Assembly: GCF_024623785.1 (NCBI RefSeq)
Contig: NZ_JANKBZ010000016.1
Location: 62,001 to 126,000, forward strand
Origin: Archangium lipolyticum
GTDB taxonomy: Bacteria > Myxococcota > Myxococcia > Myxococcales > Myxococcaceae
Direction: 5' to 3'
Length of the DNA: 64,000 nt
Positions within the stretch are counted from its first letter, which is position 1; each line of letters begins with the position of its first letter. Positions 1 through 64,000 of this stretch are shown here, in pieces. Made by a program: the position numbers and the translations under genes. The notes under the pieces were generated by a model. The model ran no database searches and was not told where the DNA came from. It saw only the letters and a program-made list of their open reading frames with translations.

Positions 1-409
1 CGCCCAGGTCCTGGAACGCCCGGTCCAGCGCCAGCGTGTCCTTCCCGGCCGCTCCCTCCATCATCATCTTGTACGTCACATCCGCCAGGCCCCACTTGCC
101 CGCGGGGTCCTGCGCTCCTCCCGTGGCGAAGGCCACGCCCACGAAGACGAGCGGCAATTCCTTGCGCGTGCTCACCAGCACGGTGAGCCCGTTGTCCAGC
201 TTCGCCTGCTCGAACTTCGGCAACACCAGCTCGGGGGGCTCGCCCGGCTTCGGCGGCTGCGCGCGGAAGGCCTCGGCGTCCTGCTGGGGCGCGGGGGCGG
301 GCGTCTCGGGCGCGGGCGCCGGCGTGGGCTCCTCGGGCTTGGGCATCGGGGCGCTGGCGCACCCGGCGGCGAGCGTCAGGACGGAAACGGCGATGAACAG
401 GCGGCGCAT
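1..409 (-). CDS. M16-family peptidase-like lipoprotein, partial (runs off the window start)
   Basis: The first 136 codons of a minus-strand gene are present; the rest lies outside the window. The N-terminus has a short basic start, a hydrophobic stretch and a lipobox (LAAGC, Cys at residue 17), then a long Pro/Ala/Glu-rich linker. From about residue 66 it reads as the opening strand of an M16 peptidase (KLDNGLTVLVSTRKELPLV). Its start codon shares one base with the stop of the upstream M16 gene (TGATG), so the two are translationally coupled. In two-gene M16 systems one subunit carries the HxxEH zinc site and the partner is often catalytically inactive. In the visible part the HxxEH position would come just at the end (around GLADVTYKMMMEG), and there the His/Glu residues are absent, which fits the inactive partner. 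Start chosen from the lipoprotein signal and the coupling. Confidence 0.85.
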   Translation of the reverse strand, partial: MRRLFIAVSVLTLAAGCASAPMPKPEEPTPAPAPETPAPAPQQDAEAFRAQPPKPGEPPELVLPKFEQAKLDNGLTVLVSTRKELPLVFVGVAFATGGAQDPAGKWGLADVTYKMMMEGAAGKDTLALDRAFQDLG

Positions 410-1809
410 CAGCGGGTCTCCTTCCCGGTGGCGGCGGGGGACTTCTGGGTGGGCACGGCGTGCACCACCACTCGGGCTTCGGGCTTCAGGAAGTCACGGG
501 CGAAGTCGCGCGCCTTGTCCGTCGTCACCGCGGCGTAGCGCGCCAGGTCCTCGTCCAGGTAGCCCGGGTCGTTCACGTAGTGGTTGTAGCTCTGCAGCAC
601 GTCCGCCTTGCCGCCGAAGCCGCCCACCGACTGCAGCCCCGCCAGCATCTGCGTCTCGAAGCGCGTGAGCGACCGGCTCAGCTCCTCCTGCGTAATCCCC
701 TCGCGGCGCACCTCGTCCAGCACCGCGTCGATCTCCTTCGCGAGCGCGTCGCTGGTGACTCCGGGCCGTGCCACCGCGTCGATCATGAAGACGGACTGGG
801 CCCCGAGGCTCTGCTGGCCGGCGCTCACGCTCTGCGCCAGACCCTTCTCCAGCACCAGGCGCTTGTAGAGGCGGCTGGACTTGCCGGTGCCCAGCGCGTT
901 GGCGAGCACGTCTCCGGCCGCGTCTTCCGCGGTGAAGTACGCCGGGGTGAGCCACGCCATCATCACCATGGGCAGCGTGCCCACCTTCTCGTCGTGACGG
1001 ATGACCTGCTCCTTCGTGTGCTTCACCCCGGCCACCTGGGGCTTCTCGGGCTTGGGGCCGCTCGGCAGCGAGCCGAAGTACTTCTCGATGAGCGCCCGCG
1101 CCTCCTTCGGATCGAAGTCACCCACCACCGCGAGCGTGGCGTTGGCCGGCGCGTACCACTTGCGGAAGAAGTCCTTCACCTCGTCCAGCGTGGCGGCGTC
1201 CAGGTCCTTCATGGAGCCGATCACCTTGCCGTGGTACGGGTGCGGCGCCGGGAAGAGCGTCTGCCAGAGCTTCTCCATCGCCACGCCGTAGGGGCGCGTC
1301 TCCACGCCCTGGCGGCGCTCGTTCTTCACGACCTCGCGCTGGTTGTCGAGCTTCTTCAGGTCCAACGCGTCCAGCAGGAAGCCCATGCGGTCGCTCTCCA
1401 ACCAGAGCGCCGTCTCCAGGTGGTTGCTGGGCACCGTCTCGAAGTAGTTGGTCCGGTCGAAGTTCGTGGTGCCGTTGAGATCATTGGCGCCCAGCTGCTC
1501 GAGCATGGAGATGTGGACGTCGTCGGGCACGTGCTTGGAGCCCTGGAACATCATGTGCTCGAAGAGGTGGGCGAAGCCGGTGCGGCCCGGCTGCTCGTTG
1601 TAGGCGCCCACGTGGTACCAGATGTTGACGGCCACCACCGGCAGCTTGGTGTCCCGGGCGAGGATGACCTCCAGCCCGTTGGGCAGCTTGTACTTCTCAT
1701 AGGGAATGGCCAGCGCCTCGCGCCCGGGCTCCAGCGGCTTCGCCTCCTGCTGCTGGGCGAAGGCCGGGAGGCCGAGGGCGAGGACGGCGGCGGCGATGAG
1801 CGCTTTCAT
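409..1809 (-). CDS. M16 zinc metallopeptidase, secreted, catalytic subunit
   Basis: A 466-residue protein of the pitrilysin/mitochondrial processing peptidase family. It starts with a signal peptide (MKALIAAAVLALGLPAFAQ). The inverted zinc motif HLFEH lies at residues 81-85, and the third ligand is probably the Glu in VKNERRQ further on, so it should be catalytically active. Length fits a single-subunit bacterial M16B protein. The reading frame is open 16 codons further upstream, but the Met at 1809 is the one that begins a proper signal peptide. It is followed by a second, lipoprotein M16 gene overlapping by one base, suggesting an active/inactive pair working at the cell envelope on peptides. 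Substrate unknown. Confidence 0.93.
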   Translation of the reverse strand: MKALIAAAVLALGLPAFAQQQEAKPLEPGREALAIPYEKYKLPNGLEVILARDTKLPVVAVNIWYHVGAYNEQPGRTGFAHLFEHMMFQGSKHVPDDVHISMLEQLGANDLNGTTNFDRTNYFETVPSNHLETALWLESDRMGFLLDALDLKKLDNQREVVKNERRQGVETRPYGVAMEKLWQTLFPAPHPYHGKVIGSMKDLDAATLDEVKDFFRKWYAPANATLAVVGDFDPKEARALIEKYFGSLPSGPKPEKPQVAGVKHTKEQVIRHDEKVGTLPMVMMAWLTPAYFTAEDAAGDVLANALGTGKSSRLYKRLVLEKGLAQSVSAGQQSLGAQSVFMIDAVARPGVTSDALAKEIDAVLDEVRREGITQEELSRSLTRFETQMLAGLQSVGGFGGKADVLQSYNHYVNDPGYLDEDLARYAAVTTDKARDFARDFLKPEARVVVHAVPTQKSPAATGKETR

Positions 1810-1939
1810 GCGGAGCGTTTGCCTCCTCGGGTTGTCCAGAGGCAATCCGCTTAGCACGTGCCTTGTTCCCGACGGAGGGGGAATCCCCTCGGGAAGAAGG
1901 TTCTCCGTCCGATGTTGGAGACTGACCGCGTGGGGTGGG

Positions 1940-2764
1940 TCAGGCAGACGCCAGGAGGGCCTCCATGCGCGTGCGGACGTCCCCGAGCATCTCCGGGTGG
2001 GTGATGACGTAGAGCCGCTGCTCGCGGACGGCCGCGAGCACCTGGTCCGCCACCCGCGCGGGCGTCATGCCCGCCTCCACCTCCTGGCGCAGGTACGCGT
2101 TCATCGCCACCTGGGCGGGAGTGGGGGGCGCCACGGGCGGAGGTGGGGGTCCCCCCGGCCGGTTGCGCGCCGCATCCAGGATGCGCGTGCGCACCCAGCC
2201 CGGGCAGAGGACCGACGCCCCCACCTTCGCGCCCCGCATCTTCAGCGAGCCATGCAGCTGCTCGGTGAGCGCCACCACTCCGGCCTTGCTCACCTGGTAG
2301 GGCGCGCTCGGGTGGAAGGGCAGCACGCCCGCCAGCGAGGCGGTGTTGACGACGTGCCCCTCGGTGTCCTGCGCCAGCATCCGAGGCACGAAGGTGCGCA
2401 CCCCGTGGATGACGCCCAGGAGGTTCACCCCCAACACCCAGTCCCAGTCCTCGCTCGAGGCCTCCCACGCCACGCCACCCGCCGCCACGCCCGCGTTGTT
2501 GCACACCAGGTGCACGGCCCCGAACGCGCTCAGCGTCCGCTCCGCCAGCGCCTCCACGTCCCCCGCTCTCGACACGTCCGTGCGCACGCACAGCACCCGC
2601 GCTCCCGCCCCCTCCAGCTCCGCGCCCACCCGGCGCAGCGCCTCCTCCTCCACGTCCGCGAGCACCACCCGCATGCCCTCGCGGGCGCACCGCTCCGCCA
2701 GCCCCTGGCCGATGCCACTGGCCGCTCCCGTGATGACCGCGACCCTGTCCCTCAGCTCCTTCAT
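1940..2764 (-). CDS. Short-chain dehydrogenase/reductase (classical SDR)
   Basis: 274 residues. The NAD(P)-binding motif TGAASGIG is at residues 12-19, the NNAG motif (CNNAGVA) follows near residue 90, and the active-site YQVSK (YxxxK) lies near residue 157, preceded by a catalytic Ser in NTASLAG. This is a complete cytosolic classical SDR. Substrate cannot be told from the sequence. Its start overlaps the stop of the upstream DUF2239 gene (ATGA), so both are one operon under the palindrome-containing promoter at about 3461-3495. A Pro-rich stretch (RPGGPPPPPVAPPTP) interrupts the C-terminal lid region and is unusual for the family. Confidence 0.92.
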   Translation of the reverse strand: MKELRDRVAVITGAASGIGQGLAERCAREGMRVVLADVEEEALRRVGAELEGAGARVLCVRTDVSRAGDVEALAERTLSAFGAVHLVCNNAGVAAGGVAWEASSEDWDWVLGVNLLGVIHGVRTFVPRMLAQDTEGHVVNTASLAGVLPFHPSAPYQVSKAGVVALTEQLHGSLKMRGAKVGASVLCPGWVRTRILDAARNRPGGPPPPPVAPPTPAQVAMNAYLRQEVEAGMTPARVADQVLAAVREQRLYVITHPEMLGDVRTRMEALLASA

Positions 2765-3414
2765 GTGCTTCCTCCCTTGTTGGCTTGCCGCGTGGCCTCT
2801 TCCGCGTCCCGGAAGGCGCGCTCCACCAGCTTCCGGGCATGCTCCCGGACGTCCTCCGGCCAGGACTGGATGTGCTGGTCGAAGCGCTCGGGACTCCTCG
2901 CGAAGAAGGCCCGCGAGGCCTCCTCGAAACCGGGGAGATCTCCCGCCAGCGCGTACATGAACTTGTGGGCCGCCTCCTGGGATCGACGGGCCTTGTCCGC
3001 GCCCTGGCTCGCGCGCCTAGCCTCCTCGACGAGCTTGCGCAGCGTCACCGAGGCTCCCCCCGGTTGGGCGTTGAGCCACTCCCAGTGGCGCGGCAACAGC
3101 GAGACTTCCCGCGAGACGACGCCCAGCTTCGGCCGGCCCGGCCCAGCCTTGCGAGGCTCCTCCGCCTCGGCTTCGGCTTGCGCCGCGGCCTCCCGGGCCC
3201 GCTTCCGGGCGAGCTTCTCCAGGAGCTCGTCGCGCGTCCCCCGGAAGTCCAGGTCGACCGGGTCGCCCGTCTCGTCCTCGAAGATGGCGATCGGCGCGCG
3301 CTCGCCGCCGTCCACCACCTCCTTGGCCTTCAACGCGACGTCCGCCAGGGCTCCCGACGCGATGCGCCGGTGCCCGGCGAAGCCCGTGTAATTCCTCGGC
3401 TTTTCTCCGCCCAT
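2761..3414 (-). CDS. DUF2239 family protein
   Basis: 217 residues. The N-terminal part (YTGFAGHRRIASGALADVA, then IFEDETGDPVDLDFRG) and the central GRPKLGVVSREVSLLPRHW with QPGGASVTLRKLVEEARR match what I know of the DUF2239 family, a soluble cytosolic family of unknown biochemical role. A charged Ala/Glu helix separates the two conserved blocks. It is the first gene of a two-gene operon with an SDR, translationally coupled by ATGA. A GAGGAG ribosome-binding site precedes the ATG. The operator-rich promoter directly upstream suggests tight repression by an unlinked regulator. Confidence 0.85.
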   Translation of the reverse strand: MGGEKPRNYTGFAGHRRIASGALADVALKAKEVVDGGERAPIAIFEDETGDPVDLDFRGTRDELLEKLARKRAREAAAQAEAEAEEPRKAGPGRPKLGVVSREVSLLPRHWEWLNAQPGGASVTLRKLVEEARRASQGADKARRSQEAAHKFMYALAGDLPGFEEASRAFFARSPERFDQHIQSWPEDVREHARKLVERAFRDAEEATRQANKGGST

Positions 3415-3440
3415 GTCCCACTCCTCGCCCTGGGTGGGAA

Positions 3441-3513
3441 TTTCACCCGGGTAGAATCATGGGCGGCTTTATACCCGGGTGAAATTCCCCGTCAATATCA
3501 CCCGGGTAGAATT
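3441..3513. promoter_or_regulatory. Three-copy palindromic operator array (TTTCACCCGGGTR)
   Basis: Three copies of a CCCGGG-centred palindrome with A/T flanks are centred at about 3448.5, 3476.5 and 3503.5, so 28 and 27 bases apart. The middle copy (ATACCCGGGTGAAATT) lies in the -35/-10 spacer, one lies just downstream of the predicted start of transcription and one just upstream of the -35. Regular spacing on one face of the helix points to a dimeric repressor, TetR/MarR-like. No regulator gene is adjacent. Confidence 0.7.
3468..3495 (-). promoter_or_regulatory. Sigma-70-type promoter of the DUF2239-SDR operon
   Basis: On the minus strand a near-consensus -35 (TTGACG, 3490-3495) and -10 (TATAAA, 3468-3473) are 16 bases apart. 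The spacer itself contains an ACCCGGGT palindrome. Transcription should start near 3461, about 45 bases before the ATG at 3414. This is an unusually strong match for a GC-rich genome. Confidence 0.75.
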
Positions 3514-3526
3514 CGGAGGGGACGGT

Positions 3527-4900
3527 TCAGTTGCAGGAGTACGTGTACGAACTCGGGGTGCTCCAGGTGCCGTCGGGGTTGATGGTCCGCACGGTGTAGC
3601 CGCTGGCCGGGTAGGCGGTGCCCCAGCAGTCGCGGGCGCGGACGTCGTTGCTGACGGCGGAGGTGAAGTTCCAGTTCCCCCGGCGGCGCTGCTTCTCGTA
3701 GGCGGCCACGCGGTCCATGGCCTTGCGCCACGTCGAGTCGTTGTAGAGCACGTCGCGGCGCTTCTCGAGGAACTTCTGGAGGAAGGCGCTCTCGGTGATG
3801 CCGTTGTAGCCGATGGCGGGGGCGACCTGATTGGGATTGCCCAGGGCGTTGTTGGCCGCGGTGATGAACTCCCGCAGGGTGCCGTGGTTGATATAGGCGT
3901 CGTAGAACGCGGCCTTGGAGAGCGCCGAGGTGAGCCCCCACTTCTTCGCCTCGTTCATCGCGGGCGTGAAATACAGACGGTCACTCACCTGGTCCTGGCA
4001 GCTCTTGAAGTCCGCCCGGGTGGTGGTGTTGTTGTAGCTCGTGGCCCAGTCGCTGATCCAGTTGCCGACAGCGTCGAGCTCGGCCGTGGAAGCCTGGTTC
4101 TGGCCCGTCGAGAGGTAGCGGTTGTTGATGGTGGTGAGCCCCGGCATGTACTTGGCCATCAGGTTGCCGTTGGAGGCGCTCCGGAGGTTCACGTAGCACT
4201 GGATGACCTGGATGGCGTCGCCCGTGCCGGTACAGAAGCCCGCGCGCCCGTTCGTGTACCCGCGGCCATCGTCGATGTTCTCCGCGTAATCGTAGGCGAG
4301 CACGGGCGTGTCGTTCTCCCAGATGCTGGTCAGCCCTTCCGCCACCTTCTTCTGGTTGGCCGTCATCCCACCGTCGGTGCCGGTACCGCCGTCGGTGCCC
4401 GTGCCACCGTCGGTGCCAGTACCTCCGTCGGTGCCGGTGCCACCGTCACTGCCGCCCGAGCCGCAGCTGGGATCGCTGATCTGCACGTTGGTGGCGGTGA
4501 ACGAGACGTTCGAGTTCGTGGAGTAATAGAACGTGTACGAGGCGTTCACCCCTACGGTCAGGCTCGAGGTCCTCGAGTAGATGCAGGTGGTGCCGCTCTG
4601 GGTGTGCGACCAGCCCGGCTCGTCGTAATCGCACGTCACGCCGCTCGGGACGTTGAAGGAGATGCGCGGGCTCGTCATGGCGGCCGTGCCGGTGTTCTTG
4701 AAGATGATCGTGCCCCAGTAATCCGGGCCATCGTAGGTGTTCGTGGTGATGGTGTACGAGCAGGCCGCGAGCTCCTGCCCGGCCTCGCCCGGGAACGTCT
4801 CCACTCCACCCAGGTCACCCCCACCACAGGCGACGAGCGCGGAGGCCATCCCCGCGAGCGCCAACCGCCAACCCCCTACCGCAATGTGATGTCTGTTCAT
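3527..4900 (-). CDS. GH46 chitosanase with N-terminal carbohydrate-binding-like domain, lipoprotein
   Basis: 457 residues from the Met at 4900, which starts a lipoprotein signal (SALVACGGG). Residues about 40-150 form a beta-rich, CBM2-like domain with paired Cys. A linker of four GGTGTD repeats follows, then a C-terminal domain of about 250 residues with the GH46 signature ENIDDGRGYTNGRAGF and CTGTGD. In the family the Glu of the first motif is the acid and the Asp of the TGTGD block activates water; both are present. It should cleave beta-1,4 bonds in chitosan. The gene lies 80 bases downstream of a chitinase in the same direction, so the pair probably acts together on fungal or arthropod wall polymers. 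Confidence 0.9.
   Translation of the reverse strand: MNRHHIAVGGWRLALAGMASALVACGGGDLGGVETFPGEAGQELAACSYTITTNTYDGPDYWGTIIFKNTGTAAMTSPRISFNVPSGVTCDYDEPGWSHTQSGTTCIYSRTSSLTVGVNASYTFYYSTNSNVSFTATNVQISDPSCGSGGSDGGTGTDGGTGTDGGTGTDGGTGTDGGMTANQKKVAEGLTSIWENDTPVLAYDYAENIDDGRGYTNGRAGFCTGTGDAIQVIQCYVNLRSASNGNLMAKYMPGLTTINNRYLSTGQNQASTAELDAVGNWISDWATSYNNTTTRADFKSCQDQVSDRLYFTPAMNEAKKWGLTSALSKAAFYDAYINHGTLREFITAANNALGNPNQVAPAIGYNGITESAFLQKFLEKRRDVLYNDSTWRKAMDRVAAYEKQRRRGNWNFTSAVSNDVRARDCWGTAYPASGYTVRTINPDGTWSTPSSYTYSCN
4370..4449. repeat. 18-bp tandem repeat coding for the chitosanase linker
   Basis: About four tandem 18-base units encode GGTGTD repeats between the binding and catalytic domains. The copies differ at third positions, so this is an older, selectively kept linker and not a fresh slippage product. 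Confidence 0.8.
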
Positions 4901-4980
4901 GAGGCCATGTCCTTTCAGGTGAAAAGGCGGCTGCCTCGCGGCAGCCGCCCCGGTTGATGGAGCACTTCTGTCCTGGATCC

Positions 4981-6396
4981 CTACAACTGCTCGAGCCGGA
5001 ACTGCTGGCAGTCGTTGTTGGACCAGGTCCACTGCTGGATGTTGGTGCCGTCACCGCTGCTCGCGCAGTTGGTGACGTCGATCACCTTGCCGCTGTGCCG
5101 AGCCTCGAGCCGGTAGTAGCCATTGCCGAGCGACACGGGCTTGAACTGCTGGTTGGTGGCGTTGAAGGAGGTCCACTGATGGATGTTGGCGCCATCGGCG
5201 GTGCTCGGACCGGCGACGTCGAGCACCTTGCCGCTGTAGCGAGAGACGAAGCGGTAGTAGCCGCTGTCGGTGGGCTCCATCGTCCACTGCTGGCTGGCGC
5301 CGGTGTGGCAGGTCCACTGGTGGATGTTGGCGCCATCGGCGGTGCTCGGACCGGCGATGTCCACGCACTTGCCCGAGGCCTTGTTGATGATCCGGTACGT
5401 GTTGCTCCCGGTGCCGCCGCTGGCCACCTGCGCGATGGCGTTGAGCAGCGAGGTGGCCCCCGAGGTGTCCTGGGACAGCTCCCAGATCATCACGCCGCCG
5501 CCCTGCTGCATGGCGAGCCGGGTCTTCGATTGGATGGTGGCGATGCCGTTGTAATAGACGTCGCCGACGTTGTCCTTGTAGGGGGCCTGCGGATCGCGAG
5601 CGACGAGCTCGTTGTAGCCGACGTAGGACGACGGCGAGCGGCCATAGAAGGGCACGCCGAGCACCGTCTTCTCCTTGGGCAGACCGCGGCCGAGCCAGTA
5701 GTTCATCGACTGGACGGCGTAGTCATACGTCGAGTGGGGCTGGCCGCCGTCGTAGGCCATGAGGTTGAGGAAGTCGACGTCGGCGAAGGTGGCGGTGGGG
5801 ACGCCGCCGCCGGTGTAGCCATTGGCCACGACGGCCGCGGTGAGCAGCTTGCCGCGGCTGTGGAGCGCGGTGGACAGCTCGCGCATCAGCAGGCCGTAGT
5901 TGGTGGCCGAGGTCCCCGGATCCGGGTACTCCCAGTCGATGTCGGCGCCGTCCAGCCCCGCCGCCGTCACGAAGTTCACCACGTTGTTGACGAAGGTCGT
6001 CCGGGTGCTCGCGTTGGCGGCCAGCTTCTCGAAGCCCGAGTCATCTCCATTGTTCCAGCCGCCAATCGAGATGAGCACCTTCACGCCCCGCGAGTGCGCC
6101 GTCTGGACCAGCGACTTGAGCCGAGCGTCCCCGCTGCTCACTCCCGTGAGGCCACCCTGCGCCGTGGGCAGGACGAAGGCGTAGTTGATGTGGGTGAGCT
6201 TGTCGTACTGGACGGCGTTGATGTCGCCCGCCCACGTGGGGACGTAGCCGATCACCTTCGTCGCGAGCGCCCGCTCCTCGACCTTCGCCGTGGGCTCCTC
6301 GGAGAAATCAGCGGGTTCTCCGGAGCAGCCCGCCAGGGTGGAGAGAAACGCGGCCCCAAACGCCAGGGTTCTGAACTGGAATGCGGTGTTCGGCAC
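4981..6396 (-). CDS. GH18 chitinase with C-terminal ricin-type (CBM13) lectin domain, lipoprotein
   Basis: 471 residues from a GTG at 6396, chosen because GAGGA lies six bases upstream; the ATG at 6462 has no such site and spoils the signal. The signal ends in a lipobox (STLAGC, Cys 24). The GH18 barrel covers about residues 45-325 with SIGGW and the catalytic DGADIDWEYP; the final Glu is the proton donor. The last 130 residues are a ricin-B lectin trefoil with repeated QQW/DVAGPSTADGANIHQW units. Expected role: hydrolysis of chitin at the cell surface. Followed by the chitosanase gene. Confidence 0.95.
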   Translation of the reverse strand: MPNTAFQFRTLAFGAAFLSTLAGCSGEPADFSEEPTAKVEERALATKVIGYVPTWAGDINAVQYDKLTHINYAFVLPTAQGGLTGVSSGDARLKSLVQTAHSRGVKVLISIGGWNNGDDSGFEKLAANASTRTTFVNNVVNFVTAAGLDGADIDWEYPDPGTSATNYGLLMRELSTALHSRGKLLTAAVVANGYTGGGVPTATFADVDFLNLMAYDGGQPHSTYDYAVQSMNYWLGRGLPKEKTVLGVPFYGRSPSSYVGYNELVARDPQAPYKDNVGDVYYNGIATIQSKTRLAMQQGGGVMIWELSQDTSGATSLLNAIAQVASGGTGSNTYRIINKASGKCVDIAGPSTADGANIHQWTCHTGASQQWTMEPTDSGYYRFVSRYSGKVLDVAGPSTADGANIHQWTSFNATNQQFKPVSLGNGYYRLEARHSGKVIDVTNCASSGDGTNIQQWTWSNNDCQQFRLEQL

Positions 6397-6597
6397 GGTG
6401 GGTCCTCGGGGGTTGTTCCCGGAGGGCGGCCGTGTGCGACCGCTCCCGGGCTTGAACCCCATGAGGCGCGACGTGCTCGGATCGGGTCAAGGAAAAATAG
6501 GGATTTCCAGATGCTCTGGAATTCTCCGTGGTTCGCGGCTCTTGAGAGTCGCGAGCCTGAGAGTCGTGCGCAGGTGGGTGTTGCTCTCTGCCTGGGT

Positions 6598-8418
6598 CTA
6601 TTCCGGGAAGTGCACCACGCGGCCGTCATCGCCCACGGCCCAGATGTCGCCCTGTGAGGTGACCGCGATATCCCGCAGCGGCTTGTCCAAGGTGTAGGCG
6701 GTGGACCATGCGCCGGTGGCGCTCAGTCTACGGATGGCACCGCTGGGATTGGCGTCGGTGACGTAGATAGTGAAAGGGTCCGGTGCCACCACGCTGGTGA
6801 ACGGGGCACTGGAACTGTCCGAAGGCGGGGTCATGCGCGTCCAACTTGTGGCTCCGTCCCACTTCACCACCAAGCCGCTATCTCCCACCGCATAGGCAAG
6901 GTTGGAACTGGCCATCCATACACCGCGCAGGGCGCCGTTGTAGCCGCTGGGGGTACTCACTGAGTGATACGTCGCGGTACTGCCGGTGCCGGGATAGCTG
7001 GTGATATATGGTGTCGAGGGACTGTCTTCCGTGCCTCCGATGGTGAGCAGTTTCGTGGAGTCCAATCCGTGGATGTCGAAGTACATCACTGGGTTCAGGT
7101 TGTAGCGTTCCGAAAGTGAGACTCCCGGAGACCACACGTACAGCCGCCCCCGGTCGTCCACGACGTAAATCAAGGGACTGATCCCGATAAGGCCTTGGAG
7201 AGTATTGCCAGAGGGAACGGTGACCTGATTGTAGCAGTTTCCACCGTCATGCTCGGCCAGATTCCCTCCACTACCGGCCAGGTACACGTGATTGTTATTG
7301 GGGCTCACCCAGGCTGCGCGCCAGTTGAAGTTGCCGCAACTCCCATCGAGGCTCCTGAAGGCCTCGCCCGCGGCGAGTCGGACCGCGATCTTGCCGCCAT
7401 CGCCCGCGATCCAGACCCGCCCGTTGGCGCCGAGCCCCACGGTCTTCCACTGCTTATTCCCTGTGAGAGCGGGATCATTGGCCACCTTCCACCCCTTGCC
7501 CCCGCAGATGTCTTCCTCGTCTCGCCGTGTATCGCAGTTGTTGTCGCGGTCGTCGCACACCTCGGCCTTGTTGCGCCGGTTGTATTTGTCCCAGTCGTCG
7601 CAGTCGTCCGTATTGAGGACGAAGCCCGGGGGCGGTGTCTCGCTAGGGCACACCTGGGCTGGGGTGCCGCGCTCGTCGCCCGCACCATCACCGTCCAAGT
7701 CCGGGTAGTAAGAGATCGTCGGAGGGGAGTCGATGCAACTCACACCATTTTGGCTGGCATTGCAGGCCAACTTCCCGCCCGAACAGGGATTGCTGCAATG
7801 GATGCCTATGGCAAAACCGTCGTCCTTATTGCCGTCACAGTCATTGTCCACCCCGTCGCACAGTGCTTCGTTGATGCCCGGGCGTGGGAAGACCTCGGGA
7901 TCCGAGTCCCCGCAGTCCGTGGCGTCCTGTACGTAGCGGGTGTTGCTTGGGTCTGTAGGTCTGGCACAGGCCATCAGCGCATCGGCCTTCTGGTCACCAA
8001 AGCCGTCGCCATCGCGGTCGGGGTACCAGGCCTGTTTGGGCAGACCCTGATCGAGCTCGCCGTCGCAGTTGTTGTCCCGGCCATCACATAGTTCGGAGGC
8101 GCCGGGCCGACTGTCCTTGTCATTGTCGTCGCAATCGCCGCCCTGGGATGCGTAACCAGCCGGCACGTTGTCGCAGAAAATCACATAGGCCGCGCCTGTC
8201 CCGGCGTATCCATCCCCGTCCTCATCGCGGTACCCCGCCATCGCCACGGATCTATCGCATTGGTTCGTACAGAGCGCCTGGACGCACTGGTATCCTTCGT
8301 CGCAGGGGTGCTCAGCGTTGCACTCGCGAGCCTTGTCCTTCAGCAAGTCCTCCAGGCTCGGTACCGTGCAGCCCGCGAGCAGCCACAGCACTCCCATGCA
8401 TCCCACCAGGCGGCGCAT
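6598..8418 (-). CDS. MopE-type metal-binding-repeat lipoprotein with beta-propeller-like C-terminal part
   Basis: 606 residues. The lipobox is LLAGC near residue 17. Residues about 60-300 hold four Asp- and Cys-rich MopE-type blocks (DEDGDGYAG, then CDGRDNNCDGELD, ending in a fourth CDDRDNNCDTRRD), a pattern linked to metal binding. The second half (about 310-606) has repeating VWIAGDGGKI/AYAVGDSGLV/IWAVGDDGRV strands like a YCF48- or kelch-like propeller. Its start overlaps the stop of the upstream gene (TGATG), so they are co-translated. Role unknown; a surface-exposed, Ca- or other metal-stabilised adhesin or sensor is an inference. Confidence 0.85.
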   Translation of the reverse strand: MRRLVGCMGVLWLLAGCTVPSLEDLLKDKARECNAEHPCDEGYQCVQALCTNQCDRSVAMAGYRDEDGDGYAGTGAAYVIFCDNVPAGYASQGGDCDDNDKDSRPGASELCDGRDNNCDGELDQGLPKQAWYPDRDGDGFGDQKADALMACARPTDPSNTRYVQDATDCGDSDPEVFPRPGINEALCDGVDNDCDGNKDDGFAIGIHCSNPCSGGKLACNASQNGVSCIDSPPTISYYPDLDGDGAGDERGTPAQVCPSETPPPGFVLNTDDCDDWDKYNRRNKAEVCDDRDNNCDTRRDEEDICGGKGWKVANDPALTGNKQWKTVGLGANGRVWIAGDGGKIAVRLAAGEAFRSLDGSCGNFNWRAAWVSPNNNHVYLAGSGGNLAEHDGGNCYNQVTVPSGNTLQGLIGISPLIYVVDDRGRLYVWSPGVSLSERYNLNPVMYFDIHGLDSTKLLTIGGTEDSPSTPYITSYPGTGSTATYHSVSTPSGYNGALRGVWMASSNLAYAVGDSGLVVKWDGATSWTRMTPPSDSSSAPFTSVVAPDPFTIYVTDANPSGAIRRLSATGAWSTAYTLDKPLRDIAVTSQGDIWAVGDDGRVVHFPE

Positions 8419-9263
8419 CAGTGAGTCTCCTTCGCGGTCGAGGGTGCGCTGTCATTCGGCGACAGCACCCAGGTGACGACTGCTCCCACGGCGGCGAGCC
8501 CCGCCGTGCCGAACAGCACGTTGGCCACATTCGCGCTGCTCCGGGCGTCCTCCCAGTGCGAGCGCGTCACATCCTGGTACGGGGTGTTCCGCGCGTCGGT
8601 CACGCTGGCTCGCGACTGAAAGCCGAACATCGTTCCTACTCCGAGCGCCGCGACCCCTACTCCCGCCAGCACCATGGACGTCATGGGCACCCGCTTGCGC
8701 GAAAGCTCCGTCACACGGGTTACAAACGGCGAGGGCGTCGCGGGCGTGGGCGCGCTCAGATCGGGCGCCGGGGCCGGCTGCTCGGGCCGGTCCTTGCTGG
8801 CGATGGCAGGAGGGTTCGGTTCCTTCGGGGAACTGGTCTTTGGCGCGGGCCTGGGCGTTTGCGCCACCGGCGGAGCCCGGCCCAGCTCCTTGTACACGCG
8901 CGCCCTCATCTCCTCGAAGTCACGCTCGACCTTCGGCGAGACCGTCAGCGGCAGCTTCGCCTCCGGGTTGAGCAGCAGCCCTGTCTTGAAGGCCGTCTGG
9001 GATTGCTCCCTCTTCCCCAGGTCCGCCAGGATGATGCCCTCGTGCAACGCGATGGCCACGTCCTGCTCCATGTTCCGCGCCAATCCCTTGGCTCGCTGGA
9101 GCTGCTCCATCGCCCGCTCGTACTCCAGGCTCTCGTAGAGCCTCACCGCGGCGGTGAGGTAGCGGTTGAAGGCATCCTGCGCGTGCGCCGCCCTCGGGGT
9201 GGCTGCCACGGTCAGCATGCACAGGGCCAGTATCAGTCGCGCATGGAGCGGGAAACTCGGCAT
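8418..9263 (-). CDS. Exported TPR-like protein with C-terminal membrane segments
   Basis: 281 residues. A signal peptide (LILALCMLTVAATPRAAHAQ) is followed by helical TPR-like repeats (residues about 30-110, YESLEYERAMEQLQRAK, AFKTGLLLNPEAKL), a Pro/Ala-rich linker, and two hydrophobic segments near residues 195-215 and 240-265. This architecture is common in myxobacterial envelope proteins, where it often partners a lipoprotein or kinase. It is translationally coupled to the downstream MopE-repeat lipoprotein. No enzymatic motif is visible. Confidence 0.8.
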   Translation of the reverse strand: MPSFPLHARLILALCMLTVAATPRAAHAQDAFNRYLTAAVRLYESLEYERAMEQLQRAKGLARNMEQDVAIALHEGIILADLGKREQSQTAFKTGLLLNPEAKLPLTVSPKVERDFEEMRARVYKELGRAPPVAQTPRPAPKTSSPKEPNPPAIASKDRPEQPAPAPDLSAPTPATPSPFVTRVTELSRKRVPMTSMVLAGVGVAALGVGTMFGFQSRASVTDARNTPYQDVTRSHWEDARSSANVANVLFGTAGLAAVGAVVTWVLSPNDSAPSTAKETH

Positions 9264-9345
9264 GGCGCGCGATGCTAGGGGCCGGATGTAGGTGTGTCTA
9301 CTTGGACCGGGGTTGACTCAGTTGGTACGAAGACAACCCGAGGGG

Positions 9346-10722
9346 TCAAAGACCCTCACCCCGTCCCTCTCCCAGAGGGAGAGGGGAGGTGGGCACGTGC
9401 ACTGGCAATTCCAGACACAGGCGCGCTCCTCCCTCCGGCCGGTTCTCCGCTCTCAGCGTCCCTCCGAAGCGCTCCACCAGCTCCTTCGAAATCGACAGCC
9501 CCAGCCCCGTTCCCTTCTCCGGTCCCTTCGTCGTGAAGAACGTGTCGAAGATCCTCGGCAATACCTCGGGCGGGATTCCCGGTCCGTTGTCCTCCACCAT
9601 CAACGTCACCTTCCCCCCCTCCGCCACTCCCCTCACCGTCACCTCTCCCCCCTGCACCTTCGCCTCCTCCAGCGCGTCCCCCGCGTTCACCAGCAGGTTC
9701 AACAGCACCTGCGCCAGTCTCCTCCTCGTGGCGAACACCTCCGGCAGCTCCGCCGGCACCTCCACCTTCAGCTTCGCCACGTGCTTGAGCCTCACCGCCG
9801 CCAGCCTCGTCGCGTCCGTCACCACGTCCGCCAGCGCGCACTCGCAGGGATCCTCTTGATCCATCCTCGAGAAGCCCTTCAGGTCCGAGACGATTTGACG
9901 GATCCGCTCCACCCCCGTGCGCGTCTCGTCCATCACCTCCTGCAACTCCTGACGCGTCTCGTCCGGCAGCTGCTGCGCCAGCACCTCCGTCCTCAGGAAG
10001 TCCAGGTTCGAGCGCACGAACGCCAGCGGGTTGTTGATTTCATGCATCACGCTCGCCGCCAGCCGCCCCACCGTCGCCAGCTTCTCCGTCTGCGCCCGGT
10101 AGCGATCGGCCACCGTCAGCTTCTCCAGCGACTCGCGCCGCGCCCGCTCCAGCCGCGCCGCGCTCTCCGCCGTCTGCGCCTTGCGCAGCTGCGCCGAGGC
10201 GTACGTCGCGAAGAACGCGGACGAGCCCACCATGCTCGCCCACCCCAGTGCGTGCGGCACGCTGTCGTGCGTCGCCAGCAGCAGGCCCAGCACCCCCAGC
10301 GACGTGGTGATGCCACTGCCCAGCACCGGCCCCACATGCCGCGGATGCACGAGCGCCATCATCATCGGCACCGTCGGCACCAGGTTGATGTACGGGCTCT
10401 GGATTCCTCCCGTGAACGGAATGAGGCTCAGGAAGAAGGCGCTCGTGAGCACGCTGTTGACCGTGGCCAGCATCGGGTACCAGCGCTCGTCCAGCTTCCA
10501 CACCAGCCAGATGTAGGTCATCAACTGCGTGAACCACAGCACCCGCGTCACCAGCAGCTCGAGGCTCGTCCGTCCCAGGATGAGCACGTCCATGCCGTAC
10601 AGCAGGAGGATGCCCACCGCGAACACCAGGCTCTTGCGCCGGCGTTGTTCCCTCTCCGTGCTCGCGGCTTCCGCGGGGACCGGGGTGTCGATGGGGCGAA
10701 GCGAGGGAATCGGGAGCTGCAC
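9346..10722 (-). CDS. Membrane sensor histidine kinase
   Basis: 458 residues from a GTG at 10722, which has GAGGA upstream and lies 11 bases after the stop of the methyltransferase gene. The frame is open much further upstream, but that part overlaps the methyltransferase. Five to six hydrophobic helices fill residues about 30-190. A short coiled coil follows, then the H-box (SVMHEINNPLAF), N-box (LLNLLVNAGDALEEA) and G boxes (VEDNGPGIPPEV, GTGLGLSIS), so a complete HisKA-HATPase core. No receiver domain. The last 15 residues (PTSPLPLGEGRGEGL) and the stop come from a palindromic repeat that has run into the gene end. Confidence 0.92.
   Translation of the reverse strand: MQLPIPSLRPIDTPVPAEAASTEREQRRRKSLVFAVGILLLYGMDVLILGRTSLELLVTRVLWFTQLMTYIWLVWKLDERWYPMLATVNSVLTSAFFLSLIPFTGGIQSPYINLVPTVPMMMALVHPRHVGPVLGSGITTSLGVLGLLLATHDSVPHALGWASMVGSSAFFATYASAQLRKAQTAESAARLERARRESLEKLTVADRYRAQTEKLATVGRLAASVMHEINNPLAFVRSNLDFLRTEVLAQQLPDETRQELQEVMDETRTGVERIRQIVSDLKGFSRMDQEDPCECALADVVTDATRLAAVRLKHVAKLKVEVPAELPEVFATRRRLAQVLLNLLVNAGDALEEAKVQGGEVTVRGVAEGGKVTLMVEDNGPGIPPEVLPRIFDTFFTTKGPEKGTGLGLSISKELVERFGGTLRAENRPEGGARLCLELPVHVPTSPLPLGEGRGEGL
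9352..9387 (+). repeat. Palindromic repeat, copy 1 (inside the histidine kinase 3' end)
   Basis: Has the family core CCCTCTCCC-AGA-GGGAGAGGG preceded by ACCCTCACCCCGT. The flank AACCCGAGGG to its left matches copies 8 and 9 (inverted), so the full unit is about 60 bases here. It encodes the last residues of the kinase. Confidence 0.9.
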
Positions 10723-10733
10723 GGGTCTTTTCC

Positions 10734-11456
10734 TCAGCGCCGGGTGGCGATCACCACGCGAAACCCGTAGCGCCCATAGGGCTCGGGCAGCGCTTCCGGC
10801 CGCACGTCCACGGTGAACCCGTGGGTCTCCAGCAGCGCGCGGGCTCGCGGCAGCAGGAAGGTCAGGTAGTACATGACGAAGGGTGGCTTCCAGAGCGCGT
10901 TGCGCACCCGCATGGCCGCGTTGAAGGCCCTCGCCACCCAGTAACCGGGGCGCAGCCTCGAGGGCTCCTCCCCCGTGACGAACACGAACCGGCCTCCCGG
11001 TCTCAGCGCCCGGTGGATGCCCGCCACCAGCCTCGGCTCGTCCTCCTCCAGCACGTGTCCGAAGGCCCCGAAGCTCGTCACCAGATCGAACTCCTCGCGC
11101 CAGGGCATCTCCAACGCGTCGCCCCGCACCAGCTCCACCCGCGCCTCTCCCGGCACGTCCGCCAGCAGCCGCCCCGCCTCGTCCAGCATCCCCTGGCTCA
11201 GGTCCAACCCCACCACCCGCTCGCGGCACAGCGGCTTCAGGTAGCGCATCGCCGCCCCCGTCCCGCAGCACACGTCCAGCCCGCTCCCCACGCTCCCAGG
11301 ACTCCCCGCCAGCTCCAGGCTCGCCTTCAGCAGCGCGTCCGGCGTGCGGAACGGCGTGTACTCGAACTTGGGCGCCAGCAGGTCATACCCGCGCTCCACC
11401 GAGCTCAGGCCCTGCTGCACGAGCTCCACGAGGCTCGGTCCCTTGGGGTGGAACAT
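10734..11456 (-). CDS. SAM-dependent methyltransferase (class I)
   Basis: 240 residues. The SAM-binding glycine-rich loop is LDVCCGTGAAMRYL near residue 60, followed by an acidic strand end (VVGLDLSQGML) and motif DLVTSFGAFGHV. C-terminal part (PGGRFVFVTGEEPSRL) fits the usual fold. Substrate unknown; small-molecule rather than RNA or DNA is suggested by the short length. It lies immediately upstream of a membrane histidine kinase with an 11-base gap, so they are probably co-transcribed. Confidence 0.88.
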   Translation of the reverse strand: MFHPKGPSLVELVQQGLSSVERGYDLLAPKFEYTPFRTPDALLKASLELAGSPGSVGSGLDVCCGTGAAMRYLKPLCRERVVGLDLSQGMLDEAGRLLADVPGEARVELVRGDALEMPWREEFDLVTSFGAFGHVLEEDEPRLVAGIHRALRPGGRFVFVTGEEPSRLRPGYWVARAFNAAMRVRNALWKPPFVMYYLTFLLPRARALLETHGFTVDVRPEALPEPYGRYGFRVVIATRR

Positions 11457-11572
11457 GAGATCCCCTGGTCTACTCCAGGTCGTCTCGTGCGCGTGATTCT
11501 TGTTCGCTGAGAGTGTAGAAATGCTGTAGCGCTAGATAATCCCGGGCACTTGGGACGTGCGGTAGCGGACGT

Positions 11573-13144
11573 TCAGCGGGAGCGGGGCAGCTGGAAGAAG
11601 AAGGTGATGCCGGGGCGGCCCGCGTGGTCGTGCACGCCGAGGGTGCCGCCGTGGCGCGCGATGATTTCGCGCGAGATGTACAGGCCCAGGCCCAGGCCGG
11701 GCTGGTGCACGGAGGAGGACAGCCGGTTGAAGCGCTGGAAGAGCAGGCCCTGCTCCTCGGGGGAAATCCCCGGGCCCTCGTCGGAGACGGAGACACGGAA
11801 GGCGCCGTCCCACTGCGCGAGCCCCACGGCCACGCGGGCCTCGGCCGGGGTGTACTTCATCGCGTTGTCGAGGAAGTTGCCGAGCACCTGTTCGATGCGA
11901 TCCCTGTCCGCGCTCACCCAGGCGACGCTCTCGAGCAGCTGCACCTCCAGCGGACGCTGCGGGTGCTGCTGGCGGAAGTCCTCGGCCACGTCGGCCACCA
12001 GGGAGCGCAGGTCCACCGGCCGCGTGCGGATGTGCAGCTGGCCCCGCTCCAGCCGCGAGGCGTCCAGCAGATCATTCGCCAGCCGGGTGAGGCGCCCCGT
12101 GTAGCGCTCCATGCGCGAGATGAGCGTGACGTCCGAGACGGGCTGGTGCGCCTCCAGCTGGCGCCGGGCCTGGGTGAGCACCAGGTGCAGCGACGTCAGG
12201 GGCGTGCGCAGCTCGTGTGAGGCGATGTTGAGGAACTCGGTCTTGGTGCGGTCGGCGGCCACCGCGGCGTCCTTGAGCTTCTGCAGCTCCGCGGTGCGCT
12301 CGCGCACGCGCACCTCCAGCTCGTCGTGGGCTCGGGCCAGCGCCGCCTCGGCGCGCTTGCGGTCGGTGATGTCCAGGACGATGCCCACCAGCCCCGCCGG
12401 CTGCCCGCGCGCGTCGGTGTACGTGGCCTTGTAGAAGATGACGTCGTGCACCTCGCCGGAGCCGAAGCGCACCTGGGACTCGTACGTCTGGATGCCGGGG
12501 CGGTCGAAGAGCTCCTGATCCTTGGCGGCGTAGCGCGCGGCGAGCTCGGGCGGGGCCATCTCCCAGACGGACTTGCCGACGATGTCCTCGCGCTCCTTGC
12601 CGTGCATCTCCAGGAAGGCGCGGTTGCAGCCGCGGTAACGCCCATCCAGCGTCTTGTGGAAGATGGGGTTGGGGATGCTGTCGATGAGCTTCTGGAAGAA
12701 CTCCACCTGCTCGTGCAGCGCCTGCGCGCGCCCCGTCACCTCCACGCCGGTGAGGATGAGGTAGCCGGCGGCCTCCCCGGAGTCGAGCCGCGAGGTGCTC
12801 CATTCAATCAACCGGCGCTGGCCCTCGCGGGTGTTGTGCCAGAGGCCGTCGTGGCGGGCGGGATGGGGGCCTTCCACCAGCCGCGCGAGCGCCTGGCGCT
12901 CCGGCTCCTGCTCCAACCCTGGCGTGACGAGCTCCTCCAGACGCAGGCCCCGCGCCTCGAGGCTGGAGCGCCCGAGGACCTGCTCCCCCAGCTGGTTGAG
13001 GTGGACGATGCACCCCTTCGGGTCGAGCACCAGCACGAGCGCCTGGATGGCATCCAGGAGAACGGCGGGGCCCAGTCCGGAGGGCAGGGCCGTGCCTGCC
13101 CGGTCGGAGAGGTCCATCGGCGACAAGGCCATGTGATGCAGCAT
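11573..13144 (-). CDS. PAS-domain sensor histidine kinase, soluble
   Basis: 523 residues without membrane segments. A first PAS-like domain covers about residues 20-135, a second about 145-265 (NPIFHKTLDGRYRGCNRAFLEM, then GIVLDITDRKRAEA, the PAC ending). A coiled coil leads to the H-box SHELRTPLTSL near residue 318, then HATPase motifs NFLDNAMKYT, VSDEGPGIS and GLGLYIS. No receiver or output domain, so it must signal to a separate partner. The start is uncertain: Met 1 and Met 5 both lack a clear ribosome-binding site. Confidence 0.92.
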   Translation of the reverse strand: MLHHMALSPMDLSDRAGTALPSGLGPAVLLDAIQALVLVLDPKGCIVHLNQLGEQVLGRSSLEARGLRLEELVTPGLEQEPERQALARLVEGPHPARHDGLWHNTREGQRRLIEWSTSRLDSGEAAGYLILTGVEVTGRAQALHEQVEFFQKLIDSIPNPIFHKTLDGRYRGCNRAFLEMHGKEREDIVGKSVWEMAPPELAARYAAKDQELFDRPGIQTYESQVRFGSGEVHDVIFYKATYTDARGQPAGLVGIVLDITDRKRAEAALARAHDELEVRVRERTAELQKLKDAAVAADRTKTEFLNIASHELRTPLTSLHLVLTQARRQLEAHQPVSDVTLISRMERYTGRLTRLANDLLDASRLERGQLHIRTRPVDLRSLVADVAEDFRQQHPQRPLEVQLLESVAWVSADRDRIEQVLGNFLDNAMKYTPAEARVAVGLAQWDGAFRVSVSDEGPGISPEEQGLLFQRFNRLSSSVHQPGLGLGLYISREIIARHGGTLGVHDHAGRPGITFFFQLPRSR

Positions 13145-13226
13145 ACCCGTATCGATCTTTGGTGCTCCGATGCTTTTTTCCCCGGCGTGGCGCCCGTCCC
13201 GTGGACAGGCGGCCAGTCCTCGGGGC

Positions 13227-13445
13227 TCAGTGCATCGTGGGCGCGGCGTCGGGCTCCATGTAGACGCCGTCGGAGATGCCGGTGCGGGCCTCGAACTCGC
13301 TACAACCGCTCATGCCGGACACCTGGAGGTCGAATTTGCGCAAATCCGGCTCCATGCAGCGGGCCACCTCGGTGTCGTCCGGGTTGGCATGGTGGCTGGC
13401 GAAGTAACGACAGCCCTTGCAGTTGCCCCAATTCTTGTCGGCCAT
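13227..13445 (-). CDS. Small Cys-rich protein of unknown function
   Basis: 72 residues starting at the ATG at 13445, which has GAGAGGA six bases upstream. An in-frame opening further upstream lacks this. It holds a CKGC pair, a central Cys in VARCMEPD and another in MSGCSEFE, spaced like a small metal- or cluster-binding knuckle (four Cys in all), plus His-His (SHHANPDD). No signal peptide, so probably cytosolic. Stands alone between a kinase and a lipoprotein gene. I do not recognise a named family. Confidence 0.75.
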   Translation of the reverse strand: MADKNWGNCKGCRYFASHHANPDDTEVARCMEPDLRKFDLQVSGMSGCSEFEARTGISDGVYMEPDAAPTMH

Positions 13446-13598
13446 GGCTTCCTCTCGGGTGGATGGGGAATCGTCTCCTTCGAGGGTGGGGCCGGGACAC
13501 CGGGGCCACAAGCGACGCCAGCCCGCACGGCTGCTCCAGGCGGGGGCGCACGGCGAACGGCACGAGGGACGGACGGGGTGGGGCCGTCATCCGCACAG

Positions 13599-13628
13599 CC
13601 CCCTCCGGGGTGGAGGTCCCGGAGGGGG
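13599..13628 (-). terminator. Strong GC hairpin downstream of the lipoprotein gene
   Basis: An 11-base perfect stem (CCCCCTCCGGG with CCCGGAGGGGG) and an 8-base loop lie about 110 bases past the lipoprotein stop and ahead of the small Cys-rich gene. There is no U-run, so this is a hairpin terminator or processing site only by analogy with other GC-rich genomes. The rest of the 295-base gap shows nothing else clear. Confidence 0.45.
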
Positions 13629-13740
13629 CCGGGCCCGAGCCACGGTGGGAGGCAACCCCCGTGTGCGGGCCGGCAATCCACCAGGGCGCGAGATGCTGGG
13701 AGAAGTGGGGCTCGCGTCCCGGGTGGATTGACGGTTCGGG

Positions 13741-14559
13741 CTAGTTCTTGGACTTGCGCAACTCTCCGCTGTTCTTGATGTTGCTCTTCACGGTCTCCTC
13801 GGCGCCGCTGCAGTCGCCCCTGGCGCGCGCGTCGACGCGCAGGACGTCGCTGCTCATCTCCAGGTCGCCCTGCTGGAGGCACGCGGCCACGGGCAGGCCC
13901 TCGAGCCACGCATGGGGCTCGAGCAGCGCGAGCAGCGTGTCATTGGCGCCCACCTCCACGCCCGTGGCGGACTCGAAGCGCGCGTCCTCGCTGAACCTGA
14001 GCTTGAGCTCCAGGGTGGAGGGCGTGGAGTCCTGGGTGAAGCTGGCCTTCACGAGCATGCTGTAGCCCACGAGGGGCTCGGTGGCGGCGACCTCGCCTTC
14101 CTTGGCCTCCTCGAGGCGGAAGTCGATGCGCTTGTAGGTGCCCGCGGGCAGGCGCAGCGTGGCCAGGTCCGGCAGGGTGGCGCCCGTCATCAGGTCCACG
14201 ATGATGGGACCGGGGATGACCACGGTGCCCGAGCCGCTGCCGGACTCACCGCCCTTGCAGGTGGCGCCCGCCAGCAGGCCGCGCACATCGCCGCACTTCG
14301 TCCCCTGGGGCAGGTCCAGGCGGATGTCCTTGAGGTGGATGCGGGCCTCGGTGAGCGTGAAGGTGACGCCGTCGCTGGAGAGGAACGTGGGCGTGGGGTA
14401 GATGGGGCGATGGTCGGCCTGGACGTGGACGCTGGCGGCCTGGGCCTGGGCCTCGTAGACGGAGAAGCTCAGCGAGGCGCCCTCTCCCCCGCAGGCTGCG
14501 AGCGACACGGCGGCGGCGGACAGCAGCGTCTGACGGAGCGAGGGAGCTCGGAAGTTCAT
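13741..14559 (-). CDS. Lipoprotein with a DUF4382-like domain
   Basis: 272 residues from the ATG at 14559, which begins a lipoprotein signal (AAAVSLAACGGEG). The mature part is beta-rich: a strand pair with FTLTEARIHLKDIRL, then GPIIVDLMTGATLPDLATL and LPAGTYKRIDFRL. This order (valued strand, vDLl, LPaGtY) resembles DUF4382 domains of exported bacterial proteins. Cys at about 127 and 138 could pair. Function unknown. Monocistronic as far as spacing shows, divergent from the secretin fragment gene at 14758. Confidence 0.75.
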   Translation of the reverse strand: MNFRAPSLRQTLLSAAAVSLAACGGEGASLSFSVYEAQAQAASVHVQADHRPIYPTPTFLSSDGVTFTLTEARIHLKDIRLDLPQGTKCGDVRGLLAGATCKGGESGSGSGTVVIPGPIIVDLMTGATLPDLATLRLPAGTYKRIDFRLEEAKEGEVAATEPLVGYSMLVKASFTQDSTPSTLELKLRFSEDARFESATGVEVGANDTLLALLEPHAWLEGLPVAACLQQGDLEMSSDVLRVDARARGDCSGAEETVKSNIKNSGELRKSKN

Positions 14560-14757
14560 GGTCGTCGGGTCGGAGCGGGAGGTTCCGTTGGGCAGTTCTT
14601 CCCGTTCCAGTACCCTGGACCCCACGCGTTGGATATCGGCCACAAGGATTCTGTGCCTACATGTGGGGCCGGGCCCCACCTCGGAGGCCCGAGGCGCGGG
14701 TGAGGACGTGAGGACGCTGGGTTACACTGGCTCGTCCGTTCCGCCGGAGGATCTCCC

Positions 14758-15270
14758 ATGAGGCATGCCCGAGTCGTGCTCCTGGCGCTGGCGCTCGCCG
14801 CCACGCCTGCCCTGGCCGCGTCGAAGCAAGCGCGGCGCATCTCGTTGGACGTGACGCGGGCCAACATTCACGACGTGTTGCGGATGCTCGCGGACGTGGG
14901 GCGCAAGAACCTGGTGGTGTCCGAGGAGGTGCGGGGGACGGTGACGCTCACGCTGCGCAACGTGCCGTGGACGGAGGCGCTCGAGGTGGTGCTGGCCTCG
15001 CACGGGCTGGGCATGGAGCAGCGGGGCAACATCCTGCGGGTGGCGCCGCTGAAGACGCTCCAGGAGGAGGCCGAGGCGCACGTGAAGCTGAAGCAGGCCC
15101 GGGAGGAGTCGGCCCCGCTGCGCACCTTCCTCGTCCCCGTCAACTACGCGAAGGCGTCGGACCTGGTGCCCCACGTGAAGGCGGTGCTGTCGCCGCGGGG
15201 CAGCGTGAGCGTGGACGCGCGCACCAACACGCTCATCATCACGGACGTGGAGGCGCCGAGGCTTCCGTAG
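14758..15270 (+). CDS. Stand-alone secretin N-terminal domain protein (PilQ-like N0 and part of N1)
   Basis: 170 residues with signal peptide (LLALALAATPALAA) and a GGAGG site seven bases before the ATG. Residues about 25-100 form an STN/N0 domain (ISLDVTRANIHDVLRMLADV, then VTLTLRNVPWTEALEVVL). After a helical linker the N1 domain starts (RTFLVPVNYAKASDLVPHVK, then TNTLIITDVEA) but stops after about 50 residues. The AMIN and membrane-pore parts of PilQ are absent. It is either a decayed secretin or a periplasmic accessory that binds secretin partners. Its 3' end overlaps the convergent gene by 32 bases. Confidence 0.85.
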   Translation: MRHARVVLLALALAATPALAASKQARRISLDVTRANIHDVLRMLADVGRKNLVVSEEVRGTVTLTLRNVPWTEALEVVLASHGLGMEQRGNILRVAPLKTLQEEAEAHVKLKQAREESAPLRTFLVPVNYAKASDLVPHVKAVLSPRGSVSVDARTNTLIITDVEAPRLP

Positions 15271-15877
15271 CGGCCGGGGAGAAGCGGCCGTACCAGTCGA
15301 GCGAGAGCAGCACGTCGCCGCGCCAGGTGGGAGACAGGCCGTGCTCCAGGTCCACGCCGGCGCGCGCGGTGAGGGTGAGGCCCAGGGGCCCCAGCCGTCC
15401 GTGCCCGCCGAGCACCGCGCGCAGGGGGAAGCGGGGGCCGCCGGTGCGGAGGAAGGCCTCGGCTCCGGCCTGGGCGCCGAGGAACCCCTCGAGGCGCGGG
15501 CCCCCGAGGCCCACGAAGAGTCCCCCGTGAGGGCCGAGCCCCGCGTCGGCCGGGCCGCGCACCACACCATAGGCGGTGAGGCCGAGCTGCGCCGAGGCGG
15601 AGAAGGAGCCCTCGCCCGAGCCGAGCCGCCACTGGCCCGCGCCGCGCAGCTCCAGCACGCCGCTGCCCGGGTGGACGAAGAATTCGCCGCCGAACGCGGT
15701 GGGGCGCACGCCGGGTTCGGGGGCCCGGGGGAGGAGGAAGCCCACGCCAACACCCTGGGGGCCCGCGAACAGCGAGAGGCGCGAGTCATCCACGCGGCTC
15801 CGGGCGGTGAGGATGGGGGCCTCGGCGGCGGCCACGGAGGCGAGCAGCAACACGGTGGAGAAGACGAGGGCCTTCAT
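15239..15877 (-). CDS. Exported protein, probable small outer-membrane beta-barrel
   Basis: 212 residues from the ATG at 15877, which begins a signal peptide (VFSTVLLLASVAAAEAP) and overlaps the stop of the upstream hydrolase gene (ATGA). The mature part alternates Gly-rich hydrophobic strands (GVGVGFLLPRA, GQWRLGSGEGSFSASAQLG, LFVGLGGPRLEGFLGAQAG) about ten residues apart, and ends in VLLSLDWYGRF plus a short tail. This is the look of an outer-membrane barrel but no named family is recognised. Convergent overlap of 32 bases with the secretin-fragment gene. Confidence 0.7.
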   Translation of the reverse strand: MKALVFSTVLLLASVAAAEAPILTARSRVDDSRLSLFAGPQGVGVGFLLPRAPEPGVRPTAFGGEFFVHPGSGVLELRGAGQWRLGSGEGSFSASAQLGLTAYGVVRGPADAGLGPHGGLFVGLGGPRLEGFLGAQAGAEAFLRTGGPRFPLRAVLGGHGRLGPLGLTLTARAGVDLEHGLSPTWRGDVLLSLDWYGRFSPAATEASAPPRP

Positions 15878-16770
15878 CGGACGGTCACCTCCGTGCCGGG
15901 GACCTGGCGGATGTCGTCGGCGCCGGTGCCCCGTCCCGCGAGGGCGGCGAGGAGGAAGCGCGAGAGCACCTCGGTGATGCGCTCGTGGGCGGCGTCGAGC
16001 GGCACCGCGGGGGTGCAACCGCCGGTCACGTCCTTCTGGTCGCTGACGGTGAACTGGTAGTGGGTGACGCCCTGGAGCACGGCGAACACGGAGGGAGTGG
16101 GGAGACGGGAGGCCTCGTCGCGGACGCGGGGGAGCGGGGCCGTGCAGTCGAGCTCACCGGCCAGGGAGAGTGAGGGCACCGCGAGCGAGGGGACACGGGG
16201 GGCGTCGGCGGGGTTGGGGTAGCTGGCGAAGAGGGCGAGCGCGGCGAAGCCCCCATCGAGCGCGAGCGTGCTGGCGACGACGCCTCCGAGGGAGTGGCCG
16301 GCCACGGCGATGCGGGCGGGGTCCACGAGGCCCTGGAGGAGGGAGTCCTCGGGGGGAGAGACGAGGAGCTCCCGGGCGAAGCGGCCGTTGTCGGGGGCGG
16401 ACAGGGCGAGCTCCAACGGGTGGGAGGGCAGCGCGACGACGAAGCCCCGGGAGGCGAGGGCCTCGGCGAGCCAGAGGTAGTCCTCGGGCGGGACGAGGCC
16501 GCCGTGGATGAAGACGAGCGCGGGCAGCCGGGAGCCGTCGATGGGCCGGGCGGGGCGGCCCTGCGCATCCGAGGGGAACACCACGCGCACGGGGACGAGG
16601 TCCGTGTGGCGGGCGCGCACCTGGAAGAGGGCTTCGGCGATGGGGGTGGGCTCGGAGCGGAGGAGCTGGCCGGACTGGGGCGCGGGGAGCGCGCAGCCGG
16701 CGAGGACGAGCCCAAGGAAGAGCGGGACGAAGAGGAGGATGTCCCGCGTGGGACTGGCGGGGAGGCGCAT
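15874..16770 (-). CDS. Alpha/beta hydrolase, lipoprotein (lipase/acetylhydrolase-like)
   Basis: 298 residues. N-terminal lipobox VLAGC near residue 25. The hydrolase core has LPALVFIHGGL (oxyanion region), the nucleophile elbow AVAGHSLGG (Ser), an Asp in SLAGELDCTAPLP and a His near the end (GVTHYQFT). It resembles the platelet-activating-factor acetylhydrolase/chlorophyllase-like group. Translationally coupled to a probable beta-barrel gene. Substrate unknown, ester hydrolysis at the envelope is inferred. Confidence 0.85.
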   Translation of the reverse strand: MRLPASPTRDILLFVPLFLGLVLAGCALPAPQSGQLLRSEPTPIAEALFQVRARHTDLVPVRVVFPSDAQGRPARPIDGSRLPALVFIHGGLVPPEDYLWLAEALASRGFVVALPSHPLELALSAPDNGRFARELLVSPPEDSLLQGLVDPARIAVAGHSLGGVVASTLALDGGFAALALFASYPNPADAPRVPSLAVPSLSLAGELDCTAPLPRVRDEASRLPTPSVFAVLQGVTHYQFTVSDQKDVTGGCTPAVPLDAAHERITEVLSRFLLAALAGRGTGADDIRQVPGTEVTVR

Positions 16771-16819
16771 GGGTGGGCCCTGTGTAAGGCCCGGCCCCGT
16801 GGTTCGCCACGCTCCCGGG

Positions 16820-17446
16820 TCAGTCGCCCACGATGCCCACGCGGACCCGGTGGAGCTCGTTGCCGGTGGCCGCCTTGAGGGTGAAGTCGGCCACGTCCTC
16901 GGCGTACACCTGACGGCCTCCGGTGGGGAGGGCCTCGACGGCGGTGCGGTACTTGCCCGTCTTCACGCCGCTGGGCATGACGGGCGGGCACACGATCACC
17001 CAGTCCAGTCCGCTCTCCTGAAGGACCTGGAGCGCGCCCCGGTGATCCTCGAAGGCATGACGCAGGAACGGGGGCAGGCCGTGCTCTCCGGTGAGCCCAC
17101 CGGCCGGGTGGGGCAGCAGTCCGGCCGCGCCCACGGTGACGAGCCGTTGAACGCCCTCGGTCTTCATGGCCGAAACGAGGGTGCGCATGGCCTCGGTCAC
17201 CATCGTCACGGGGTGCGTCACGTCCCGAGCGCCCAGCGCGCTCACCACCACCTCCGCGCCGCGGACGGCCTCGGCCACGGCGGTGACATCCTCCATGCGT
17301 CCCTTGCGCACGTGAAGTCGCCCGTGCTTGAGCCCCAGCCGCTGCGGATCTCTCACGTACGCCGTCACCTCGTGCCCCTGCCCCAGCGCGTCGTGCACCA
17401 GCGTGTGCCCGACCCGCCCCGTCGCTCCGAAGACCGTCAACCGCAT
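16820..17446 (-). CDS. Atypical SDR / NmrA-like NAD(P)-binding protein
   Basis: 208 residues from the ATG at 17446, which has a GAGGAGAG site upstream. The N-terminus is a Rossmann fold, MRLTVFGATGRVGHTLV (GxxGxxG), followed by VTAYVRDPQRL and VVVSALGARD, as in flavin reductase/BVR-B and NmrA-like proteins. The classical YxxxK is absent. Such proteins are NAD(P)H-dependent reductases or redox sensors. Monocistronic. Confidence 0.85.
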   Translation of the reverse strand: MRLTVFGATGRVGHTLVHDALGQGHEVTAYVRDPQRLGLKHGRLHVRKGRMEDVTAVAEAVRGAEVVVSALGARDVTHPVTMVTEAMRTLVSAMKTEGVQRLVTVGAAGLLPHPAGGLTGEHGLPPFLRHAFEDHRGALQVLQESGLDWVIVCPPVMPSGVKTGKYRTAVEALPTGGRQVYAEDVADFTLKAATGNELHRVRVGIVGD

Positions 17447-17626
17447 GGGTGTCTCTCCTCCGTACAAGCCGGGGCCGGGGTATATCGTCCCCGGTGCCAG
17501 GATGTCCGCACGCTGTGTGTCACGAGAGGGCTCACGGGCAGGAAGGGCGGCGGGAGGAGGTTCTTCCCGGGATTTGAGAAGGGTGTTCCGGGCTCAGGCG
17601 GATGGGGGACTCGACGTGTCGCCGTG

Positions 17627-17920
17627 CTAGTCGAAACGCTCGCAGAGTTCTTTGCGAAGCATGGTTACCCGTCTGTCCATGGTCCCTCGGAGCTGCGTAT
17701 CCCGCTCCTGGACCTCCAACCGGAGATGCTGGATTTCGTTGGCCAGCTGGCGGTCTCGCTCCTCGCTCTTGGCTGCCTCCAACTCCACCATGCGTGCTAG
17801 ATCCTTGAGCTGCTGGTTCACGCGATCCAATCGCTGGTCCAATAGCGCCTGGAGCCGCTGTTCTCCCGGCGTCAGGTTCTGCTCGTTCGTGCCCGTGAAC
17901 ACCAACGTGGAATTCTCCAT
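17627..17920 (-). CDS. Small coiled-coil protein
   Basis: 97 residues from the ATG at 17920 (AAGGAGA seven bases upstream; a GTG two codons earlier is too close to that site). Residues about 20-95 are a continuous amphipathic helix with heptads (LLDQRLDRVNQQLKDLARMV, then EIQHLRLEVQERDTQL). No known family recognised. Probably forms a parallel dimer or a scaffold. It sits alone between an NmrA-like gene and dnaA. Confidence 0.65.
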   Translation of the reverse strand: MENSTLVFTGTNEQNLTPGEQRLQALLDQRLDRVNQQLKDLARMVELEAAKSEERDRQLANEIQHLRLEVQERDTQLRGTMDRRVTMLRKELCERFD

Positions 17921-18027
17921 CGACACTCTCCTTCCGTGGTGACTTCTTGCGTAGGGTGACTCAAAAGGTCACCACGCGTCAAGTCACTGCATGGGTCAGG
18001 TGCTCGCGGGCTCTACTTCCTCGGACA

Positions 18028-18064
18028 GACCCTCACCCCAGCCCTCTCCCAGAGGGAGAGGGGG
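18028..18064 (+). repeat. Palindromic repeat, copy 2
   Basis: GACCCTCACCCCAG followed by the CCCTCTCCC-AGA-GGGAGAGGG hairpin. It lies downstream of dnaA, between dnaA and the coiled-coil gene, and is one of two copies 31 bases apart. Confidence 0.9.
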
Positions 18065-18094
18065 CTTTCTCGGATCCAACCTGATTGGGTTCGA

Positions 18095-18130
18095 TACCCT
18101 CACCCCGTCCCTCTCCCGGAGGGAGAGGGG
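18095..18130 (+). repeat. Palindromic repeat, copy 3
   Basis: TACCCTCACCCCGT followed by the CCCTCTCCC-GGA-GGGAGAGGG hairpin. It ends about 40 bases past the dnaA stop and could end dnaA transcription, though no U-run follows. Confidence 0.9.
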
Positions 18131-18170
18131 GTGGTTGGGGTTGGGATTGGAGGTGCTTCGTGGGTTCGCA

Positions 18171-19526
18171 CTACTCGCCGGTCAGCTTGGACTCCAGCTC
18201 GTCCAGCTCCCGCTTCACCGCCGTGTCCGTCTCGCGCAGCTTCTCCACCTTGCGCACCGCCGAAATCACCGTCGAGTGGTCCTTGTTGAACCTCGCCGCG
18301 ATCTCCGGGAACGAACCCTTCGTCAGCTTCCGGCTCAGGTACATCGCCACCTGCCGGGCGTGCGCGAGCGCCTTGTGTCTCCGGTCCTCCTTCAGCGCCT
18401 CCACCGGCACCTTGTAGTACCGCGCCACCTCGCGCTGGATGCTCTCCACGTCCACCACCTGTCTCGTCGGCAGCACGTCCTTCAGCACGTGCGACACGAA
18501 GTCCACCGTCACCGGTTGTCTCGACAGCGAGTGGATCGCGCTCACCTTCACCAGCGCCCCCTCCAGCTCCCTCACGTTCTTCTGGATCGCCCTCGCGATG
18601 AAGTGCGCCACCTCGTCCGGTAGATCCAGACCTTCCAGCGCCGCCTTCTTCTGAAGGATCGCCACCCGCGTCTCGAAGCTCGGCTCCTGGATGTCCGTGA
18701 TCAGCCCCATGCTGAACCGGCTCCTCAGCCGCTCCTCCAGCCCGGGCACCTCCGCCGGCACCATGTCGCTCGTCAGGATGATGGCCTTGCCCAGCTCGTG
18801 CAGCGTGTTGAACGTGTGGAAGAACTCCCGCTGCGTCTCTTCCTTCCGTCCCAGGAACTGCACGTCGTCGATCAGCAGCACGTCGCACTCGTCCCGGAAC
18901 TTCCTCCGGAACTCCGGCATCCGCTGCTCCCGCACGCTCTCGATGTACTCGTTCGTGAACTGCTCGCTCGACAGGTACACCACCCGCTGCGTCGGATCCC
19001 TCTCCCAGATTTTATTGCCGATGGCGTGCAGCAGGTGCGTCTTGCCCAGCCCCGTCCCTCCATACACGTAGAGCGGGTTGTAGGCCCGGCCCGGGCTCTC
19101 GGCCACCGCGTGCGCCGCCGCCGCCGCCAGCTGGTTGCTGTCCGCCACCACGAAGCTCTGGAACGTGAAGCGCGCGTTCAACCGCGGCGGCCTCGTCCCT
19201 CCCTGGCTCTTGACCTGTGGTGCGGGCTGCAGCGTCGGCGCCGGGGCCAGCCCCTCCACCACCTCGTACGCCAGCGACGTCGCCTCGTCCGTCACCTTCG
19301 CCAACGTCGCTTCCATCAACGCCCGGTAGTGGTCGTCCACCCAGTCCCGGTAGAACCGGTCCGGCACGCCCAGCACCAGCACGCCCTCGCGGACCTCCAG
19401 CGGCTGCATCCGTCCGATCCACCCCAGGGCATAGTCCCGCTTGTCCTGCCTCAGGCAGTCGAGCATCCGCTCCCAGAGATTCTCGGCACTTGGCGTGTGG
19501 GTCAGGGGTCGGGCGAGCGCGTTCAC
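18171..19526 (-). CDS. dnaA: Chromosomal replication initiator DnaA
   Basis: 451 residues from a GTG at 19526, with GGAGG seven bases upstream; a longer frame adds 25 codons of poor sequence. Domain I (residues about 10-80, ENLWERMLDCLRQ), a short linker, the AAA+ domain III with Walker A GGTGLGKTH (156-164) and Walker B VLLIDDVQFL (about 216), and the DNA-binding domain IV with the signature KDHSTVISAVRKV near the C-terminus. It binds DnaA boxes and opens the origin. The gene is divergent from rpmH, the usual arrangement for this group. Confidence 0.98.
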   Translation of the reverse strand: MNALARPLTHTPSAENLWERMLDCLRQDKRDYALGWIGRMQPLEVREGVLVLGVPDRFYRDWVDDHYRALMEATLAKVTDEATSLAYEVVEGLAPAPTLQPAPQVKSQGGTRPPRLNARFTFQSFVVADSNQLAAAAAHAVAESPGRAYNPLYVYGGTGLGKTHLLHAIGNKIWERDPTQRVVYLSSEQFTNEYIESVREQRMPEFRRKFRDECDVLLIDDVQFLGRKEETQREFFHTFNTLHELGKAIILTSDMVPAEVPGLEERLRSRFSMGLITDIQEPSFETRVAILQKKAALEGLDLPDEVAHFIARAIQKNVRELEGALVKVSAIHSLSRQPVTVDFVSHVLKDVLPTRQVVDVESIQREVARYYKVPVEALKEDRRHKALAHARQVAMYLSRKLTKGSFPEIAARFNKDHSTVISAVRKVEKLRETDTAVKRELDELESKLTGE

Positions 19527-19792
19527 GAATGGCCTCCGGTGCGCTGGCGAACCGCCAGGCAGGGGGCCGTCCGTGCTAACAGCCCCCCCCAGGGCGATCA
19601 AGTTTGCCGCCCCAAACCCAGCGATTCCGCACCCCTACGGCCCCCCTTCTGATCGCAACCCCGGCGCGGAATCCTCCACCCCCTCCCGCCGGTTCTCGCC
19701 CCCGTCACCCACCTCCTCCCCGTTTCACCCCGGGTGTGGGGCGCAAAACCGGGACGGACCGTCAGCTCCGCACCCCCGGGAGTGATCCGACA

Positions 19793-19820
19793 TTGACTTG
19801 GGTGGGAGATCGGGTTACGA
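19793..19820 (+). promoter_or_regulatory. Probable promoter of rpmH-rnpA-yidD-yidC-jag
   Basis: TTGACT (19793-19798), a 16-base spacer and TTACGA (19815-19820). A transcript would start near 19827 and pass the single DnaA-box-like site at 19840 before the rpmH start at 19897, which could couple this operon to DnaA. Confidence 0.6.
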
Positions 19821-19839
19821 GCGCCGCCTTCCTCAGTCT

Positions 19840-19848
19840 CGTGGATAA
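19840..19848 (-). promoter_or_regulatory. DnaA-box-like site
   Basis: CGTGGATAA is a 9-mer with one mismatch to the inverted consensus box TGTGGATAA. It is the only such site I can see in the dnaA-rpmH gap. Confidence 0.4.
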
Positions 19849-19896
19849 GGGTGCCCGCCTCCCGGGCGAACACCCCGTTGTCCCAGGAGTTCAGCC

Positions 19897-20049
19897 GTGT
19901 CCAAGCGCACCTACCAGCCGTCGAAGATCAAGCGCAACCGCACTCACGGGTTCCGCAAGCGCAACTCCACCCGGGCGGGCCAGGACGTGCTCAGCCGCCG
20001 CCGCGCCAAGGGCCGCAAGCGCCTCGTGGTGTCCGCTTACAAGAAGTAG
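19897..20049 (+). CDS. rpmH: 50S ribosomal protein L34
   Basis: 50 residues from a GTG at 19897, preceded by AGGAG. The sequence starts [18 protein letters not shown] and ends [13 protein letters not shown], the highly conserved, Arg/Lys-rich L34. Normal length. First gene of the rpmH-rnpA-yidD-yidC operon; the RNase P protein gene starts 13 bases downstream. Confidence 0.98.
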
Positions 20050-20062
20050 CCGGGACTCGCTC

Positions 20063-20464
20063 GTGACGGCCGAGGGCCAGGCGCCAGCTCGCGACGAGCG
20101 CTTCCCCAAGGCCATCCGCCTGCTCCGGCGGCGCGAGTTCCTCGAGGTCCAGGAGGGCGGTCAGAAGATTCCTTCCGACTGCCTCCTGGGGCTCGCCAGG
20201 CCCAACGGCAAGCCGTACTCCCGCGTGGGCCTCACCGTCTCCAGCAAGGTGGGCAATGCCGTGGTGCGTGCCCGCCTGCGTCGGCTCCTGCGCGAGCTCT
20301 TCCGCAAGCGTCGGGCGCAATGGCCTCCGGGTGTGGACGTAGTCCTGGTCGTGCGCCAGTCCGCCAAGGACGCCTCCTTCCCGGAGATGTCGCGGGCCTT
20401 CGATGGAGTCACCCGCAAGCTGCAGAGGCTGTTTCCGTCAGGCCCCCGGGAGTCCGCCCGATGA
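20063..20464 (+). CDS. rnpA: Ribonuclease P protein component
   Basis: 133 residues from a GTG at 20063, chosen from its position after rpmH and the RnpA-like start ([20 protein letters not shown]). The RNA-binding helix carries the family's [10 protein letters not shown] pattern as [13 protein letters not shown]; the usual RNR is changed to ARLR-type residues, which is a mild deviation. Works with the RNase P RNA to mature tRNA 5' ends. Stop overlaps the yidD start (ATGA). Confidence 0.95.
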
Positions 20465-20679
20465 GCCCGCTCGCCTACCTGCTCGCGCTCCCCATCCGCC
20501 TCTACAAGCGGTTCCTCTCGCCGTTGTTGCCACCGGCCTGCCGCTTCCATCCCACCTGCTCCGTGTACGCCCTGGAGGCCCTCCAGAAGCACGGCGCCCT
20601 CCGGGGCCTCCGCCTCATCCTCTGGCGCCTGCTGCGTTGCCAGCCCTTCCATCCGGGCGGCTTCGACCCGGTGCCTTGA
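20461..20679 (+). CDS. yidD: Membrane protein insertion efficiency factor YidD
   Basis: 72 residues. The hydrophobic N-terminus ([20 protein letters not shown]) is followed by [19 protein letters not shown] and the ending [16 protein letters not shown], all family hallmarks including three Cys. It assists YidC-dependent insertion. Start overlaps rnpA's stop; yidC begins 13 bases later. Confidence 0.97.
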
Positions 20680-20692
20680 ACGCCCTCTCCCT

Positions 20693-22534
20693 ATGAACGA
20701 TCTCGATCCGCTCTCGCCCAACTCGGCCGACTCGCAGCGGCGACTCCTGACAGCCCTCGCCCTCGCGATGGTGCTCACCTTCGCCTACACCTTCTTCTTC
20801 GCGCCCAAGGGGCCGCCGCCCGAGGCGGGTGCCCAGGACGGAGGGCAGGTGGCGGCCGTCGCGGATGGGGGCACCGCCGCTCCCTCGGCGGGGACCGCCA
20901 CGCCGCCGCCGTCCGGTGAGTCCGCCGGAGGCACCGCGGTGGCCAACGCGGAGGGCACGCCGCCCCCGCCGGTGCGCACCCTGGACTCCCGGCGTGAGTC
21001 GGCGCACTACACCTTCTCCTCGCAGGGCGCGGGCCTGACCTCGGCCGTGCTCCAGGGCGAGAAGATGCGCGAGCAGCAGCACCTCTCGCTCGCCGAGGGC
21101 TACAAGCTGCTCTTCGGCGGCGAGGTGTCTCCGCCGCCGCAGATGAACCTGGCGCAGCCCGTGGCGGGCCAGCCCCTGCCGCTCGCCGTCTCCATCGACG
21201 GCCCCTCCGCCCTGCCGGCCGACACCCGCTACGCCGTGTCCGAGGACAGTGGCGACGGCCGCGTCACCTTCACCGCGCGCCAGGGGCCGTGGGAAGTCAC
21301 CAAGACGCTCGTGTGGCCCAAGGAGGGCTTCGAGTTGGCCTACACCGTCCAGGTGAAGAACACCTCGGCCCAGCCGCTCACCGGCGAGCTGTCGGTGCAC
21401 TACAACCGCGCCATCAACCCCGAGTCCGAGCACGCCCCGTCCTTCTTCGGCGGCGTGGGCAACCTCAGCTACGCCTCGTGCCACGTGGGCGAGGAGAAGC
21501 ACAAGCTGGGGCCGGACCAGAGCCCGCCGGATGACGAGACGCTGCGCGGCCCGGTGCACTTCTTCGGCATCGACCAGCAGTACTTCCTCTCCGCGCTCTA
21601 CCCGCTGGATGGGGCCACGCAGGGCCGCTGCTCGCTGGTGGGCACCCCGGAGACGCGCGCCGTCGTCGCCAGCTTCCCCCTCACCGCCGGCCCCGGCCAG
21701 ACGGTGACGTACCGCTTCGGTGGCTACTTCGGACCCAAGGAGCCGGAGCTGCTCGACGTCGTCCCCGGCCAGGCGCTGCGCCAGACCGCGGGCCTCGCCA
21801 GCGTCGCCACCAACCCGCAGCTCGGGGAGACGGTCGACTACGGCTGGTGGGCCGCCATCGCCAAGCTGCTCGTCACGGTGATGAAGTTCTTCCACAACCT
21901 CACCGGCAACTGGGGCGTGGCCATCATCCTCCTCACCGTCCTGGTGAAGACGCTGCTGCTGCCCCTCACCCACCGCTCCATGGTCAGCATGGAGGCCATG
22001 AAGAAGCTCCAGCCCCGCGTCGAGGAACTGCGCAAGAAGTACGCGGACGACCGCGAGCGCCAGAACATGGAGATGATGAAGCTCTATCAGGAGGCCAAGG
22101 TGAACCCGCTCGGCGGCTGCCTCCCGATGCTCATCCAGATGCCCGTCTGGTTCGCCCTCTTCACCGCCCTGCGCAACAGCTACGACATCTACCAGGAGCC
22201 CTTCTTCGGCCCCGTCTGGCGCGACCTCACCTACAAGGATCCCACCTACCTGCTGCCGCTCGCCCTGGGCGTCAGCATGATCATCACCCAGAAGCTCCAG
22301 CCGCAGATGGGCGACCCCACCCAGGCGAAGATCATGACCTGGTTCGTCCCCATCATCTTCACCCTCACGCTGCTCAACTACCCCGCCGGTCTCGCCCTCT
22401 ACATCTTCACCAACAACATCCTCTCCATCGCCCAGCAGTACGGCCTGAGGAAGTGGTTGGAGAAGCGCGGCGGCGGTGACGGCGGACTGCCGGCGGGCAC
22501 GGCCACGGCCACCGCTGGAGGCAAGCGCAAGTGA
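20693..22534 (+). CDS. yidC: Membrane protein insertase YidC
   Basis: 613 residues, somewhat longer than the E. coli protein (548). An N-terminal membrane helix (LALAMVLTFAYTFFF) leads to a Pro/Ala/Gly-rich linker and a periplasmic beta domain (about residues 100-360). The conserved five-helix core starts near residue 395 (HNLTGNWGVAIILLTVLVKT), followed by the cytoplasmic loop RVEELRKKYADDRERQNMEM and NPLGGCLPMLIQMPVWFALF. The basic arginine of the core groove would be in this region. It ends in a basic tail (GGKRK). Its stop overlaps the jag start (GTGA). Confidence 0.98.
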   Translation: MNDLDPLSPNSADSQRRLLTALALAMVLTFAYTFFFAPKGPPPEAGAQDGGQVAAVADGGTAAPSAGTATPPPSGESAGGTAVANAEGTPPPPVRTLDSRRESAHYTFSSQGAGLTSAVLQGEKMREQQHLSLAEGYKLLFGGEVSPPPQMNLAQPVAGQPLPLAVSIDGPSALPADTRYAVSEDSGDGRVTFTARQGPWEVTKTLVWPKEGFELAYTVQVKNTSAQPLTGELSVHYNRAINPESEHAPSFFGGVGNLSYASCHVGEEKHKLGPDQSPPDDETLRGPVHFFGIDQQYFLSALYPLDGATQGRCSLVGTPETRAVVASFPLTAGPGQTVTYRFGGYFGPKEPELLDVVPGQALRQTAGLASVATNPQLGETVDYGWWAAIAKLLVTVMKFFHNLTGNWGVAIILLTVLVKTLLLPLTHRSMVSMEAMKKLQPRVEELRKKYADDRERQNMEMMKLYQEAKVNPLGGCLPMLIQMPVWFALFTALRNSYDIYQEPFFGPVWRDLTYKDPTYLLPLALGVSMIITQKLQPQMGDPTQAKIMTWFVPIIFTLTLLNYPAGLALYIFTNNILSIAQQYGLRKWLEKRGGGDGGLPAGTATATAGGKRK

Positions 22535-23334
22535 GCGACGTGCAGCCACCCGAGGCCCCCTCCCCGGCCGGCAATGGCTCGGACTTCCGCGCCCGCGTGG
22601 AGCGGCTCCTCACCGACATCCTCGGGTTGATGGGCTTCCCCGCCCGCATCGACTTCAAGGACGCCAGCGACGGCAGTCTCTCCGTCGCCCTCCACTTCCA
22701 GGGAGAGCCTCCCCCCGGCGTGGAGCCCGGCAGGCGCAGCCAGGTGGTGGACTCGATGCAGTTCCTCCTCAACAAGATGCTCCACCGCCCCGGCACCGAG
22801 CGGCGCTTCGTGCTCGTGGGCGCGGGCATCCACCCGGAGCCTCGCAGCGAGCGGTTGAAGCGCGAGCAGGCCGCCGCGCAGGCTCCGGCGGCTCCGGCTC
22901 CGGCGGCTCCGGCTCAGCAGCCCCAGCCGGCTCCGCAGCCGAGGGCCCAGGCCCAGGCCCCCAGGCAGGAGAAGGCTCCCGCCCGGGCCCAGGCCCCGGC
23001 CACGCGCCAGGAGAAGGCCCCGGCCGCCCCGGCCCGCCAGTCCGAGTCCGACGAGCGCACCCTGGAGGTGGCCGAGGACCCCGCTCTGCGCGAGGTGGCT
23101 CGCAAGCTCGCCGAGAAGTCGGCCTCGCTCGGCCGCTTCTACGCCCTCGTTACAGTGAAACAAGAAGACCGCGCGCGCGTCATGAAGGCGGTAGAGGGCG
23201 TTCCGGGGGTGAAGGTCTCTTGCGAGGGCGAGGGCCGCAACCGGCGCGTCGTGTTCACCCCGGCAAAGCCCGCTCCGCTCCCCAAGCGGAGCATGCTGCC
23301 GGAAGACGATGACGAGGATGACCTCGAGGGCTGA
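22531..23334 (+). CDS. jag: Jag/KhpB-like RNA-binding protein
   Basis: 267 residues from a GTG that overlaps the yidC stop. The N-terminal KH-like domain (residues about 15-110, LLTDILGLMGFPARIDFKD, then SMQFLLNKMLHRPG) is followed by a long Pro/Ala/Gln linker with repeats, then a C-terminal R3H-like domain ending in CEGEGRNRRVVFTP. The usual RxxxH of R3H is not clear, so this domain is diverged. In other bacteria the protein binds RNA and affects cell division and envelope growth. Part of the yidC operon. Confidence 0.85.
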   Translation: MSDVQPPEAPSPAGNGSDFRARVERLLTDILGLMGFPARIDFKDASDGSLSVALHFQGEPPPGVEPGRRSQVVDSMQFLLNKMLHRPGTERRFVLVGAGIHPEPRSERLKREQAAAQAPAAPAPAAPAQQPQPAPQPRAQAQAPRQEKAPARAQAPATRQEKAPAAPARQSESDERTLEVAEDPALREVARKLAEKSASLGRFYALVTVKQEDRARVMKAVEGVPGVKVSCEGEGRNRRVVFTPAKPAPLPKRSMLPEDDDEDDLEG

Positions 23335-23367
23335 AGTCCCTCGCGGTCCACCGAGAAAGGGCATGCA

Positions 23368-23598
23368 ATGGGCAAGGCCAAGTCGCTCAAGGACAAGCTG
23401 TACGGCGCGGCCGTGGTGAAGATGAGCTTCCGGTTGCGCGGGGACGAGGACTCCCCTGCCTTCAAGTTCGTGTACCCCGGCGTGCTCCGGGACCTCGAGC
23501 TGGAGGACGCCGCCGTCGAGAAGTACATCGAGGAGAACCGCGAGGCCGTCGAGCGCGCCGCCCGTGGCTCCACTCCCGTCCAGGGCGCTCGGGAGTGA
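23368..23598 (+). CDS. Small conserved-looking protein of unknown function
   Basis: 76 residues from the ATG at 23368. Charged, with KLYGAAVVKMSFRLRGDEDS at the start and FKFVYPGVLRDLELEDAAVEK in the middle, so a short mixed alpha/beta protein. No signal, no membrane segment, no motif recognised. It lies 33 bases after jag and 102 bases before mnmE, so it may belong to the origin-region operon. Confidence 0.7.
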   Translation: MGKAKSLKDKLYGAAVVKMSFRLRGDEDSPAFKFVYPGVLRDLELEDAAVEKYIEENREAVERAARGSTPVQGARE

Positions 23599-23700
23599 CC
23601 TTCCGCGGGGGACCCTTCGGGACGGCCGCCCCGGCGGCTGTCGTGCCGGGGGCCTCTCCGCCCGAGGGCTCGTCCGGTCCGCTTCCGTGACGTCCGACGT

Positions 23701-25122
23701 ATGAGCTCTTCTCCCGCGACCCTCGCCGCCCTCGCCACCGCTCCCGCCGCCGGTGCCGTCGGCATCCTCCGCCTCTCCGGGCCCGCTGCCCTCGAGGCCG
23801 GGCGCCTGCTCGCTCCCGGCGTCCCCGCTTCTCCCACGCCCCGCCACGCCTACCTCGCCTCCTTCGTCGATGCCTCCGGCTCCGTGCTCGACGAGGGCCT
23901 CTTCCTGTTCTTCCGCGCCCCCCACTCCTTCACCGGCGAGGACGTCGTCGAGCTCCAGGCCCATGGCAGCCCCAGGCTCCTGCGCATGTTGCTCGCTCGT
24001 GCCCTCGAGCACCCCTCCGTCCGCCTCGCCGGGCCCGGTGAGTTCACCCGCCGCGCGTTCCTCAATGGCCGCATCGATCTCACCCGCGCCGAGGCCGTCG
24101 CCGACCTCGTCGCCGCTGACTCCGAGGCCGCCGTCCGCGCCGCCGCCGCCGGCCTCGTGGGCGCGCTGACCGCTCGGGTTCGTGCCTTGGAGGAGCCCCT
24201 GCGCTCGCTTCATGCCGACCTGGAAGGCGTGTTGAACTTCCCCGAGGAGGCCGAGGGCGCCGATGAGGGTGCCGAGCTCCGCGTCGCGCAGCTGCGCGCC
24301 TCCGCCGATGCCCTGCTGGCCGAGGTGGGTCGCGGCCGGCTCGTGCGCCGCGGGGCCAGGGTCGCCCTCTACGGGCCCGTGAATGCCGGCAAGTCCACCC
24401 TGTTCAACCGGCTCGTCGGCGAGGAGCGCGCTCTCGTCGATGACGAGCCCGGGACGACTCGCGATGTCCTGGAGGCCCGCGTCGAGTGGGACGGGCTCGG
24501 TATCTCCCTGCTCGATACCGCCGGTCTTCGTGACGCCCCGGGCCGCATCGAGGCCCTGGGCATCGCTCGCACCCGCGAGGTGCTCGCCGCCGTGGACCTC
24601 GCTGTTCTCGTGCTTCCTCCTGGTTCCAGTGCGGCCGAGGCTCGACAGTGGTTGCTCGAGGCGGGCCCGACTCCCGTTCTTCGTGTCTCGGGCAAGTGTG
24701 ACGTGGTTTTCGGCGTAGACCCTCACCCTGGCCCTCTCCCAGAGGGAGAGGGGATTGACTCGGGCTCGACTCACGGCTCACGTACCCTCACCCCGTCCCT
24801 CTCCCGGAGGGAGAGGGGAGGTCTGCCGGTCAGTGGCCTCACGGGTCAGGGCGTGGAGGACCTTCGCTCCGCTGTCCTCTCCCACTTGTGGGACGGCGGT
24901 TCTCCCTCCGCCGTCGCCCTCGTCTCCGAACGTCACGCCGATGCCCTCCGGCGGACCGCGGACTCCCTCTCCCGCGCTCAGCTCGCCTGCCGCTTCTCCT
25001 CCCTCGAGGTCGTCTCCGGTGAGCTCGGTCTCGCCCTCGAGGCCCTCGGCGAAATCTCCGGCACCTCCGTCTCCGAGGCTCTCCTCGACGCCATCTTCCA
25101 GCGCTTCTGCATCGGAAAGTAG
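23701..25122 (+). CDS. mnmE: tRNA modification GTPase MnmE with a repeat-derived insertion
   Basis: 473 residues. The N-terminal tetrahydrofolate-binding domain (residues about 1-115) is followed by a helical domain interrupted by the G domain: G1 GPVNAGKST (225-233), G2 EPGTTRD, G3 DTAGL, a degenerate G4 SGKCD (usual NKxD), then G5 VSGLTG. The C-terminal CIGK holds the conserved Cys. The usual length is about 455. Residues about 339-377 (VDPHPGPLPEGEG to RRERGGLP) are encoded by two palindromic repeat copies between G4 and G5. With MnmG it makes the 5-carboxymethylaminomethyl uridine at the tRNA wobble position. Confidence 0.96.
   Translation: MSSSPATLAALATAPAAGAVGILRLSGPAALEAGRLLAPGVPASPTPRHAYLASFVDASGSVLDEGLFLFFRAPHSFTGEDVVELQAHGSPRLLRMLLARALEHPSVRLAGPGEFTRRAFLNGRIDLTRAEAVADLVAADSEAAVRAAAAGLVGALTARVRALEEPLRSLHADLEGVLNFPEEAEGADEGAELRVAQLRASADALLAEVGRGRLVRRGARVALYGPVNAGKSTLFNRLVGEERALVDDEPGTTRDVLEARVEWDGLGISLLDTAGLRDAPGRIEALGIARTREVLAAVDLAVLVLPPGSSAAEARQWLLEAGPTPVLRVSGKCDVVFGVDPHPGPLPEGEGIDSGSTHGSRTLTPSLSRRERGGLPVSGLTGQGVEDLRSAVLSHLWDGGSPSAVALVSERHADALRRTADSLSRAQLACRFSSLEVVSGELGLALEALGEISGTSVSEALLDAIFQRFCIGK
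24718..24753 (+). repeat. Palindromic repeat, copy 4 (inside mnmE)
   Basis: GACCCTCACCCTGG followed by the CCCTCTCCC-AGA-GGGAGAGGG hairpin. Read in frame as DPHPGPLPEGEG. Confidence 0.95.
24783..24819 (+). repeat. Palindromic repeat, copy 5 (inside mnmE)
   Basis: TACCCTCACCCCGT followed by the CCCTCTCCC-GGA-GGGAGAGGG hairpin. Read in frame as RTLTPSLSRRERG, a different frame of the repeat than copy 4. Confidence 0.95.
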
Positions 25123-25207
25123 ACACCTCCTCCCTTCCCAGGGGGATGTCAGACCCCTCCCTAGAATGCCTCCCCTGCCCGGCTCACCCGAGCCGGAGGA
25201 GGATAGG

Positions 25208-25801
25208 GTGATTTCGATGTGCAACAGCCAGGCGGCGTACTCGGCTCTCGAGGCGCTGCCCATGGGATGGGTGGGAGAGATCCTCGACGAGGAACTGGTG
25301 GCTTCGCCCCGGCCGGCGCCAGGTCAGGCCCGTGCCGCCTTCATGTTGGGCGTGGAGCTCGGTGAACGGCTCGATCCCCGGCGCGGTGGGTCCGGGCGCT
25401 GGTGCTTCCTCCGCGCTCCCGAGCTGCGCCTCGGCCGCGATGTGCTCGTGCCGGACCTCGCCGGCTGGCGCCGTGACAGGCTCTCGGAAGCCCCCGCTCC
25501 CGAGGAGCCCTTCCTCACGCTCGCGCCCGATTGGATCTGCGAGGTCCTCGCGCCCTCCACCGCCGCGCTCGACCGCACCCGCAAGCTCCCGGCCTATGCT
25601 CGCGCCGGCGTCTCGCACGTGTGGCTCGTGGACCCCTCCGCCCGCACGCTCGAGGTCTTCCAGCGCGTCAAGCGCGGCTGGCTCCTCGTCGACTCCTTCG
25701 AGGGCGAGGCCATCGTCCGCGCCGAGCCCTTCTCCTCGCTCCCCCTGGAGCTCACCTCGCTGTGGCTACCCTGCGAGCCGCACCTGGAGGTGGTGCGCTG
25801 A
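25208..25801 (+). CDS. Uma2-family (DUF820) PD-(D/E)xK nuclease-like protein
   Basis: 197 residues from a GTG at 25208, five bases after GGAGGAGG; an ATG three codons later is too far from that site. Uma2 features: VPDLAGWRRDR (first acidic residue), WICEVLAPST (Glu), TRKLPAYARAGVSHVWLVDP (Lys/Tyr). These match the restriction-endonuclease-like core. Most members have no known role. It is the most diverged of four in the window and lacks the shared upstream palindrome. Its 3' end overlaps the convergent gene by 36 bases. Confidence 0.88.
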   Translation: MISMCNSQAAYSALEALPMGWVGEILDEELVASPRPAPGQARAAFMLGVELGERLDPRRGGSGRWCFLRAPELRLGRDVLVPDLAGWRRDRLSEAPAPEEPFLTLAPDWICEVLAPSTAALDRTRKLPAYARAGVSHVWLVDPSARTLEVFQRVKRGWLLVDSFEGEAIVRAEPFSSLPLELTSLWLPCEPHLEVVR

Positions 25802-26875
25802 GGCGGCGCCCTGGCTCGCCACGAGCAGCCGGGGCGCCTCTTCCGCCGTGCGCACCAGCCGCCGCACCGCCCGCAGCATCAGGTCCGTGTCCAGGGGCGC
25901 CGCCAGGAAGCCGCGCGCTCCCAGCGCCTGCGCCTTCAGCACGTCCTGCTCCGGCACCTTGCCCGCCACCAGCAGCTGCGCCCTCGGCCGCCGCTCCAGC
26001 GCCTCCAGCGACGGCAGCGGCGCCAGCACCACCGCGCTCTCGTGCGCCGCCAGCACCTCTTCCGTGCTCGCCATGCCCGCCACGAAGCCCGCCTCCCCCA
26101 GCACCTTCACCAGCCCCGCCGCCGCCGCCGCTCCCCAGCCGTAGATGAGCACCGCGCCCGCCGTGTCCCTCGCCTCCGGCTCCACCTGCTCCGTCAGCTC
26201 CAACAGCTCCGCCAGCTCCTCCACGTCCAGCGGCTCCAGCAGCGGCAGCTCCAGCGCCTCCTGGTGCGGGTTCAGGTCCGGCAGCACGATGGTGCGCGCC
26301 GCGAAGAGCGGCTCCGCGTCGAAGTGTCCCCCCTCCGTCAGCGACGCCATGCACGCCTGGTTCAGCTGCATGTCCGCGTCCGCCTCGGGCAGCGAGATGG
26401 CCTCCTGCTCCGGACGCCTCGCCGTCTCCCCCTCCTCCGGGTAGAGCCGGGAGATGGCCCGCGAGATGGCCGCGTCCGTCGCCAGCCTCGGCACCACGCG
26501 CAGCTTGCGCGTCACGCTGCGCACCGCGTCCAGCGAGTGCATGCTCGCCGGCGCGGCGATCGCCACCACCAGCACCGTGTCCCTCGGGCCCTCCAGCTTC
26601 AGCGGCACCACCCGGTGCATCTCCGCCAGCCGCCGCGGCAGCAGCTTCGCCAGGCCCGGCTCCAGCACCTCCGCGTCCAGCGCCACCGCGGGCACCCCCG
26701 TCTGCTGCGCCAGCGCTCCCAGCACCTGCTCCACCGAGCAGAAGCGCAGGTCCACCACCACCTGCCCCAGCGGCACGCCCCACTTGCGTTGGTAGGCCAG
26801 CGCCGACTGCAATTGCAGCTCGTCCACCGCCCCCATCTCCAACAGGATTTCTCCCAGTCGCTTCTTCGTCCTCAT
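25766..26875 (-). CDS. GspE/MshE N-terminal-domain protein with receiver-like C-terminus
   Basis: 369 residues from the ATG at 26875. Residues about 1-150 carry a typical MshEN/GspE_N fold (KRLGEILLEMGAVDELQLQ, then FCSVEQVLGALAQQTGVP), which in related proteins binds c-di-GMP or docks to pilus or secretion ATPases. The C-terminal part (about 235-355) has a receiver-like order (VLIYGWGAAAAAGLVKVLGE, AALAPLP-like strand, GARGFLAAPLDTDLMLRAV) but the phosphorylatable Asp is not obvious. No ATPase domain. Possibly a motility or signalling adaptor. Start overlaps nothing; a GAGGGG site is upstream. Confidence 0.8.
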   Translation of the reverse strand: MRTKKRLGEILLEMGAVDELQLQSALAYQRKWGVPLGQVVVDLRFCSVEQVLGALAQQTGVPAVALDAEVLEPGLAKLLPRRLAEMHRVVPLKLEGPRDTVLVVAIAAPASMHSLDAVRSVTRKLRVVPRLATDAAISRAISRLYPEEGETARRPEQEAISLPEADADMQLNQACMASLTEGGHFDAEPLFAARTIVLPDLNPHQEALELPLLEPLDVEELAELLELTEQVEPEARDTAGAVLIYGWGAAAAAGLVKVLGEAGFVAGMASTEEVLAAHESAVVLAPLPSLEALERRPRAQLLVAGKVPEQDVLKAQALGARGFLAAPLDTDLMLRAVRRLVRTAEEAPRLLVASQGAASAHHLQVRLAG

Positions 26876-27168
26876 TGGCTGGCCCCCTCGCGTGCCGCTG
26901 CAACGCTCGGTCCCCCCCGGACCCGGTCGATCGGCGTCCACCCCTGTAGGACATTTTCACGTCTCGTGTCTTCCGCCTTCGCGCCACCTGCTTTCTTGTG
27001 AGCGCCATTTCCCGTCTGCTTTCGAGGGCCTGTCTGGTTGGTCTGGAGATGGGAGGCGGTCCCCGTCGGGTTCTGGACGTCCGGGGTCCTCGTGAGGGGA
27101 CGGGCTTCCGTCCGCCCGTCCCTCCACGGCCCATGCACGGCTGCTCACGTTTGAGCCTGGGGGCGATC

Positions 27169-28251
27169 ATGGACACCACCGCGGGTTCTCTGGAGTCGGC
27201 CACCCCTTTGCGGATGGGGGCCTGGCCGTGGGGGCAGCGGGCGCTGACCCGCATCGAGGAGCTGAAGGCGCTCTGCCAGGAGATGGCGCTGCGCCCGAAC
27301 GCGGCCGTCAACGCGGCGGAGCTGGCCAGGGATGCGCGCGAACATCTCGGCCGTGCCGCCCGGGCCGTCCACCAGAAGCGCTCCCCCTGGGGCCGGAGCG
27401 GCGTGTTCATCGACACCATCGAGACCAGCCTCCACGCGGCGCAATGCCTGATGCTGCGGTACATGCCGCTCGGAGACCTGGAGGCACGGTTGCCCGAGCT
27501 CATCGCCATCATCCGGGAGCATCTCCCCGCCCAGGATCCGCGCCGGGTGGCGGTCGAGGAGTTGCTACAAGCCCCGCACGCCTCTTCCCTGCTGACCGAG
27601 CCGAAGCGCGAGACCGTGGCCACCGCCGTCGAGGCCGCCCTGGCGGCGCAGGAGCAGGAGCAGGTGCGCGTGCGCAGCTTCCGCAACATCGTGTACGGCG
27701 TCACCGCCTGTCTCACGCTGCTCGCTGTCGGGCTCGGAATCCTCATGGCCGCCAACCCGAAGCTCATGCCCATCTGCTTCCAACCCCAGGGGCAGATCGT
27801 CTGTCCCTCGGCGAGCCAGCCGGTCCCCTCACACGTGGAGGACCCGGACCCCCTGTTCGCCGAGCTCGCGACGAGAGCGGACTACTTCGTCATCGAGCTG
27901 GTGGGGCTCACCGCCGCCGCCGTGGCCGCCGCCGCGAGCCTGCGGCAGCTCCGGGGCACCTCCGTCCCCTACAGCGTCCCCCTGGCCCTCTCGCTCCTCA
28001 AGCTGCCCACCGGCGCCCTGACCGCCGTCCTCGGGCTGCTCCTCATGCGCGGCCAGTTCATCCCCGGCCTGTCCGCGCTCGATACGTCCGCGCAGATCAT
28101 CGCCTGGGCGATCGTCTTCGGCTACGCCCAGCAACTGTTCACCCGCCTGGTCGACCAACGCGGCCAGGCCCTCCTCAACTCCGTGGGCGGCGCGGAGAAC
28201 GCCACGCTCATGGACCAGCGGATGGCCCCGGAGCCGACCCCGAAGCCCTGA
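27169..28251 (+). CDS. Membrane protein of unknown function, four predicted helices
   Basis: 360 residues from the ATG at 27169; longer frames upstream carry sequence unlike protein. A soluble helical half (residues about 15-155, IEELKALCQEMALRPN, FIDTIETSLHAAQCLMLRYM) precedes hydrophobic helices near 175-195 (YGVTACLTLLAVGLGILMAA), 245-260, 285-305 and 320-335. No motif recognised. Stands alone. Confidence 0.7.
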   Translation: MDTTAGSLESATPLRMGAWPWGQRALTRIEELKALCQEMALRPNAAVNAAELARDAREHLGRAARAVHQKRSPWGRSGVFIDTIETSLHAAQCLMLRYMPLGDLEARLPELIAIIREHLPAQDPRRVAVEELLQAPHASSLLTEPKRETVATAVEAALAAQEQEQVRVRSFRNIVYGVTACLTLLAVGLGILMAANPKLMPICFQPQGQIVCPSASQPVPSHVEDPDPLFAELATRADYFVIELVGLTAAAVAAAASLRQLRGTSVPYSVPLALSLLKLPTGALTAVLGLLLMRGQFIPGLSALDTSAQIIAWAIVFGYAQQLFTRLVDQRGQALLNSVGGAENATLMDQRMAPEPTPKP

Positions 28252-28389
28252 GTCGGAGGGGCGAATGCCCTGAAGCTCGTGGCCGGCATCGTTCACTGAC
28301 GACCGTCATCGACGCATGACCCTTGAAAAACGCGTCGCCCCGTCGCTCAGTGCACCCGCGCAATCCACGCTTGAAGAGAGGAATCGGAC

Positions 28390-29211
28390 ATGGCCACGTT
28401 GAAGACGAAGTCCGGAGTGGAGCTCTATTACAAGGATTGGGGCAAGGGTCGGCCCGTCGTCTTCAGCCATGGCTGGCCGCTGAACGCGGACATGTGGGAA
28501 TACCAGATGATGTTCCTCGCCGAGCGGGGCTATCGCGTCATCGCCCATGACCGCCGTGGATTCGGCCGCTCCAGCCAGCCCTGGGAGGGTTATGACTATG
28601 ACCACTTCGCCGATGACCTGGCGGAGCTGATCAACTCGCTCGACCTTCGCGATATCACCCTCGTCGGCTTCTCGATGGGCGGCGGCGAGGTCGCGCGCTA
28701 TCTGGCCCGTCATGGCACTGGCCGCGTCTCCAAGGCCGCGCTGCTCGGCGCGGTGACACCGTTCCTGCTCAAGACGGAGGGGAATACGGCCGGTGTGCCG
28801 AAGGCCATGTTCGACGGAATCCGCGCCGGCGTCCTCGCCGACCGTCCGCAGTTCTTCTCCGACTTCGGCAAGCTCTTCACCGGGGCCAACCGCCCGGATG
28901 CGAAGGTCTCGCAGGGGCTCCTCACCTGGACCCTGTCCATGGCGCTGATGGCGTCGTTGAAGGGCACCCATGACTGCATCGCCGCCTTCAGCGAGACCGA
29001 CTTCCGCAAGGACCTGGCGGCCTTCAAGGTGCCGACCCTCGTCATCCATGGCGACGATGACCAGATCGTCCCGTTCGACATCAGCGGCAAGCTCGCGGCC
29101 CAGATGATTCCGGGCTCGCGCCTCGAGGTGTATCCGGGTGCGCCGCACGCCCTGTACTTCACCCACAAGGACCGGCTGAACGCCGACCTGCTGTCCTTCA
29201 TCAAGGGCTGA
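28390..29211 (+). CDS. Alpha/beta hydrolase, cofactor-free chloroperoxidase/arylesterase group
   Basis: 273 residues. [21 protein letters not shown] and [13 protein letters not shown] are the family's early motifs. The nucleophile elbow is [18 protein letters not shown] (Ser near 97), the acid is in [13 protein letters not shown] and the His in [11 protein letters not shown]. This triad is that of cofactor-free haloperoxidases and aryl esterases. Cytosolic. Upstream spacing (138 bases) shows no other gene. Confidence 0.93.
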
Positions 29212-29352
29212 CCGCGTTGAAGTAGCGCGTTGCATGACCCGGCCTCCTCGCCTACCCAGCACGGGAGGCAGGGGGCCGATTTGCGCCGCGATGCGGGCAC
29301 ACCCAGCGTGTCCCGGGGTATCGCGGCGAACGTACGCTCATGGAGGCGGCAC

Positions 29353-29955
29353 ATGCGAATCCTGGTGATTGGCGCGACGGGGACCATCGGGCAGGCCGTC
29401 GTTCAGGCGCTCAAGGGGCGCCACGAGGTGCTGGAGGCGGCTCGCAGCCGTGGCACCCATCAGGTGGACATCACCTCGAAGGACTCGCTGCTCAAGCTCT
29501 TCCGGTCCGTCGGTCCCGTCGATGCGATCATCTCCGCGACCGGCTCCGCCGCCTTCAAGCCCCTCACGCAACTGGGGGACGAGGACTTCCAGTTCAGCCT
29601 GGGCAACAAGCTGATGGGCCAGGTGAATGTCGCGCGGCTCGGGCTCGAGCACGTGCGTGACGGGGGCTCCATCACCCTCACCAGTGGCGTGCTCGCGCAG
29701 GAGCCGATGCCGGGCACCTCCGCCATCGCGCTCGTCAACGCGGCGCTCGAGGGCTTCACGCGCGCGGCGGCGCTGGAGATGCCGCGCGGGGTGCGCATCA
29801 ACGTCGTCAGCCCACCGTGGGTGAATGAGACGCTGGAGGCGCTCAAGATGAAGGGCGTGCCGGGCATGCCCGCCGCCCAGGTGGCTCGCGCCTACGTGGA
29901 GAGCGTGGAGGGCAAGGGCAACGGGCTGGTGCTCGACGCGCGCAAGTTCGCTTGA
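29353..29955 (+). CDS. Short-chain dehydrogenase, small form
   Basis: 200 residues from the ATG at 29353, preceded by GGAGGCGGC. The N-terminal Rossmann motif is MRILVIGATGTIGQAVVQAL. A Ser in SITLTSGVLAQEP sits in the usual place, but the YxxxK is replaced by ALVNAALEGFTRAA, so the catalytic Tyr and Lys are not evident. Close relatives are annotated as short-chain dehydrogenases of unknown substrate. Monocistronic. Confidence 0.85.
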   Translation: MRILVIGATGTIGQAVVQALKGRHEVLEAARSRGTHQVDITSKDSLLKLFRSVGPVDAIISATGSAAFKPLTQLGDEDFQFSLGNKLMGQVNVARLGLEHVRDGGSITLTSGVLAQEPMPGTSAIALVNAALEGFTRAAALEMPRGVRINVVSPPWVNETLEALKMKGVPGMPAAQVARAYVESVEGKGNGLVLDARKFA

Positions 29956-30026
29956 GATGAGGGCTTCTCTTCCTCTCGCGCTCCGGGTAGCTGGGTACTT
30001 CGACCGCCTCGAGAGGGAGAGCCCGC

Positions 30027-30560
30027 GTGAACGTGGAAATCCGCTTCCTGGATGCCATTGAAGCCGCGTCCCACCTGGACGCCCTGGTGGAACTGCTCAG
30101 GGACTCCGTGGACAACGGGGCCTCCGTGGGCTTCCTGCCGCCTCTGGAGGCCGCCGAGGCTCGCGCCTACTGGCAGGGCGTGATGGCCGAGCTCGCCTCA
30201 CCCTCGCGTGGCCTCGCGCTGGCCTGGGTGGATGGCAAGGTCGCCGGCACCGCCCAGCTCGTCGAGGCCGACAAGGCCAACGCCCGTCACCGCGCCGAGG
30301 TGTCCAAGGTGTTGGTCCATTCCTCCTTCCGCCGCCGGGGCGTCGGGGCCGCCCTCATGCGCGCCGTGGAGGCTCGGGCCCGGGCTCGCGGGAAGAGCAC
30401 CCTCGTGCTCGACACCCGCGAAGGCGAGCCCTCCGAGCAGCTCTACCAGTCCCTCGGCTGGATTCGCGTCGGCTCGATTCCCCAGTACGCGGAGATCGCC
30501 GGCGGTGTCCTGGTCCCCACCGTCGTCTACTACAAGCTGCTCGGCGACTCGGGACGGTGA
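30027..30560 (+). CDS. GNAT-family N-acetyltransferase
   Basis: 177 residues from a GTG at 30027, the first codon that gives an N-terminal strand (MNVEIRFLDAIE). The acetyl-CoA-binding motif A is VSKVLVHSSFRRRGVGAALMRAVEARARARG (RRRGVG loop), followed by LVLDTREGEPSEQLYQSLGW. A complete, single-domain acetyltransferase. Substrate unknown. Convergent with a lipoprotein gene that ends 9 bases away. Confidence 0.92.
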   Translation: MNVEIRFLDAIEAASHLDALVELLRDSVDNGASVGFLPPLEAAEARAYWQGVMAELASPSRGLALAWVDGKVAGTAQLVEADKANARHRAEVSKVLVHSSFRRRGVGAALMRAVEARARARGKSTLVLDTREGEPSEQLYQSLGWIRVGSIPQYAEIAGGVLVPTVVYYKLLGDSGR

Positions 30561-30569
30561 CGCCTCGTC

Positions 30570-30989
30570 CTACCGGGGCATGCGCTCGAGCCGGATGGAG
30601 TGGCCCTCGGGGCGCGTCACCACGACGAGCGCCCCGTCCCCGGTCCGGGTGAGGCACTTCTCCACCGAGTCCGGCGCCGGCTCCATGCACAGGCGCCCCT
30701 CCGGCCCGGGCTCCAACCGCACCTCGCGGCGCTCCAGCTCCACCGGTGGCAGGTGTGCGGAGACCACGTTGAGGAACGTCCCCTTCCCGTCCTCCCGCAC
30801 CTGCAACTGCAGCAGGCCCACGTAACGCTCGGGCCGGCCGTTGTACGTGCCCGGCTCCACCTGGGGGCCCGCCGCCCGCGACCGTGCGCACCCCGCGCCT
30901 CCGGAGGCCGCCAGCACGAGGCTCGCGAGCAGCACCCGGATCGGCCGCGGGCGCACATGGCGCCTCCGTTCTGGAGCCGACGCGCTCAC
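30570..30989 (-). CDS. Small lipoprotein of unknown function
   Basis: 139 residues. A basic N-terminus is followed by a hydrophobic stretch and lipobox (GGAGC). The mature part is short and beta-rich (VGLLQLQVREDGKGTFLNVV, then VEKCLTRTGDGALVVVTR) with a Cys pair likely. Its start overlaps the stop of the upstream gene (ATGA). Last gene of a three-gene operon headed by a predicted metallopeptidase; an immunity or accessory role is an inference from position only. Confidence 0.75.
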   Translation of the reverse strand: MSASAPERRRHVRPRPIRVLLASLVLAASGGAGCARSRAAGPQVEPGTYNGRPERYVGLLQLQVREDGKGTFLNVVSAHLPPVELERREVRLEPGPEGRLCMEPAPDSVEKCLTRTGDGALVVVTRPEGHSIRLERMPR

Positions 30990-31228
30990 CTCGACGGCGG
31001 CCGTACCTGCACCGTCGAGCGGAGGAACTGCCCCTCCGGGCCGTACTCGCGGATGATGCGCTGGTTTCCCTCCTGGTGCGCCACCACCTTCACCACGGGC
31101 ACCAGGCCCTCGGGCGTCTCCGCGAATCGCAGGTTGGCCGGCACTTCCGACACGTTCACCGTCTGCGTCACCTGCTGCGTCTTGCCGTCGATGTACTGGA
31201 TGCTTCCAGGGTGCTTGGGCTCGCTCAT
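30986..31228 (-). CDS. Small soluble protein of unknown function
   Basis: 80 residues from the ATG at 31228. Beta-rich with IQYIDGKTQQVTQTVNVSEV and VPVVKVVAHQEGNQRIIREYG. No signal peptide or known motif. It lies 37 bases after the metallopeptidase gene and overlaps the following lipoprotein gene, so the three are co-transcribed. Confidence 0.7.
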   Translation of the reverse strand: MSEPKHPGSIQYIDGKTQQVTQTVNVSEVPANLRFAETPEGLVPVVKVVAHQEGNQRIIREYGPEGQFLRSTVQVRPPSR

Positions 31229-31265
31229 GGGCTGGGCTCCTCTTCCTTCCGCGCTCTCCACACTC

Positions 31266-32936
31266 TCACCGCTTCCCGGCGAGCAGCTCGTCGATGATCT
31301 TGAATCTCTCCGGCATCATCGCCCGGAACTCGGCCTCGCGGGGCGTTCCCTTCGCCTGTTGGTAGATGAGTAGCGTCTCCGCGAAGTCCTCGCCCGGCGA
31401 CGCCTTCGCGTACCCCGACGCCACCAGCCCGTCGCTCTTCGCCGCCGCCTTCCAGTCGTCCCAGCGCTTGTCGCTGTCCTGGCTCCCCCACTTCTGCATC
31501 GACAGCGTGTGGCCCGTCTCGTGGATCATCGTCCCGTCGAGATAGTCCTGCGTCATCTTCGTCTGGCTCGGGTAGACGGTGATGCTCCCCTCCGCTCCCG
31601 CCGTCATGTACGAGCGGAAGTTGGGATCGTTGTACGTCCTGGCCCAGTAGGCGTCGTCCGGGTTCTGCTTGCCGTCCACCACCACCTGCTTCACCAGCGC
31701 GCGGCTCGAGGCCGGCAGCGCCGCCAGCCCCTTGGCCACCTCGTCGATGCTGTGAATCACCCCCGCGGACTTGTCCGGCGTCTTCGGCATGTAGACGGGG
31801 ATCTTCTTCCCGTCGACCTCCACCTCGTACTTGATGGCGTCCGCCTTGCCCGAGCGGAAGTCGAAGTCCTTCACGTCCGAGGGGCCATTGAGCTTGTACG
31901 GCAGGCGCTTGGTGTCGAAGCTTCCGGCCGGCGTATCCACCAGGCCCGGAGTCGCCGGCTGGTCGGTGAGGAACTGCTGGAGCTGCGTCCGCTGCCCGGC
32001 GGCATCGGCCTTCTTGTAGGCGTCCGAGCTCAGCAGCGTGTCCAGCCCCCGGCGCGCGGGCGTGGAGATCTCCACGTTGGTGCCCCCCACGTAGCGCAGG
32101 AGCTTCTGCTTGTCGGCGTCGGCCAGTCCCTGGAAGCCGGGCGAGCCGGCCAGTTGCACGAGCGTGTTCCGGGCCGGGTCGTCCTTGGGGTGCAGGGCGA
32201 GCTGCTCGAGCGCCGTGGACTTCACCGCGTCGTTGAGGTTGCGGAACTTGTCGCTGCCCGTGAGCCCCTGGACGTCCTGCAGCAGCTTCGCGTCGGCGGG
32301 CGCCCGGTCCAGCGCCGCGAGCGCCTGCTTCTGGTGCGCGGCGTTGAGCTGGCCAAACCCCGGGCTCAGCGCGAGCGCGGTGAGGTTCTTCTGGGCGTTG
32401 ACGTCATTGGGGTGCCGGCCCAGCGCGCCGAGCAGCTGCGTGCTCGTGTCCGAGTTGAGCTTGCGGAAGCTGGCATCCCCCGCGAGGTCCCTCAACCCGT
32501 GCGCCAGCTGGCGATTGCTCGGGGCCTTGTCCAGCGTCTCGAGCATCTGCCTCTGGTGCGTGAGGCTCAACTGGGAGAATCCGTCGCTCTTCACCAGGTC
32601 GGACAGGTTGTCCTGGGCGATGGGGTTGCCCTTGAGCTTCTCCATCCGCGCGAGGATTTCCTTCTCCAGCCCGTCATCCAGACGTTTGAACTTCGGATCC
32701 TTCTGGATGGCCGCCGACTCGTCCGGACCCTGCGGCCTGGGCTTCGCGGGCGCGGTGCCCTCGAAGGTACTCTGGGCCACCCGGTTCTCGGCGCGGTTGC
32801 TTCCACTGGAAGACTCGGTGCCCGTCGTGGGCGCGGGCTTCGCCGCGTCCTGCGCCTTCTTGGGCTGCTGTGGCCCCTCGTCGATTCCCGAGGGACGTTG
32901 GGGACCACTGCCTGCTCCACCGATTCGGCTGACCAT
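31266..32936 (-). CDS. Predicted HExxH metallopeptidase with an N-terminal helical repeat array
   Basis: 556 residues from the ATG at 32936 (GGAG seven bases upstream). A low-complexity Pro/Gly/Ser start has no signal peptide. Residues about 85-310 hold five to six helical repeats of about 41 residues (for example NLTALALSPGFGQLNAAHQK and TLVQLAGSPGFQGLADADKQ). The C-terminal domain carries MIHETGHTLSMQKWG (HExxH near residue 472) with a downstream Glu in DFAETLLIY, so a gluzincin-like zinc site. Length and layout resemble secreted effectors lacking a classical signal. Not a family I can name. First gene of an operon with two small genes. Confidence 0.75.
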   Translation of the reverse strand: MVSRIGGAGSGPQRPSGIDEGPQQPKKAQDAAKPAPTTGTESSSGSNRAENRVAQSTFEGTAPAKPRPQGPDESAAIQKDPKFKRLDDGLEKEILARMEKLKGNPIAQDNLSDLVKSDGFSQLSLTHQRQMLETLDKAPSNRQLAHGLRDLAGDASFRKLNSDTSTQLLGALGRHPNDVNAQKNLTALALSPGFGQLNAAHQKQALAALDRAPADAKLLQDVQGLTGSDKFRNLNDAVKSTALEQLALHPKDDPARNTLVQLAGSPGFQGLADADKQKLLRYVGGTNVEISTPARRGLDTLLSSDAYKKADAAGQRTQLQQFLTDQPATPGLVDTPAGSFDTKRLPYKLNGPSDVKDFDFRSGKADAIKYEVEVDGKKIPVYMPKTPDKSAGVIHSIDEVAKGLAALPASSRALVKQVVVDGKQNPDDAYWARTYNDPNFRSYMTAGAEGSITVYPSQTKMTQDYLDGTMIHETGHTLSMQKWGSQDSDKRWDDWKAAAKSDGLVASGYAKASPGEDFAETLLIYQQAKGTPREAEFRAMMPERFKIIDELLAGKR

Positions 32937-33175
32937 ACAGGGCTCCAGGCTCGCCCGGGTGCGCGGGGATCCGGCGTCTCCGGGGCTCGAGCGAGCGCGC
33001 ATTGTAGCGCCAACGGTGACTCGGAGTGAACCCCCGGCGCCCCTCGGCGCGCGCCCCAGGAGGGCTCTCCCTGAAGCGCCCGCCATCCGTCCGCTCAGCC
33101 GCCATGAGAGCGGCCGCCCGCGGCTCACATTCCCGCCCACTCCTCTCCTTCTGGGAAAACCCATAGGAGGCTCCC

Positions 33176-33823
33176 ATGGCTACTCCCGCCCCCGCGGCTC
33201 GACAGGCCCTCAAGGACGCCAACGCGCGTTGGCCCAAGCGCAAGAAGGCTTCCGACGGCATCATGGGCGACGTTCGCCACCAGAAGACGAAGTCTGACCA
33301 TAACGTCGGCAACGCCGTCGACATCACCCATGATCCGGCATCGGGCGCCACCGGTGATGAGATCGCCAGGCACGCGTTGAACGACAGCCGCGTCACCTAC
33401 GTCATCTGGAACAAGCGCATCAATTCCAGGGATGGGCGCGGGTGGCGCCCCTACCGCGGCAGCAATCCGCACACCCATCATTGTCATATCAGCATTCGCG
33501 CCTCGGCTCGCAGCGACACCCGCCACTGGGGCTGGGCCCGTGGGGTGACCCCGCCGCCTCCTCCCCCCTCGCGCCGTCCTCCTCCCAAAACGCTACCCGC
33601 ACGCAACCTCAAGCGCGGCTCCAAGGGCCCCGACGTGCAGAAGCTCCAGGCCGCCCTGGTCAAGCTGGGTCACATGACTCAGGCTCAGGTGAACACCGGC
33701 CCCGGCATCTTCGGCCCTCAGACCGAGCTCGCTCTCAAGAAGTTCCAGGCCCGTCACGGTGTCCCGTCCACCGGCTTCTATGGGCCGCTGACTCGCGCCG
33801 CCTTCTCGAAGCTGGGCTTGTGA
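33176..33823 (+). CDS. M15-like peptidoglycan peptidase with peptidoglycan-binding domain
   Basis: 215 residues with AGGAGG before the ATG. The N-terminal half has SDHNVGNAVDITH and HTHHCHISI, the zinc-binding order of M15-type D-Ala-D-Ala or endolysin peptidases. A Pro-rich linker leads to a peptidoglycan-binding domain (LKRGSKGPDVQKLQAALVKL, then PGIFGPQTELALKKFQ). No signal peptide, so it would need lysis or another exporter to reach the wall, like a phage endolysin or type VI cargo. Divergent from the metallopeptidase gene at 32936, with about 240 bases between. Confidence 0.88.
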   Translation: MATPAPAARQALKDANARWPKRKKASDGIMGDVRHQKTKSDHNVGNAVDITHDPASGATGDEIARHALNDSRVTYVIWNKRINSRDGRGWRPYRGSNPHTHHCHISIRASARSDTRHWGWARGVTPPPPPPSRRPPPKTLPARNLKRGSKGPDVQKLQAALVKLGHMTQAQVNTGPGIFGPQTELALKKFQARHGVPSTGFYGPLTRAAFSKLGL

Positions 33824-33850
33824 GGGTGCACGGGCAGCTCACCCTCTTCT

Positions 33851-33885
33851 TCCCTCACCCCAGCCCTCTCCCAGAGGGAGAGGGG
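33851..33885 (+). repeat. Palindromic repeat, copy 6
   Basis: CCCTCACCCCAG followed by the CCCTCTCCC-AGA-GGGAGAGGG hairpin, between two convergent genes (M15-like peptidase and sppA), where it could end transcription from both sides. Confidence 0.9.
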
Positions 33886-33902
33886 TTGTTTGGGCTTGAG
33901 GG

Positions 33903-35696
33903 CTACCAGGTGGTGTCGGGCACCGGCGCCGACAGCACTTGACGCTTCTCGCTCACCACCCCCAGCTTCACCCCCAGCTGGTACAGCGCTCGCGTCTGCT
34001 CCAACACCGGCTCCCACGGCGCCGTCACCTTCACTCCCGTCCCCTCGTCGTCGCTGCTCTCCTCCTTCTGCTGGCCCAGCAGCTCCGACAGCACCTCCGC
34101 CGGGCTCTTCTTTCGCGGGAACGTCTCCACCTTCACCCCACCCTCCAGCTTCGCCGCTTCCTTCGCCAGCTTCAGCGCCACCGCGTACCCACCCAGCTCG
34201 TCCACCAGCCCCCTCTCCTTCGCGTCCTCCCCCGTCCACACCCGCCCCTTCGCCACCTCGCGCAGCTTCTCCACCGGCATCTTCCTCCCCTCCGCCGCCT
34301 TCGCCGTGAAGTCCTCGTACACACGGTCCAGGAACGCGTCGTTCTTCGCCAGCTGCTCCGGCGTGAAGTCCAGATCCGTGCTGTACATCGTCGCGTTCTT
34401 CCCCACCCCCAACGGCTCCCAGTTCACCCCCAGCTTCTCCCACAGGTCCGCCGTCACCATCTTCCCCCCGAACACCCCGATGCTCCCCGTCAGCGTCCCC
34501 GGCTGCGCGACAATCTTGTCCGCGTCCATCGACACGAAATACCCACCGCTCGCCGCGTACGTCCCCATCGTCACGATCACCGGCTTGCCCTTCTCCCTCG
34601 CCCTCTGCACCTCCCGCCTCACCGTGTCGCTCGCCACGTAGCTCCCTCCCGGGCTGTCCACCCGGAAGATGATCGCCTTCACCTTGTCGTCCTCCGCCGC
34701 CTTCCGGAACGCCGCCGCCACCGACTCGCTCCCCATCGTCACCTCTCCCGACATGGGGTTCGTCGAGCTCTTGCCCCGCGCAATCCCTCCCGCCCCGTAG
34801 ATGAGCGCCACCGTCGGCCCCGTCGTGTTCGGCCTCCCCGCCCTCTCCAGGTACTTCTCCAGGTACAGCAGCCGCGCCTCCTTCCCCGCCTCCTCCTTCA
34901 CCTTCGCGTACACCTCGTCGCGGTACATCAGCCCGTCCACCAGCTTCGCCTCCACCGCCGCCTTCCCCAACAGCGGCGCCGCGTCGATCGCCGCCTTCAC
35001 CTGCTCCTCGCTCAGCTTCCGGTCCTCCGCCACCCCCTTCACCATCTGCCCGAACATGCTCGTCAGGAACCGCTCCGTCGCCTCACGGTGCTCCGGCGTG
35101 TACGTCTGCTCCGTGTACGTGTTCACCGCGTTCTTGTACTCGTAGCGCTGTCCAATCCTCGGCTTCACCCCCAGCTTCGCGAACGCCTCGCGCGCGAACG
35201 GCGTCTCGATGGCCGCCCCCACCACCGACACGTCCCCCGAGGGCTGGAGGTAGATTTCGTCGAACGCCGACGCCAGGTAGTACGCCCCCGTCCCGCTCCC
35301 TCCCTCACCGAAGGTGTCCGCGTACGCCACCGCCTTCTTCCCCTTCGCCCGGAACGCCTTCACCGCGTCCCTCAGCTCCTGCACCACCGCCGTGCTCCCC
35401 GGGGTGCCGTTGAGCCGCACCACCAGCGCCTTCACCCGCTCGTCACCCCCCGCCTTCTCCAGCGCGTCCACCACGTCCCGCACCGTCATCCGCTCCTGCC
35501 CGAACGCGCTCGCCAGCGAGTCCTCCGGCAGGTACTCCACCAGCGGCTCGTCCAGCTCCAGCTCCAACACCATCGGGCCCGACGGCACCCCCGGCTTGCT
35601 CGCCGCCCCCAGGATGGCGAGCCCCACCACGGCTCCAAAGAAGAGAAGGCTCAGCGCGCCCACTGCCGCGAGCGAACCGATGATGAAGCGTTTCAT
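33903..35696 (-). CDS. sppA: Signal peptide peptidase SppA, long form
   Basis: 597 residues from the ATG at 35696 (CAGGAG upstream). A single N-terminal membrane helix (RFIIGSLAAVGALSLLFFG) precedes two tandem ClpP-like domains. The N-terminal half has the general-base Lys in YEYKNAVN; the C-terminal half has RVDSPGG and the nucleophile Ser in TMGTYAASGGYF, as in the 67-kDa E. coli type. It degrades cleaved signal peptides in the membrane. The last 60 residues are a charged tail with an SSDDEG stretch. Monocistronic. Confidence 0.95.
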   Translation of the reverse strand: MKRFIIGSLAAVGALSLLFFGAVVGLAILGAASKPGVPSGPMVLELELDEPLVEYLPEDSLASAFGQERMTVRDVVDALEKAGGDERVKALVVRLNGTPGSTAVVQELRDAVKAFRAKGKKAVAYADTFGEGGSGTGAYYLASAFDEIYLQPSGDVSVVGAAIETPFAREAFAKLGVKPRIGQRYEYKNAVNTYTEQTYTPEHREATERFLTSMFGQMVKGVAEDRKLSEEQVKAAIDAAPLLGKAAVEAKLVDGLMYRDEVYAKVKEEAGKEARLLYLEKYLERAGRPNTTGPTVALIYGAGGIARGKSSTNPMSGEVTMGSESVAAAFRKAAEDDKVKAIIFRVDSPGGSYVASDTVRREVQRAREKGKPVIVTMGTYAASGGYFVSMDADKIVAQPGTLTGSIGVFGGKMVTADLWEKLGVNWEPLGVGKNATMYSTDLDFTPEQLAKNDAFLDRVYEDFTAKAAEGRKMPVEKLREVAKGRVWTGEDAKERGLVDELGGYAVALKLAKEAAKLEGGVKVETFPRKKSPAEVLSELLGQQKEESSDDEGTGVKVTAPWEPVLEQTRALYQLGVKLGVVSEKRQVLSAPVPDTTW

Positions 35697-35977
35697 GCGC
35701 GAGGCTCCTGATACCTGCGTGTATGCGGAAGGCTTACTACCACCTGTCTCCCAACACGAACCCCGCGTCTTTATTCGCCCCCGCCCTCCATGCAGGCGGG
35801 CATCTCCGCCACCCTCCCCAGGAGCGCAACTGTCCACCCGTGGATGGGCTGTCCGACTAAACCCGTCTTCCTGGAAACGTCCGAAGGCCGTGGAATGAAG
35901 TGAGGGGTCTCCTCGCGTTGTGGGGATGCCTATTTCTTCCCGAGGAGACGACACGCATCCCCCCGAGGGGCCCGCTC

Positions 35978-36865
35978 ATGGACGACATCCTCTCACTCGC
36001 AGTGCAGACGCCTTCTCCGGTTCCCTTCGCCGAGCCCGTCCCGGTCCGCGTCCACACCGTCCAGGGCGCCGAGGACGTCTCGCTCCGCGTATACGACGCG
36101 GGCGACTTCTACGGGCCTCCCCTCCTCTTCATCCACGGCTTCTCCCAGTGCCACCTGGCCTGGCACCGGCAGTTCCAGAGCGCTCTCGGCCTGGGCTTCC
36201 GTCTGGTCGCCGTGGACCTGCGCGGCCATGGCCACTCGGACAAGCCCCGCGGCGTCTATGGCGACGGGCGGCTGTGGGCCGATGACCTCCAGGCCGTCAT
36301 CTCCGGGCTCGGCCTGGAGCGGCCCCTGCTCGTCGCCTGGTCCTACGGTGGCATCGTCGTCTCCGACTACCTGCGCCACTACGGCCAGGAGGGCATTTCC
36401 GGCATCAACTTCGTCTCCTCCATGGTGAAGAGCGGCTCCGAGGAGGCCTTCGGGTTGCTCGCCCCCGAGATGCTCGGGCTCATCCCCGGGCTCTTCGCCC
36501 AGGACGAGGCCACCAGCCACCCCACCCTCGAGCGCTTCGTCTCGCTGCTCCACCACCTGCCCGTGCCGCAGGAGACCCGGAACACCGTGCTCGCCTACAC
36601 CCGGCACGTGCCCCCGCATGTGCGCGAGGCGCTCGGCTCGCGCGTGGTGGACAATGACGACGTGCTGCACCGCCTCACCCTCCCCGTGCTCGTCTCGCAT
36701 GGGCTGGAGGACCGCGTCGTGCGCCCCGAGTCCGGCCGCCACATCGCCTCCGTCGTGCCCGGCGCCCAGGTGTCGCTCTACTCCGGCATCGGCCACTCGC
36801 CCTTCTGGGAGGACGCACGCAGGTTCAACCGCGAGCTGGCCGCCTTCGCCGCCCGGTGCTGGTAG
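35978..36865 (+). CDS. Alpha/beta hydrolase
   Basis: 295 residues from the ATG at 35978 (CCGAGGGG upstream). Core motifs: LFIHGFSQCHLAWHRQFQ, VDLRGHGHSDKP, nucleophile elbow AWSYGGIVVSDYL (Ser), acid in VSHGLEDRVVRPE, His in YSGIGHSPFWED. A cytosolic esterase or haloperoxidase-like hydrolase; substrate unknown. It ends ten bases before the convergent Imm11-like gene. Confidence 0.92.
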   Translation: MDDILSLAVQTPSPVPFAEPVPVRVHTVQGAEDVSLRVYDAGDFYGPPLLFIHGFSQCHLAWHRQFQSALGLGFRLVAVDLRGHGHSDKPRGVYGDGRLWADDLQAVISGLGLERPLLVAWSYGGIVVSDYLRHYGQEGISGINFVSSMVKSGSEEAFGLLAPEMLGLIPGLFAQDEATSHPTLERFVSLLHHLPVPQETRNTVLAYTRHVPPHVREALGSRVVDNDDVLHRLTLPVLVSHGLEDRVVRPESGRHIASVVPGAQVSLYSGIGHSPFWEDARRFNRELAAFAARCW

Positions 36866-36874
36866 GCCCGCGCT

Positions 36875-37438
36875 TCACACCTCGGTGAACTTCGTGCCCG
36901 TGAGGCCCTCGCGCTCCAGGGCCTCCTTGAGGTCCTCGGAGACGATGAGGGCCACCGTCCAACCCCAGGGGCGGAAGATGCGTGCATCCCCTACCTTCGC
37001 GGGGTCGATGCGCATGCCCGAGACGACCCGGTACTGACCCACCTTCTCCGGTTGGCCATCTTCGGGTTTCCAGTAGCGCACCTCCCTGCATCGGGCGTCA
37101 TCGATGCAGCGGATGATTCTCAGGGGATTGAGGATGAACCAGGCTCCAGGATGGCCCTCCACCTGAACGGGGAGGAATTGGACTTCCTGGACGCCCAGAC
37201 GTTCGAAGAGCTGAACGACGCGGCCGTGGACCACGGGGATGGAGAACGCGGCCATGGTGAAGTCCAGCTCCCGCCCATCGGGTTTCACGGGGAAGCGGGT
37301 CATTCCCCAGGGCTCGATTCGTCTGCCTTCGTCGAACTGCCAGGGGTCGATTTCATCCCCGCGCTCGTCGATGGGGCTCCTCAAGTGCCAGCGATCGTGG
37401 GAACGCCTGTCGTCATCCAGGTCGAAAAATCGGCCCAT
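36875..37438 (-). CDS. Imm11-like immunity protein, copy B
   Basis: 187 residues. It matches the Imm11/DUF1629-type pattern as I know it: WHLRSPIDERG, PWQFDEGRRI, MAAFSIPVVHGRVVQLFE, VQFLPVQVEGHPGAWFILNP and the ending EDLKEALEREGLTGTKFTEV. Soluble, cytosolic. It lies 12 bases downstream of the AHH-toxin gene. About two-thirds of residues match copy A at 38824; the last 65 bases of the two genes are identical (36871-36935 and 38819-38883). Expected to neutralise a toxin delivered by kin cells. Confidence 0.82.
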   Translation of the reverse strand: MGRFFDLDDDRRSHDRWHLRSPIDERGDEIDPWQFDEGRRIEPWGMTRFPVKPDGRELDFTMAAFSIPVVHGRVVQLFERLGVQEVQFLPVQVEGHPGAWFILNPLRIIRCIDDARCREVRYWKPEDGQPEKVGQYRVVSGMRIDPAKVGDARIFRPWGWTVALIVSEDLKEALEREGLTGTKFTEV

Positions 37439-37450
37439 GCGCTCTTGTTC

Positions 37451-38764
37451 CTATCCATCCACCCTTCTGGTTGCCAGACGGTGGAGGTGTGAACCTGGAG
37501 TGCATACCTCATCCGCCAGCTCTCTCAAGGACTCAACCAGCAGGCCACGACACTGCGGTTGGGAACGGCATTGTGCGACCGCACTCCTGAGCCTGCGGTA
37601 CACTTCCATGTGGTACTCCTCTGGATGCGGGCCTTTGTGTCCCTTGAGGTAGACGAGGTTTTCCGCTGCATCCAGGCTCATCCCCGCCTTCGCGAAGATT
37701 GTCTCGACCTGCGGCGTCCACGGGCCGCCGTTCAGCGGCGAGCTGTCGTTCTTGTTGGTGGCGAGGTGGTGCCACTGGTAGCCGTCCTGCTTCTGGGAGC
37801 CATCGGTGCAGGCGCTGCCCGCCGCGCCGGCCCTGGCCGCAGCCGTACCCGCCGCTACTCCGGTGACGAGGACGGTGCCGTCGGCCACCATCCGCACCTC
37901 CGATGCGCCCACCAGTGTCGCGCCTCCCTCCAGGGCGAACCGGGGCGGCAGCAGCGAGCCCAGGCCGCCCTTGGGCACCTGCGGCAGCCCCTTGGCCACT
38001 CCCGCGCTCGCCACCAGCATCAGCACCCGCAGCGCCGTGCCTCCCAGGGCCCTGCCGAAGTGTTCCGCCGCCGCTTCGAGCTCTCCCACCGTCCGGGCGG
38101 CTTGCGTCTCCTGGTACAGCCGCACGCAGGCCCGTGCGAGTTGGGTGAGCTCCAGCACGCCCACCGTCAGCGCCAGCACCACCGTCAGCGTCGCCGCGAA
38201 GGCCTTGGTGAAGAGTGGCTCGGGTGCCAGCCACGCCGCGAAGTACACCAGCACCGAGAGGGCCACGCTGGCCAGGAAGACGGGCGAGCGGAACAGCTCC
38301 GCGGCCGCCTCGCGCACGCCCTCGCCCATGTAGCGGGGAGAGAGCTTCAGGGCCAGGAAGAGGGGGCTGTTCTCGACAGACTCTGGCAGGGGCAGCAGGG
38401 GCGGGCCGTACCTGGACAGGTACTCCTCCCTCAAGCGCAGCTCCCACTGTGGGTCTGGATTCGTCCCGGTTGAGGCCAGGACGAGCCGCGGCCGGGACTT
38501 CTCCTTCGCGGGCAGGGCGTCGTACAGCGCCGCGAGCACTGCTCTCGCCTCCTGCACGTGCAGCCGCTCCAGGGCAGGGTCGGGAGGTACCGGCTCGAAG
38601 GAGAGCCGCAACCTGCCTCCGGGCAGCTCGCTCGTTCTCACCACCCTGGGCTGCGCCCCCGGGCGTACGCCGCCCGGGGCTTCATCCGGTGTCGTGGCGC
38701 ACGAGAGGGGCAGAAGGAGCAACAGGGCCACGGCGATGTGTGGCAACGCGAGGGGAGTCCTCAT
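37451..38764 (-). CDS. SitA-like lipoprotein toxin with C-terminal AHH nuclease domain
   Basis: 437 residues from the ATG at 38764, which begins a lipoprotein signal (LLLLLPLSCATTP). A middle region has two hydrophobic segments near residues 170-210 and a helical stretch. The C-terminal part (about 325-437) has YQWHHLATNKND, NGGPWTPQVETIFAKAGMSL, NLVYLKGHKGPHPEEYH, the pattern of AHH-type nuclease toxins (HH plus GHKGPH). Known SitA proteins of myxobacteria are lipoproteins passed between cells by TraA-dependent outer-membrane exchange, with the nuclease end killing non-immune siblings. Flanked by two Imm11-like genes. Confidence 0.85.
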   Translation of the reverse strand: MRTPLALPHIAVALLLLLPLSCATTPDEAPGGVRPGAQPRVVRTSELPGGRLRLSFEPVPPDPALERLHVQEARAVLAALYDALPAKEKSRPRLVLASTGTNPDPQWELRLREEYLSRYGPPLLPLPESVENSPLFLALKLSPRYMGEGVREAAAELFRSPVFLASVALSVLVYFAAWLAPEPLFTKAFAATLTVVLALTVGVLELTQLARACVRLYQETQAARTVGELEAAAEHFGRALGGTALRVLMLVASAGVAKGLPQVPKGGLGSLLPPRFALEGGATLVGASEVRMVADGTVLVTGVAAGTAAARAGAAGSACTDGSQKQDGYQWHHLATNKNDSSPLNGGPWTPQVETIFAKAGMSLDAAENLVYLKGHKGPHPEEYHMEVYRRLRSAVAQCRSQPQCRGLLVESLRELADEVCTPGSHLHRLATRRVDG

Positions 38765-38823
38765 GGCGCGACAGCTTGCTCGACCTGACGTGTGATGCGG
38801 AGCCAGATTCGAGAGGCGGCGCT

Positions 38824-39387
38824 TCACACCTCGGTGAACTTCGTGCCCGTGAGGCCCTCGCGCTCCAGGGCCTCCTTGAGGTCTTCCGAGATGATGAGGG
38901 CGAGCGACCAGCCCCAGGTGCGGAAGATGCGGGCTCCTTCGACTTTCGCCGGGTCGATGCGCAGTCCCGTGACGGAGCGATACCTTCCCACCTTCTCCGG
39001 TTGACCATCCTCTGGCTGCCAGTGCCGCACTTCCTCGCATCGGGCGTCATCGATGCAGCGGAGGGTCCGCAGGGTATTGAGGATGAACCAGGGTCCAGGA
39101 TGGCCCTCCACCTGGACGGGGAGGAACTGGACTTCCTGGACGCCCAGATGTTCGAAGAGTTGGACGAAGCGACCGTGAACCACGGGGATGCTGAAGGCGG
39201 CCCAGCTGAAGTCCAGTGGGTGTCCCGGTACATCGAGCGGGAATCGATGCCTCCCTTCCCACTCCAGAGGCCTGCCCTTGAAGAACTGCCAGGGATTCAG
39301 CTCCAGCCCCCGTTCGTCGATGGGGCTGCCGAGATGCCATCTCCCCGGATGACGCCTGTCGTCCCGTAGTTCGTAGTACTTGGACAT
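38824..39387 (-). CDS. Imm11-like immunity protein, copy A
   Basis: 187 residues, same family as copy B (WHLGSPIDERG, AAFSIPVVHGRFVQLFE, VQFLPVQVEGHPGPWFILN, EALEREGLTGTKFTEV). The two differ mainly in the first 70 residues and in scattered surface positions. It is upstream of the AHH toxin gene by 59 bases and downstream of the 165-residue protein gene by 16 bases, so it belongs to the same operon. Confidence 0.82.
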   Translation of the reverse strand: MSKYYELRDDRRHPGRWHLGSPIDERGLELNPWQFFKGRPLEWEGRHRFPLDVPGHPLDFSWAAFSIPVVHGRFVQLFEHLGVQEVQFLPVQVEGHPGPWFILNTLRTLRCIDDARCEEVRHWQPEDGQPEKVGRYRSVTGLRIDPAKVEGARIFRTWGWSLALIISEDLKEALEREGLTGTKFTEV

Positions 39388-39403
39388 GGTCTTCGTTCCG
39401 GTA

Positions 39404-39901
39404 TCAGTGCCGGGATTTCGTTATCGTGACCCGTTTCCCTCCGACCAGCCGTTTGATGGGTTGATTGGCTGCTTCCAGGGTTCGCGCGAAGCGGTCCGTT
39501 TCTCGCCCCACCAATCTCTCCAGACGACGGGTGAACTTCGGACCAAAGAGGTCGGGGAGCGTCTGGGAAAATCCCAGCCAGCCGTCCTGCCCACCTTCCC
39601 ACCTCAAATCGTCGGCATGGGAAGCAAGTTCGATGCGGATGGCCTGCAAGGCGTTCTGGAGCGCCTGCATGGAATCGATGCCCCAGGCCTGGCGGACCTT
39701 CTGTTCGCCGACTCCCAGCAGGATGAAGGGACAGAAGTAGTCGTTCGTCGCGCGGTCCTTCCTCGGCTTCCCAACCCGGATGCGCGCGAGAGAATCACCC
39801 TGCCCGACGATCGTGAGCGACCGCTCGGCAATGACGGTCCCCAACGGGCGGGACTGGGCGTCCTTCTTCTTCGTGACGGGTCTTTTCGCTCTTGTGGCCA
39901 T
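39404..39901 (-). CDS. Soluble protein, DUF6968-like (uncertain)
   Basis: 165 residues. A Lys/Arg-rich start precedes IAERSLTIVGQGDSLARIRV, then GKPRKDRATNDYFCPFILLG and WGIDSMQALQNALQAIRIEL. This order resembles a small family I know as DUF6968, but I am not certain. No signal or membrane segment. It lies 12 bases after the disrupted lipoprotein gene and 16 before Imm11 copy A. Possibly a third immunity or accessory gene. Confidence 0.65.
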   Translation of the reverse strand: MATRAKRPVTKKKDAQSRPLGTVIAERSLTIVGQGDSLARIRVGKPRKDRATNDYFCPFILLGVGEQKVRQAWGIDSMQALQNALQAIRIELASHADDLRWEGGQDGWLGFSQTLPDLFGPKFTRRLERLVGRETDRFARTLEAANQPIKRLVGGKRVTITKSRH

Positions 39902-39913
39902 GGAGTCGTGGAC

Positions 39914-40289
39914 TCACTTCTTGCCATAGTACAAGAAGCACCAGCCCCGGCATGCGGTCTCGCTCACGAGTTCCAAGCCCCAGCAGCCTGCCTTGAGTCT
40001 GGGATCGCGGATCGACCGACAGAAGCTTCGCAGAACTTCACCACCCGCCGCACAGGCGTCGAGGCATCGGGTCAGGTTGGGAGGTGGGCCTGCCTGGTCT
40101 TCTGGAGGCTGGTCCGTTCGAGGCTGCGGGATTGTTGTTGCAGTCGTCATCCCAAGGCGAGCTTTGAAAGCCCGCCCCACGCAGGTTCATGCTCGGAGCG
40201 CATCCGGTAAAGGCCAGGACCGCTGTCAATGCCGCTCCTACCCGGCTACGCCACGCGCTCCTGCCCTGGGTAGATCGTGCTTGTCGCAT
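39914..40289 (-). pseudogene. Cys-rich lipoprotein, apparently frameshifted
   Basis: The frame from the ATG at 40289 gives a signal with lipobox (AVLAFTGCAPS) and the start SMNLRGAGFQSSPWDDDC, then becomes low-quality sequence and stops at 40038. A second frame, shifted by one, carries the rest: PNLTRCLDACAAGGEVLR, CRSIRDPRLKAGCWGLEL and CRGWCFLYYGKK, ending at 39914. Joined, they make about 125 residues with seven or so Cys. The switch must lie at about 40075-40150. Either a real disruption, a sequencing error or two overlapping genes. First gene of the toxin operon. Confidence 0.6.
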
Positions 40290-40379
40290 GTGCCACCAGG
40301 GGCGGCGGGGGGACTGCCGGGATGAGCCTTGTAGCGGGAGACCGTACGTGCTCCAGGGTTGGAACCCGAGGCGGGATAT

Positions 40380-40415
40380 ACCCTCACCCTGGCCCTCTCC
40401 CAGAGGGAGAGGGGA
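40380..40415 (+). repeat. Palindromic repeat, copy 7
   Basis: ACCCTCACCCTGG followed by the CCCTCTCCC-AGA-GGGAGAGGG hairpin in the 278-base gap between the divergent toxin operon and the fused M16 gene. The left flank GGAACCCGAGG resembles the longer unit seen at copies 1, 8 and 9. Confidence 0.9.
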
Positions 40416-40567
40416 CCTGCACGACTCCGCCTGCGTGCTCCCTCGTTTCCCCTCGTCCCCAGCCGCTCCCTCCCTTTTCTTCTTTTGGGAACATGGACGC
40501 GGCATGCCCGGTTGGTAGCTTCCGCACGCTGTCCCGGAACTCCCTCGCGAAAGCAGGCTTTCCCCGC

Positions 40568-43387
<2,820 letters not shown>

Positions 43388-43392
43388 TCACT

Positions 43393-43428
43393 TCCCCTCT
43401 CCCTCCGGGAGAGGGTCGGGGTGAGGGT
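43393..43428 (-). repeat. Palindromic repeat, copy 8
   Basis: Reverse orientation, six bases past the M16 stop. With its right flank (to about 43460, CCCTCGGGTTGCCAC) it matches copy 9 over about 70 bases. Likely ends the M16 transcript. Confidence 0.9.
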
Positions 43429-43464
43429 CGTGCGGCCCTCGGGTTGCCACTGCCCTCACCCTTC

Positions 43465-44604
43465 TCACTTCGACTTGTTGGGATTGATCAAGTACTTCTT
43501 GCCGGTGGCGCGCTTGCTGTAGAGGGCGATCATGTCGAGCCGCAGCACCTCGGTCAGCGAGAGCTCCGCGGCGTAATGACTGGCGAAAGTGGTCTTCAGC
43601 TCGGCTGCCACCCGCTCCCGCAGCTTCTGCGCGGCCTGGGGTCCAATCTTCTCCAGGAACGGAATCAGCAGCCAGCCGCCCACCCCCCAGGCCATGCCGA
43701 AGTTGCCCGCGAGCTCGATCGGGCTCGGCTCGAGTTTGCCGTAGATGTAGACCTGCTTGTGGATGGATGAGCCGTAAGGACTGTAGGAGGTGGCGGTGCG
43801 GTTGGCCGCGGCTTCCATGCAGGTCAGGAGCTGCGCGGCGAGCCGCCCGCCACCGGTGGCGTCGAACGCGAGCGTGGCGCCGGTTTCCACCAGGGCCCTG
43901 GTCAGATCCTCCGTGAACGTGGGCGAGGTGCTGTCATACACATGGACCGCACCGAGGCCGCGCAGGAGCGCCACCTGCTCCGGGCTCCGGACGATGTTCA
44001 CCAGCCCGATGCCCTCCTTGAGGCAGATCTTGTGGAGCATCTGCCCGAGGTTGGAGGCGGCGGCCGTGTGCACCAGCGCCTTGTGACCCTCTCGACGCAT
44101 GGTCTCGACCATGCCCAGCGCCGTCAGCGGGTTGACGAAGCAAGAAGCGCCGTCGGCCGGAGTCGCGTCCGCCGGCAGGACCAGGCAATGGGACGCCTTG
44201 AGCAACCGGAATTGGGAGTACATGCCGCCCCCCAGCGCGGCCACGGTCTTGCCGAGCAGCTCCCGGGCATTGGCGCCCGCCTTGATCACCACGCCGGCGC
44301 CCTCGTTGCCCACGGGCAGGGACTTGTCCAGCCGCGGCGCCAGGGACTTCAGCAGCGGCTGCGGAATGGTCGCCGTGACCACGGGACTTTCCGCCGTTCC
44401 TCCGGCCCGGGCCGTGGACAGGTCGGCCGGGCCCAGCAGCAGGCCCAGGTCCGAGGGATTGATCGGCGAGGCTTCGACCCGGATGACGACCTCGTCGGGA
44501 CCCGGGTCCGGTATCGCGACCCGCGCCAGTGACAACTCCAGTTCGCCCTGGGAGCTCACCCGCGAGCGAAGCTCGAGCCCTTGTTCCTGATTCTGGGTGT
44601 TCAT
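43465..44604 (-). CDS. MDR-family oxidoreductase (quinone oxidoreductase-like)
   Basis: 379 residues. N-terminal GroES-like part (VVIRVEASPINPSDLGLLLG, LPVGNEGAGVVIKAG) is followed by a Rossmann part (ALVHTAAASNLGQMLHKICL, then LRGLGAVHVYDS). Zinc ligands are missing, so it is a zinc-free NADPH-dependent reductase. The insertion after LLLGPADLSTARAG is longer than in QOR. C-terminal part ends in ATGKKYLINPNKSK. Substrate unknown. Confidence 0.9.
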   Translation of the reverse strand: MNTQNQEQGLELRSRVSSQGELELSLARVAIPDPGPDEVVIRVEASPINPSDLGLLLGPADLSTARAGGTAESPVVTATIPQPLLKSLAPRLDKSLPVGNEGAGVVIKAGANARELLGKTVAALGGGMYSQFRLLKASHCLVLPADATPADGASCFVNPLTALGMVETMRREGHKALVHTAAASNLGQMLHKICLKEGIGLVNIVRSPEQVALLRGLGAVHVYDSTSPTFTEDLTRALVETGATLAFDATGGGRLAAQLLTCMEAAANRTATSYSPYGSSIHKQVYIYGKLEPSPIELAGNFGMAWGVGGWLLIPFLEKIGPQAAQKLRERVAAELKTTFASHYAAELSLTEVLRLDMIALYSKRATGKKYLINPNKSK

Positions 44605-44637
44605 GGCACGGCTTACTAAGAGCCCCTGTTTCGGGCC

Positions 44638-45285
44638 TCAATCCAAAATCGACGCCTTCGTCGCGATGGCGCAGGCGATGGGCACCCCACCCGCGGGCCG
44701 GAGCTCCGGGGTGACGTCCTGGAACCCGCTGGCCCTCAGCAGCGCGGCGAGCTCCACGGCCGTCTCCTGGGAGGTCCGCGCGTTGGCTCCACTCGAGCGG
44801 GGTTGCACCGCGAGCACGAGGCGTCCACCCGGCTCGAGGACGCGGTGGAGCTCCCGGGTGACGGCGAAGGGCTCGGGCCAGAACTGCGCGGAGTTGATGG
44901 AGAAGGCCTTGTCGAAGGAGCCATCCGGAAAGGCGAGTGAACAGGCCTCTCCGGCGTGCAGCTCGACCCTGCCGGCGCGGATGGCCTCGGCATTGCGGCG
45001 CCTGGCCTGCCGCAGCATGACCTCGGATCGGTCCACTCCGGCGACGAAGGCGGCGATGCGGCTGACGCGGTGGATGTCGACACCCGGGCCGAAGCCAATC
45101 TCCAGGATGCGCTCGCCAGGGCGCGGGTCCACCAACTCGAGCACCGACAGGCTGCGCCCGCGGTTCTTCCAGGCCATGAGCCGGCCGGCGATCGCGCCCA
45201 GCAGCCCCTCTGGCCTGCCGAAGTGGCGCATCCAGCCGGGCATCTTCGAGCCCGCGACGAGCCGTGGAGGGGAGCCCTGGTGCAC
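44638..45285 (-). CDS. SAM-dependent methyltransferase (class I)
   Basis: 215 residues. The SAM loop is LEIGFGPGVDIHRV near residue 62, followed by VAGVDRSEVML, the acidic DGSFDKAFSINSAQFWPEP and EPGGRLVLAVQP. A small-molecule methyltransferase; substrate unknown. It starts three bases after the end of the cysteine desulfurase gene, so the two are one transcript. Confidence 0.9.
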   Translation of the reverse strand: MHQGSPPRLVAGSKMPGWMRHFGRPEGLLGAIAGRLMAWKNRGRSLSVLELVDPRPGERILEIGFGPGVDIHRVSRIAAFVAGVDRSEVMLRQARRRNAEAIRAGRVELHAGEACSLAFPDGSFDKAFSINSAQFWPEPFAVTRELHRVLEPGGRLVLAVQPRSSGANARTSQETAVELAALLRASGFQDVTPELRPAGGVPIACAIATKASILD

Positions 45286-45288
45286 GTA

Positions 45289-46641
45289 TCACCCCACGGC
45301 GGCGGCGGTCCGGCTTCCCCCGGTGAGGGCCTGGTACCGGGGGCTCATCGCGCGCAGCCGCTGGACGCTCTCCACCACCAGGTTGCTCACGTGGTCGACC
45401 TCCTCCTCGGTGTTGAAGCGGCCCAGCCCGAAGCGGATGGACGAGTGCGCCAGGTCATCCTCCACGCCGCAGGCCTTCAGCACGTAGGACGGCTCCAGCG
45501 CGGCCGTGGAGCAGGCCGAGCCCGAGGAGAGCGCCACGTCCTTGAGCGCCATCATCAACGCCTCCCCCTCCACGAAGGCGAACGAGACGTTGATGTTCCC
45601 CGGCAACCGGTGCTCGAGCGACCCGTTCAACGTGAGCAGCTCCAACCGCGAGAACAAACCGTGGCGCAGCCGCTCCCGGAGCCGCAGCTCGCGGGAGGAA
45701 TCCTCCTCGAGCTCCTCCCGGGCCAGCTGCGCCGCCTTCCCGAAGCCGACGATGGCCGGGACGTTCAGCGTGCCCGAGCGCATGCCCTTCTCCTGGTCCC
45801 CCCCGTCGATCATCGGCGCGAGCCGCACCCGGGGATTGCTTCGCACGTACAACGCCCCCACTCCCTTGGGGCCATACATCTTGTGCGAGGAGAGGGACAC
45901 CAGGTCCACCTTCGCCTCCTCCACGTCGAAGGGCACCCGCCCCAGGCCCTGCACCGCGTCACAGTGGAAGAGGATGCCCTTGCGCCGGCACAGCTCCCCG
46001 ATGGCGTTGACTGGCTGGATCGTCCCGATCTCGTTGTTGGCGAGCATGACGCTGACCAGCAGCGTCTTGTCGGTCATCGCCGCCTCGAGCCGCTTCAGGT
46101 CCACCCGCCCATCCTTCTCCACGTCCAGATAGGTCACCCGCGCGCCCGGCATTGGCATCCGCAGCCAGCGCTGGAAGACCTCGTCCCGCTCGAAGTCGTG
46201 TCGGGCGGCCAGCGCGGATTGATTCTCCGGGGTGACTTCCTGGCCGCTCAGCTCCGAGAGCCGCAACCTCTTCAAGCCCTCGATGTGCTCGGCCCGCGTC
46301 CGCTCCAACCGCTTGCAGGCCTCGAGCACCGCCTTGTGCTCGGTTTTCAAGGTGATGAGATGATCGCCCCTGGCCTTGTAGCTCTCCACCACGCCCTTGA
46401 TGGCGAGGTTGTCGGACTCGGTGGCGCCGGAGGTGAAGATGATCTCCCGCTTCTCCGCGCCAATCAGCTCCGCCACCTGCGCGCGCGCCTTCTCGACGGC
46501 CGCCTCCGCCTTGCGTCCATGGGAGTGATTACGCGACGCGGCATTTCCGAACTCTTCCTTCAGATACGGCAGCATCGCCTCCAGCACCCGCGGGTCCACG
46601 GGCGTGGTGGCATGGTTGTCCATGTAGATGGGAAGCTTCAC
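45289..46641 (-). CDS. iscS: Cysteine desulfurase, IscS-type, with an insertion
   Basis: 450 residues. Motifs: [51 protein letters not shown]-binding Lys in [12 protein letters not shown], and the mobile-loop Cys in [19 protein letters not shown]. The E. coli protein is about 404 residues. The extra stretch is at residues about 115-166 (from RAEHIEG to MPMPGARVT), between the His-lid and the next strand. Provides sulfur for Fe-S clusters and tRNA thiolation. No iscU neighbour is in the window. Co-transcribed with a methyltransferase. Confidence 0.93.
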
Positions 46642-46810
46642 GGGAGCCTTTCGGGAATCCGGCCGGCGGCGGGTGTCACCGTCACCCGCGCATCATGGCC
46701 GCACTGTCTGACATCGGATAAAAAGAATTGTTTTCGTCCCGCTGTCAATAGTATTCACATCCATGAAGTGATTCCGACAGTTGCAACCGGGTCTTGAATC
46801 CCGAGGCACA

Positions 46811-47575
46811 ATGACATTCGTCCAGGGTTTCGTCCTGCTGCTGGCCTCGTTCGGGGCGGGAGCATTGAAGGCCGTGGCGGGGGGCGGGACGTTCCTGATC
46901 TTCCCCGCGTTGATGTTCACCGGGGTGGACCCCATCCGTGCCAATGCCACCAGCACCGTCGCCCTCTGGCCGGGCGATGTCGCCAGCGCGCTCGCCTACC
47001 GCCGCGAGATGCAAGGACTGGGACGGCTCACCGCGTTATTGAGTGTCGCGAGCCTGCTCGGCGCCGCCATTGGCGCCGTCCTGCTGCTCCACAGCTCGCG
47101 CGCCACCTTCGGCGCGCTCGTCCCCATCATGCTCCTGGCGGCCACCCTGCTCTTCAATTTCGGGGGACCGTTGCTCGCCAGGCTCCGGGGAGTGTCGGAG
47201 GCCGATGCCCCTCCGCTCCCCCTGGGCCTCTCCCTGGTGCTGCAATTCCTCGTCTCCATCTATGGAGGCTATTTCGGCGCGGGGCTCGGCATCCTGATGC
47301 TCTCCCTCTTCTCCCTCATGGGGTTGAAGAACATCCACCAGGCCAACGCCCTCAAGTCCGTCCTGGGCGTCATCCTCAATGGGCTCGTCACCGCCATCTT
47401 CGTGGGCGCGGACGCCATCGCCTGGGAGCACGGCGTGCTCGTCACGGTGGGCACCACCTCCGGCAGCTTCCTCGGCGCCGTCCTGGCCCAGCGCGTGGAG
47501 CCCGCCCGCGTCCGCTCCTTCGTGGGCGCCACCGCCTGGGCCATGACGGGTTATTACTTCTGGCGCGGCGCCTGA
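46811..47575 (+). CDS. TauE/SafE-family (TSUP) anion exporter
   Basis: 254 residues from the ATG at 46811 (CCGAGG upstream). Seven to eight membrane helices; the two half-repeats start GAGALKAVAGGGTFLIFPAL and SIYGGYFGAGLGILMLSL, the family's Gly-rich signatures. Probably exports sulfite, sulfoacetate or a similar anion. The gene is divergent from iscS (169 bases between), so a link to sulfur handling is plausible but not proven. Confidence 0.93.
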   Translation: MTFVQGFVLLLASFGAGALKAVAGGGTFLIFPALMFTGVDPIRANATSTVALWPGDVASALAYRREMQGLGRLTALLSVASLLGAAIGAVLLLHSSRATFGALVPIMLLAATLLFNFGGPLLARLRGVSEADAPPLPLGLSLVLQFLVSIYGGYFGAGLGILMLSLFSLMGLKNIHQANALKSVLGVILNGLVTAIFVGADAIAWEHGVLVTVGTTSGSFLGAVLAQRVEPARVRSFVGATAWAMTGYYFWRGA

Positions 47576-47722
47576 ATCCGGCGCGTCCCTGAATCCCTCC
47601 CCACCTACCGACTGGTCGGCTTTTTCCCGGCTGTCGCGGTGCGTTATGGGAATTCGAGAGGGCTCGGATTGTCACGGCGCGGCAAAGAAATCGTCACGGG
47701 GAGTATGTCAGACCGTTGACAG

Positions 47723-48946
47723 ATGATGAGCCATTGCTTCATAAACACTGACCCGCAAATCACATGGAGGTCCGGCTTGTCTTCTTCTTCGGGAAATCCC
47801 GGTTCACGTCTCTATCAGTTTGGAATCCTGAGCGAGGTTTCCCAGAGGGAAGTTCGCAACCAGTTCGATGGATGTCGACTGTGTTGGGCCATCTCGGAGG
47901 AAGGGCAAAGACATCCAGCCAATATGATCGTCCATTCCACCGACGAGCACGTCATCCTGCCGGCGCTGGGGTCGATCATCGAGGGCTATGTGATGCTCGT
48001 CTCCAAGCGGCATCGCAGCTCGGTGGCCACGCTGAAGGCGCCCCAGGCGGACCAGGTGCAGCGGGAGATCGAATCCGTGCTCTCCCTGGTCCAGAAGCAG
48101 ACCCCCGCCACCCGCTGGGTGGTGTTCGAGCATGGCACCACGCTCGACTGTGGCCTCAAGGCCTGCTGTGTGGATCATCTCCACCTGCACCTTCTGCCCG
48201 TGGACATGGACCTGGCCGCGGATCTCGCCACCCGGCTGTCGTGCGAGGCGCGGCGCATCGAGGCCATGCACGAGCTGCGGCAGGTGCGTGAGTCCGGCAC
48301 CGCCGACAATTACATCTACGTCCGCAACCCGGACGGCGCGCACTACGTCCTCACCCCGCCCGCCTATTCCTCCCAGTTCGTCCGCCAGGTGCTCGCCGAG
48401 CGCAGCGGCAAGGGCGACCGCTGGAACTGGCAGCACCACCCCATGGAGGATGACTCGGTCAAGACGGTGCGCATGTTCCGCGACGCGGGCATCACCCCTC
48501 GCGGCATCTATTACGCCCACGCCATCGAGGATCTCTCCACCGCCGAGGTGAAGGAGAACATCCAGCAGGCCCGCGCCACGCTCGCCCGCCACTGCCCCCA
48601 GGCCACCCTGTTCTCCATGTACGAGCTCCTCGAGAAGTCGCTCAAGGAGATCGACCTGCCCGAGGACCGGCTCAATGCCTATCTCGTCGAGACCGAGCGC
48701 AAGTTCATCGAGGCGTCGGATCTGCTCATCGTCGACCTGGCGCGCCCCAACTGGCAGTACGTCGGCTCGCTGATGGAGATCGTCTACGCCGCCGAGGCGG
48801 GCATCCCCGTGGTGGCCATCGTGGGGGATTCCACCATCCAGGGGCGCCGCTGGCTCAAGGCCCACGTCACCCGCTTCGTGAAGACCGTGGACGAGGCCTT
48901 CGCGCTCGCGCCGAGTCTGCTTCCGAAGCCGGCGCAGCCCAGGTAG
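47723..48946 (+). CDS. HIT-domain protein fused to a nucleoside deoxyribosyltransferase-like domain
   Basis: 407 residues. The start is uncertain (two ATGs in a row, no strong ribosome site). Residues about 45-190 form a HIT-like domain: a CRLC pair, IVHSTDEHVILPALG, LVSKRHRSSVATL and the HIT triad DHLHLHLLPV. From about 265 on, a Rossmann-type domain has GIYYAHAIEDLS, ASDLLIVDLARP, YVGSLMEIVYAAEAGIPVVAIVG; the Glu in SLMEIV takes the place of the catalytic Glu in nucleoside deoxyribosyltransferases. The pairing suggests a nucleotide cleaver or sensor. Upstream of gpsA by 21 bases. Confidence 0.75.
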   Translation: MMSHCFINTDPQITWRSGLSSSSGNPGSRLYQFGILSEVSQREVRNQFDGCRLCWAISEEGQRHPANMIVHSTDEHVILPALGSIIEGYVMLVSKRHRSSVATLKAPQADQVQREIESVLSLVQKQTPATRWVVFEHGTTLDCGLKACCVDHLHLHLLPVDMDLAADLATRLSCEARRIEAMHELRQVRESGTADNYIYVRNPDGAHYVLTPPAYSSQFVRQVLAERSGKGDRWNWQHHPMEDDSVKTVRMFRDAGITPRGIYYAHAIEDLSTAEVKENIQQARATLARHCPQATLFSMYELLEKSLKEIDLPEDRLNAYLVETERKFIEASDLLIVDLARPNWQYVGSLMEIVYAAEAGIPVVAIVGDSTIQGRRWLKAHVTRFVKTVDEAFALAPSLLPKPAQPR

Positions 48947-48967
48947 TCCGCGGGGGGAAGACGGCTC

Positions 48968-49972
48968 ATGCGTGTCTGCGTTCTCGGCTCCGGCCCCTTT
49001 GGCACCTCGCTGGCCAACGTGTTGGCCGTGCATTGCGACCAGGTCTGGCTCTGGGGCCGCAACGAGCAGGTGGTGGCCAGCGTCAACGCGCGGCACGAGA
49101 ATGGCGTCTACCTGGCCGGCATTCCCCTCTCACCGAGGATCCGCGCCACGTTGTCCATGGAGGAGGCGCTGGAGGGCGCGCGGCTCGTGGTGTCCGCCGT
49201 CCCCTCGCACGTCACCCGCGAGGTGATGCGCGCCGCCCTCCCCCACCTGCCGTCCGGCGTTCCCCTCCTCACCGTGTCCAAGGCGCTCGAGAATGGGACG
49301 CTCTTCACCATGACGCAGCTGCTGGAGGACTGTCTGCCCCCGTCCTTCCACCCCTTCATCGCCCTGCTGTCCGGTCCCTCCTTCGCCCAGGAGCTGGCCC
49401 GGCGGCAGCCCACCACGGTGACGATCGCCGCCCGCGACGAGCAGGTGGCGCGCGACTGCCAGCGGCTGTTCCAGACCGAGACGCTCCGCACCTACACCAC
49501 CACGGATGTCATCGGGGTGGAGATTGGCGGGGCGTTGAAGAACGTCATCGCCCTCGCGGTGGGGATGACCGAGGGCCTGGGCTTTGGATTCAACACGCGC
49601 GCCTCCCTCATCACCTGGGGGCTGGAGGAGATTTCGCGGCTGGCCGTGCACCTGGGCGCCAACCCGCGCACCCTCAGCGGGCTGTCCGGCATGGGGGACC
49701 TGGTGCTCACCTGCACCGGGGAGCTGTCCCGGAGCTGGCAGGTGGGCTTCGAGCTGGCCAGGGACCGCGCCCTGGAGGACATCCTGCGCTCCATCAAGAA
49801 GCCCTCCATCGAGGGCGTGAAGACGGCCCTGAGCGCGCATGCGCTCTCGCAGCGCACCGGGGTGGAGCTGCCCATCTGCCACCAGGTGTACCTCGTCACC
49901 CACCAGGGCAAGCGCGCCCGCGACGCGATGACGGAAGTCGTCGAACGGCAGTTCCGGGAGGCCGCCGCGTAG
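48968..49972 (+). CDS. gpsA: Glycerol-3-phosphate dehydrogenase [NAD(P)+]
   Basis: 334 residues. Dinucleotide site MRVCVLGSGPFGTSLANVLA, then SGPSFAQELARRQPT and the family's EIGGALKNVIALAVGMTEGLGFGFN with the catalytic Lys, ending with HQVYLVTHQGKRARDAM. Makes sn-glycerol-3-phosphate for phospholipids. Normal length. Co-directional with the HIT fusion upstream and a small HIT protein 24 bases downstream. Confidence 0.96.
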   Translation: MRVCVLGSGPFGTSLANVLAVHCDQVWLWGRNEQVVASVNARHENGVYLAGIPLSPRIRATLSMEEALEGARLVVSAVPSHVTREVMRAALPHLPSGVPLLTVSKALENGTLFTMTQLLEDCLPPSFHPFIALLSGPSFAQELARRQPTTVTIAARDEQVARDCQRLFQTETLRTYTTTDVIGVEIGGALKNVIALAVGMTEGLGFGFNTRASLITWGLEEISRLAVHLGANPRTLSGLSGMGDLVLTCTGELSRSWQVGFELARDRALEDILRSIKKPSIEGVKTALSAHALSQRTGVELPICHQVYLVTHQGKRARDAMTEVVERQFREAAA

Positions 49973-49996
49973 GTCTATCCTCGCGTCGAGCCCCTC

Positions 49997-50380
49997 ATGT
50001 CGTCCTCCTCCTTCTTACAGGTCCCCCGGGAACGGTGGGTCGCGTCCAACCGGCTGGCCTTCGCCATCCGGGACGCCAACCCGGTGAGCCCGGGGCATAC
50101 GCTGGTGATTCCCCACCGGCTGGTGGCCACCTGGTTCGAGGCCTCGCAGGAGGAGCAGCACGCCCTCTTCGAGCTGGTGGACGAGGTGCGGCGCGAGCTG
50201 GACACGAGCCACCGGCCGGACGGGTACAACGTGGGCTTCAACGTGGGAGAGGCCGCGGGGCAGACGGTGTTCCACCTGCACGTGCACGTCATCCCTCGCT
50301 ACCGGGGAGACATGGAGGACCCGCGCGGCGGCGTGCGCCATGTCATCCCGAGCAAGGGGAACTACCTGCTGCCCAGGTAG
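49997..50380 (+). CDS. Small HIT-family protein
   Basis: 127 residues, a single HIT domain: IRDANPVSPGHTLVIPHR, GYNVGFNVGEAAGQTVFHLH and the triad FHLHVHVIPRY. A nucleotide hydrolase or transferase, Fhit/HinT-like. Directly follows gpsA and lies within 1.1 kb of a second, fused HIT protein. Confidence 0.93.
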   Translation: MSSSSFLQVPRERWVASNRLAFAIRDANPVSPGHTLVIPHRLVATWFEASQEEQHALFELVDEVRRELDTSHRPDGYNVGFNVGEAAGQTVFHLHVHVIPRYRGDMEDPRGGVRHVIPSKGNYLLPR

Positions 50381-50386
50381 GTGGCC

Positions 50387-51019
50387 TCAGCCCTCCCAGA
50401 GCGCGCCCAGCTCCAGTTGAAGAGGTGTGAAGGGCTCGGCGTGTACCCGCTCCTGTCCACCGTGCGTGCCCAGGCGCTTCCACCGGACGTCTTCCAGCCC
50501 GTACACCTCCAGCTCCTGGCGCAGCGGGTCCACCAGCCACAGGTGGCGCACGCCCTCCCGGGCGTAGACCCTCATCTTCTTCTCCCGGTCCAGCACCGCC
50601 GTGGAGGGGGAGAGCACCTCGCAGACCCAGTCCGGCGCCAGGGTGAAGCCCACCACCCGGGGCATCTCCGGCATGCGCTCCCGACGCCAGCCGGCCAGGT
50701 CCGGCACCAGCACGTCCTCGCCCAGGTGCAGTTCGGGTTCCATGAGGAGCAGCCAGCCTCCCGGGCCACCGCGTCCCCGGTGGAAGGGCCCGTGAAGCTC
50801 ACCGTGCAGGACCGCCGCCGCGAGCGCGTGCGGTGAGGCCGGCCGGGGGCTCACGTGCAGCTCGCCGTCCAGCAGCTCCGCCACGAGGTGGGCAGGCACT
50901 GCCTCCAGGTCCGCGTAGGTCGCCTTGCGCTTCTGCCCTCCGCCCATGTCCCGAGCATGGGCAGCCGGGCGGGCCTCTTCAAGGGGGCTCCAAGGCACAC
51001 CGCTGGTTTCGGTGCTCAT
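50387..51019 (-). CDS. Uma2-family protein, duplicate A
   Basis: 210 residues. VPDLAGWRRERMPEM, WVCEVLSPSTAVLDREKKMRV, YAREGVRHLWLVDPLRQEL give the PD-(D/E)xK-like core (Asp, Glu, Lys). The N-terminal YADLEAVPAHLVAELLDGEL is the family start. Very similar to duplicate B at 53446, 3,059 bases away in the same orientation, differing mainly near residues 65-80. Bounds the Septu genes on the left. Confidence 0.9.
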   Translation of the reverse strand: MSTETSGVPWSPLEEARPAAHARDMGGGQKRKATYADLEAVPAHLVAELLDGELHVSPRPASPHALAAAVLHGELHGPFHRGRGGPGGWLLLMEPELHLGEDVLVPDLAGWRRERMPEMPRVVGFTLAPDWVCEVLSPSTAVLDREKKMRVYAREGVRHLWLVDPLRQELEVYGLEDVRWKRLGTHGGQERVHAEPFTPLQLELGALWEG

Positions 51020-51128
51020 ACAAGCAGACTACACCCAACTTCAAACGTTGTGTAGCCCTGGATGACCGTGAAGGTGATCTCCTTCCGGGGCTCCGGCGGG
51101 CCGCTGCCTTCCGGGCGAGCGTGGGAGC
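50391..51128. repeat. Direct duplication, copy A (Uma2 gene plus upstream region)
   Basis: About 738 bases including the Uma2 gene, its upstream palindrome and about 75 bases further up, ending in the shared CGGGCGAGCGTGGGAGC. Matches 53450-54186. Confidence 0.85.
51029..51055 (-). promoter_or_regulatory. CTACAC/GTGTAG inverted repeat upstream of Uma2 duplicate A
   Basis: Six-base arms separated by 15 bases, ending ten bases before the Uma2 start codon. The same element sits before duplicate B (54088-54114), and a shortened form before the Uma2 gene at 60223. Its place suggests an operator or the promoter itself. Confidence 0.6.
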
Positions 51129-51152
51129 ACAAAAGGAGGCTCCCGGGTCACT

Positions 51153-51189
51153 TCCCCTCTCCCTCTGGGAGAGGGACGGGGTGAGGGTA
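51153..51189 (-). repeat. Palindromic repeat, copy 9
   Basis: Reverse orientation, between the Uma2 duplicate A and the PtuB gene. Matches copy 8 over about 70 bases including CCCTCGGGTTGCCAC. Confidence 0.9.
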
Positions 51190-51238
51190 GCGCGGTCCCT
51201 CGGGTTGCCACCGTGCTCACCCGTCGTGTTTCCAGGCA

Positions 51239-51979
51239 TCAGCGCAGGAAGGCGCGGACCATCGCGGCGTACTCCGCCGAGTCCTGCTGCATACGCTGGA
51301 GGAGCTTCCGTGCCTCCGTGGCCTCCGGAGCCCCAAGCTTGATGAGCTTCTGGAGCGCCTTCACGTAGGCCAGTCGGTCTCTGCGTCGCTCCGCGAGCGC
51401 TTCCCGCCCGAGCCCCAGGAGGTGGATCGTCGCCTCGCCGCGAGCGCTGCCTCCCACGGCGTAAGGCACTTCCTCCCGGAACGAGATGAAGGCCTCGGGG
51501 TCGTCCACCGCGGGGTCGAGCAGCAGCGGGTCTTCCGCCGACACCTCCTCTGAGTGACTCCGTGCGCGCCGCGCGGGAGTCCCCAAAGGGAAGAGGTTCC
51601 TCTTGAACCGCTGATTGCAGAGCGTGCAGGCCAGGAACAGGTTCGCCCACTCATAGGCGAGCCAGTAGTAGCCGGGCCGGCGCAGTGGCTCCTCTTCCTC
51701 CTGACGCCACCCGCCCTTGGGACGGAAGTGCTCGACGTCTCCGTAGGCGATGTGCGTGAGCTTCGATTCACAGAAGGCGCACTTGCCGTGCTGCGCCTCC
51801 AGGAGCGCCTGCTTGACGGTCTCGTGTCCGTAGATGTCCGGGTCGAAGTCGAACGACTTCCTGCCGCTCTCGTAGCTCCTCCGGGCACGCGAGTACGCCG
51901 TGCTCATGGCGCGCCGGGCACTCGCGCCCTTCGAGCGAAGGACCTCGGGGGGCTCGGCTGGCTTTCGGACGCGGATCAC
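51239..51979 (-). CDS. ptuB: HNH nuclease of the Septu type (PtuB-like)
   Basis: 246 residues from a GTG at 51979 whose start overlaps the ATPase gene stop (GTGA). HNH/treble-clef core: GKCAFCESKLTH, GDVEHFRPKGGW, WANLFLACTLCNQRFKRNL, giving CxxC, DVEHF-H and CxxC. This is the PtuB pattern (also the HNH of retron Ec78). The nuclease acts with PtuA, cutting nucleic acid when the phage triggers it. Second gene of a two-gene operon. Confidence 0.88.
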   Translation of the reverse strand: MIRVRKPAEPPEVLRSKGASARRAMSTAYSRARRSYESGRKSFDFDPDIYGHETVKQALLEAQHGKCAFCESKLTHIAYGDVEHFRPKGGWRQEEEEPLRRPGYYWLAYEWANLFLACTLCNQRFKRNLFPLGTPARRARSHSEEVSAEDPLLLDPAVDDPEAFISFREEVPYAVGGSARGEATIHLLGLGREALAERRRDRLAYVKALQKLIKLGAPEATEARKLLQRMQQDSAEYAAMVRAFLR

Positions 51980-53379
51980 TCCCGTCCATCCCGCAGGCGC
52001 GAGGCGGCGCGCTGGATGAGCTCGAGCGCTTCGAGCTCGGTGCTCGTCTCTCCCGCGGGCAATGGCCCGATGGCCTCGTCCAGCTCCCGCAGTCTGGCCT
52101 TGTCCCTGGGCGTCAGGCGCGGTCTGGACAGGAGCGCGGTCCGCTCCGCGAGGAACTTCTCGAGCTGCGGCGGCCGGGCGCTCTTCAGCCCGAACAGGTC
52201 ACTCGTGAGGATCTGGTCCACCCGCCAGCCCTGGATGGATTCCATGTCGTTGTCGATGACGACGTGGTCCCCCTCGCGCCGGAGGACCACGATGTTCGCA
52301 TCCGTCGCGCTCTGGACCACGAGCGGGCTGTGCGCGGTCACGATGAACTGCGTGTTGGGGAAACGCTCGGTCAGATAGCCGATGAGCTTGCGCTGCCACG
52401 TGGGATGCAGGTGGAGATCGATTTCATCCACGAGCACCACCGCCGGCTCGGCCAATGGATTGGGACTGTCGGGATAGCGCTCGAAGAGGCGGCTGGCGAG
52501 ATCCACCATCCAGGCGATGAGCGTGCGGTAGCCCAGGCTCAAATCCCGTATCGGTACCCAGCCGTACGGGGTCCGCACTTCCACCCGGGCCGAGGGGTTG
52601 CGCGCATCGGGTGGAGCGAAGCGCAGGTCGCTCACCTCGGGGAGCAGGTCGATCAGGAGCTGCTTGATGCGATCCCTCCTCTCCCGGGCTCCGCTCGTTC
52701 TTCCCCGTTCGATGGACTCCTTGCTGGCCGCGTAGTCCGCTTGCAGGAGCCACTCTTCCCCATTGCGCAGCGGGACGTCCTCGAGGAAGAGACTGTCGCT
52801 GGGCTGTGCCTCCTTCAGCGCGGACAACGAGCCAGCTCCCATCCGGCGGGTCGCTCCATAGCCGTAACACACCAGGTTGAGGAGGGACTCGGGGAACTCG
52901 TCTTCGATGTGTTGCGAGTAGGTTCCCCTTTCGCTCACCTTCAATGCATACCGGAATCGGGCGGGATGCTCCTGACCGCCCTTCGCCGCCATCAACCTTC
53001 CAGCCTTGAGCTCGGCTGACAGACGGGCCCCATCGGATTGATGACGAATGGGATACCCGGGCAGGCGCTGGCGCCGGAAGTACCCTTTGGGCACGTAGGG
53101 AGAAGGCTCGGCGGAGCTCGGATCGAACAGAGCAGGCTCGAAGGTGGTGAGCGCCTGCAGCAGGGTCGTCTTGCCCATGCCGTTGTTGCCCAGAATCACC
53201 GTCCATCTCGCCGGGCGTCCCTCATTCGTGGAAAGCCGCAGGGTCTGGGGTGGTCCAAAGCAGCGCACGTTCTCGAGGGTCAACGAGACGAAGTACACGG
53301 GCAGAGGGGTCTGCTGCTTGTGCGAGCCAGCCCGCTTGCGCTTTCCCAGCTGTGCTCTTCCCCGGGCTTTCGTGGCCAT
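51976..53379 (-). CDS. ptuA: AAA/ABC-type ATPase of the Septu type (PtuA-like)
   Basis: 467 residues. Walker A ILGNNGMGKTTLLQAL near residue 65, an ABC-signature-like DLSLGYRTLIAW, Walker B AVVLVDEIDLHLHPTWQRK and the His-switch ITAHSPLVVQSA-type end. A basic N-terminal tail leads in. As in Septu systems it is immediately upstream of an HNH gene. It would sense the phage and license PtuB. Confidence 0.9.
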   Translation of the reverse strand: MATKARGRAQLGKRKRAGSHKQQTPLPVYFVSLTLENVRCFGPPQTLRLSTNEGRPARWTVILGNNGMGKTTLLQALTTFEPALFDPSSAEPSPYVPKGYFRRQRLPGYPIRHQSDGARLSAELKAGRLMAAKGGQEHPARFRYALKVSERGTYSQHIEDEFPESLLNLVCYGYGATRRMGAGSLSALKEAQPSDSLFLEDVPLRNGEEWLLQADYAASKESIERGRTSGARERRDRIKQLLIDLLPEVSDLRFAPPDARNPSARVEVRTPYGWVPIRDLSLGYRTLIAWMVDLASRLFERYPDSPNPLAEPAVVLVDEIDLHLHPTWQRKLIGYLTERFPNTQFIVTAHSPLVVQSATDANIVVLRREGDHVVIDNDMESIQGWRVDQILTSDLFGLKSARPPQLEKFLAERTALLSRPRLTPRDKARLRELDEAIGPLPAGETSTELEALELIQRAASRLRDGRE

Positions 53380-53445
53380 GTCGTTCCTCGAAGGGTGCCC
53401 ACCTCGGCGCCAGACGAGGGCGGTGTACCACGGGTCTCACACGTC

Positions 53446-54078
53446 TCAGCGCGCCCAGAGCAGGCCCAGCTCCAGTTGCAGGGGCGTGAAGGGCTCGGCG
53501 TGCACCCGCTCCTGTCCGCCGTGCGTGCCCAGGCGCTTCCACCGGCCGTCTTCCAGCCCGTACACCTCCAACTCCTGGCGCAGTGGGTCCACCAGCCACA
53601 GGTGGCGCACGCCTTCCCGGGCGTAGACCCTCATCTTCTTCTCGCGGTCCAGCACCGCCGTGGACGGGGAGAGCACCTCGCAGACCCAGTCCGGTGCCAG
53701 GGTGAAGCCCACCACCTGGGGCATCTTCGGCATGCGCTCGCGACGCCAGCCAGCCAGGTCCGGCACCAGCACGTCTTCGCCGAGGTGCAGCTCGGGCTCG
53801 AAGAGCAGCAGACAGCCGCCAGGGCCACCCCTCCCCTGATCGAAGGGTCCATCGAGCTGCGCGTTCAGCCTCCCCGCCGCCCGCGCGTGCGGCGAGGCCG
53901 GCCGGGGGCTCACGTGCAGCTCGCCGTCCACCAGCTCCGCCACGCGGTGTGGAGGCACTGCCTCCAGGTCCGCGTAGGTCGCCTTGCGCTTCTGCCCTCC
54001 GCCCATGTCCCGAGCATGGGCAGCCGGGCGGGCCTCTTCAAGGGAGCTCCAGGGCACACTGCTGGCTTCGGTGCTCAT
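53446..54078 (-). CDS. Uma2-family protein, duplicate B
   Basis: 210 residues, paralog of the gene at 50387 with the same core (VPDLAGWRRERMPKM, WVCEVLSPSTAVLDREKKMRV). Differences cluster at residues about 65-90 (ARAAGRLNAQLDGPFDQGRG). Lies 67 bases upstream of the PtuA gene start in the opposite sense of order (that is, it precedes it in the transcription direction), so readthrough into Septu is possible. Confidence 0.9.
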   Translation of the reverse strand: MSTEASSVPWSSLEEARPAAHARDMGGGQKRKATYADLEAVPPHRVAELVDGELHVSPRPASPHARAAGRLNAQLDGPFDQGRGGPGGCLLLFEPELHLGEDVLVPDLAGWRRERMPKMPQVVGFTLAPDWVCEVLSPSTAVLDREKKMRVYAREGVRHLWLVDPLRQELEVYGLEDGRWKRLGTHGGQERVHAEPFTPLQLELGLLWAR

Positions 54079-54186
54079 ACGGGCACACTACACCCGATTC
54101 CAAACGTTGTGTAGCCCTGGGTGACTGGAAAGGTCACCATTCTTCACGTGCCCACGGGCCGCTGCCTCCCGGGCGAGCGTGGGAGC
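53450..54186. repeat. Direct duplication, copy B
   Basis: About 737 bases matching 50391-51128 in the same orientation. The 2.3 kb between the two copies contains exactly the Septu pair and one palindromic repeat. Confidence 0.85.
54088..54114 (-). promoter_or_regulatory. CTACAC/GTGTAG inverted repeat upstream of Uma2 duplicate B
   Basis: Same arms and same 15-base spacing as at 51029, ten bases before the start codon. Confidence 0.6.
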
Positions 54187-54205
54187 GGAGAAGAACTCGC
54201 CCGCG

Positions 54206-55552
54206 TCATCCCTCGCTGGTCACCTGGGCCGTCAGGGGCTCCGCCTGGGCGGGCTCCTCGCTCCACAGGAACGCGCAGGCCCCCAGTGCGAGCAGGAGCA
54301 TGATTCCCGCTCCCGTCTTCCTCAGCTGCGAGCGGCGCTGGGCGCTCTCCGAGGGCGCCTCCACCGGCGCACCCGCCGCCGGCCGGGGCTCCTGCAACTG
54401 GGGCGGTTTCTCCAGCCGGATGGTGGGCGCCTCCGACCGTTGCGGCGCCCTCTCCCTCAGCGTCACCGCGTCCGCCGCCTCCGGTCGGGTCGTGCCCTCC
54501 TTCTTCATCCGCAGCGCCACCGGCGCCACTGTCTCGCACGGCAATGCCGGCACGCGCTGCATGGGTCTCGGCGTCGGAGTCCGCTGCTGTTGCTGGGACC
54601 CGGTCATTCCACTCTCGACGACCGTCTTCTCCTCCCCGCGCTTCTCCATCACCCGCGCCAGCAGCCTCGACAGCTGCCACGCCCCCACCGGCTCCCCCGT
54701 GCCCAGGATGAACCGCTCGAGGTCCGCCTGCAGCGCTCGGCAGTCCGCATAGCGGTGCTCGCGCTCCTTCGCCATCGCCCGCTCCAGGATGCGCCGCAGC
54801 GCCGGCTGAAGCTCCGGCCTCCACTTCGTCACCGGCACCGGCTGCTCGTACAGGATGGCCCTCACCAACTCGCCCCCCGAGTCCGTCTCGTACGGCTTGT
54901 GCCCCGTGAGCAGCTCGTAGAGCACCACCCCCAGCCCGTACACGTCCATCCGGCGGTCCGTCTCCACTCCCCGGAAGCGCTCCGGCGGCATGTACGCCAG
55001 CTTCCCCTTCACCACCCCCGTCTGCGTCCGGAGCTCCTGGCCCGCCTCCTTCGCGATGCCGAAGTCCACCACCTTCACCGCTCCGTCTCGCGACAGCAGG
55101 ATGTTGTCCGGGCTGATGTCCCGGTGGATGATTTCCAATGGCTCGCCCGTGGCCGGGTCCGTCCGCTCGTGCGCGTACGCCAGGCCCTCACACACCGAGG
55201 CGATGATGCGCGCGCAGCTCGCCGGCGGCAGCTCCACCCCCGCCTCCCTCGCCCGCTTCAACAGCACCTTCAGGTTCAACCCGTCGACGTACTCCATCGC
55301 CAGGTACCAGGTGCCGTCCGCCTCTCCAAAGTCGAAGACTTGAACGATGTTCGGATGGTTGAGCCGCGCCGCCAGCCGCGCCTCCGCCAGGAACATCTCC
55401 ACGAACCGTTCGTCCGACGCCAGGTGCGGGAGGATGCGCTTGACCACCAGCTCCTTCTCGAAGCCCATCGGCCCCGTGGCTCGCGCGAGGTACACCTCGG
55501 CCATGCCTCCGGTCGCGAGCTTGTCGAGCACCTGATACCTGCCCAGCTTCAT
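54206..55552 (-). CDS. Ser/Thr protein kinase, membrane-anchored
   Basis: 448 residues. Kinase domain residues about 5-275: Gly loop [12 protein letters not shown], Lys in KELVVKRIL, catalytic [21 protein letters not shown] and the activation loop ending in [11 protein letters not shown] long Pro/Glu linker precedes one membrane helix near residue 415 ([15 protein letters not shown]) and a short outer tail. PknB-like in layout but without extracellular sensor domain. Monocistronic. Confidence 0.95.
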
Positions 55553-55855
55553 TCTGTCCTGCCCCCAGGTGGCACCCCACTGTGCTCACCCGGACCCCTA
55601 CGGGGAAGTGCTGGATTCCCTGTTCATCCGCTATCCGCCAGACATTCGTCCGCAGTGTCCGCCTGTTCACTGCTCGCCTCGCGGAAACAGTGGGCCGCAC
55701 TCCCCGTGCATTCCACCCCCACCCTTCTCGAATTGTCAGACAGAGAACCTATACCTCCGTCCGTGCGCGAGCCCGCGCAGGCCTCGTCCCGTGGCTCGCG
55801 CGCAGCGTGGCTCCCCTCCCGGGAGCCCGTTCCATCGAGGGGGAAGCTCATCACC
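55553..55855. other. Intergenic region between divergent genes
   Basis: 303 bases between the kinase (minus) and the ELWxxDGT lipoprotein (plus). A TATACC hexamer at about 55750 could be a -10 for the lipoprotein gene, but no good -35 is seen. A GAGGGGGAAG site lies before the lipoprotein ATG. Nothing else recognised. Confidence 0.4.
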
Positions 55856-58561
55856 ATGACACGTATTCGAAATGCAGTGGGTTGTCTGGCCACCGGTATG
55901 GCCATGCTCGGCGGTTGTGCGGGCCCCGAGGGCGGCGCCTCCGAGCCCGCTCCCAACGGCCAGCTCCCGGCCGCTCTCTCCGCCGGCACTCCCGTGCTGG
56001 TACGCGACTTCGTCCCAGGCTTCGACACCTCCGGCTCCAGCTCGCCGCAGGAGCTCGCCGCCTCCGGCAACACCGTCTTCTTCAGCGCCACCAACCCCTT
56101 CGTCGGCCGTGAGCTGTGGAAGACCGATGGCACCGAGGCCGGCACCGTCCTCGTCAAGGACCTCAACCCGGGCTCGGCCGACTCCAATCCCTCCTCCTTC
56201 GCCACCCTCGGCGGCATCGTCTACTTCTCCGCGCAGGAGCCCGGCTCCGGCTACGAGCTGTGGCGCACCGATGGCACCCCCGAGGGCACCTGGCGCGTCG
56301 TGGACCTCATCCCCGGCGCCACCTCCGGCGGCGCCTCCAACCTCACCGTCGTGGGCGGCTCGCTCTTCTTCACCGCCACCGATGGCGTGAATGGCTCCGA
56401 GCTGTGGGTGACCGATGGCACCCCCGAGGGCACCCGGCTCGTGAAGGACCTCAACCCCGGCTCCGCCGGCACCTACCTCTCCAACCTCACCGCGGCCGGT
56501 GGGTTCCTCTTCTTCACCCGCGATGACGGCGTGACGGGCACCGAGCTGTGGTTGAGCGATGGCACCGCCGAGGGCACCCGGCTCGTGCGCGACATCCGCC
56601 CCGGTTCCGCCGCCTCCTCGCCCCAGTCCCTGCGCGCCGTGGGCAGCGCCCTCTACTTCACCGCCGATGACGGCGTGAGCGGGCGCGAGCTGTGGAAGAG
56701 TGATGGCACCGAGGCCGGCACCGTGCGCGTGAAGGACCTCTGGCCGGGCTCGACCAGCTCCGAGCCCTCGTACCTGGTCGACCTGGGGGGCGCCCTCTAC
56801 TTCTCCGCCAACAACGGCGTGAGTGGCAACGAGCTGTGGCGCACCGATGGCACCGAGGCCGGCACCGTCCTCGTGAAGGACATCCGCGCCGGCGCCTCCA
56901 ACTCGGGCCCCCGTCTGACGGTGAAGATGGGCGGCGTGCTCTACTTCGTCGCCGATGACAGCACCTCGGGTGGCGACCTGTGGCGCAGCGATGGCACCGC
57001 CGCCGGCACCTGGCGCGTCGTCGACCTCCCGCTCGGCTTCTACCAGTACGTGCTCCTGCTCACCGCCACCGACAACATGGTGTACTTCCACATCGCGGGC
57101 GGCTCGAACTCCTACTCGTTCCTGCGCAGCGATGGCACGGCCTCGGGCACGTGGACGCTCCGCTACGTCACTCCTCCCGATGGCGGCCTGCCCCGGAAGA
57201 TGGCCGCCCTGGGCAATGTCCTCCTCTTCGACTCCAACGAGAGCCCCAACGGCCGCGAGCTGTGGCGCACCGATGGCTCCGTCACCTCGATGGTGCGAGA
57301 CATCTCCCGCCAGCCCAGGTCCTCCTCGCCCAACCTGCTGACGGAGCTCGGTGGCTCGCTGTACTTCCGCGGCAACGACGGCACCGGGTATGACCTGTGG
57401 AAGAGCGATGGCTCCTCCGCCGGCACCGTGCGCGTCCGGGGCTCCGCCTCCCCCTTCTTCGCCAACACCTCCGAGTGGGTGAAGATGGGCGGGCAGCTCT
57501 ACTTCTCCGCCAGCGAGTCGGCCACCGGCATCGAGCTGTGGACCACCGATGGCACCGCCGCCGGCACCCGCATCGTCGCCGACGCCGCGCCCGGCACCGA
57601 CAGCATCTACCCCGGGCAGCTCCTGGTGGGTGGGAGCACGATCTTCTTCAGGGGCTACTCCTCCACCGCCGGCCAGGAGCTGTGGAAGAGCGATGGCACC
57701 GCCGCCGGCACCGTCCTCGTGAAGGACATCCGCCCCGGTACCTCCAGCGGCCTGGGGAGCAGCAGCTATGACCTGTCCATGGCCTGGGCCGGCGGCACGC
57801 TCTTCTTCACCGCCGATGATGGGGTGAACGGGCGCGAGCTGTGGAAGAGCGATGGCACCGCCGCCGGCACCTCGCTCGTGGCCAACGTCGTCGCGGGGGC
57901 CACGGGCTCCAACCCCATGGAGCTGACGGCCTCGGGGGGCCGGGTCTTCTTCGTCGCCCAGGAGGCCACGTCGCAGTGGGGCCTGTGGAGCTCGGATGGC
58001 ACCGCCGCCGGCACGGTGCGGCTGCCCGTCACCTTCCCCACCTCGAGCTCCCGTCCCAGCGTGAAGCCCACCGACGTGGGCGGCGTCCTCTTCTTCTCCG
58101 CCAACAACTCGCTGTGGCGCACGGATGGGACGCCCGAGGGCACGCTCGTCGTCGGCTCCTTCCGCTGGGTCGACAGCCTGGTGGCCTTCAATGGCTCGCT
58201 CTTCTTCCGGGCCGGGGACACCGCGCACGGCGGCGAGCTGTGGAAGAGCGATGGCACGGCCGAGGGCACGGTGCTCGTCCGCGACATCCGGCCCGGTCCC
58301 ACCAACGGACTGGACCCCGCGCCGATGTTCACCGTCCTCCCCAGCGGCCTGCTGGCGTTCCGCGCCGATGATGGCGTGAATGGCATGGAGACGTGGGTGT
58401 CGGATGGGACCGGGGCGGGTACCCGGCTGCTCGCGAACCTCGCGCCCTCCAGCGTCTCCTCGTGGCCCCTGTACTTCACCCAGGTCGGCGACAGCCTCTA
58501 CGTCTCCGCCTCCGATGAGATGTCCGGCCAGGAGCCCTGGCGCATCCCCCTGCTGCCGTAG
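55856..58561 (+). CDS. ELWxxDGT-repeat lipoprotein
   Basis: 901 residues from the ATG at 55856, which begins a lipoprotein signal (GMAMLGGCAGPEG). The rest is about 17-18 repeats of about 46-50 residues, each ending in a version of ELWKTDGTxAGTxLVKDI, with LYFSAxDGVxG strands before it. Two copies are degenerate (FLRSDGTASGT; QEPWRI at the end). Each unit is probably one blade of stacked beta-propellers. Surface protein, no enzyme motif. Function unknown. Confidence 0.9.
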   Translation: MTRIRNAVGCLATGMAMLGGCAGPEGGASEPAPNGQLPAALSAGTPVLVRDFVPGFDTSGSSSPQELAASGNTVFFSATNPFVGRELWKTDGTEAGTVLVKDLNPGSADSNPSSFATLGGIVYFSAQEPGSGYELWRTDGTPEGTWRVVDLIPGATSGGASNLTVVGGSLFFTATDGVNGSELWVTDGTPEGTRLVKDLNPGSAGTYLSNLTAAGGFLFFTRDDGVTGTELWLSDGTAEGTRLVRDIRPGSAASSPQSLRAVGSALYFTADDGVSGRELWKSDGTEAGTVRVKDLWPGSTSSEPSYLVDLGGALYFSANNGVSGNELWRTDGTEAGTVLVKDIRAGASNSGPRLTVKMGGVLYFVADDSTSGGDLWRSDGTAAGTWRVVDLPLGFYQYVLLLTATDNMVYFHIAGGSNSYSFLRSDGTASGTWTLRYVTPPDGGLPRKMAALGNVLLFDSNESPNGRELWRTDGSVTSMVRDISRQPRSSSPNLLTELGGSLYFRGNDGTGYDLWKSDGSSAGTVRVRGSASPFFANTSEWVKMGGQLYFSASESATGIELWTTDGTAAGTRIVADAAPGTDSIYPGQLLVGGSTIFFRGYSSTAGQELWKSDGTAAGTVLVKDIRPGTSSGLGSSSYDLSMAWAGGTLFFTADDGVNGRELWKSDGTAAGTSLVANVVAGATGSNPMELTASGGRVFFVAQEATSQWGLWSSDGTAAGTVRLPVTFPTSSSRPSVKPTDVGGVLFFSANNSLWRTDGTPEGTLVVGSFRWVDSLVAFNGSLFFRAGDTAHGGELWKSDGTAEGTVLVRDIRPGPTNGLDPAPMFTVLPSGLLAFRADDGVNGMETWVSDGTGAGTRLLANLAPSSVSSWPLYFTQVGDSLYVSASDEMSGQEPWRIPLLP

Positions 58562-58616
58562 CCTCCGGGCCCGGGGCCTCGTACCGGCTCCGGGCCCGGT
58601 GTCTTCTCGGGCCCGC

Positions 58617-60167
58617 TCAACCCCGGATGAGCGTGACGGTGCGTCCCCCGGGCGTGGTGGCCTGCTCGGCTCGCGTGCGCGCGGCCAGCGTCGGCTGCCC
58701 CGTCCGGCGGTCGAAGATGACCAGCCAGCCTGTCTCCTGGCCCAATCCCTCCAGGTAGCCGTCGAGCTGGGTCAGTCCCTCGGCCAGCGGGTCCGGCTCC
58801 TTGTCTCGCCAGACCTTGATTTCGATGGCCAGCGTGTCCGGCCCGTAGCGCACGCACAGGTCCATCCGCCCCCGGCCGATGGCGTACTCGCGCTCGATGG
58901 AGCCGCCTCCGTTCACCACCCGGTGCAGGAAGGCCATCAGCACCAGGTGGGGAGCGATCTCGTGGTACGGCGCGGTGGCCAGCAGTGGCTCGCCGTGCTG
59001 TCGCCAGAAGGCGAGGAAGGCGTCCCGCAGGCGCTCCGTGTCCAGACGCCCATCCTCCCTCTTCCACGTGGGCTGAAGGGGCGGCAGCGTGTCACGCGTT
59101 CCGCTGGAGAGCTGGCGCACGATGATCTCCCGGTAGATGGGATTGGCCACCTCCAGCGTGCCCTGGGCATCGCGGCGCAGCAGGCCCAGGTCGATGGCGA
59201 AGCGCCTGTCATCCTCGGGCACCTCCCCCAGCAGTCCACCCGCCAGCATGGGCTCGAGGATGGCGCGGATGCGAGGCTCGCGCAGGCGCTCGGCCAGGCT
59301 GTCCAGGTGTGTCTCCTGGCGCTCCACCAGTACCGCCCTGGCGCGCTCGATGTCCTCGCGGCGGATGGGCCGGGCGGTGTCGGGGACGAGCTCCTCGACG
59401 GCGACCCGGGCCAGGGCGTTGACCAGCCAGGGCTGGCCCTGTGTCAGCTCGAAGGCTCGTGCGAGGGCCTCGGGCTCGAAGCGCTGGCCCGTGTCCCGCG
59501 TGTGCTGGGCGTAGAGCTCGGCGACCTCCTCCTCGGTGAAGTCCCGCAGCGTGAGCGAGCGCACCATGATGTTGAACGGACTGGACGTTCCCAGGTGAGC
59601 CCTCTCGCCGGAGGTCACCTTGTAGTCGCGCACGTCCCGTAGCCCGATGAGCGCCAGCGACGCGGGGAAGTGCTCGGGGCGGTTGCGGTAGCCATCGCGC
59701 AGCTGGCGAAGCACGGAGAGCAGGACCTCGTCCCGGAGCGCGTCGATCTCGTCCAGGAAGACGACGAGGGGCCTCGGAGAGGACTCGGCCCAGGCCGACA
59801 GCGCGGAGCCGATACGGCTGCCCGCGGGTGCCTCCGGGAAGGGCGGGGGTTGCAACTCGGGGGGGAGTTGGGCGCGCATCGCCAGGCGCCAGCTCTCGAG
59901 CATGGCGGCCTCGGCCGCTCCAGTGTCACTGGGAAAGGCGGCCCCCACCTCCATGGAGACCAGTGCGGCCAGGTAGGGGCCCTCGGCGGTGAGCTCGCGG
60001 GCCAGCGCGAGCATGGCCGTCGTCTTGCCCAACCGCCGAGGAGCATGGAGGACGAAATAGCCCTGTGGGTCGATGAGCCGGCGCAACTCGGGGAGGCGCC
60101 GCAGGGCCGGCAGCATGTAGTGGCGGTCCGGCCGGCACGGACCAGCGGTGTTGAACCAGCGGGGCAT
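58617..60167 (-). CDS. AAA-like ATPase with C-terminal nuclease-like domain
   Basis: 516 residues from the ATG at 60167. The ATPase has Walker A VLHAPRRLGKTTAMLAL near residue 41, Walker B PLVVFLDEIDALRDE, an arginine-rich sensor stretch and a helical lid (LTQGQPWLVNALARVAVEEL), as in the AAA-like/archaeal ATPase group. The C-terminal part has GRGRMDLCVRYG and LAIEIKVWRDKEPDP, a PD-(D/E)xK-like Asp...ExK core. Such proteins are often mobile or defence-related. Stands between two unrelated genes. Confidence 0.82.
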   Translation of the reverse strand: MPRWFNTAGPCRPDRHYMLPALRRLPELRRLIDPQGYFVLHAPRRLGKTTAMLALARELTAEGPYLAALVSMEVGAAFPSDTGAAEAAMLESWRLAMRAQLPPELQPPPFPEAPAGSRIGSALSAWAESSPRPLVVFLDEIDALRDEVLLSVLRQLRDGYRNRPEHFPASLALIGLRDVRDYKVTSGERAHLGTSSPFNIMVRSLTLRDFTEEEVAELYAQHTRDTGQRFEPEALARAFELTQGQPWLVNALARVAVEELVPDTARPIRREDIERARAVLVERQETHLDSLAERLREPRIRAILEPMLAGGLLGEVPEDDRRFAIDLGLLRRDAQGTLEVANPIYREIIVRQLSSGTRDTLPPLQPTWKREDGRLDTERLRDAFLAFWRQHGEPLLATAPYHEIAPHLVLMAFLHRVVNGGGSIEREYAIGRGRMDLCVRYGPDTLAIEIKVWRDKEPDPLAEGLTQLDGYLEGLGQETGWLVIFDRRTGQPTLAARTRAEQATTPGGRTVTLIRG

Positions 60168-60222
60168 GGTGGCACCGTACGGGAAGGGCACGTCCTCCGG
60201 CGCGCGCCACTCCCCGGTCCGC

Positions 60223-61113
60223 TCACTCGTCCCAGATGAGGCTCAGGTCCAGCTCGTGGGCCTCGAAGGGCTCGGCGCGGATGAGGCCGTCGCCCTGGTG
60301 GGTGGCGAGCAGCTGGTAGCCCGTCTCCTCCAGGCGCAGCACCTCCAGCGTGCGCGTCTCCGGGTCCGCCTTCCACACGTGCCGCACTCCCGCTCGTGCG
60401 TAGAGCCGCAGCTTCGTCTCCCAGTTCAACGCCCGCGACGTGGCGGTGCGCACCTCGCACAGCCAGTCCGGCGCGAGCCGCAGCGTCGCTCCTCCCAGCG
60501 GTTGCGGCATGCGCTCTCGCAGCCAGCCCCCCAGGTCCGGCACCAGCACGTCCTCGCCCAGGTGCAGCTCCGGCTCGAACATCAGCCGCCACCCTCCCGG
60601 CCCTCCCCGGCCCTTGCTGAACGGTCCTCCCAGCTCTCCGAACAGCTCCGTCGCCGTCACCATGTGCGCCGCGCCTGGATGGGGACACGCGTACAGCTCG
60701 CCGTCCACCAGCTCCGCCACGTGGTCGAACGGTATCGTCTCCAGGTCCGCGTACGTCGCCTTGCGCTTCTCGCCGCTGGCGCTCGCGTCCGGAGGCTTGC
60801 TCTCCGCGCTAGCCTCCTGCCGCGCGGGTTCTGGGGCGCCGCTGGATGCACCGGTCTCTTGCCGCGCGGGTTCTGGCGCTCCGCGGGACTCAAGGGCCTC
60901 CTGCCGTGCAGGTTCCGACGCTCCGCTGGACTCACTGACCTCTTCTTGCCGCGCAGGTGTCGGTGCGCCGCTGGACTCACTGGTCTCTTGCTGTGCAGGG
61001 CCCGGTGCTCCGCTGGGCTCATGGGTCTCTTGCCGGGCGGGTGCCGGTGCCCCGCTGGAGTCACTGGTCTCTTGCTGCGCGGGTGCCGGTGCCCCGCTGG
61101 ATTCCGTGTTCAT
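60223..61113 (-). CDS. Uma2-family protein with a repetitive N-terminal tail
   Basis: 296 residues. Residues 6-104 are seven tandem units of 14-15 residues (like SSGAPEPARQET). The Uma2 domain follows (YADLETIPFDHVAELVDGEL, VPDLGGWLRERMPQ, WLCEVRTATSRALNWETKLRL, YARAGVRHVWKADPETRTL), with the PD-(D/E)xK-like residues kept. Same promoter-proximal element as the two other paralogs, in a shortened form. Confidence 0.9.
   Translation of the reverse strand: MNTESSGAPAPAQQETSDSSGAPAPARQETHEPSGAPGPAQQETSESSGAPTPARQEEVSESSGASEPARQEALESRGAPEPARQETGASSGAPEPARQEASAESKPPDASASGEKRKATYADLETIPFDHVAELVDGELYACPHPGAAHMVTATELFGELGGPFSKGRGGPGGWRLMFEPELHLGEDVLVPDLGGWLRERMPQPLGGATLRLAPDWLCEVRTATSRALNWETKLRLYARAGVRHVWKADPETRTLEVLRLEETGYQLLATHQGDGLIRAEPFEAHELDLSLIWDE
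60802..61098. repeat. 42-bp minisatellite encoding the Uma2 N-terminal tail
   Basis: Seven near-identical units of about 42 bases (one of 45). Length differences between strains would be expected. Confidence 0.9.
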
Positions 61114-61122
61114 GCCCGCAGG

Positions 61123-61149
61123 CTATACACTACTTCTCGTATCCTGTAG
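61123..61149 (-). promoter_or_regulatory. Shortened Uma2 upstream element
   Basis: CTAC and GTAG arms are found before this Uma2 gene, in the same place as the full CTACAC/GTGTAG repeat at the other two paralogs. Confidence 0.4.
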
Positions 61150-61328
61150 CCCAAGATGCCTGGAAAGGTTACGTGCTCGACGTGATTCCGGGTCTCCAGC
61201 CCGGTTGCACGCGGGTCCGGCCGTCATCCATCAGGTCATTTCCACCAGGGTGACGGCAAAAGTGGTTTCTCGCTTGCCCTCGTGCGCGGCCTTCTCCTAC
61301 CGTGCCCCCCTTTTCGTGGAGGCCTCGC

Positions 61329-62165
61329 GTGCGCTTCGGGTCCTGGCTCCTCCTCCTGTGTCTCCTGTCCTCCCTCCCGGCCGCCGCACGCGAGGGGCTC
61401 GGCGCACCCGTGCTCCGCAGGCGCACGCTCGTGGTCTCCTCACGTCCCGGCGAGGCTCCTCCCCTGTCCCTGCATGTGGCCGTGGGGTTGCCCACGCTCG
61501 TCCAGTTCGAACCGCCGCTGGCGCGAGGCTCCCCGAGGCTCCCGGCGGGCGAGGCGCGCATCCAACTCGTCCCCGTGAGCGCGGACTCGTGGGTCCTCGT
61601 TCCCACCTCTCCCCTCTCCGAGGGCGAGCAGGTGCTCCTCACCTTGGATGCCGTGCCTGGCTCCGAATCCCTTCGCTTCTCGCTCGTCACCCGGCGTGGC
61701 GAGGTGGATGCGCGGGTGCGCGTGGTGCTCGCTCTCTCGGACTCTTTAGAGGACGCCTCCGAGGCCATGGCGCTCCAGCTCCTGGATGCGCCGGATGCTC
61801 GCGCCACGCTTGCCCTACCCCAGCAGGTGGTGGAACTCCACGCGGGGCGCTCGCGCGCGCAGGTCGACTCCGTGCTCTGGATGGGCCGACGCTTCTTCTC
61901 CACCGTGTCCGTGAGGGGCAGTGGAGAAGGTGCTCCTCCCTGGAGGTTGGTGCAGGTGCGGTTGCGGACGGTGCTCGCGGATGATTCCTGGCTGGAGTGG
62001 TCCGCCCGTCTCGTCTCTGGACGGGTGGGCGCGGGACGCCAGCACCACGTGTTCACCAGCCAGCTTCCAGAGGAGGCCTCGCGCCTGGAGCTGGCCCTGG
62101 ATGGAGAGGACGTCCCGGGTGAGTTCCAGCCGCTCCCGGGGAGAGAGGGGCCGGTGTCCCCGTGA
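61329..62165 (+). CDS. DUF2381-family protein, exported
   Basis: 278 residues from a GTG at 61329 (GGAGG seven bases upstream); an earlier GTG lacks a site. Signal peptide FGSWLLLLCLLSSLPAAARE. Then PLSLHVAVGLPTLVQFEPPL, VPTSPLSEGEQVLLTLDAVP and a run of alternating strands and helices, the DUF2381 pattern known mainly from myxobacteria. Function unknown. Its stop overlaps the kinase start (GTGA), the usual pairing. Confidence 0.85.
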   Translation: MRFGSWLLLLCLLSSLPAAAREGLGAPVLRRRTLVVSSRPGEAPPLSLHVAVGLPTLVQFEPPLARGSPRLPAGEARIQLVPVSADSWVLVPTSPLSEGEQVLLTLDAVPGSESLRFSLVTRRGEVDARVRVVLALSDSLEDASEAMALQLLDAPDARATLALPQQVVELHAGRSRAQVDSVLWMGRRFFSTVSVRGSGEGAPPWRLVQVRLRTVLADDSWLEWSARLVSGRVGAGRQHHVFTSQLPEEASRLELALDGEDVPGEFQPLPGREGPVSP

Positions 62166-63973
62166 GGCGTCCGCTGCACCCGAACCAGCTCCGCGCGAGG
62201 GACGTCGTGCGGGACTTCCGCATCGTCCGCCGGCTGGGCGTGGGAGGCTTCGCCTTCGTGTTCCTCGTGGAGCGCGCGGGTCGGCACTACACCCTGAAGA
62301 TGGCCGCCCAGCCGGCATCGGAGGTGGATGAGGACCGGGTGGATGCCTGGATGCGCCGCGAGGTGCTCTCGCTGGAGTGCCTGGAGCACCCTCACCTGCT
62401 GCCAGTGATCGAGTGGGGGCGGTGGCCCGAGCCGGAGACAGGCTATGCGTGGTTCGTCACACCCTACGTCGCCGGGAGCACCTTTCATGCGTGGCGGTGG
62501 CGCGAGCAGGCCTCGCTGTACCGGGCGGTGGGCGTGCTGTGTGGCGTGCTGGAGACGCTGGAGTCCCTGCACGCGCGCGGCGTGTGCCACCGGGACATCA
62601 AGGCGGACAACCTGCTGGTGCGGCACGAGGATGACCAGCCGTTCCTCATCGACTTCGGCGCGGTGCACCTGCCGTGGGCTCGCGCGCTGACGGAGGGGCT
62701 CGCGCCAGGCACGCTCCACTGTCAGCCACCCGAGGCCATCGCCTTCCTGGTCTCCGAGGCGGCACGTCAGGGTTCTCGCTTGGAGGCCCTGCCCGCCGCC
62801 GATCTGTATGCCTTTGGCGTGTTGCTCTACGAGACCCTCACCAACTGCCACCCCTTCAACCCCCGGCTGCCGCTGGAGCAGTTGCTGGTCGCCATCGCGT
62901 CCTCGCCTCCCCCCGAACCCCAGCGGCTCGCTCCCGAGGCACCCGCTTCGCTGTGCGCCCTGGCCCTGCGGTTGCTGTCGAAGGAGCCCGAGCAGCGCCC
63001 TCCGAGCGCCCGGGCCGTGCGCGAGGAATTGGAGCGGCTGCGCGAACAGGAGGGACATACCGCCCCCTGGCAGGCCCCGGCCCGGCGTCCCTCTGATGGC
63101 GAGCGTGGACTGGCGCCATTTCCAGACGTGGACATGCTGGAGGAGAACCCGGGGCCAGAGTCATCGCCTTCAGAGGCGGCTCATCTGCTCACGCGTGTCT
63201 GGCGGGTGCTCCGGTGGCCCGTGCGCCTCGTGGCGTTGGCGCTCGTCCTGGGGTTGCTCGGCATAGGGTGGACGCTCCTCCGCGCGCCGGCTCCTCCGGC
63301 GCCTTCCGTGAAAGGAACGCAGACCGTGTCCCCCGCTCCCCTTCCCGAATCCACCAGCTCCTCTTCCCCGGCTCAGCCACCCTCTCGTCTGTGCGCGCTG
63401 CTCACCCAGTTGCTGGGAGTGGCCGTCGCGCAGCTCGCCGGGTGTGTCACCGTGCCCTCGCGGCCCGATCCCATCACCTACCTCGCGAGCTGCTCCCTCG
63501 AGTCCCGCGCCACTCCCGTCAAGCTGGGCTTCGCTCCACGGGAAAACCCCTCCTTCCTGAAGACGGGCACTCCGGCCTCGGACGATTCCATCGAGGAGGG
63601 CGGCTCCATCAACGTCAAACCAGGCCCCGTTACCGCTTCCATGTTCGCCGAGGTGAAGGGGCAGGAAATGCGCGTGATGATTTCCGGCCAGGCGATGACG
63701 CTGCCCCATCGCCTCTACATGCAGTTCGACCAACTCCATCTGCCGGATGGCACCTCGCTGCCCATCTGCGGCGTGGCGGTGGATGGCCTGCACCAGTACG
63801 GCATCCCGACGTACGCGAAGCTGCCCATGCGTGGCGCCAGGGTGGACCCCGTGAAGGTGGACACGAGCCCCGGCAGCGTGGTGCTCAACGACCCGCGCTT
63901 CGAGACCGTGCTGCAGGGCCCCGAGGGTTACCCGTTGCCCCGCGTCGGCTGGGCTCCTCCGGACTGGCGGTGA
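62162..63973 (+). CDS. Ser/Thr protein kinase with extracytoplasmic domain
   Basis: 603 residues from a GTG. Kinase domain about 15-290: Gly loop LGVGGFAFVFLVERAG, Lys in YTLKMA, catalytic CHRDIKADNLLV, LIDFGAVHLP, then LHCQPPEAI. One membrane helix at about 357-375 (LVALALVLGLLGIGWTLL) separates it from a Cys-containing beta-rich end. Translationally coupled to the DUF2381 gene, so the two probably act as one signalling pair. The stop is 27 bases from the window end. Confidence 0.95.
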   Translation: MRRPLHPNQLRARDVVRDFRIVRRLGVGGFAFVFLVERAGRHYTLKMAAQPASEVDEDRVDAWMRREVLSLECLEHPHLLPVIEWGRWPEPETGYAWFVTPYVAGSTFHAWRWREQASLYRAVGVLCGVLETLESLHARGVCHRDIKADNLLVRHEDDQPFLIDFGAVHLPWARALTEGLAPGTLHCQPPEAIAFLVSEAARQGSRLEALPAADLYAFGVLLYETLTNCHPFNPRLPLEQLLVAIASSPPPEPQRLAPEAPASLCALALRLLSKEPEQRPPSARAVREELERLREQEGHTAPWQAPARRPSDGERGLAPFPDVDMLEENPGPESSPSEAAHLLTRVWRVLRWPVRLVALALVLGLLGIGWTLLRAPAPPAPSVKGTQTVSPAPLPESTSSSSPAQPPSRLCALLTQLLGVAVAQLAGCVTVPSRPDPITYLASCSLESRATPVKLGFAPRENPSFLKTGTPASDDSIEEGGSINVKPGPVTASMFAEVKGQEMRVMISGQAMTLPHRLYMQFDQLHLPDGTSLPICGVAVDGLHQYGIPTYAKLPMRGARVDPVKVDTSPGSVVLNDPRFETVLQGPEGYPLPRVGWAPPDWR

Positions 63974-64000
63974 ATCGCGCCGTCAGTTCAACGGAGCCCG

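What the first reader, a model, noticed from the sequence alone, without database searches (positions are those of the whole stretch)
50391..54186. Septu (PtuA-PtuB) defence pair placed exactly between two directly repeated Uma2 genes
A 467-residue ATPase and a 246-residue HNH nuclease with the overlap and motifs of Septu lie between two 737-738-base direct repeats in the same orientation. The repeats include each Uma2 gene, its upstream palindrome and about 75 bases more. This could be a recombination-driven cargo site: unequal crossover between the repeats would excise or duplicate the defence genes.
Basis: partly seen in the sequence, partly recalled or inferred. Interest (0 to 1): 0.8.

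Follow-up and report, generated by a model that had tools for sequence, protein, structure and literature searches.

The report
Septu defence pair between duplicated Uma2 genes
A genuine two-gene anti-phage system (Septu) lies between two near-identical copies of a common bacterial gene; a close relative has one copy and no Septu at the same place, but the evidence does not show that recombination between the copies moves the defence genes.

Summary
Window 51239-53379 (minus strand) encodes PtuB and PtuA, with strong PADLOC matches. They lie between direct repeats 50386-51150 and 53445-54208, 88% identical, each with a 210-aa Uma2 gene. The sister species G003 has kinase - one Uma2 - HIT there and no Septu, so the empty site asked for exists.

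The proposed mechanism is only partly supported. Three other species of the genus carry Septu (decayed in one) in the same chromosomal neighbourhood, with a single Uma2 upstream. So this linkage looks older than the flanking duplication. G003's Uma2 is not a simple crossover product of today's copies: of 90 informative sites 37 are A-like and 53 B-like, and the nine nearest HIT are all B-like.

My reading: an ordinary Septu in a patchy locus, bracketed by an Uma2 duplication that makes RecA-dependent deletion of about 3.06 kb possible. Side result: Uma2 3' ends coincide with synteny breaks in the closest species pair (6 of 14 against 9 of 97 other genes), not replicated in a second pair.

The parts
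51976..53379 (-). ptuA, AAA/ABC-type ATPase of Septu (467 aa)
   Evidence: PADLOC PDLC00304 E 3.2e-170 over residues 23-466; Pfam AAA_21; matches PDB PtuA chains incl. 8ee4; K70, D318 and E319 invariant in a 6-row alignment
51239..51979 (-). ptuB, HNH nuclease of Septu (246 aa), GTG start, 4-nt overlap with ptuA
   Evidence: PADLOC PDLC00339 E 3.6e-101 over residues 1-246; CAFC, GDVEHFRPK and CTLCN blocks, H84 and N122 invariant in a 5-row alignment; no Pfam hit
53446..54078 (-). Uma2 gene, copy B (kinase side), 210 aa
   Evidence: Pfam PF05685 E 8.3e-29; 92% aa identity to the single Uma2 of G003 at this locus
50387..51019 (-). Uma2 gene, copy A (HIT side), 210 aa
   Evidence: Pfam PF05685 E 3.3e-25; 89% aa identity to copy B, 86% to G003
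53445..54208 (.). direct repeat B: Uma2 plus upstream DNA up to and including the kinase stop codon
50386..51150 (.). direct repeat A: same unit, starting at a copy of the kinase stop codon
51151..53444 (.). spacer holding the Septu cassette. Sequence shared with other Septu loci of the family begins at about 53432 (upstream of ptuA); downstream of ptuB it is shared with G005 up to a REP-like palindrome at about 51153-51180
   Evidence: alignment of five Septu loci, read by eye
54088..54114 (.). short inverted repeat upstream of Uma2 B (possible operator, weak)
51029..51055 (.). short inverted repeat upstream of Uma2 A (possible operator, weak)
54206..55552 (-). flanking protein kinase gene (outer edge of the locus, also in G003)
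   Evidence: Pfam Pkinase; G003 84% aa
49997..50380 (+). flanking HIT-family gene (other outer edge, also in G003)
   Evidence: Pfam HIT; G003 95% aa

Best explanation
This is a Septu anti-phage operon in a patchy chromosomal locus of an Archangium-type myxobacterium. PtuA (ATPase) and PtuB (HNH nuclease) most likely act as other Septu pairs do: PtuA senses infection and licenses PtuB, which cuts nucleic acid (tRNA-Tyr in an E. coli Septu) and stops phage multiplication at the cell's expense. Uma2 is a neighbour that is common in these genomes, not a needed partner. In this strain the Uma2 gene with its upstream 130 bp exists on both sides of Septu, giving 88% identical direct repeats, so a RecA-dependent crossover could delete (or, between sister chromosomes, duplicate) about 3.06 kb with Septu. 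Shown: family identity, repeats, the empty state in G003, and linkage of Septu to this Uma2 in other species. Inferred: anti-phage activity and the recombination outcome. Order of events (inferred): Septu beside a single Uma2 came first, the second Uma2 later.
For: Profiles: PtuA 3.2e-170, PtuB 3.6e-101. Empty syntenic site in G003, with 93% DNA identity over 6.5 kb on the HIT side and 89% over 2.3 kb on the kinase side. A single Uma2 lies upstream of Septu on the same strand in G005, G001 and G004, and the gene at window 40277-43387 has its counterpart directly beyond Septu in G005, about 3 kb beyond in G001 and about 7 kb beyond in G004. Septu is absent from this region in G002 and G003 and decayed in G004, so the locus is patchy. 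Informative sites in the Uma2 coding part run in blocks (15 runs in 55 sites, shuffle p 0.001), consistent with past recombination among copies. Exact A/B tracts of 92 bp and 27-37 bp. Known Septu mechanism: passages of PMC13096335.
Against: No excision or duplication is observed. G003's Uma2 is not explained as a B-to-A crossover product. PtuA divergence is nearly flat: 74-78% to the window in G001, G004, G005 and G032 and 75-79% between G005 and the other three relatives. A neighbouring conserved protein is 82-84% to the window in the three genus species, 88-89% between G005 and G001 or G004, and 75% to the window in G032. So Septu may have been exchanged between lineages rather than inherited, which weakens the order of events. 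The Uma2 tree leaves A, B and G003 unresolved among themselves, and shared derived sites favour no pair clearly (AB 9, AG003 7, BG003 12). The block pattern can also come from one fast-evolving stretch of copy A.
Confidence: 0.65

Rival explanations
1. Cargo gain: the ancestor had kinase-Uma2-HIT, as G003 has now. In this strain DNA carrying Septu and an Uma2 recombined into the resident Uma2 (Campbell-type), which left two Uma2 copies around Septu.
For: G003 has exactly that empty state. Copy B, the kinase-side copy, is 92% to G003 and copy A 86%. G003 is B-like at all nine HIT-proximal informative sites. PtuA divergence is flat across species.
Against: Septu is already in this neighbourhood beside Uma2 in three other species, so a loss followed by a regain at nearly the same place is needed. 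Copy A's upstream DNA matches the local kinase-stop-to-Uma2 stretch, found in 2 of the 6 genus genomes, G000 and G003, rather than the upstream DNA of the Uma2 beside Septu in G005, G001 or G004.
Confidence: 0.25
2. G003 lost Septu by a crossover between the two Uma2 repeats (loop-out).
For: The outer junctions in G003 are those predicted: the kinase side as for copy B, the HIT side as for copy A.
Against: Inside the repeat the HIT-side part of G003 is B-like, not A-like. The best forward chimera explains 53 of 90 sites, which is the same as copy B alone, and no shuffle did worse. It survives only if the crossover lay in the last few bases, predates the divergence of A and B, or was overwritten by gene conversion.
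Confidence: 0.2
3. Uma2 is a functional third component of this Septu (for example a second nuclease or a regulator).
For: Uma2 lies within 3.7 kb upstream of Septu on the same strand in all 4 of the 6 genus genomes that have this Septu. PADLOC's candidate family PDC-S03 matches Uma2.
Against: Uma2 is kept without Septu in G002 and G003. No Uma2 was found in the DNA held around 8 non-myxobacterial PtuA relatives or around the second, distant Septu of G000 and G003 (the profile used was built from Uma2 ORFs of this genus only and could miss remote ones). Another gene lies between Uma2 and Septu in G005, and an ORF fills the gap in G004.
Confidence: 0.07

Closest known systems
Septu (PtuA-PtuB), e.g. 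E. coli Septu EcB88
   Same: ATPase and HNH nuclease genes in one operon, strong PADLOC profile matches, Walker and HNH residues conserved
   Different: PtuA and PtuB score below the NCBIfam cut-offs set for the retron Ec78 proteins (149 of 500 bits and 56 of 150 bits); PtuB found no PDB chain at E 0.001
Retron-Eco7/Ec78 PtuAB module
   Same: homologous effector pair
   Different: no Rfam match in 49900-54600 and no reverse transcriptase among the 8 neighbouring proteins scanned with Pfam
Uma2 family (PF05685)
   Same: both flank genes exceed the Pfam cut-off; copy B matches PDB chains 6okh, 9y1l and 3ot2
   Different: duplicated as direct repeats around a defence operon; the three other species of the genus with this Septu have one copy beside it
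Defence genes carried between recombining repeats (attL/attR islands, phage satellites; recalled)
   Same: direct repeats border defence genes and an empty site exists
   Different: only ptuA and ptuB lie between the repeats, no integrase or transposase; the repeats are whole genes, not att sites

Membership tests
Septu | PtuA-family ATPase | tested here: met
   PDLC00304 E 3.2e-170, near full length
Septu | PtuB-family HNH nuclease | tested here: met
   PDLC00339 E 3.6e-101, residues 1-246
Septu | ptuA and ptuB adjacent in one operon | tested here: met
   GTGA overlap at 51976-51979; one transcript not tested
Septu | intact Walker A/B and HNH motifs | tested here: met
   K70, D318, E319 of PtuA and H84, N122 of PtuB invariant in alignments A1 and A2; residue roles taken from passages of PMC13096335, not aligned to that protein here
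Septu | protects against phage | not testable with these tools
   needs plaque assays
Retron type I-A (PtuAB effector) | reverse transcriptase and msr-msd RNA beside PtuAB | tested here: not met
   no Rfam match at gathering thresholds in 49900-54600; no RT domain in the 8 proteins of 47723-55552 scanned with Pfam
Uma2 (PF05685) | profile above curated cut-off | tested here: met
   89 and 101 bits against 27
Excisable segment bounded by direct repeats | empty site with a single repeat copy in a relative | tested here: met
   G003
Excisable segment bounded by direct repeats | the single copy is a chimera of the two repeats | tested here: not met
   gene conversion could hide it
Excisable segment bounded by direct repeats | excision or duplication observed in cells | not testable with these tools
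   needs junction PCR or read depth

The most novel reading that the evidence does not exclude
In Archangium-type myxobacteria the many Uma2 genes (16-23 matches per genome) act as dispersed homology arms and preferred insertion points. Accessory genes, defence operons among them, come and go immediately downstream of Uma2 stop codons, and local Uma2 duplications (such as the pair around Septu) are the footprints of that traffic.
Probability: 0.15. Interest if true: 0.65.

Novelty: new member of a known kind. Interest (0 to 1): 0.33.

Why it matters
It gives a concrete, testable case of how a defence operon may be gained or lost without its own integrase, between repeats of a resident gene family. 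If the weaker wider hint held, Uma2 genes, which are numerous here and of unclear function, would turn out to be hubs of genome plasticity. As it stands the finding is mainly a well-supported Septu annotation with an informative evolutionary context.

Tried and rejected
Uma2 as obligate Septu partner: rejected because it is kept without Septu in G002 and G003, and no Uma2 was found around 8 of the 10 genome contigs PtuA relatives (the other two are Archangium) or around the second Septu. The DNA held there was 10.8 to 21.4 kb per locus, so some flanks are one-sided or short. Retron: no RNA family match, no RT domain in the 8 proteins scanned. G003 as a simple loop-out chimera: tested and not supported. 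Origin of copy A's divergent block (about 50756-50832) from another Uma2 locus fetched so far: best outside match 57 of 77 bases against 55 of 77 for copy B, so no donor found. PADLOC on 9 proteins around the loci gave two weak leads only (see Noticed in passing).

Uma2 3' ends as breakpoints: in G000 against G003, 6 of 14 Uma2 genes against 9 of 97 other genes have a break within 60 bp (p 0.0036); in G001 against G002, 3 of 9 against 14 of 58 (p 0.41). For 5' starts within 200 bp neither pair is significant (3 of 14 against 9 of 97; 2 of 9 against 14 of 58). Pooled 3' ends: 9 of 23 against 23 of 155, p 0.009. The idea came from seeing the first pair and the distance limits were chosen afterwards. 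Uma2 genes not wholly inside a syntenic chain were dropped by the script: 4 of 18 in the first pair (those in L173 and L176 and two of three in the window, including the copy beside Septu) and 6 of 15 in the second; 2 of 15 loci of the second pair gave no chain. Gene calls are homology-supported ORFs; in five loci (L174, L175, L206, L208, L209) an opposite-strand ORF was taken for Uma2, and none of these had a break within the limits. Uma2 clustering: 11 pairs within 15 kb in five genomes against about 2 expected.

Paper searches: Uma2 with Septu, with endonuclease, and with recombination and duplication, and defence system with direct repeats and related words; I saw listings only, in which no title or shown abstract start describes this arrangement. 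They cover only the held open-licence library.
Full report
What is there. The window lies in a 12.6-Mb genome of 75 contigs. At 51239-53379 on the minus strand lie ptuA and ptuB with a 4-nt overlap. PtuA matches PADLOC PDLC00304 at 3.2e-170 and PtuB matches PDLC00339 at 3.6e-101. PtuA also matches solved PtuA chains including 8ee4. PtuB found no PDB chain at the default limit and no Pfam family, and the NCBIfam models, made for the retron Ec78 versions, match only below their cut-offs. No Rfam family matched in 49900-54600, and none of the 8 neighbouring proteins scanned with Pfam is a reverse transcriptase, so this looks like stand-alone Septu, not a retron.

The repeats. Copies A (50386-51150) and B (53445-54208) are direct repeats, 88% identical, each with a 210-aa Uma2 gene (PF05685; 91% DNA identity between the genes). 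The repeat unit runs from the stop codon of the neighbouring kinase gene to just past the Uma2 stop; copy A carries its own copy of that kinase stop. The longest exact shared tract is 92 bp, enough in principle for RecA recombination (general knowledge). Uma2 genes are common here: copy B finds 21 matches in its own genome (itself included), the best other being copy A.

The empty site. G003, the nearest relative (93% DNA identity over 6.5 kb on the HIT side, 89% over 2.3 kb on the kinase side), has the same flanks, kinase on one side and HIT on the other, with one Uma2 and no Septu.

History. Comparing wider regions, the gene at window 40277-43387 (an M16-type peptidase by its HxxEH motif; that name is recalled, not searched) has its counterpart directly beyond Septu in G005, about 3 kb beyond in G001 and about 7 kb beyond in G004. 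In these three, a single Uma2 lies upstream on the same strand, 1.25 kb, 3.6 kb and 0.86 kb before ptuA. G002 keeps the Uma2 and that gene without Septu between them. G004's Septu is decayed, its ptuA running into the middle of ptuB. G032, in another genus, has Septu with an Uma2 7.4 kb away on the other side, about 0.5 Mb from its counterpart of the peptidase gene. The segment 44638-50380 (from a cysteine-desulfurase-like gene's neighbour to HIT) is shared with G003 and with G019 of another genus. Hence Septu beside this Uma2 looks older than the duplication that brackets it here. Against simple inheritance, PtuA identity is nearly flat: 74-78% to the window in G001, G004, G005 and G032 and 75-79% between G005 and the other three relatives. 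The peptidase is 82-84% to the window in the three genus species, 88-89% between G005 and G001 or G004, and 75% to the window in G032. Exchange of Septu between lineages is therefore also likely. No branch of the Septu tree was well supported.

Loss or gain in the closest pair. In the Uma2 tree A, B and G003 form one supported group, unresolved inside. If G003 had looped Septu out between A and B, its Uma2 should be B-like towards the kinase and A-like towards HIT. Of 90 informative sites 37 are A-like and 53 B-like, and the nine nearest HIT are all B-like; the predicted chimera is no better than shuffled sites. The pattern is blocky in the coding part (p 0.001; whole repeat p 0.04), as gene conversion would give, though one fast-changing stretch in copy A contributes much of it. 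Polarised sites favour no pair clearly: 9 shared derived for A and B, 7 for A and G003, 12 for B and G003. Loss through the repeats and gain with a duplication therefore both remain open.

Is Uma2 a partner? Among 10 PtuA relatives found in named genomes, Uma2 was found nearby only in the two Archangium loci; the other 8 have none in the DNA held. The second, distant Septu of G000 and G003 (PtuA 46%) has none either. The profile used was built from Uma2 ORFs of this genus and could miss remote members. I conclude that the linkage is a feature of this lineage.

A wider hint. In 15 loci of this genome compared with G003, a synteny break lies within 60 bp of the 3' end in 6 of 14 counted Uma2 genes, against 9 of 97 other genes (p 0.0036). 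In G001 against G002 it is 3 of 9 against 14 of 58 (p 0.41). In six loci the identity of G000 and G003 is 86-98% in the last 100 bases up to the matched gene end and 46-66% in the next 100. Uma2 genes also cluster: 11 pairs within 15 kb in five genomes against about 2 expected. This is suggestive, was found after the fact and was not replicated.

Mechanism. From passages of PMC13096335: an E. coli Septu needs the Walker motifs of PtuA and the HNH of PtuB, cleaves tRNA-Tyr in its variable loop during infection, and behaves like abortive infection. That this Archangium Septu does the same is inference from family membership.

Verdict. The recombination-driven cargo idea is plausible but undemonstrated; the Uma2-Septu linkage with a single Uma2 in three other species and the non-chimeric Uma2 of G003 count against it.

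Noticed in passing
window 55714-60100: About 4.4 kb, including a protein of 48-residue ELWxxDGT-type repeats (to 58561, +), is present here and absent in G003 between the kinase gene and a third Uma2 gene (60223-61113 -).
   Followed up: partly
L086 8405-9827 (G004): Decayed Septu: the ptuA reading frame is broken near its start and runs directly into the middle of ptuB.
   Followed up: no
L084 10086-10916 (G001): ptuB of Archangium lansinium carries an in-gene insertion and a divergent C-terminus.
   Followed up: no
L217 about 7828-11565 (G002) against L203 (G001): Tandem 0.7-kb Uma2 duplication in G002, with about 2.4 kb of extra DNA directly after the Uma2 3' end, resembling the arrangement around Septu.
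   Followed up: no
L169 7046-9758 (G000:C4): About 2.7 kb present in this genome and absent in G003, starting 18 bp after the matched 3' end of another Uma2 gene.
   Followed up: no
L090 8058-10138 (G000:C35) and L089 8687-10767 (G003): A second, distant Septu pair (PtuA 46% identical) in this genome and in G003, with no Uma2 found nearby.
   Followed up: partly
window 44638-45282 and 62162-63970: PADLOC matches to mad2 (E 6.4e-20, part of the profile) and to PD-T4-6-type kinases (E 7.8e-43); the second may simply be one of many ordinary kinases.
   Followed up: no
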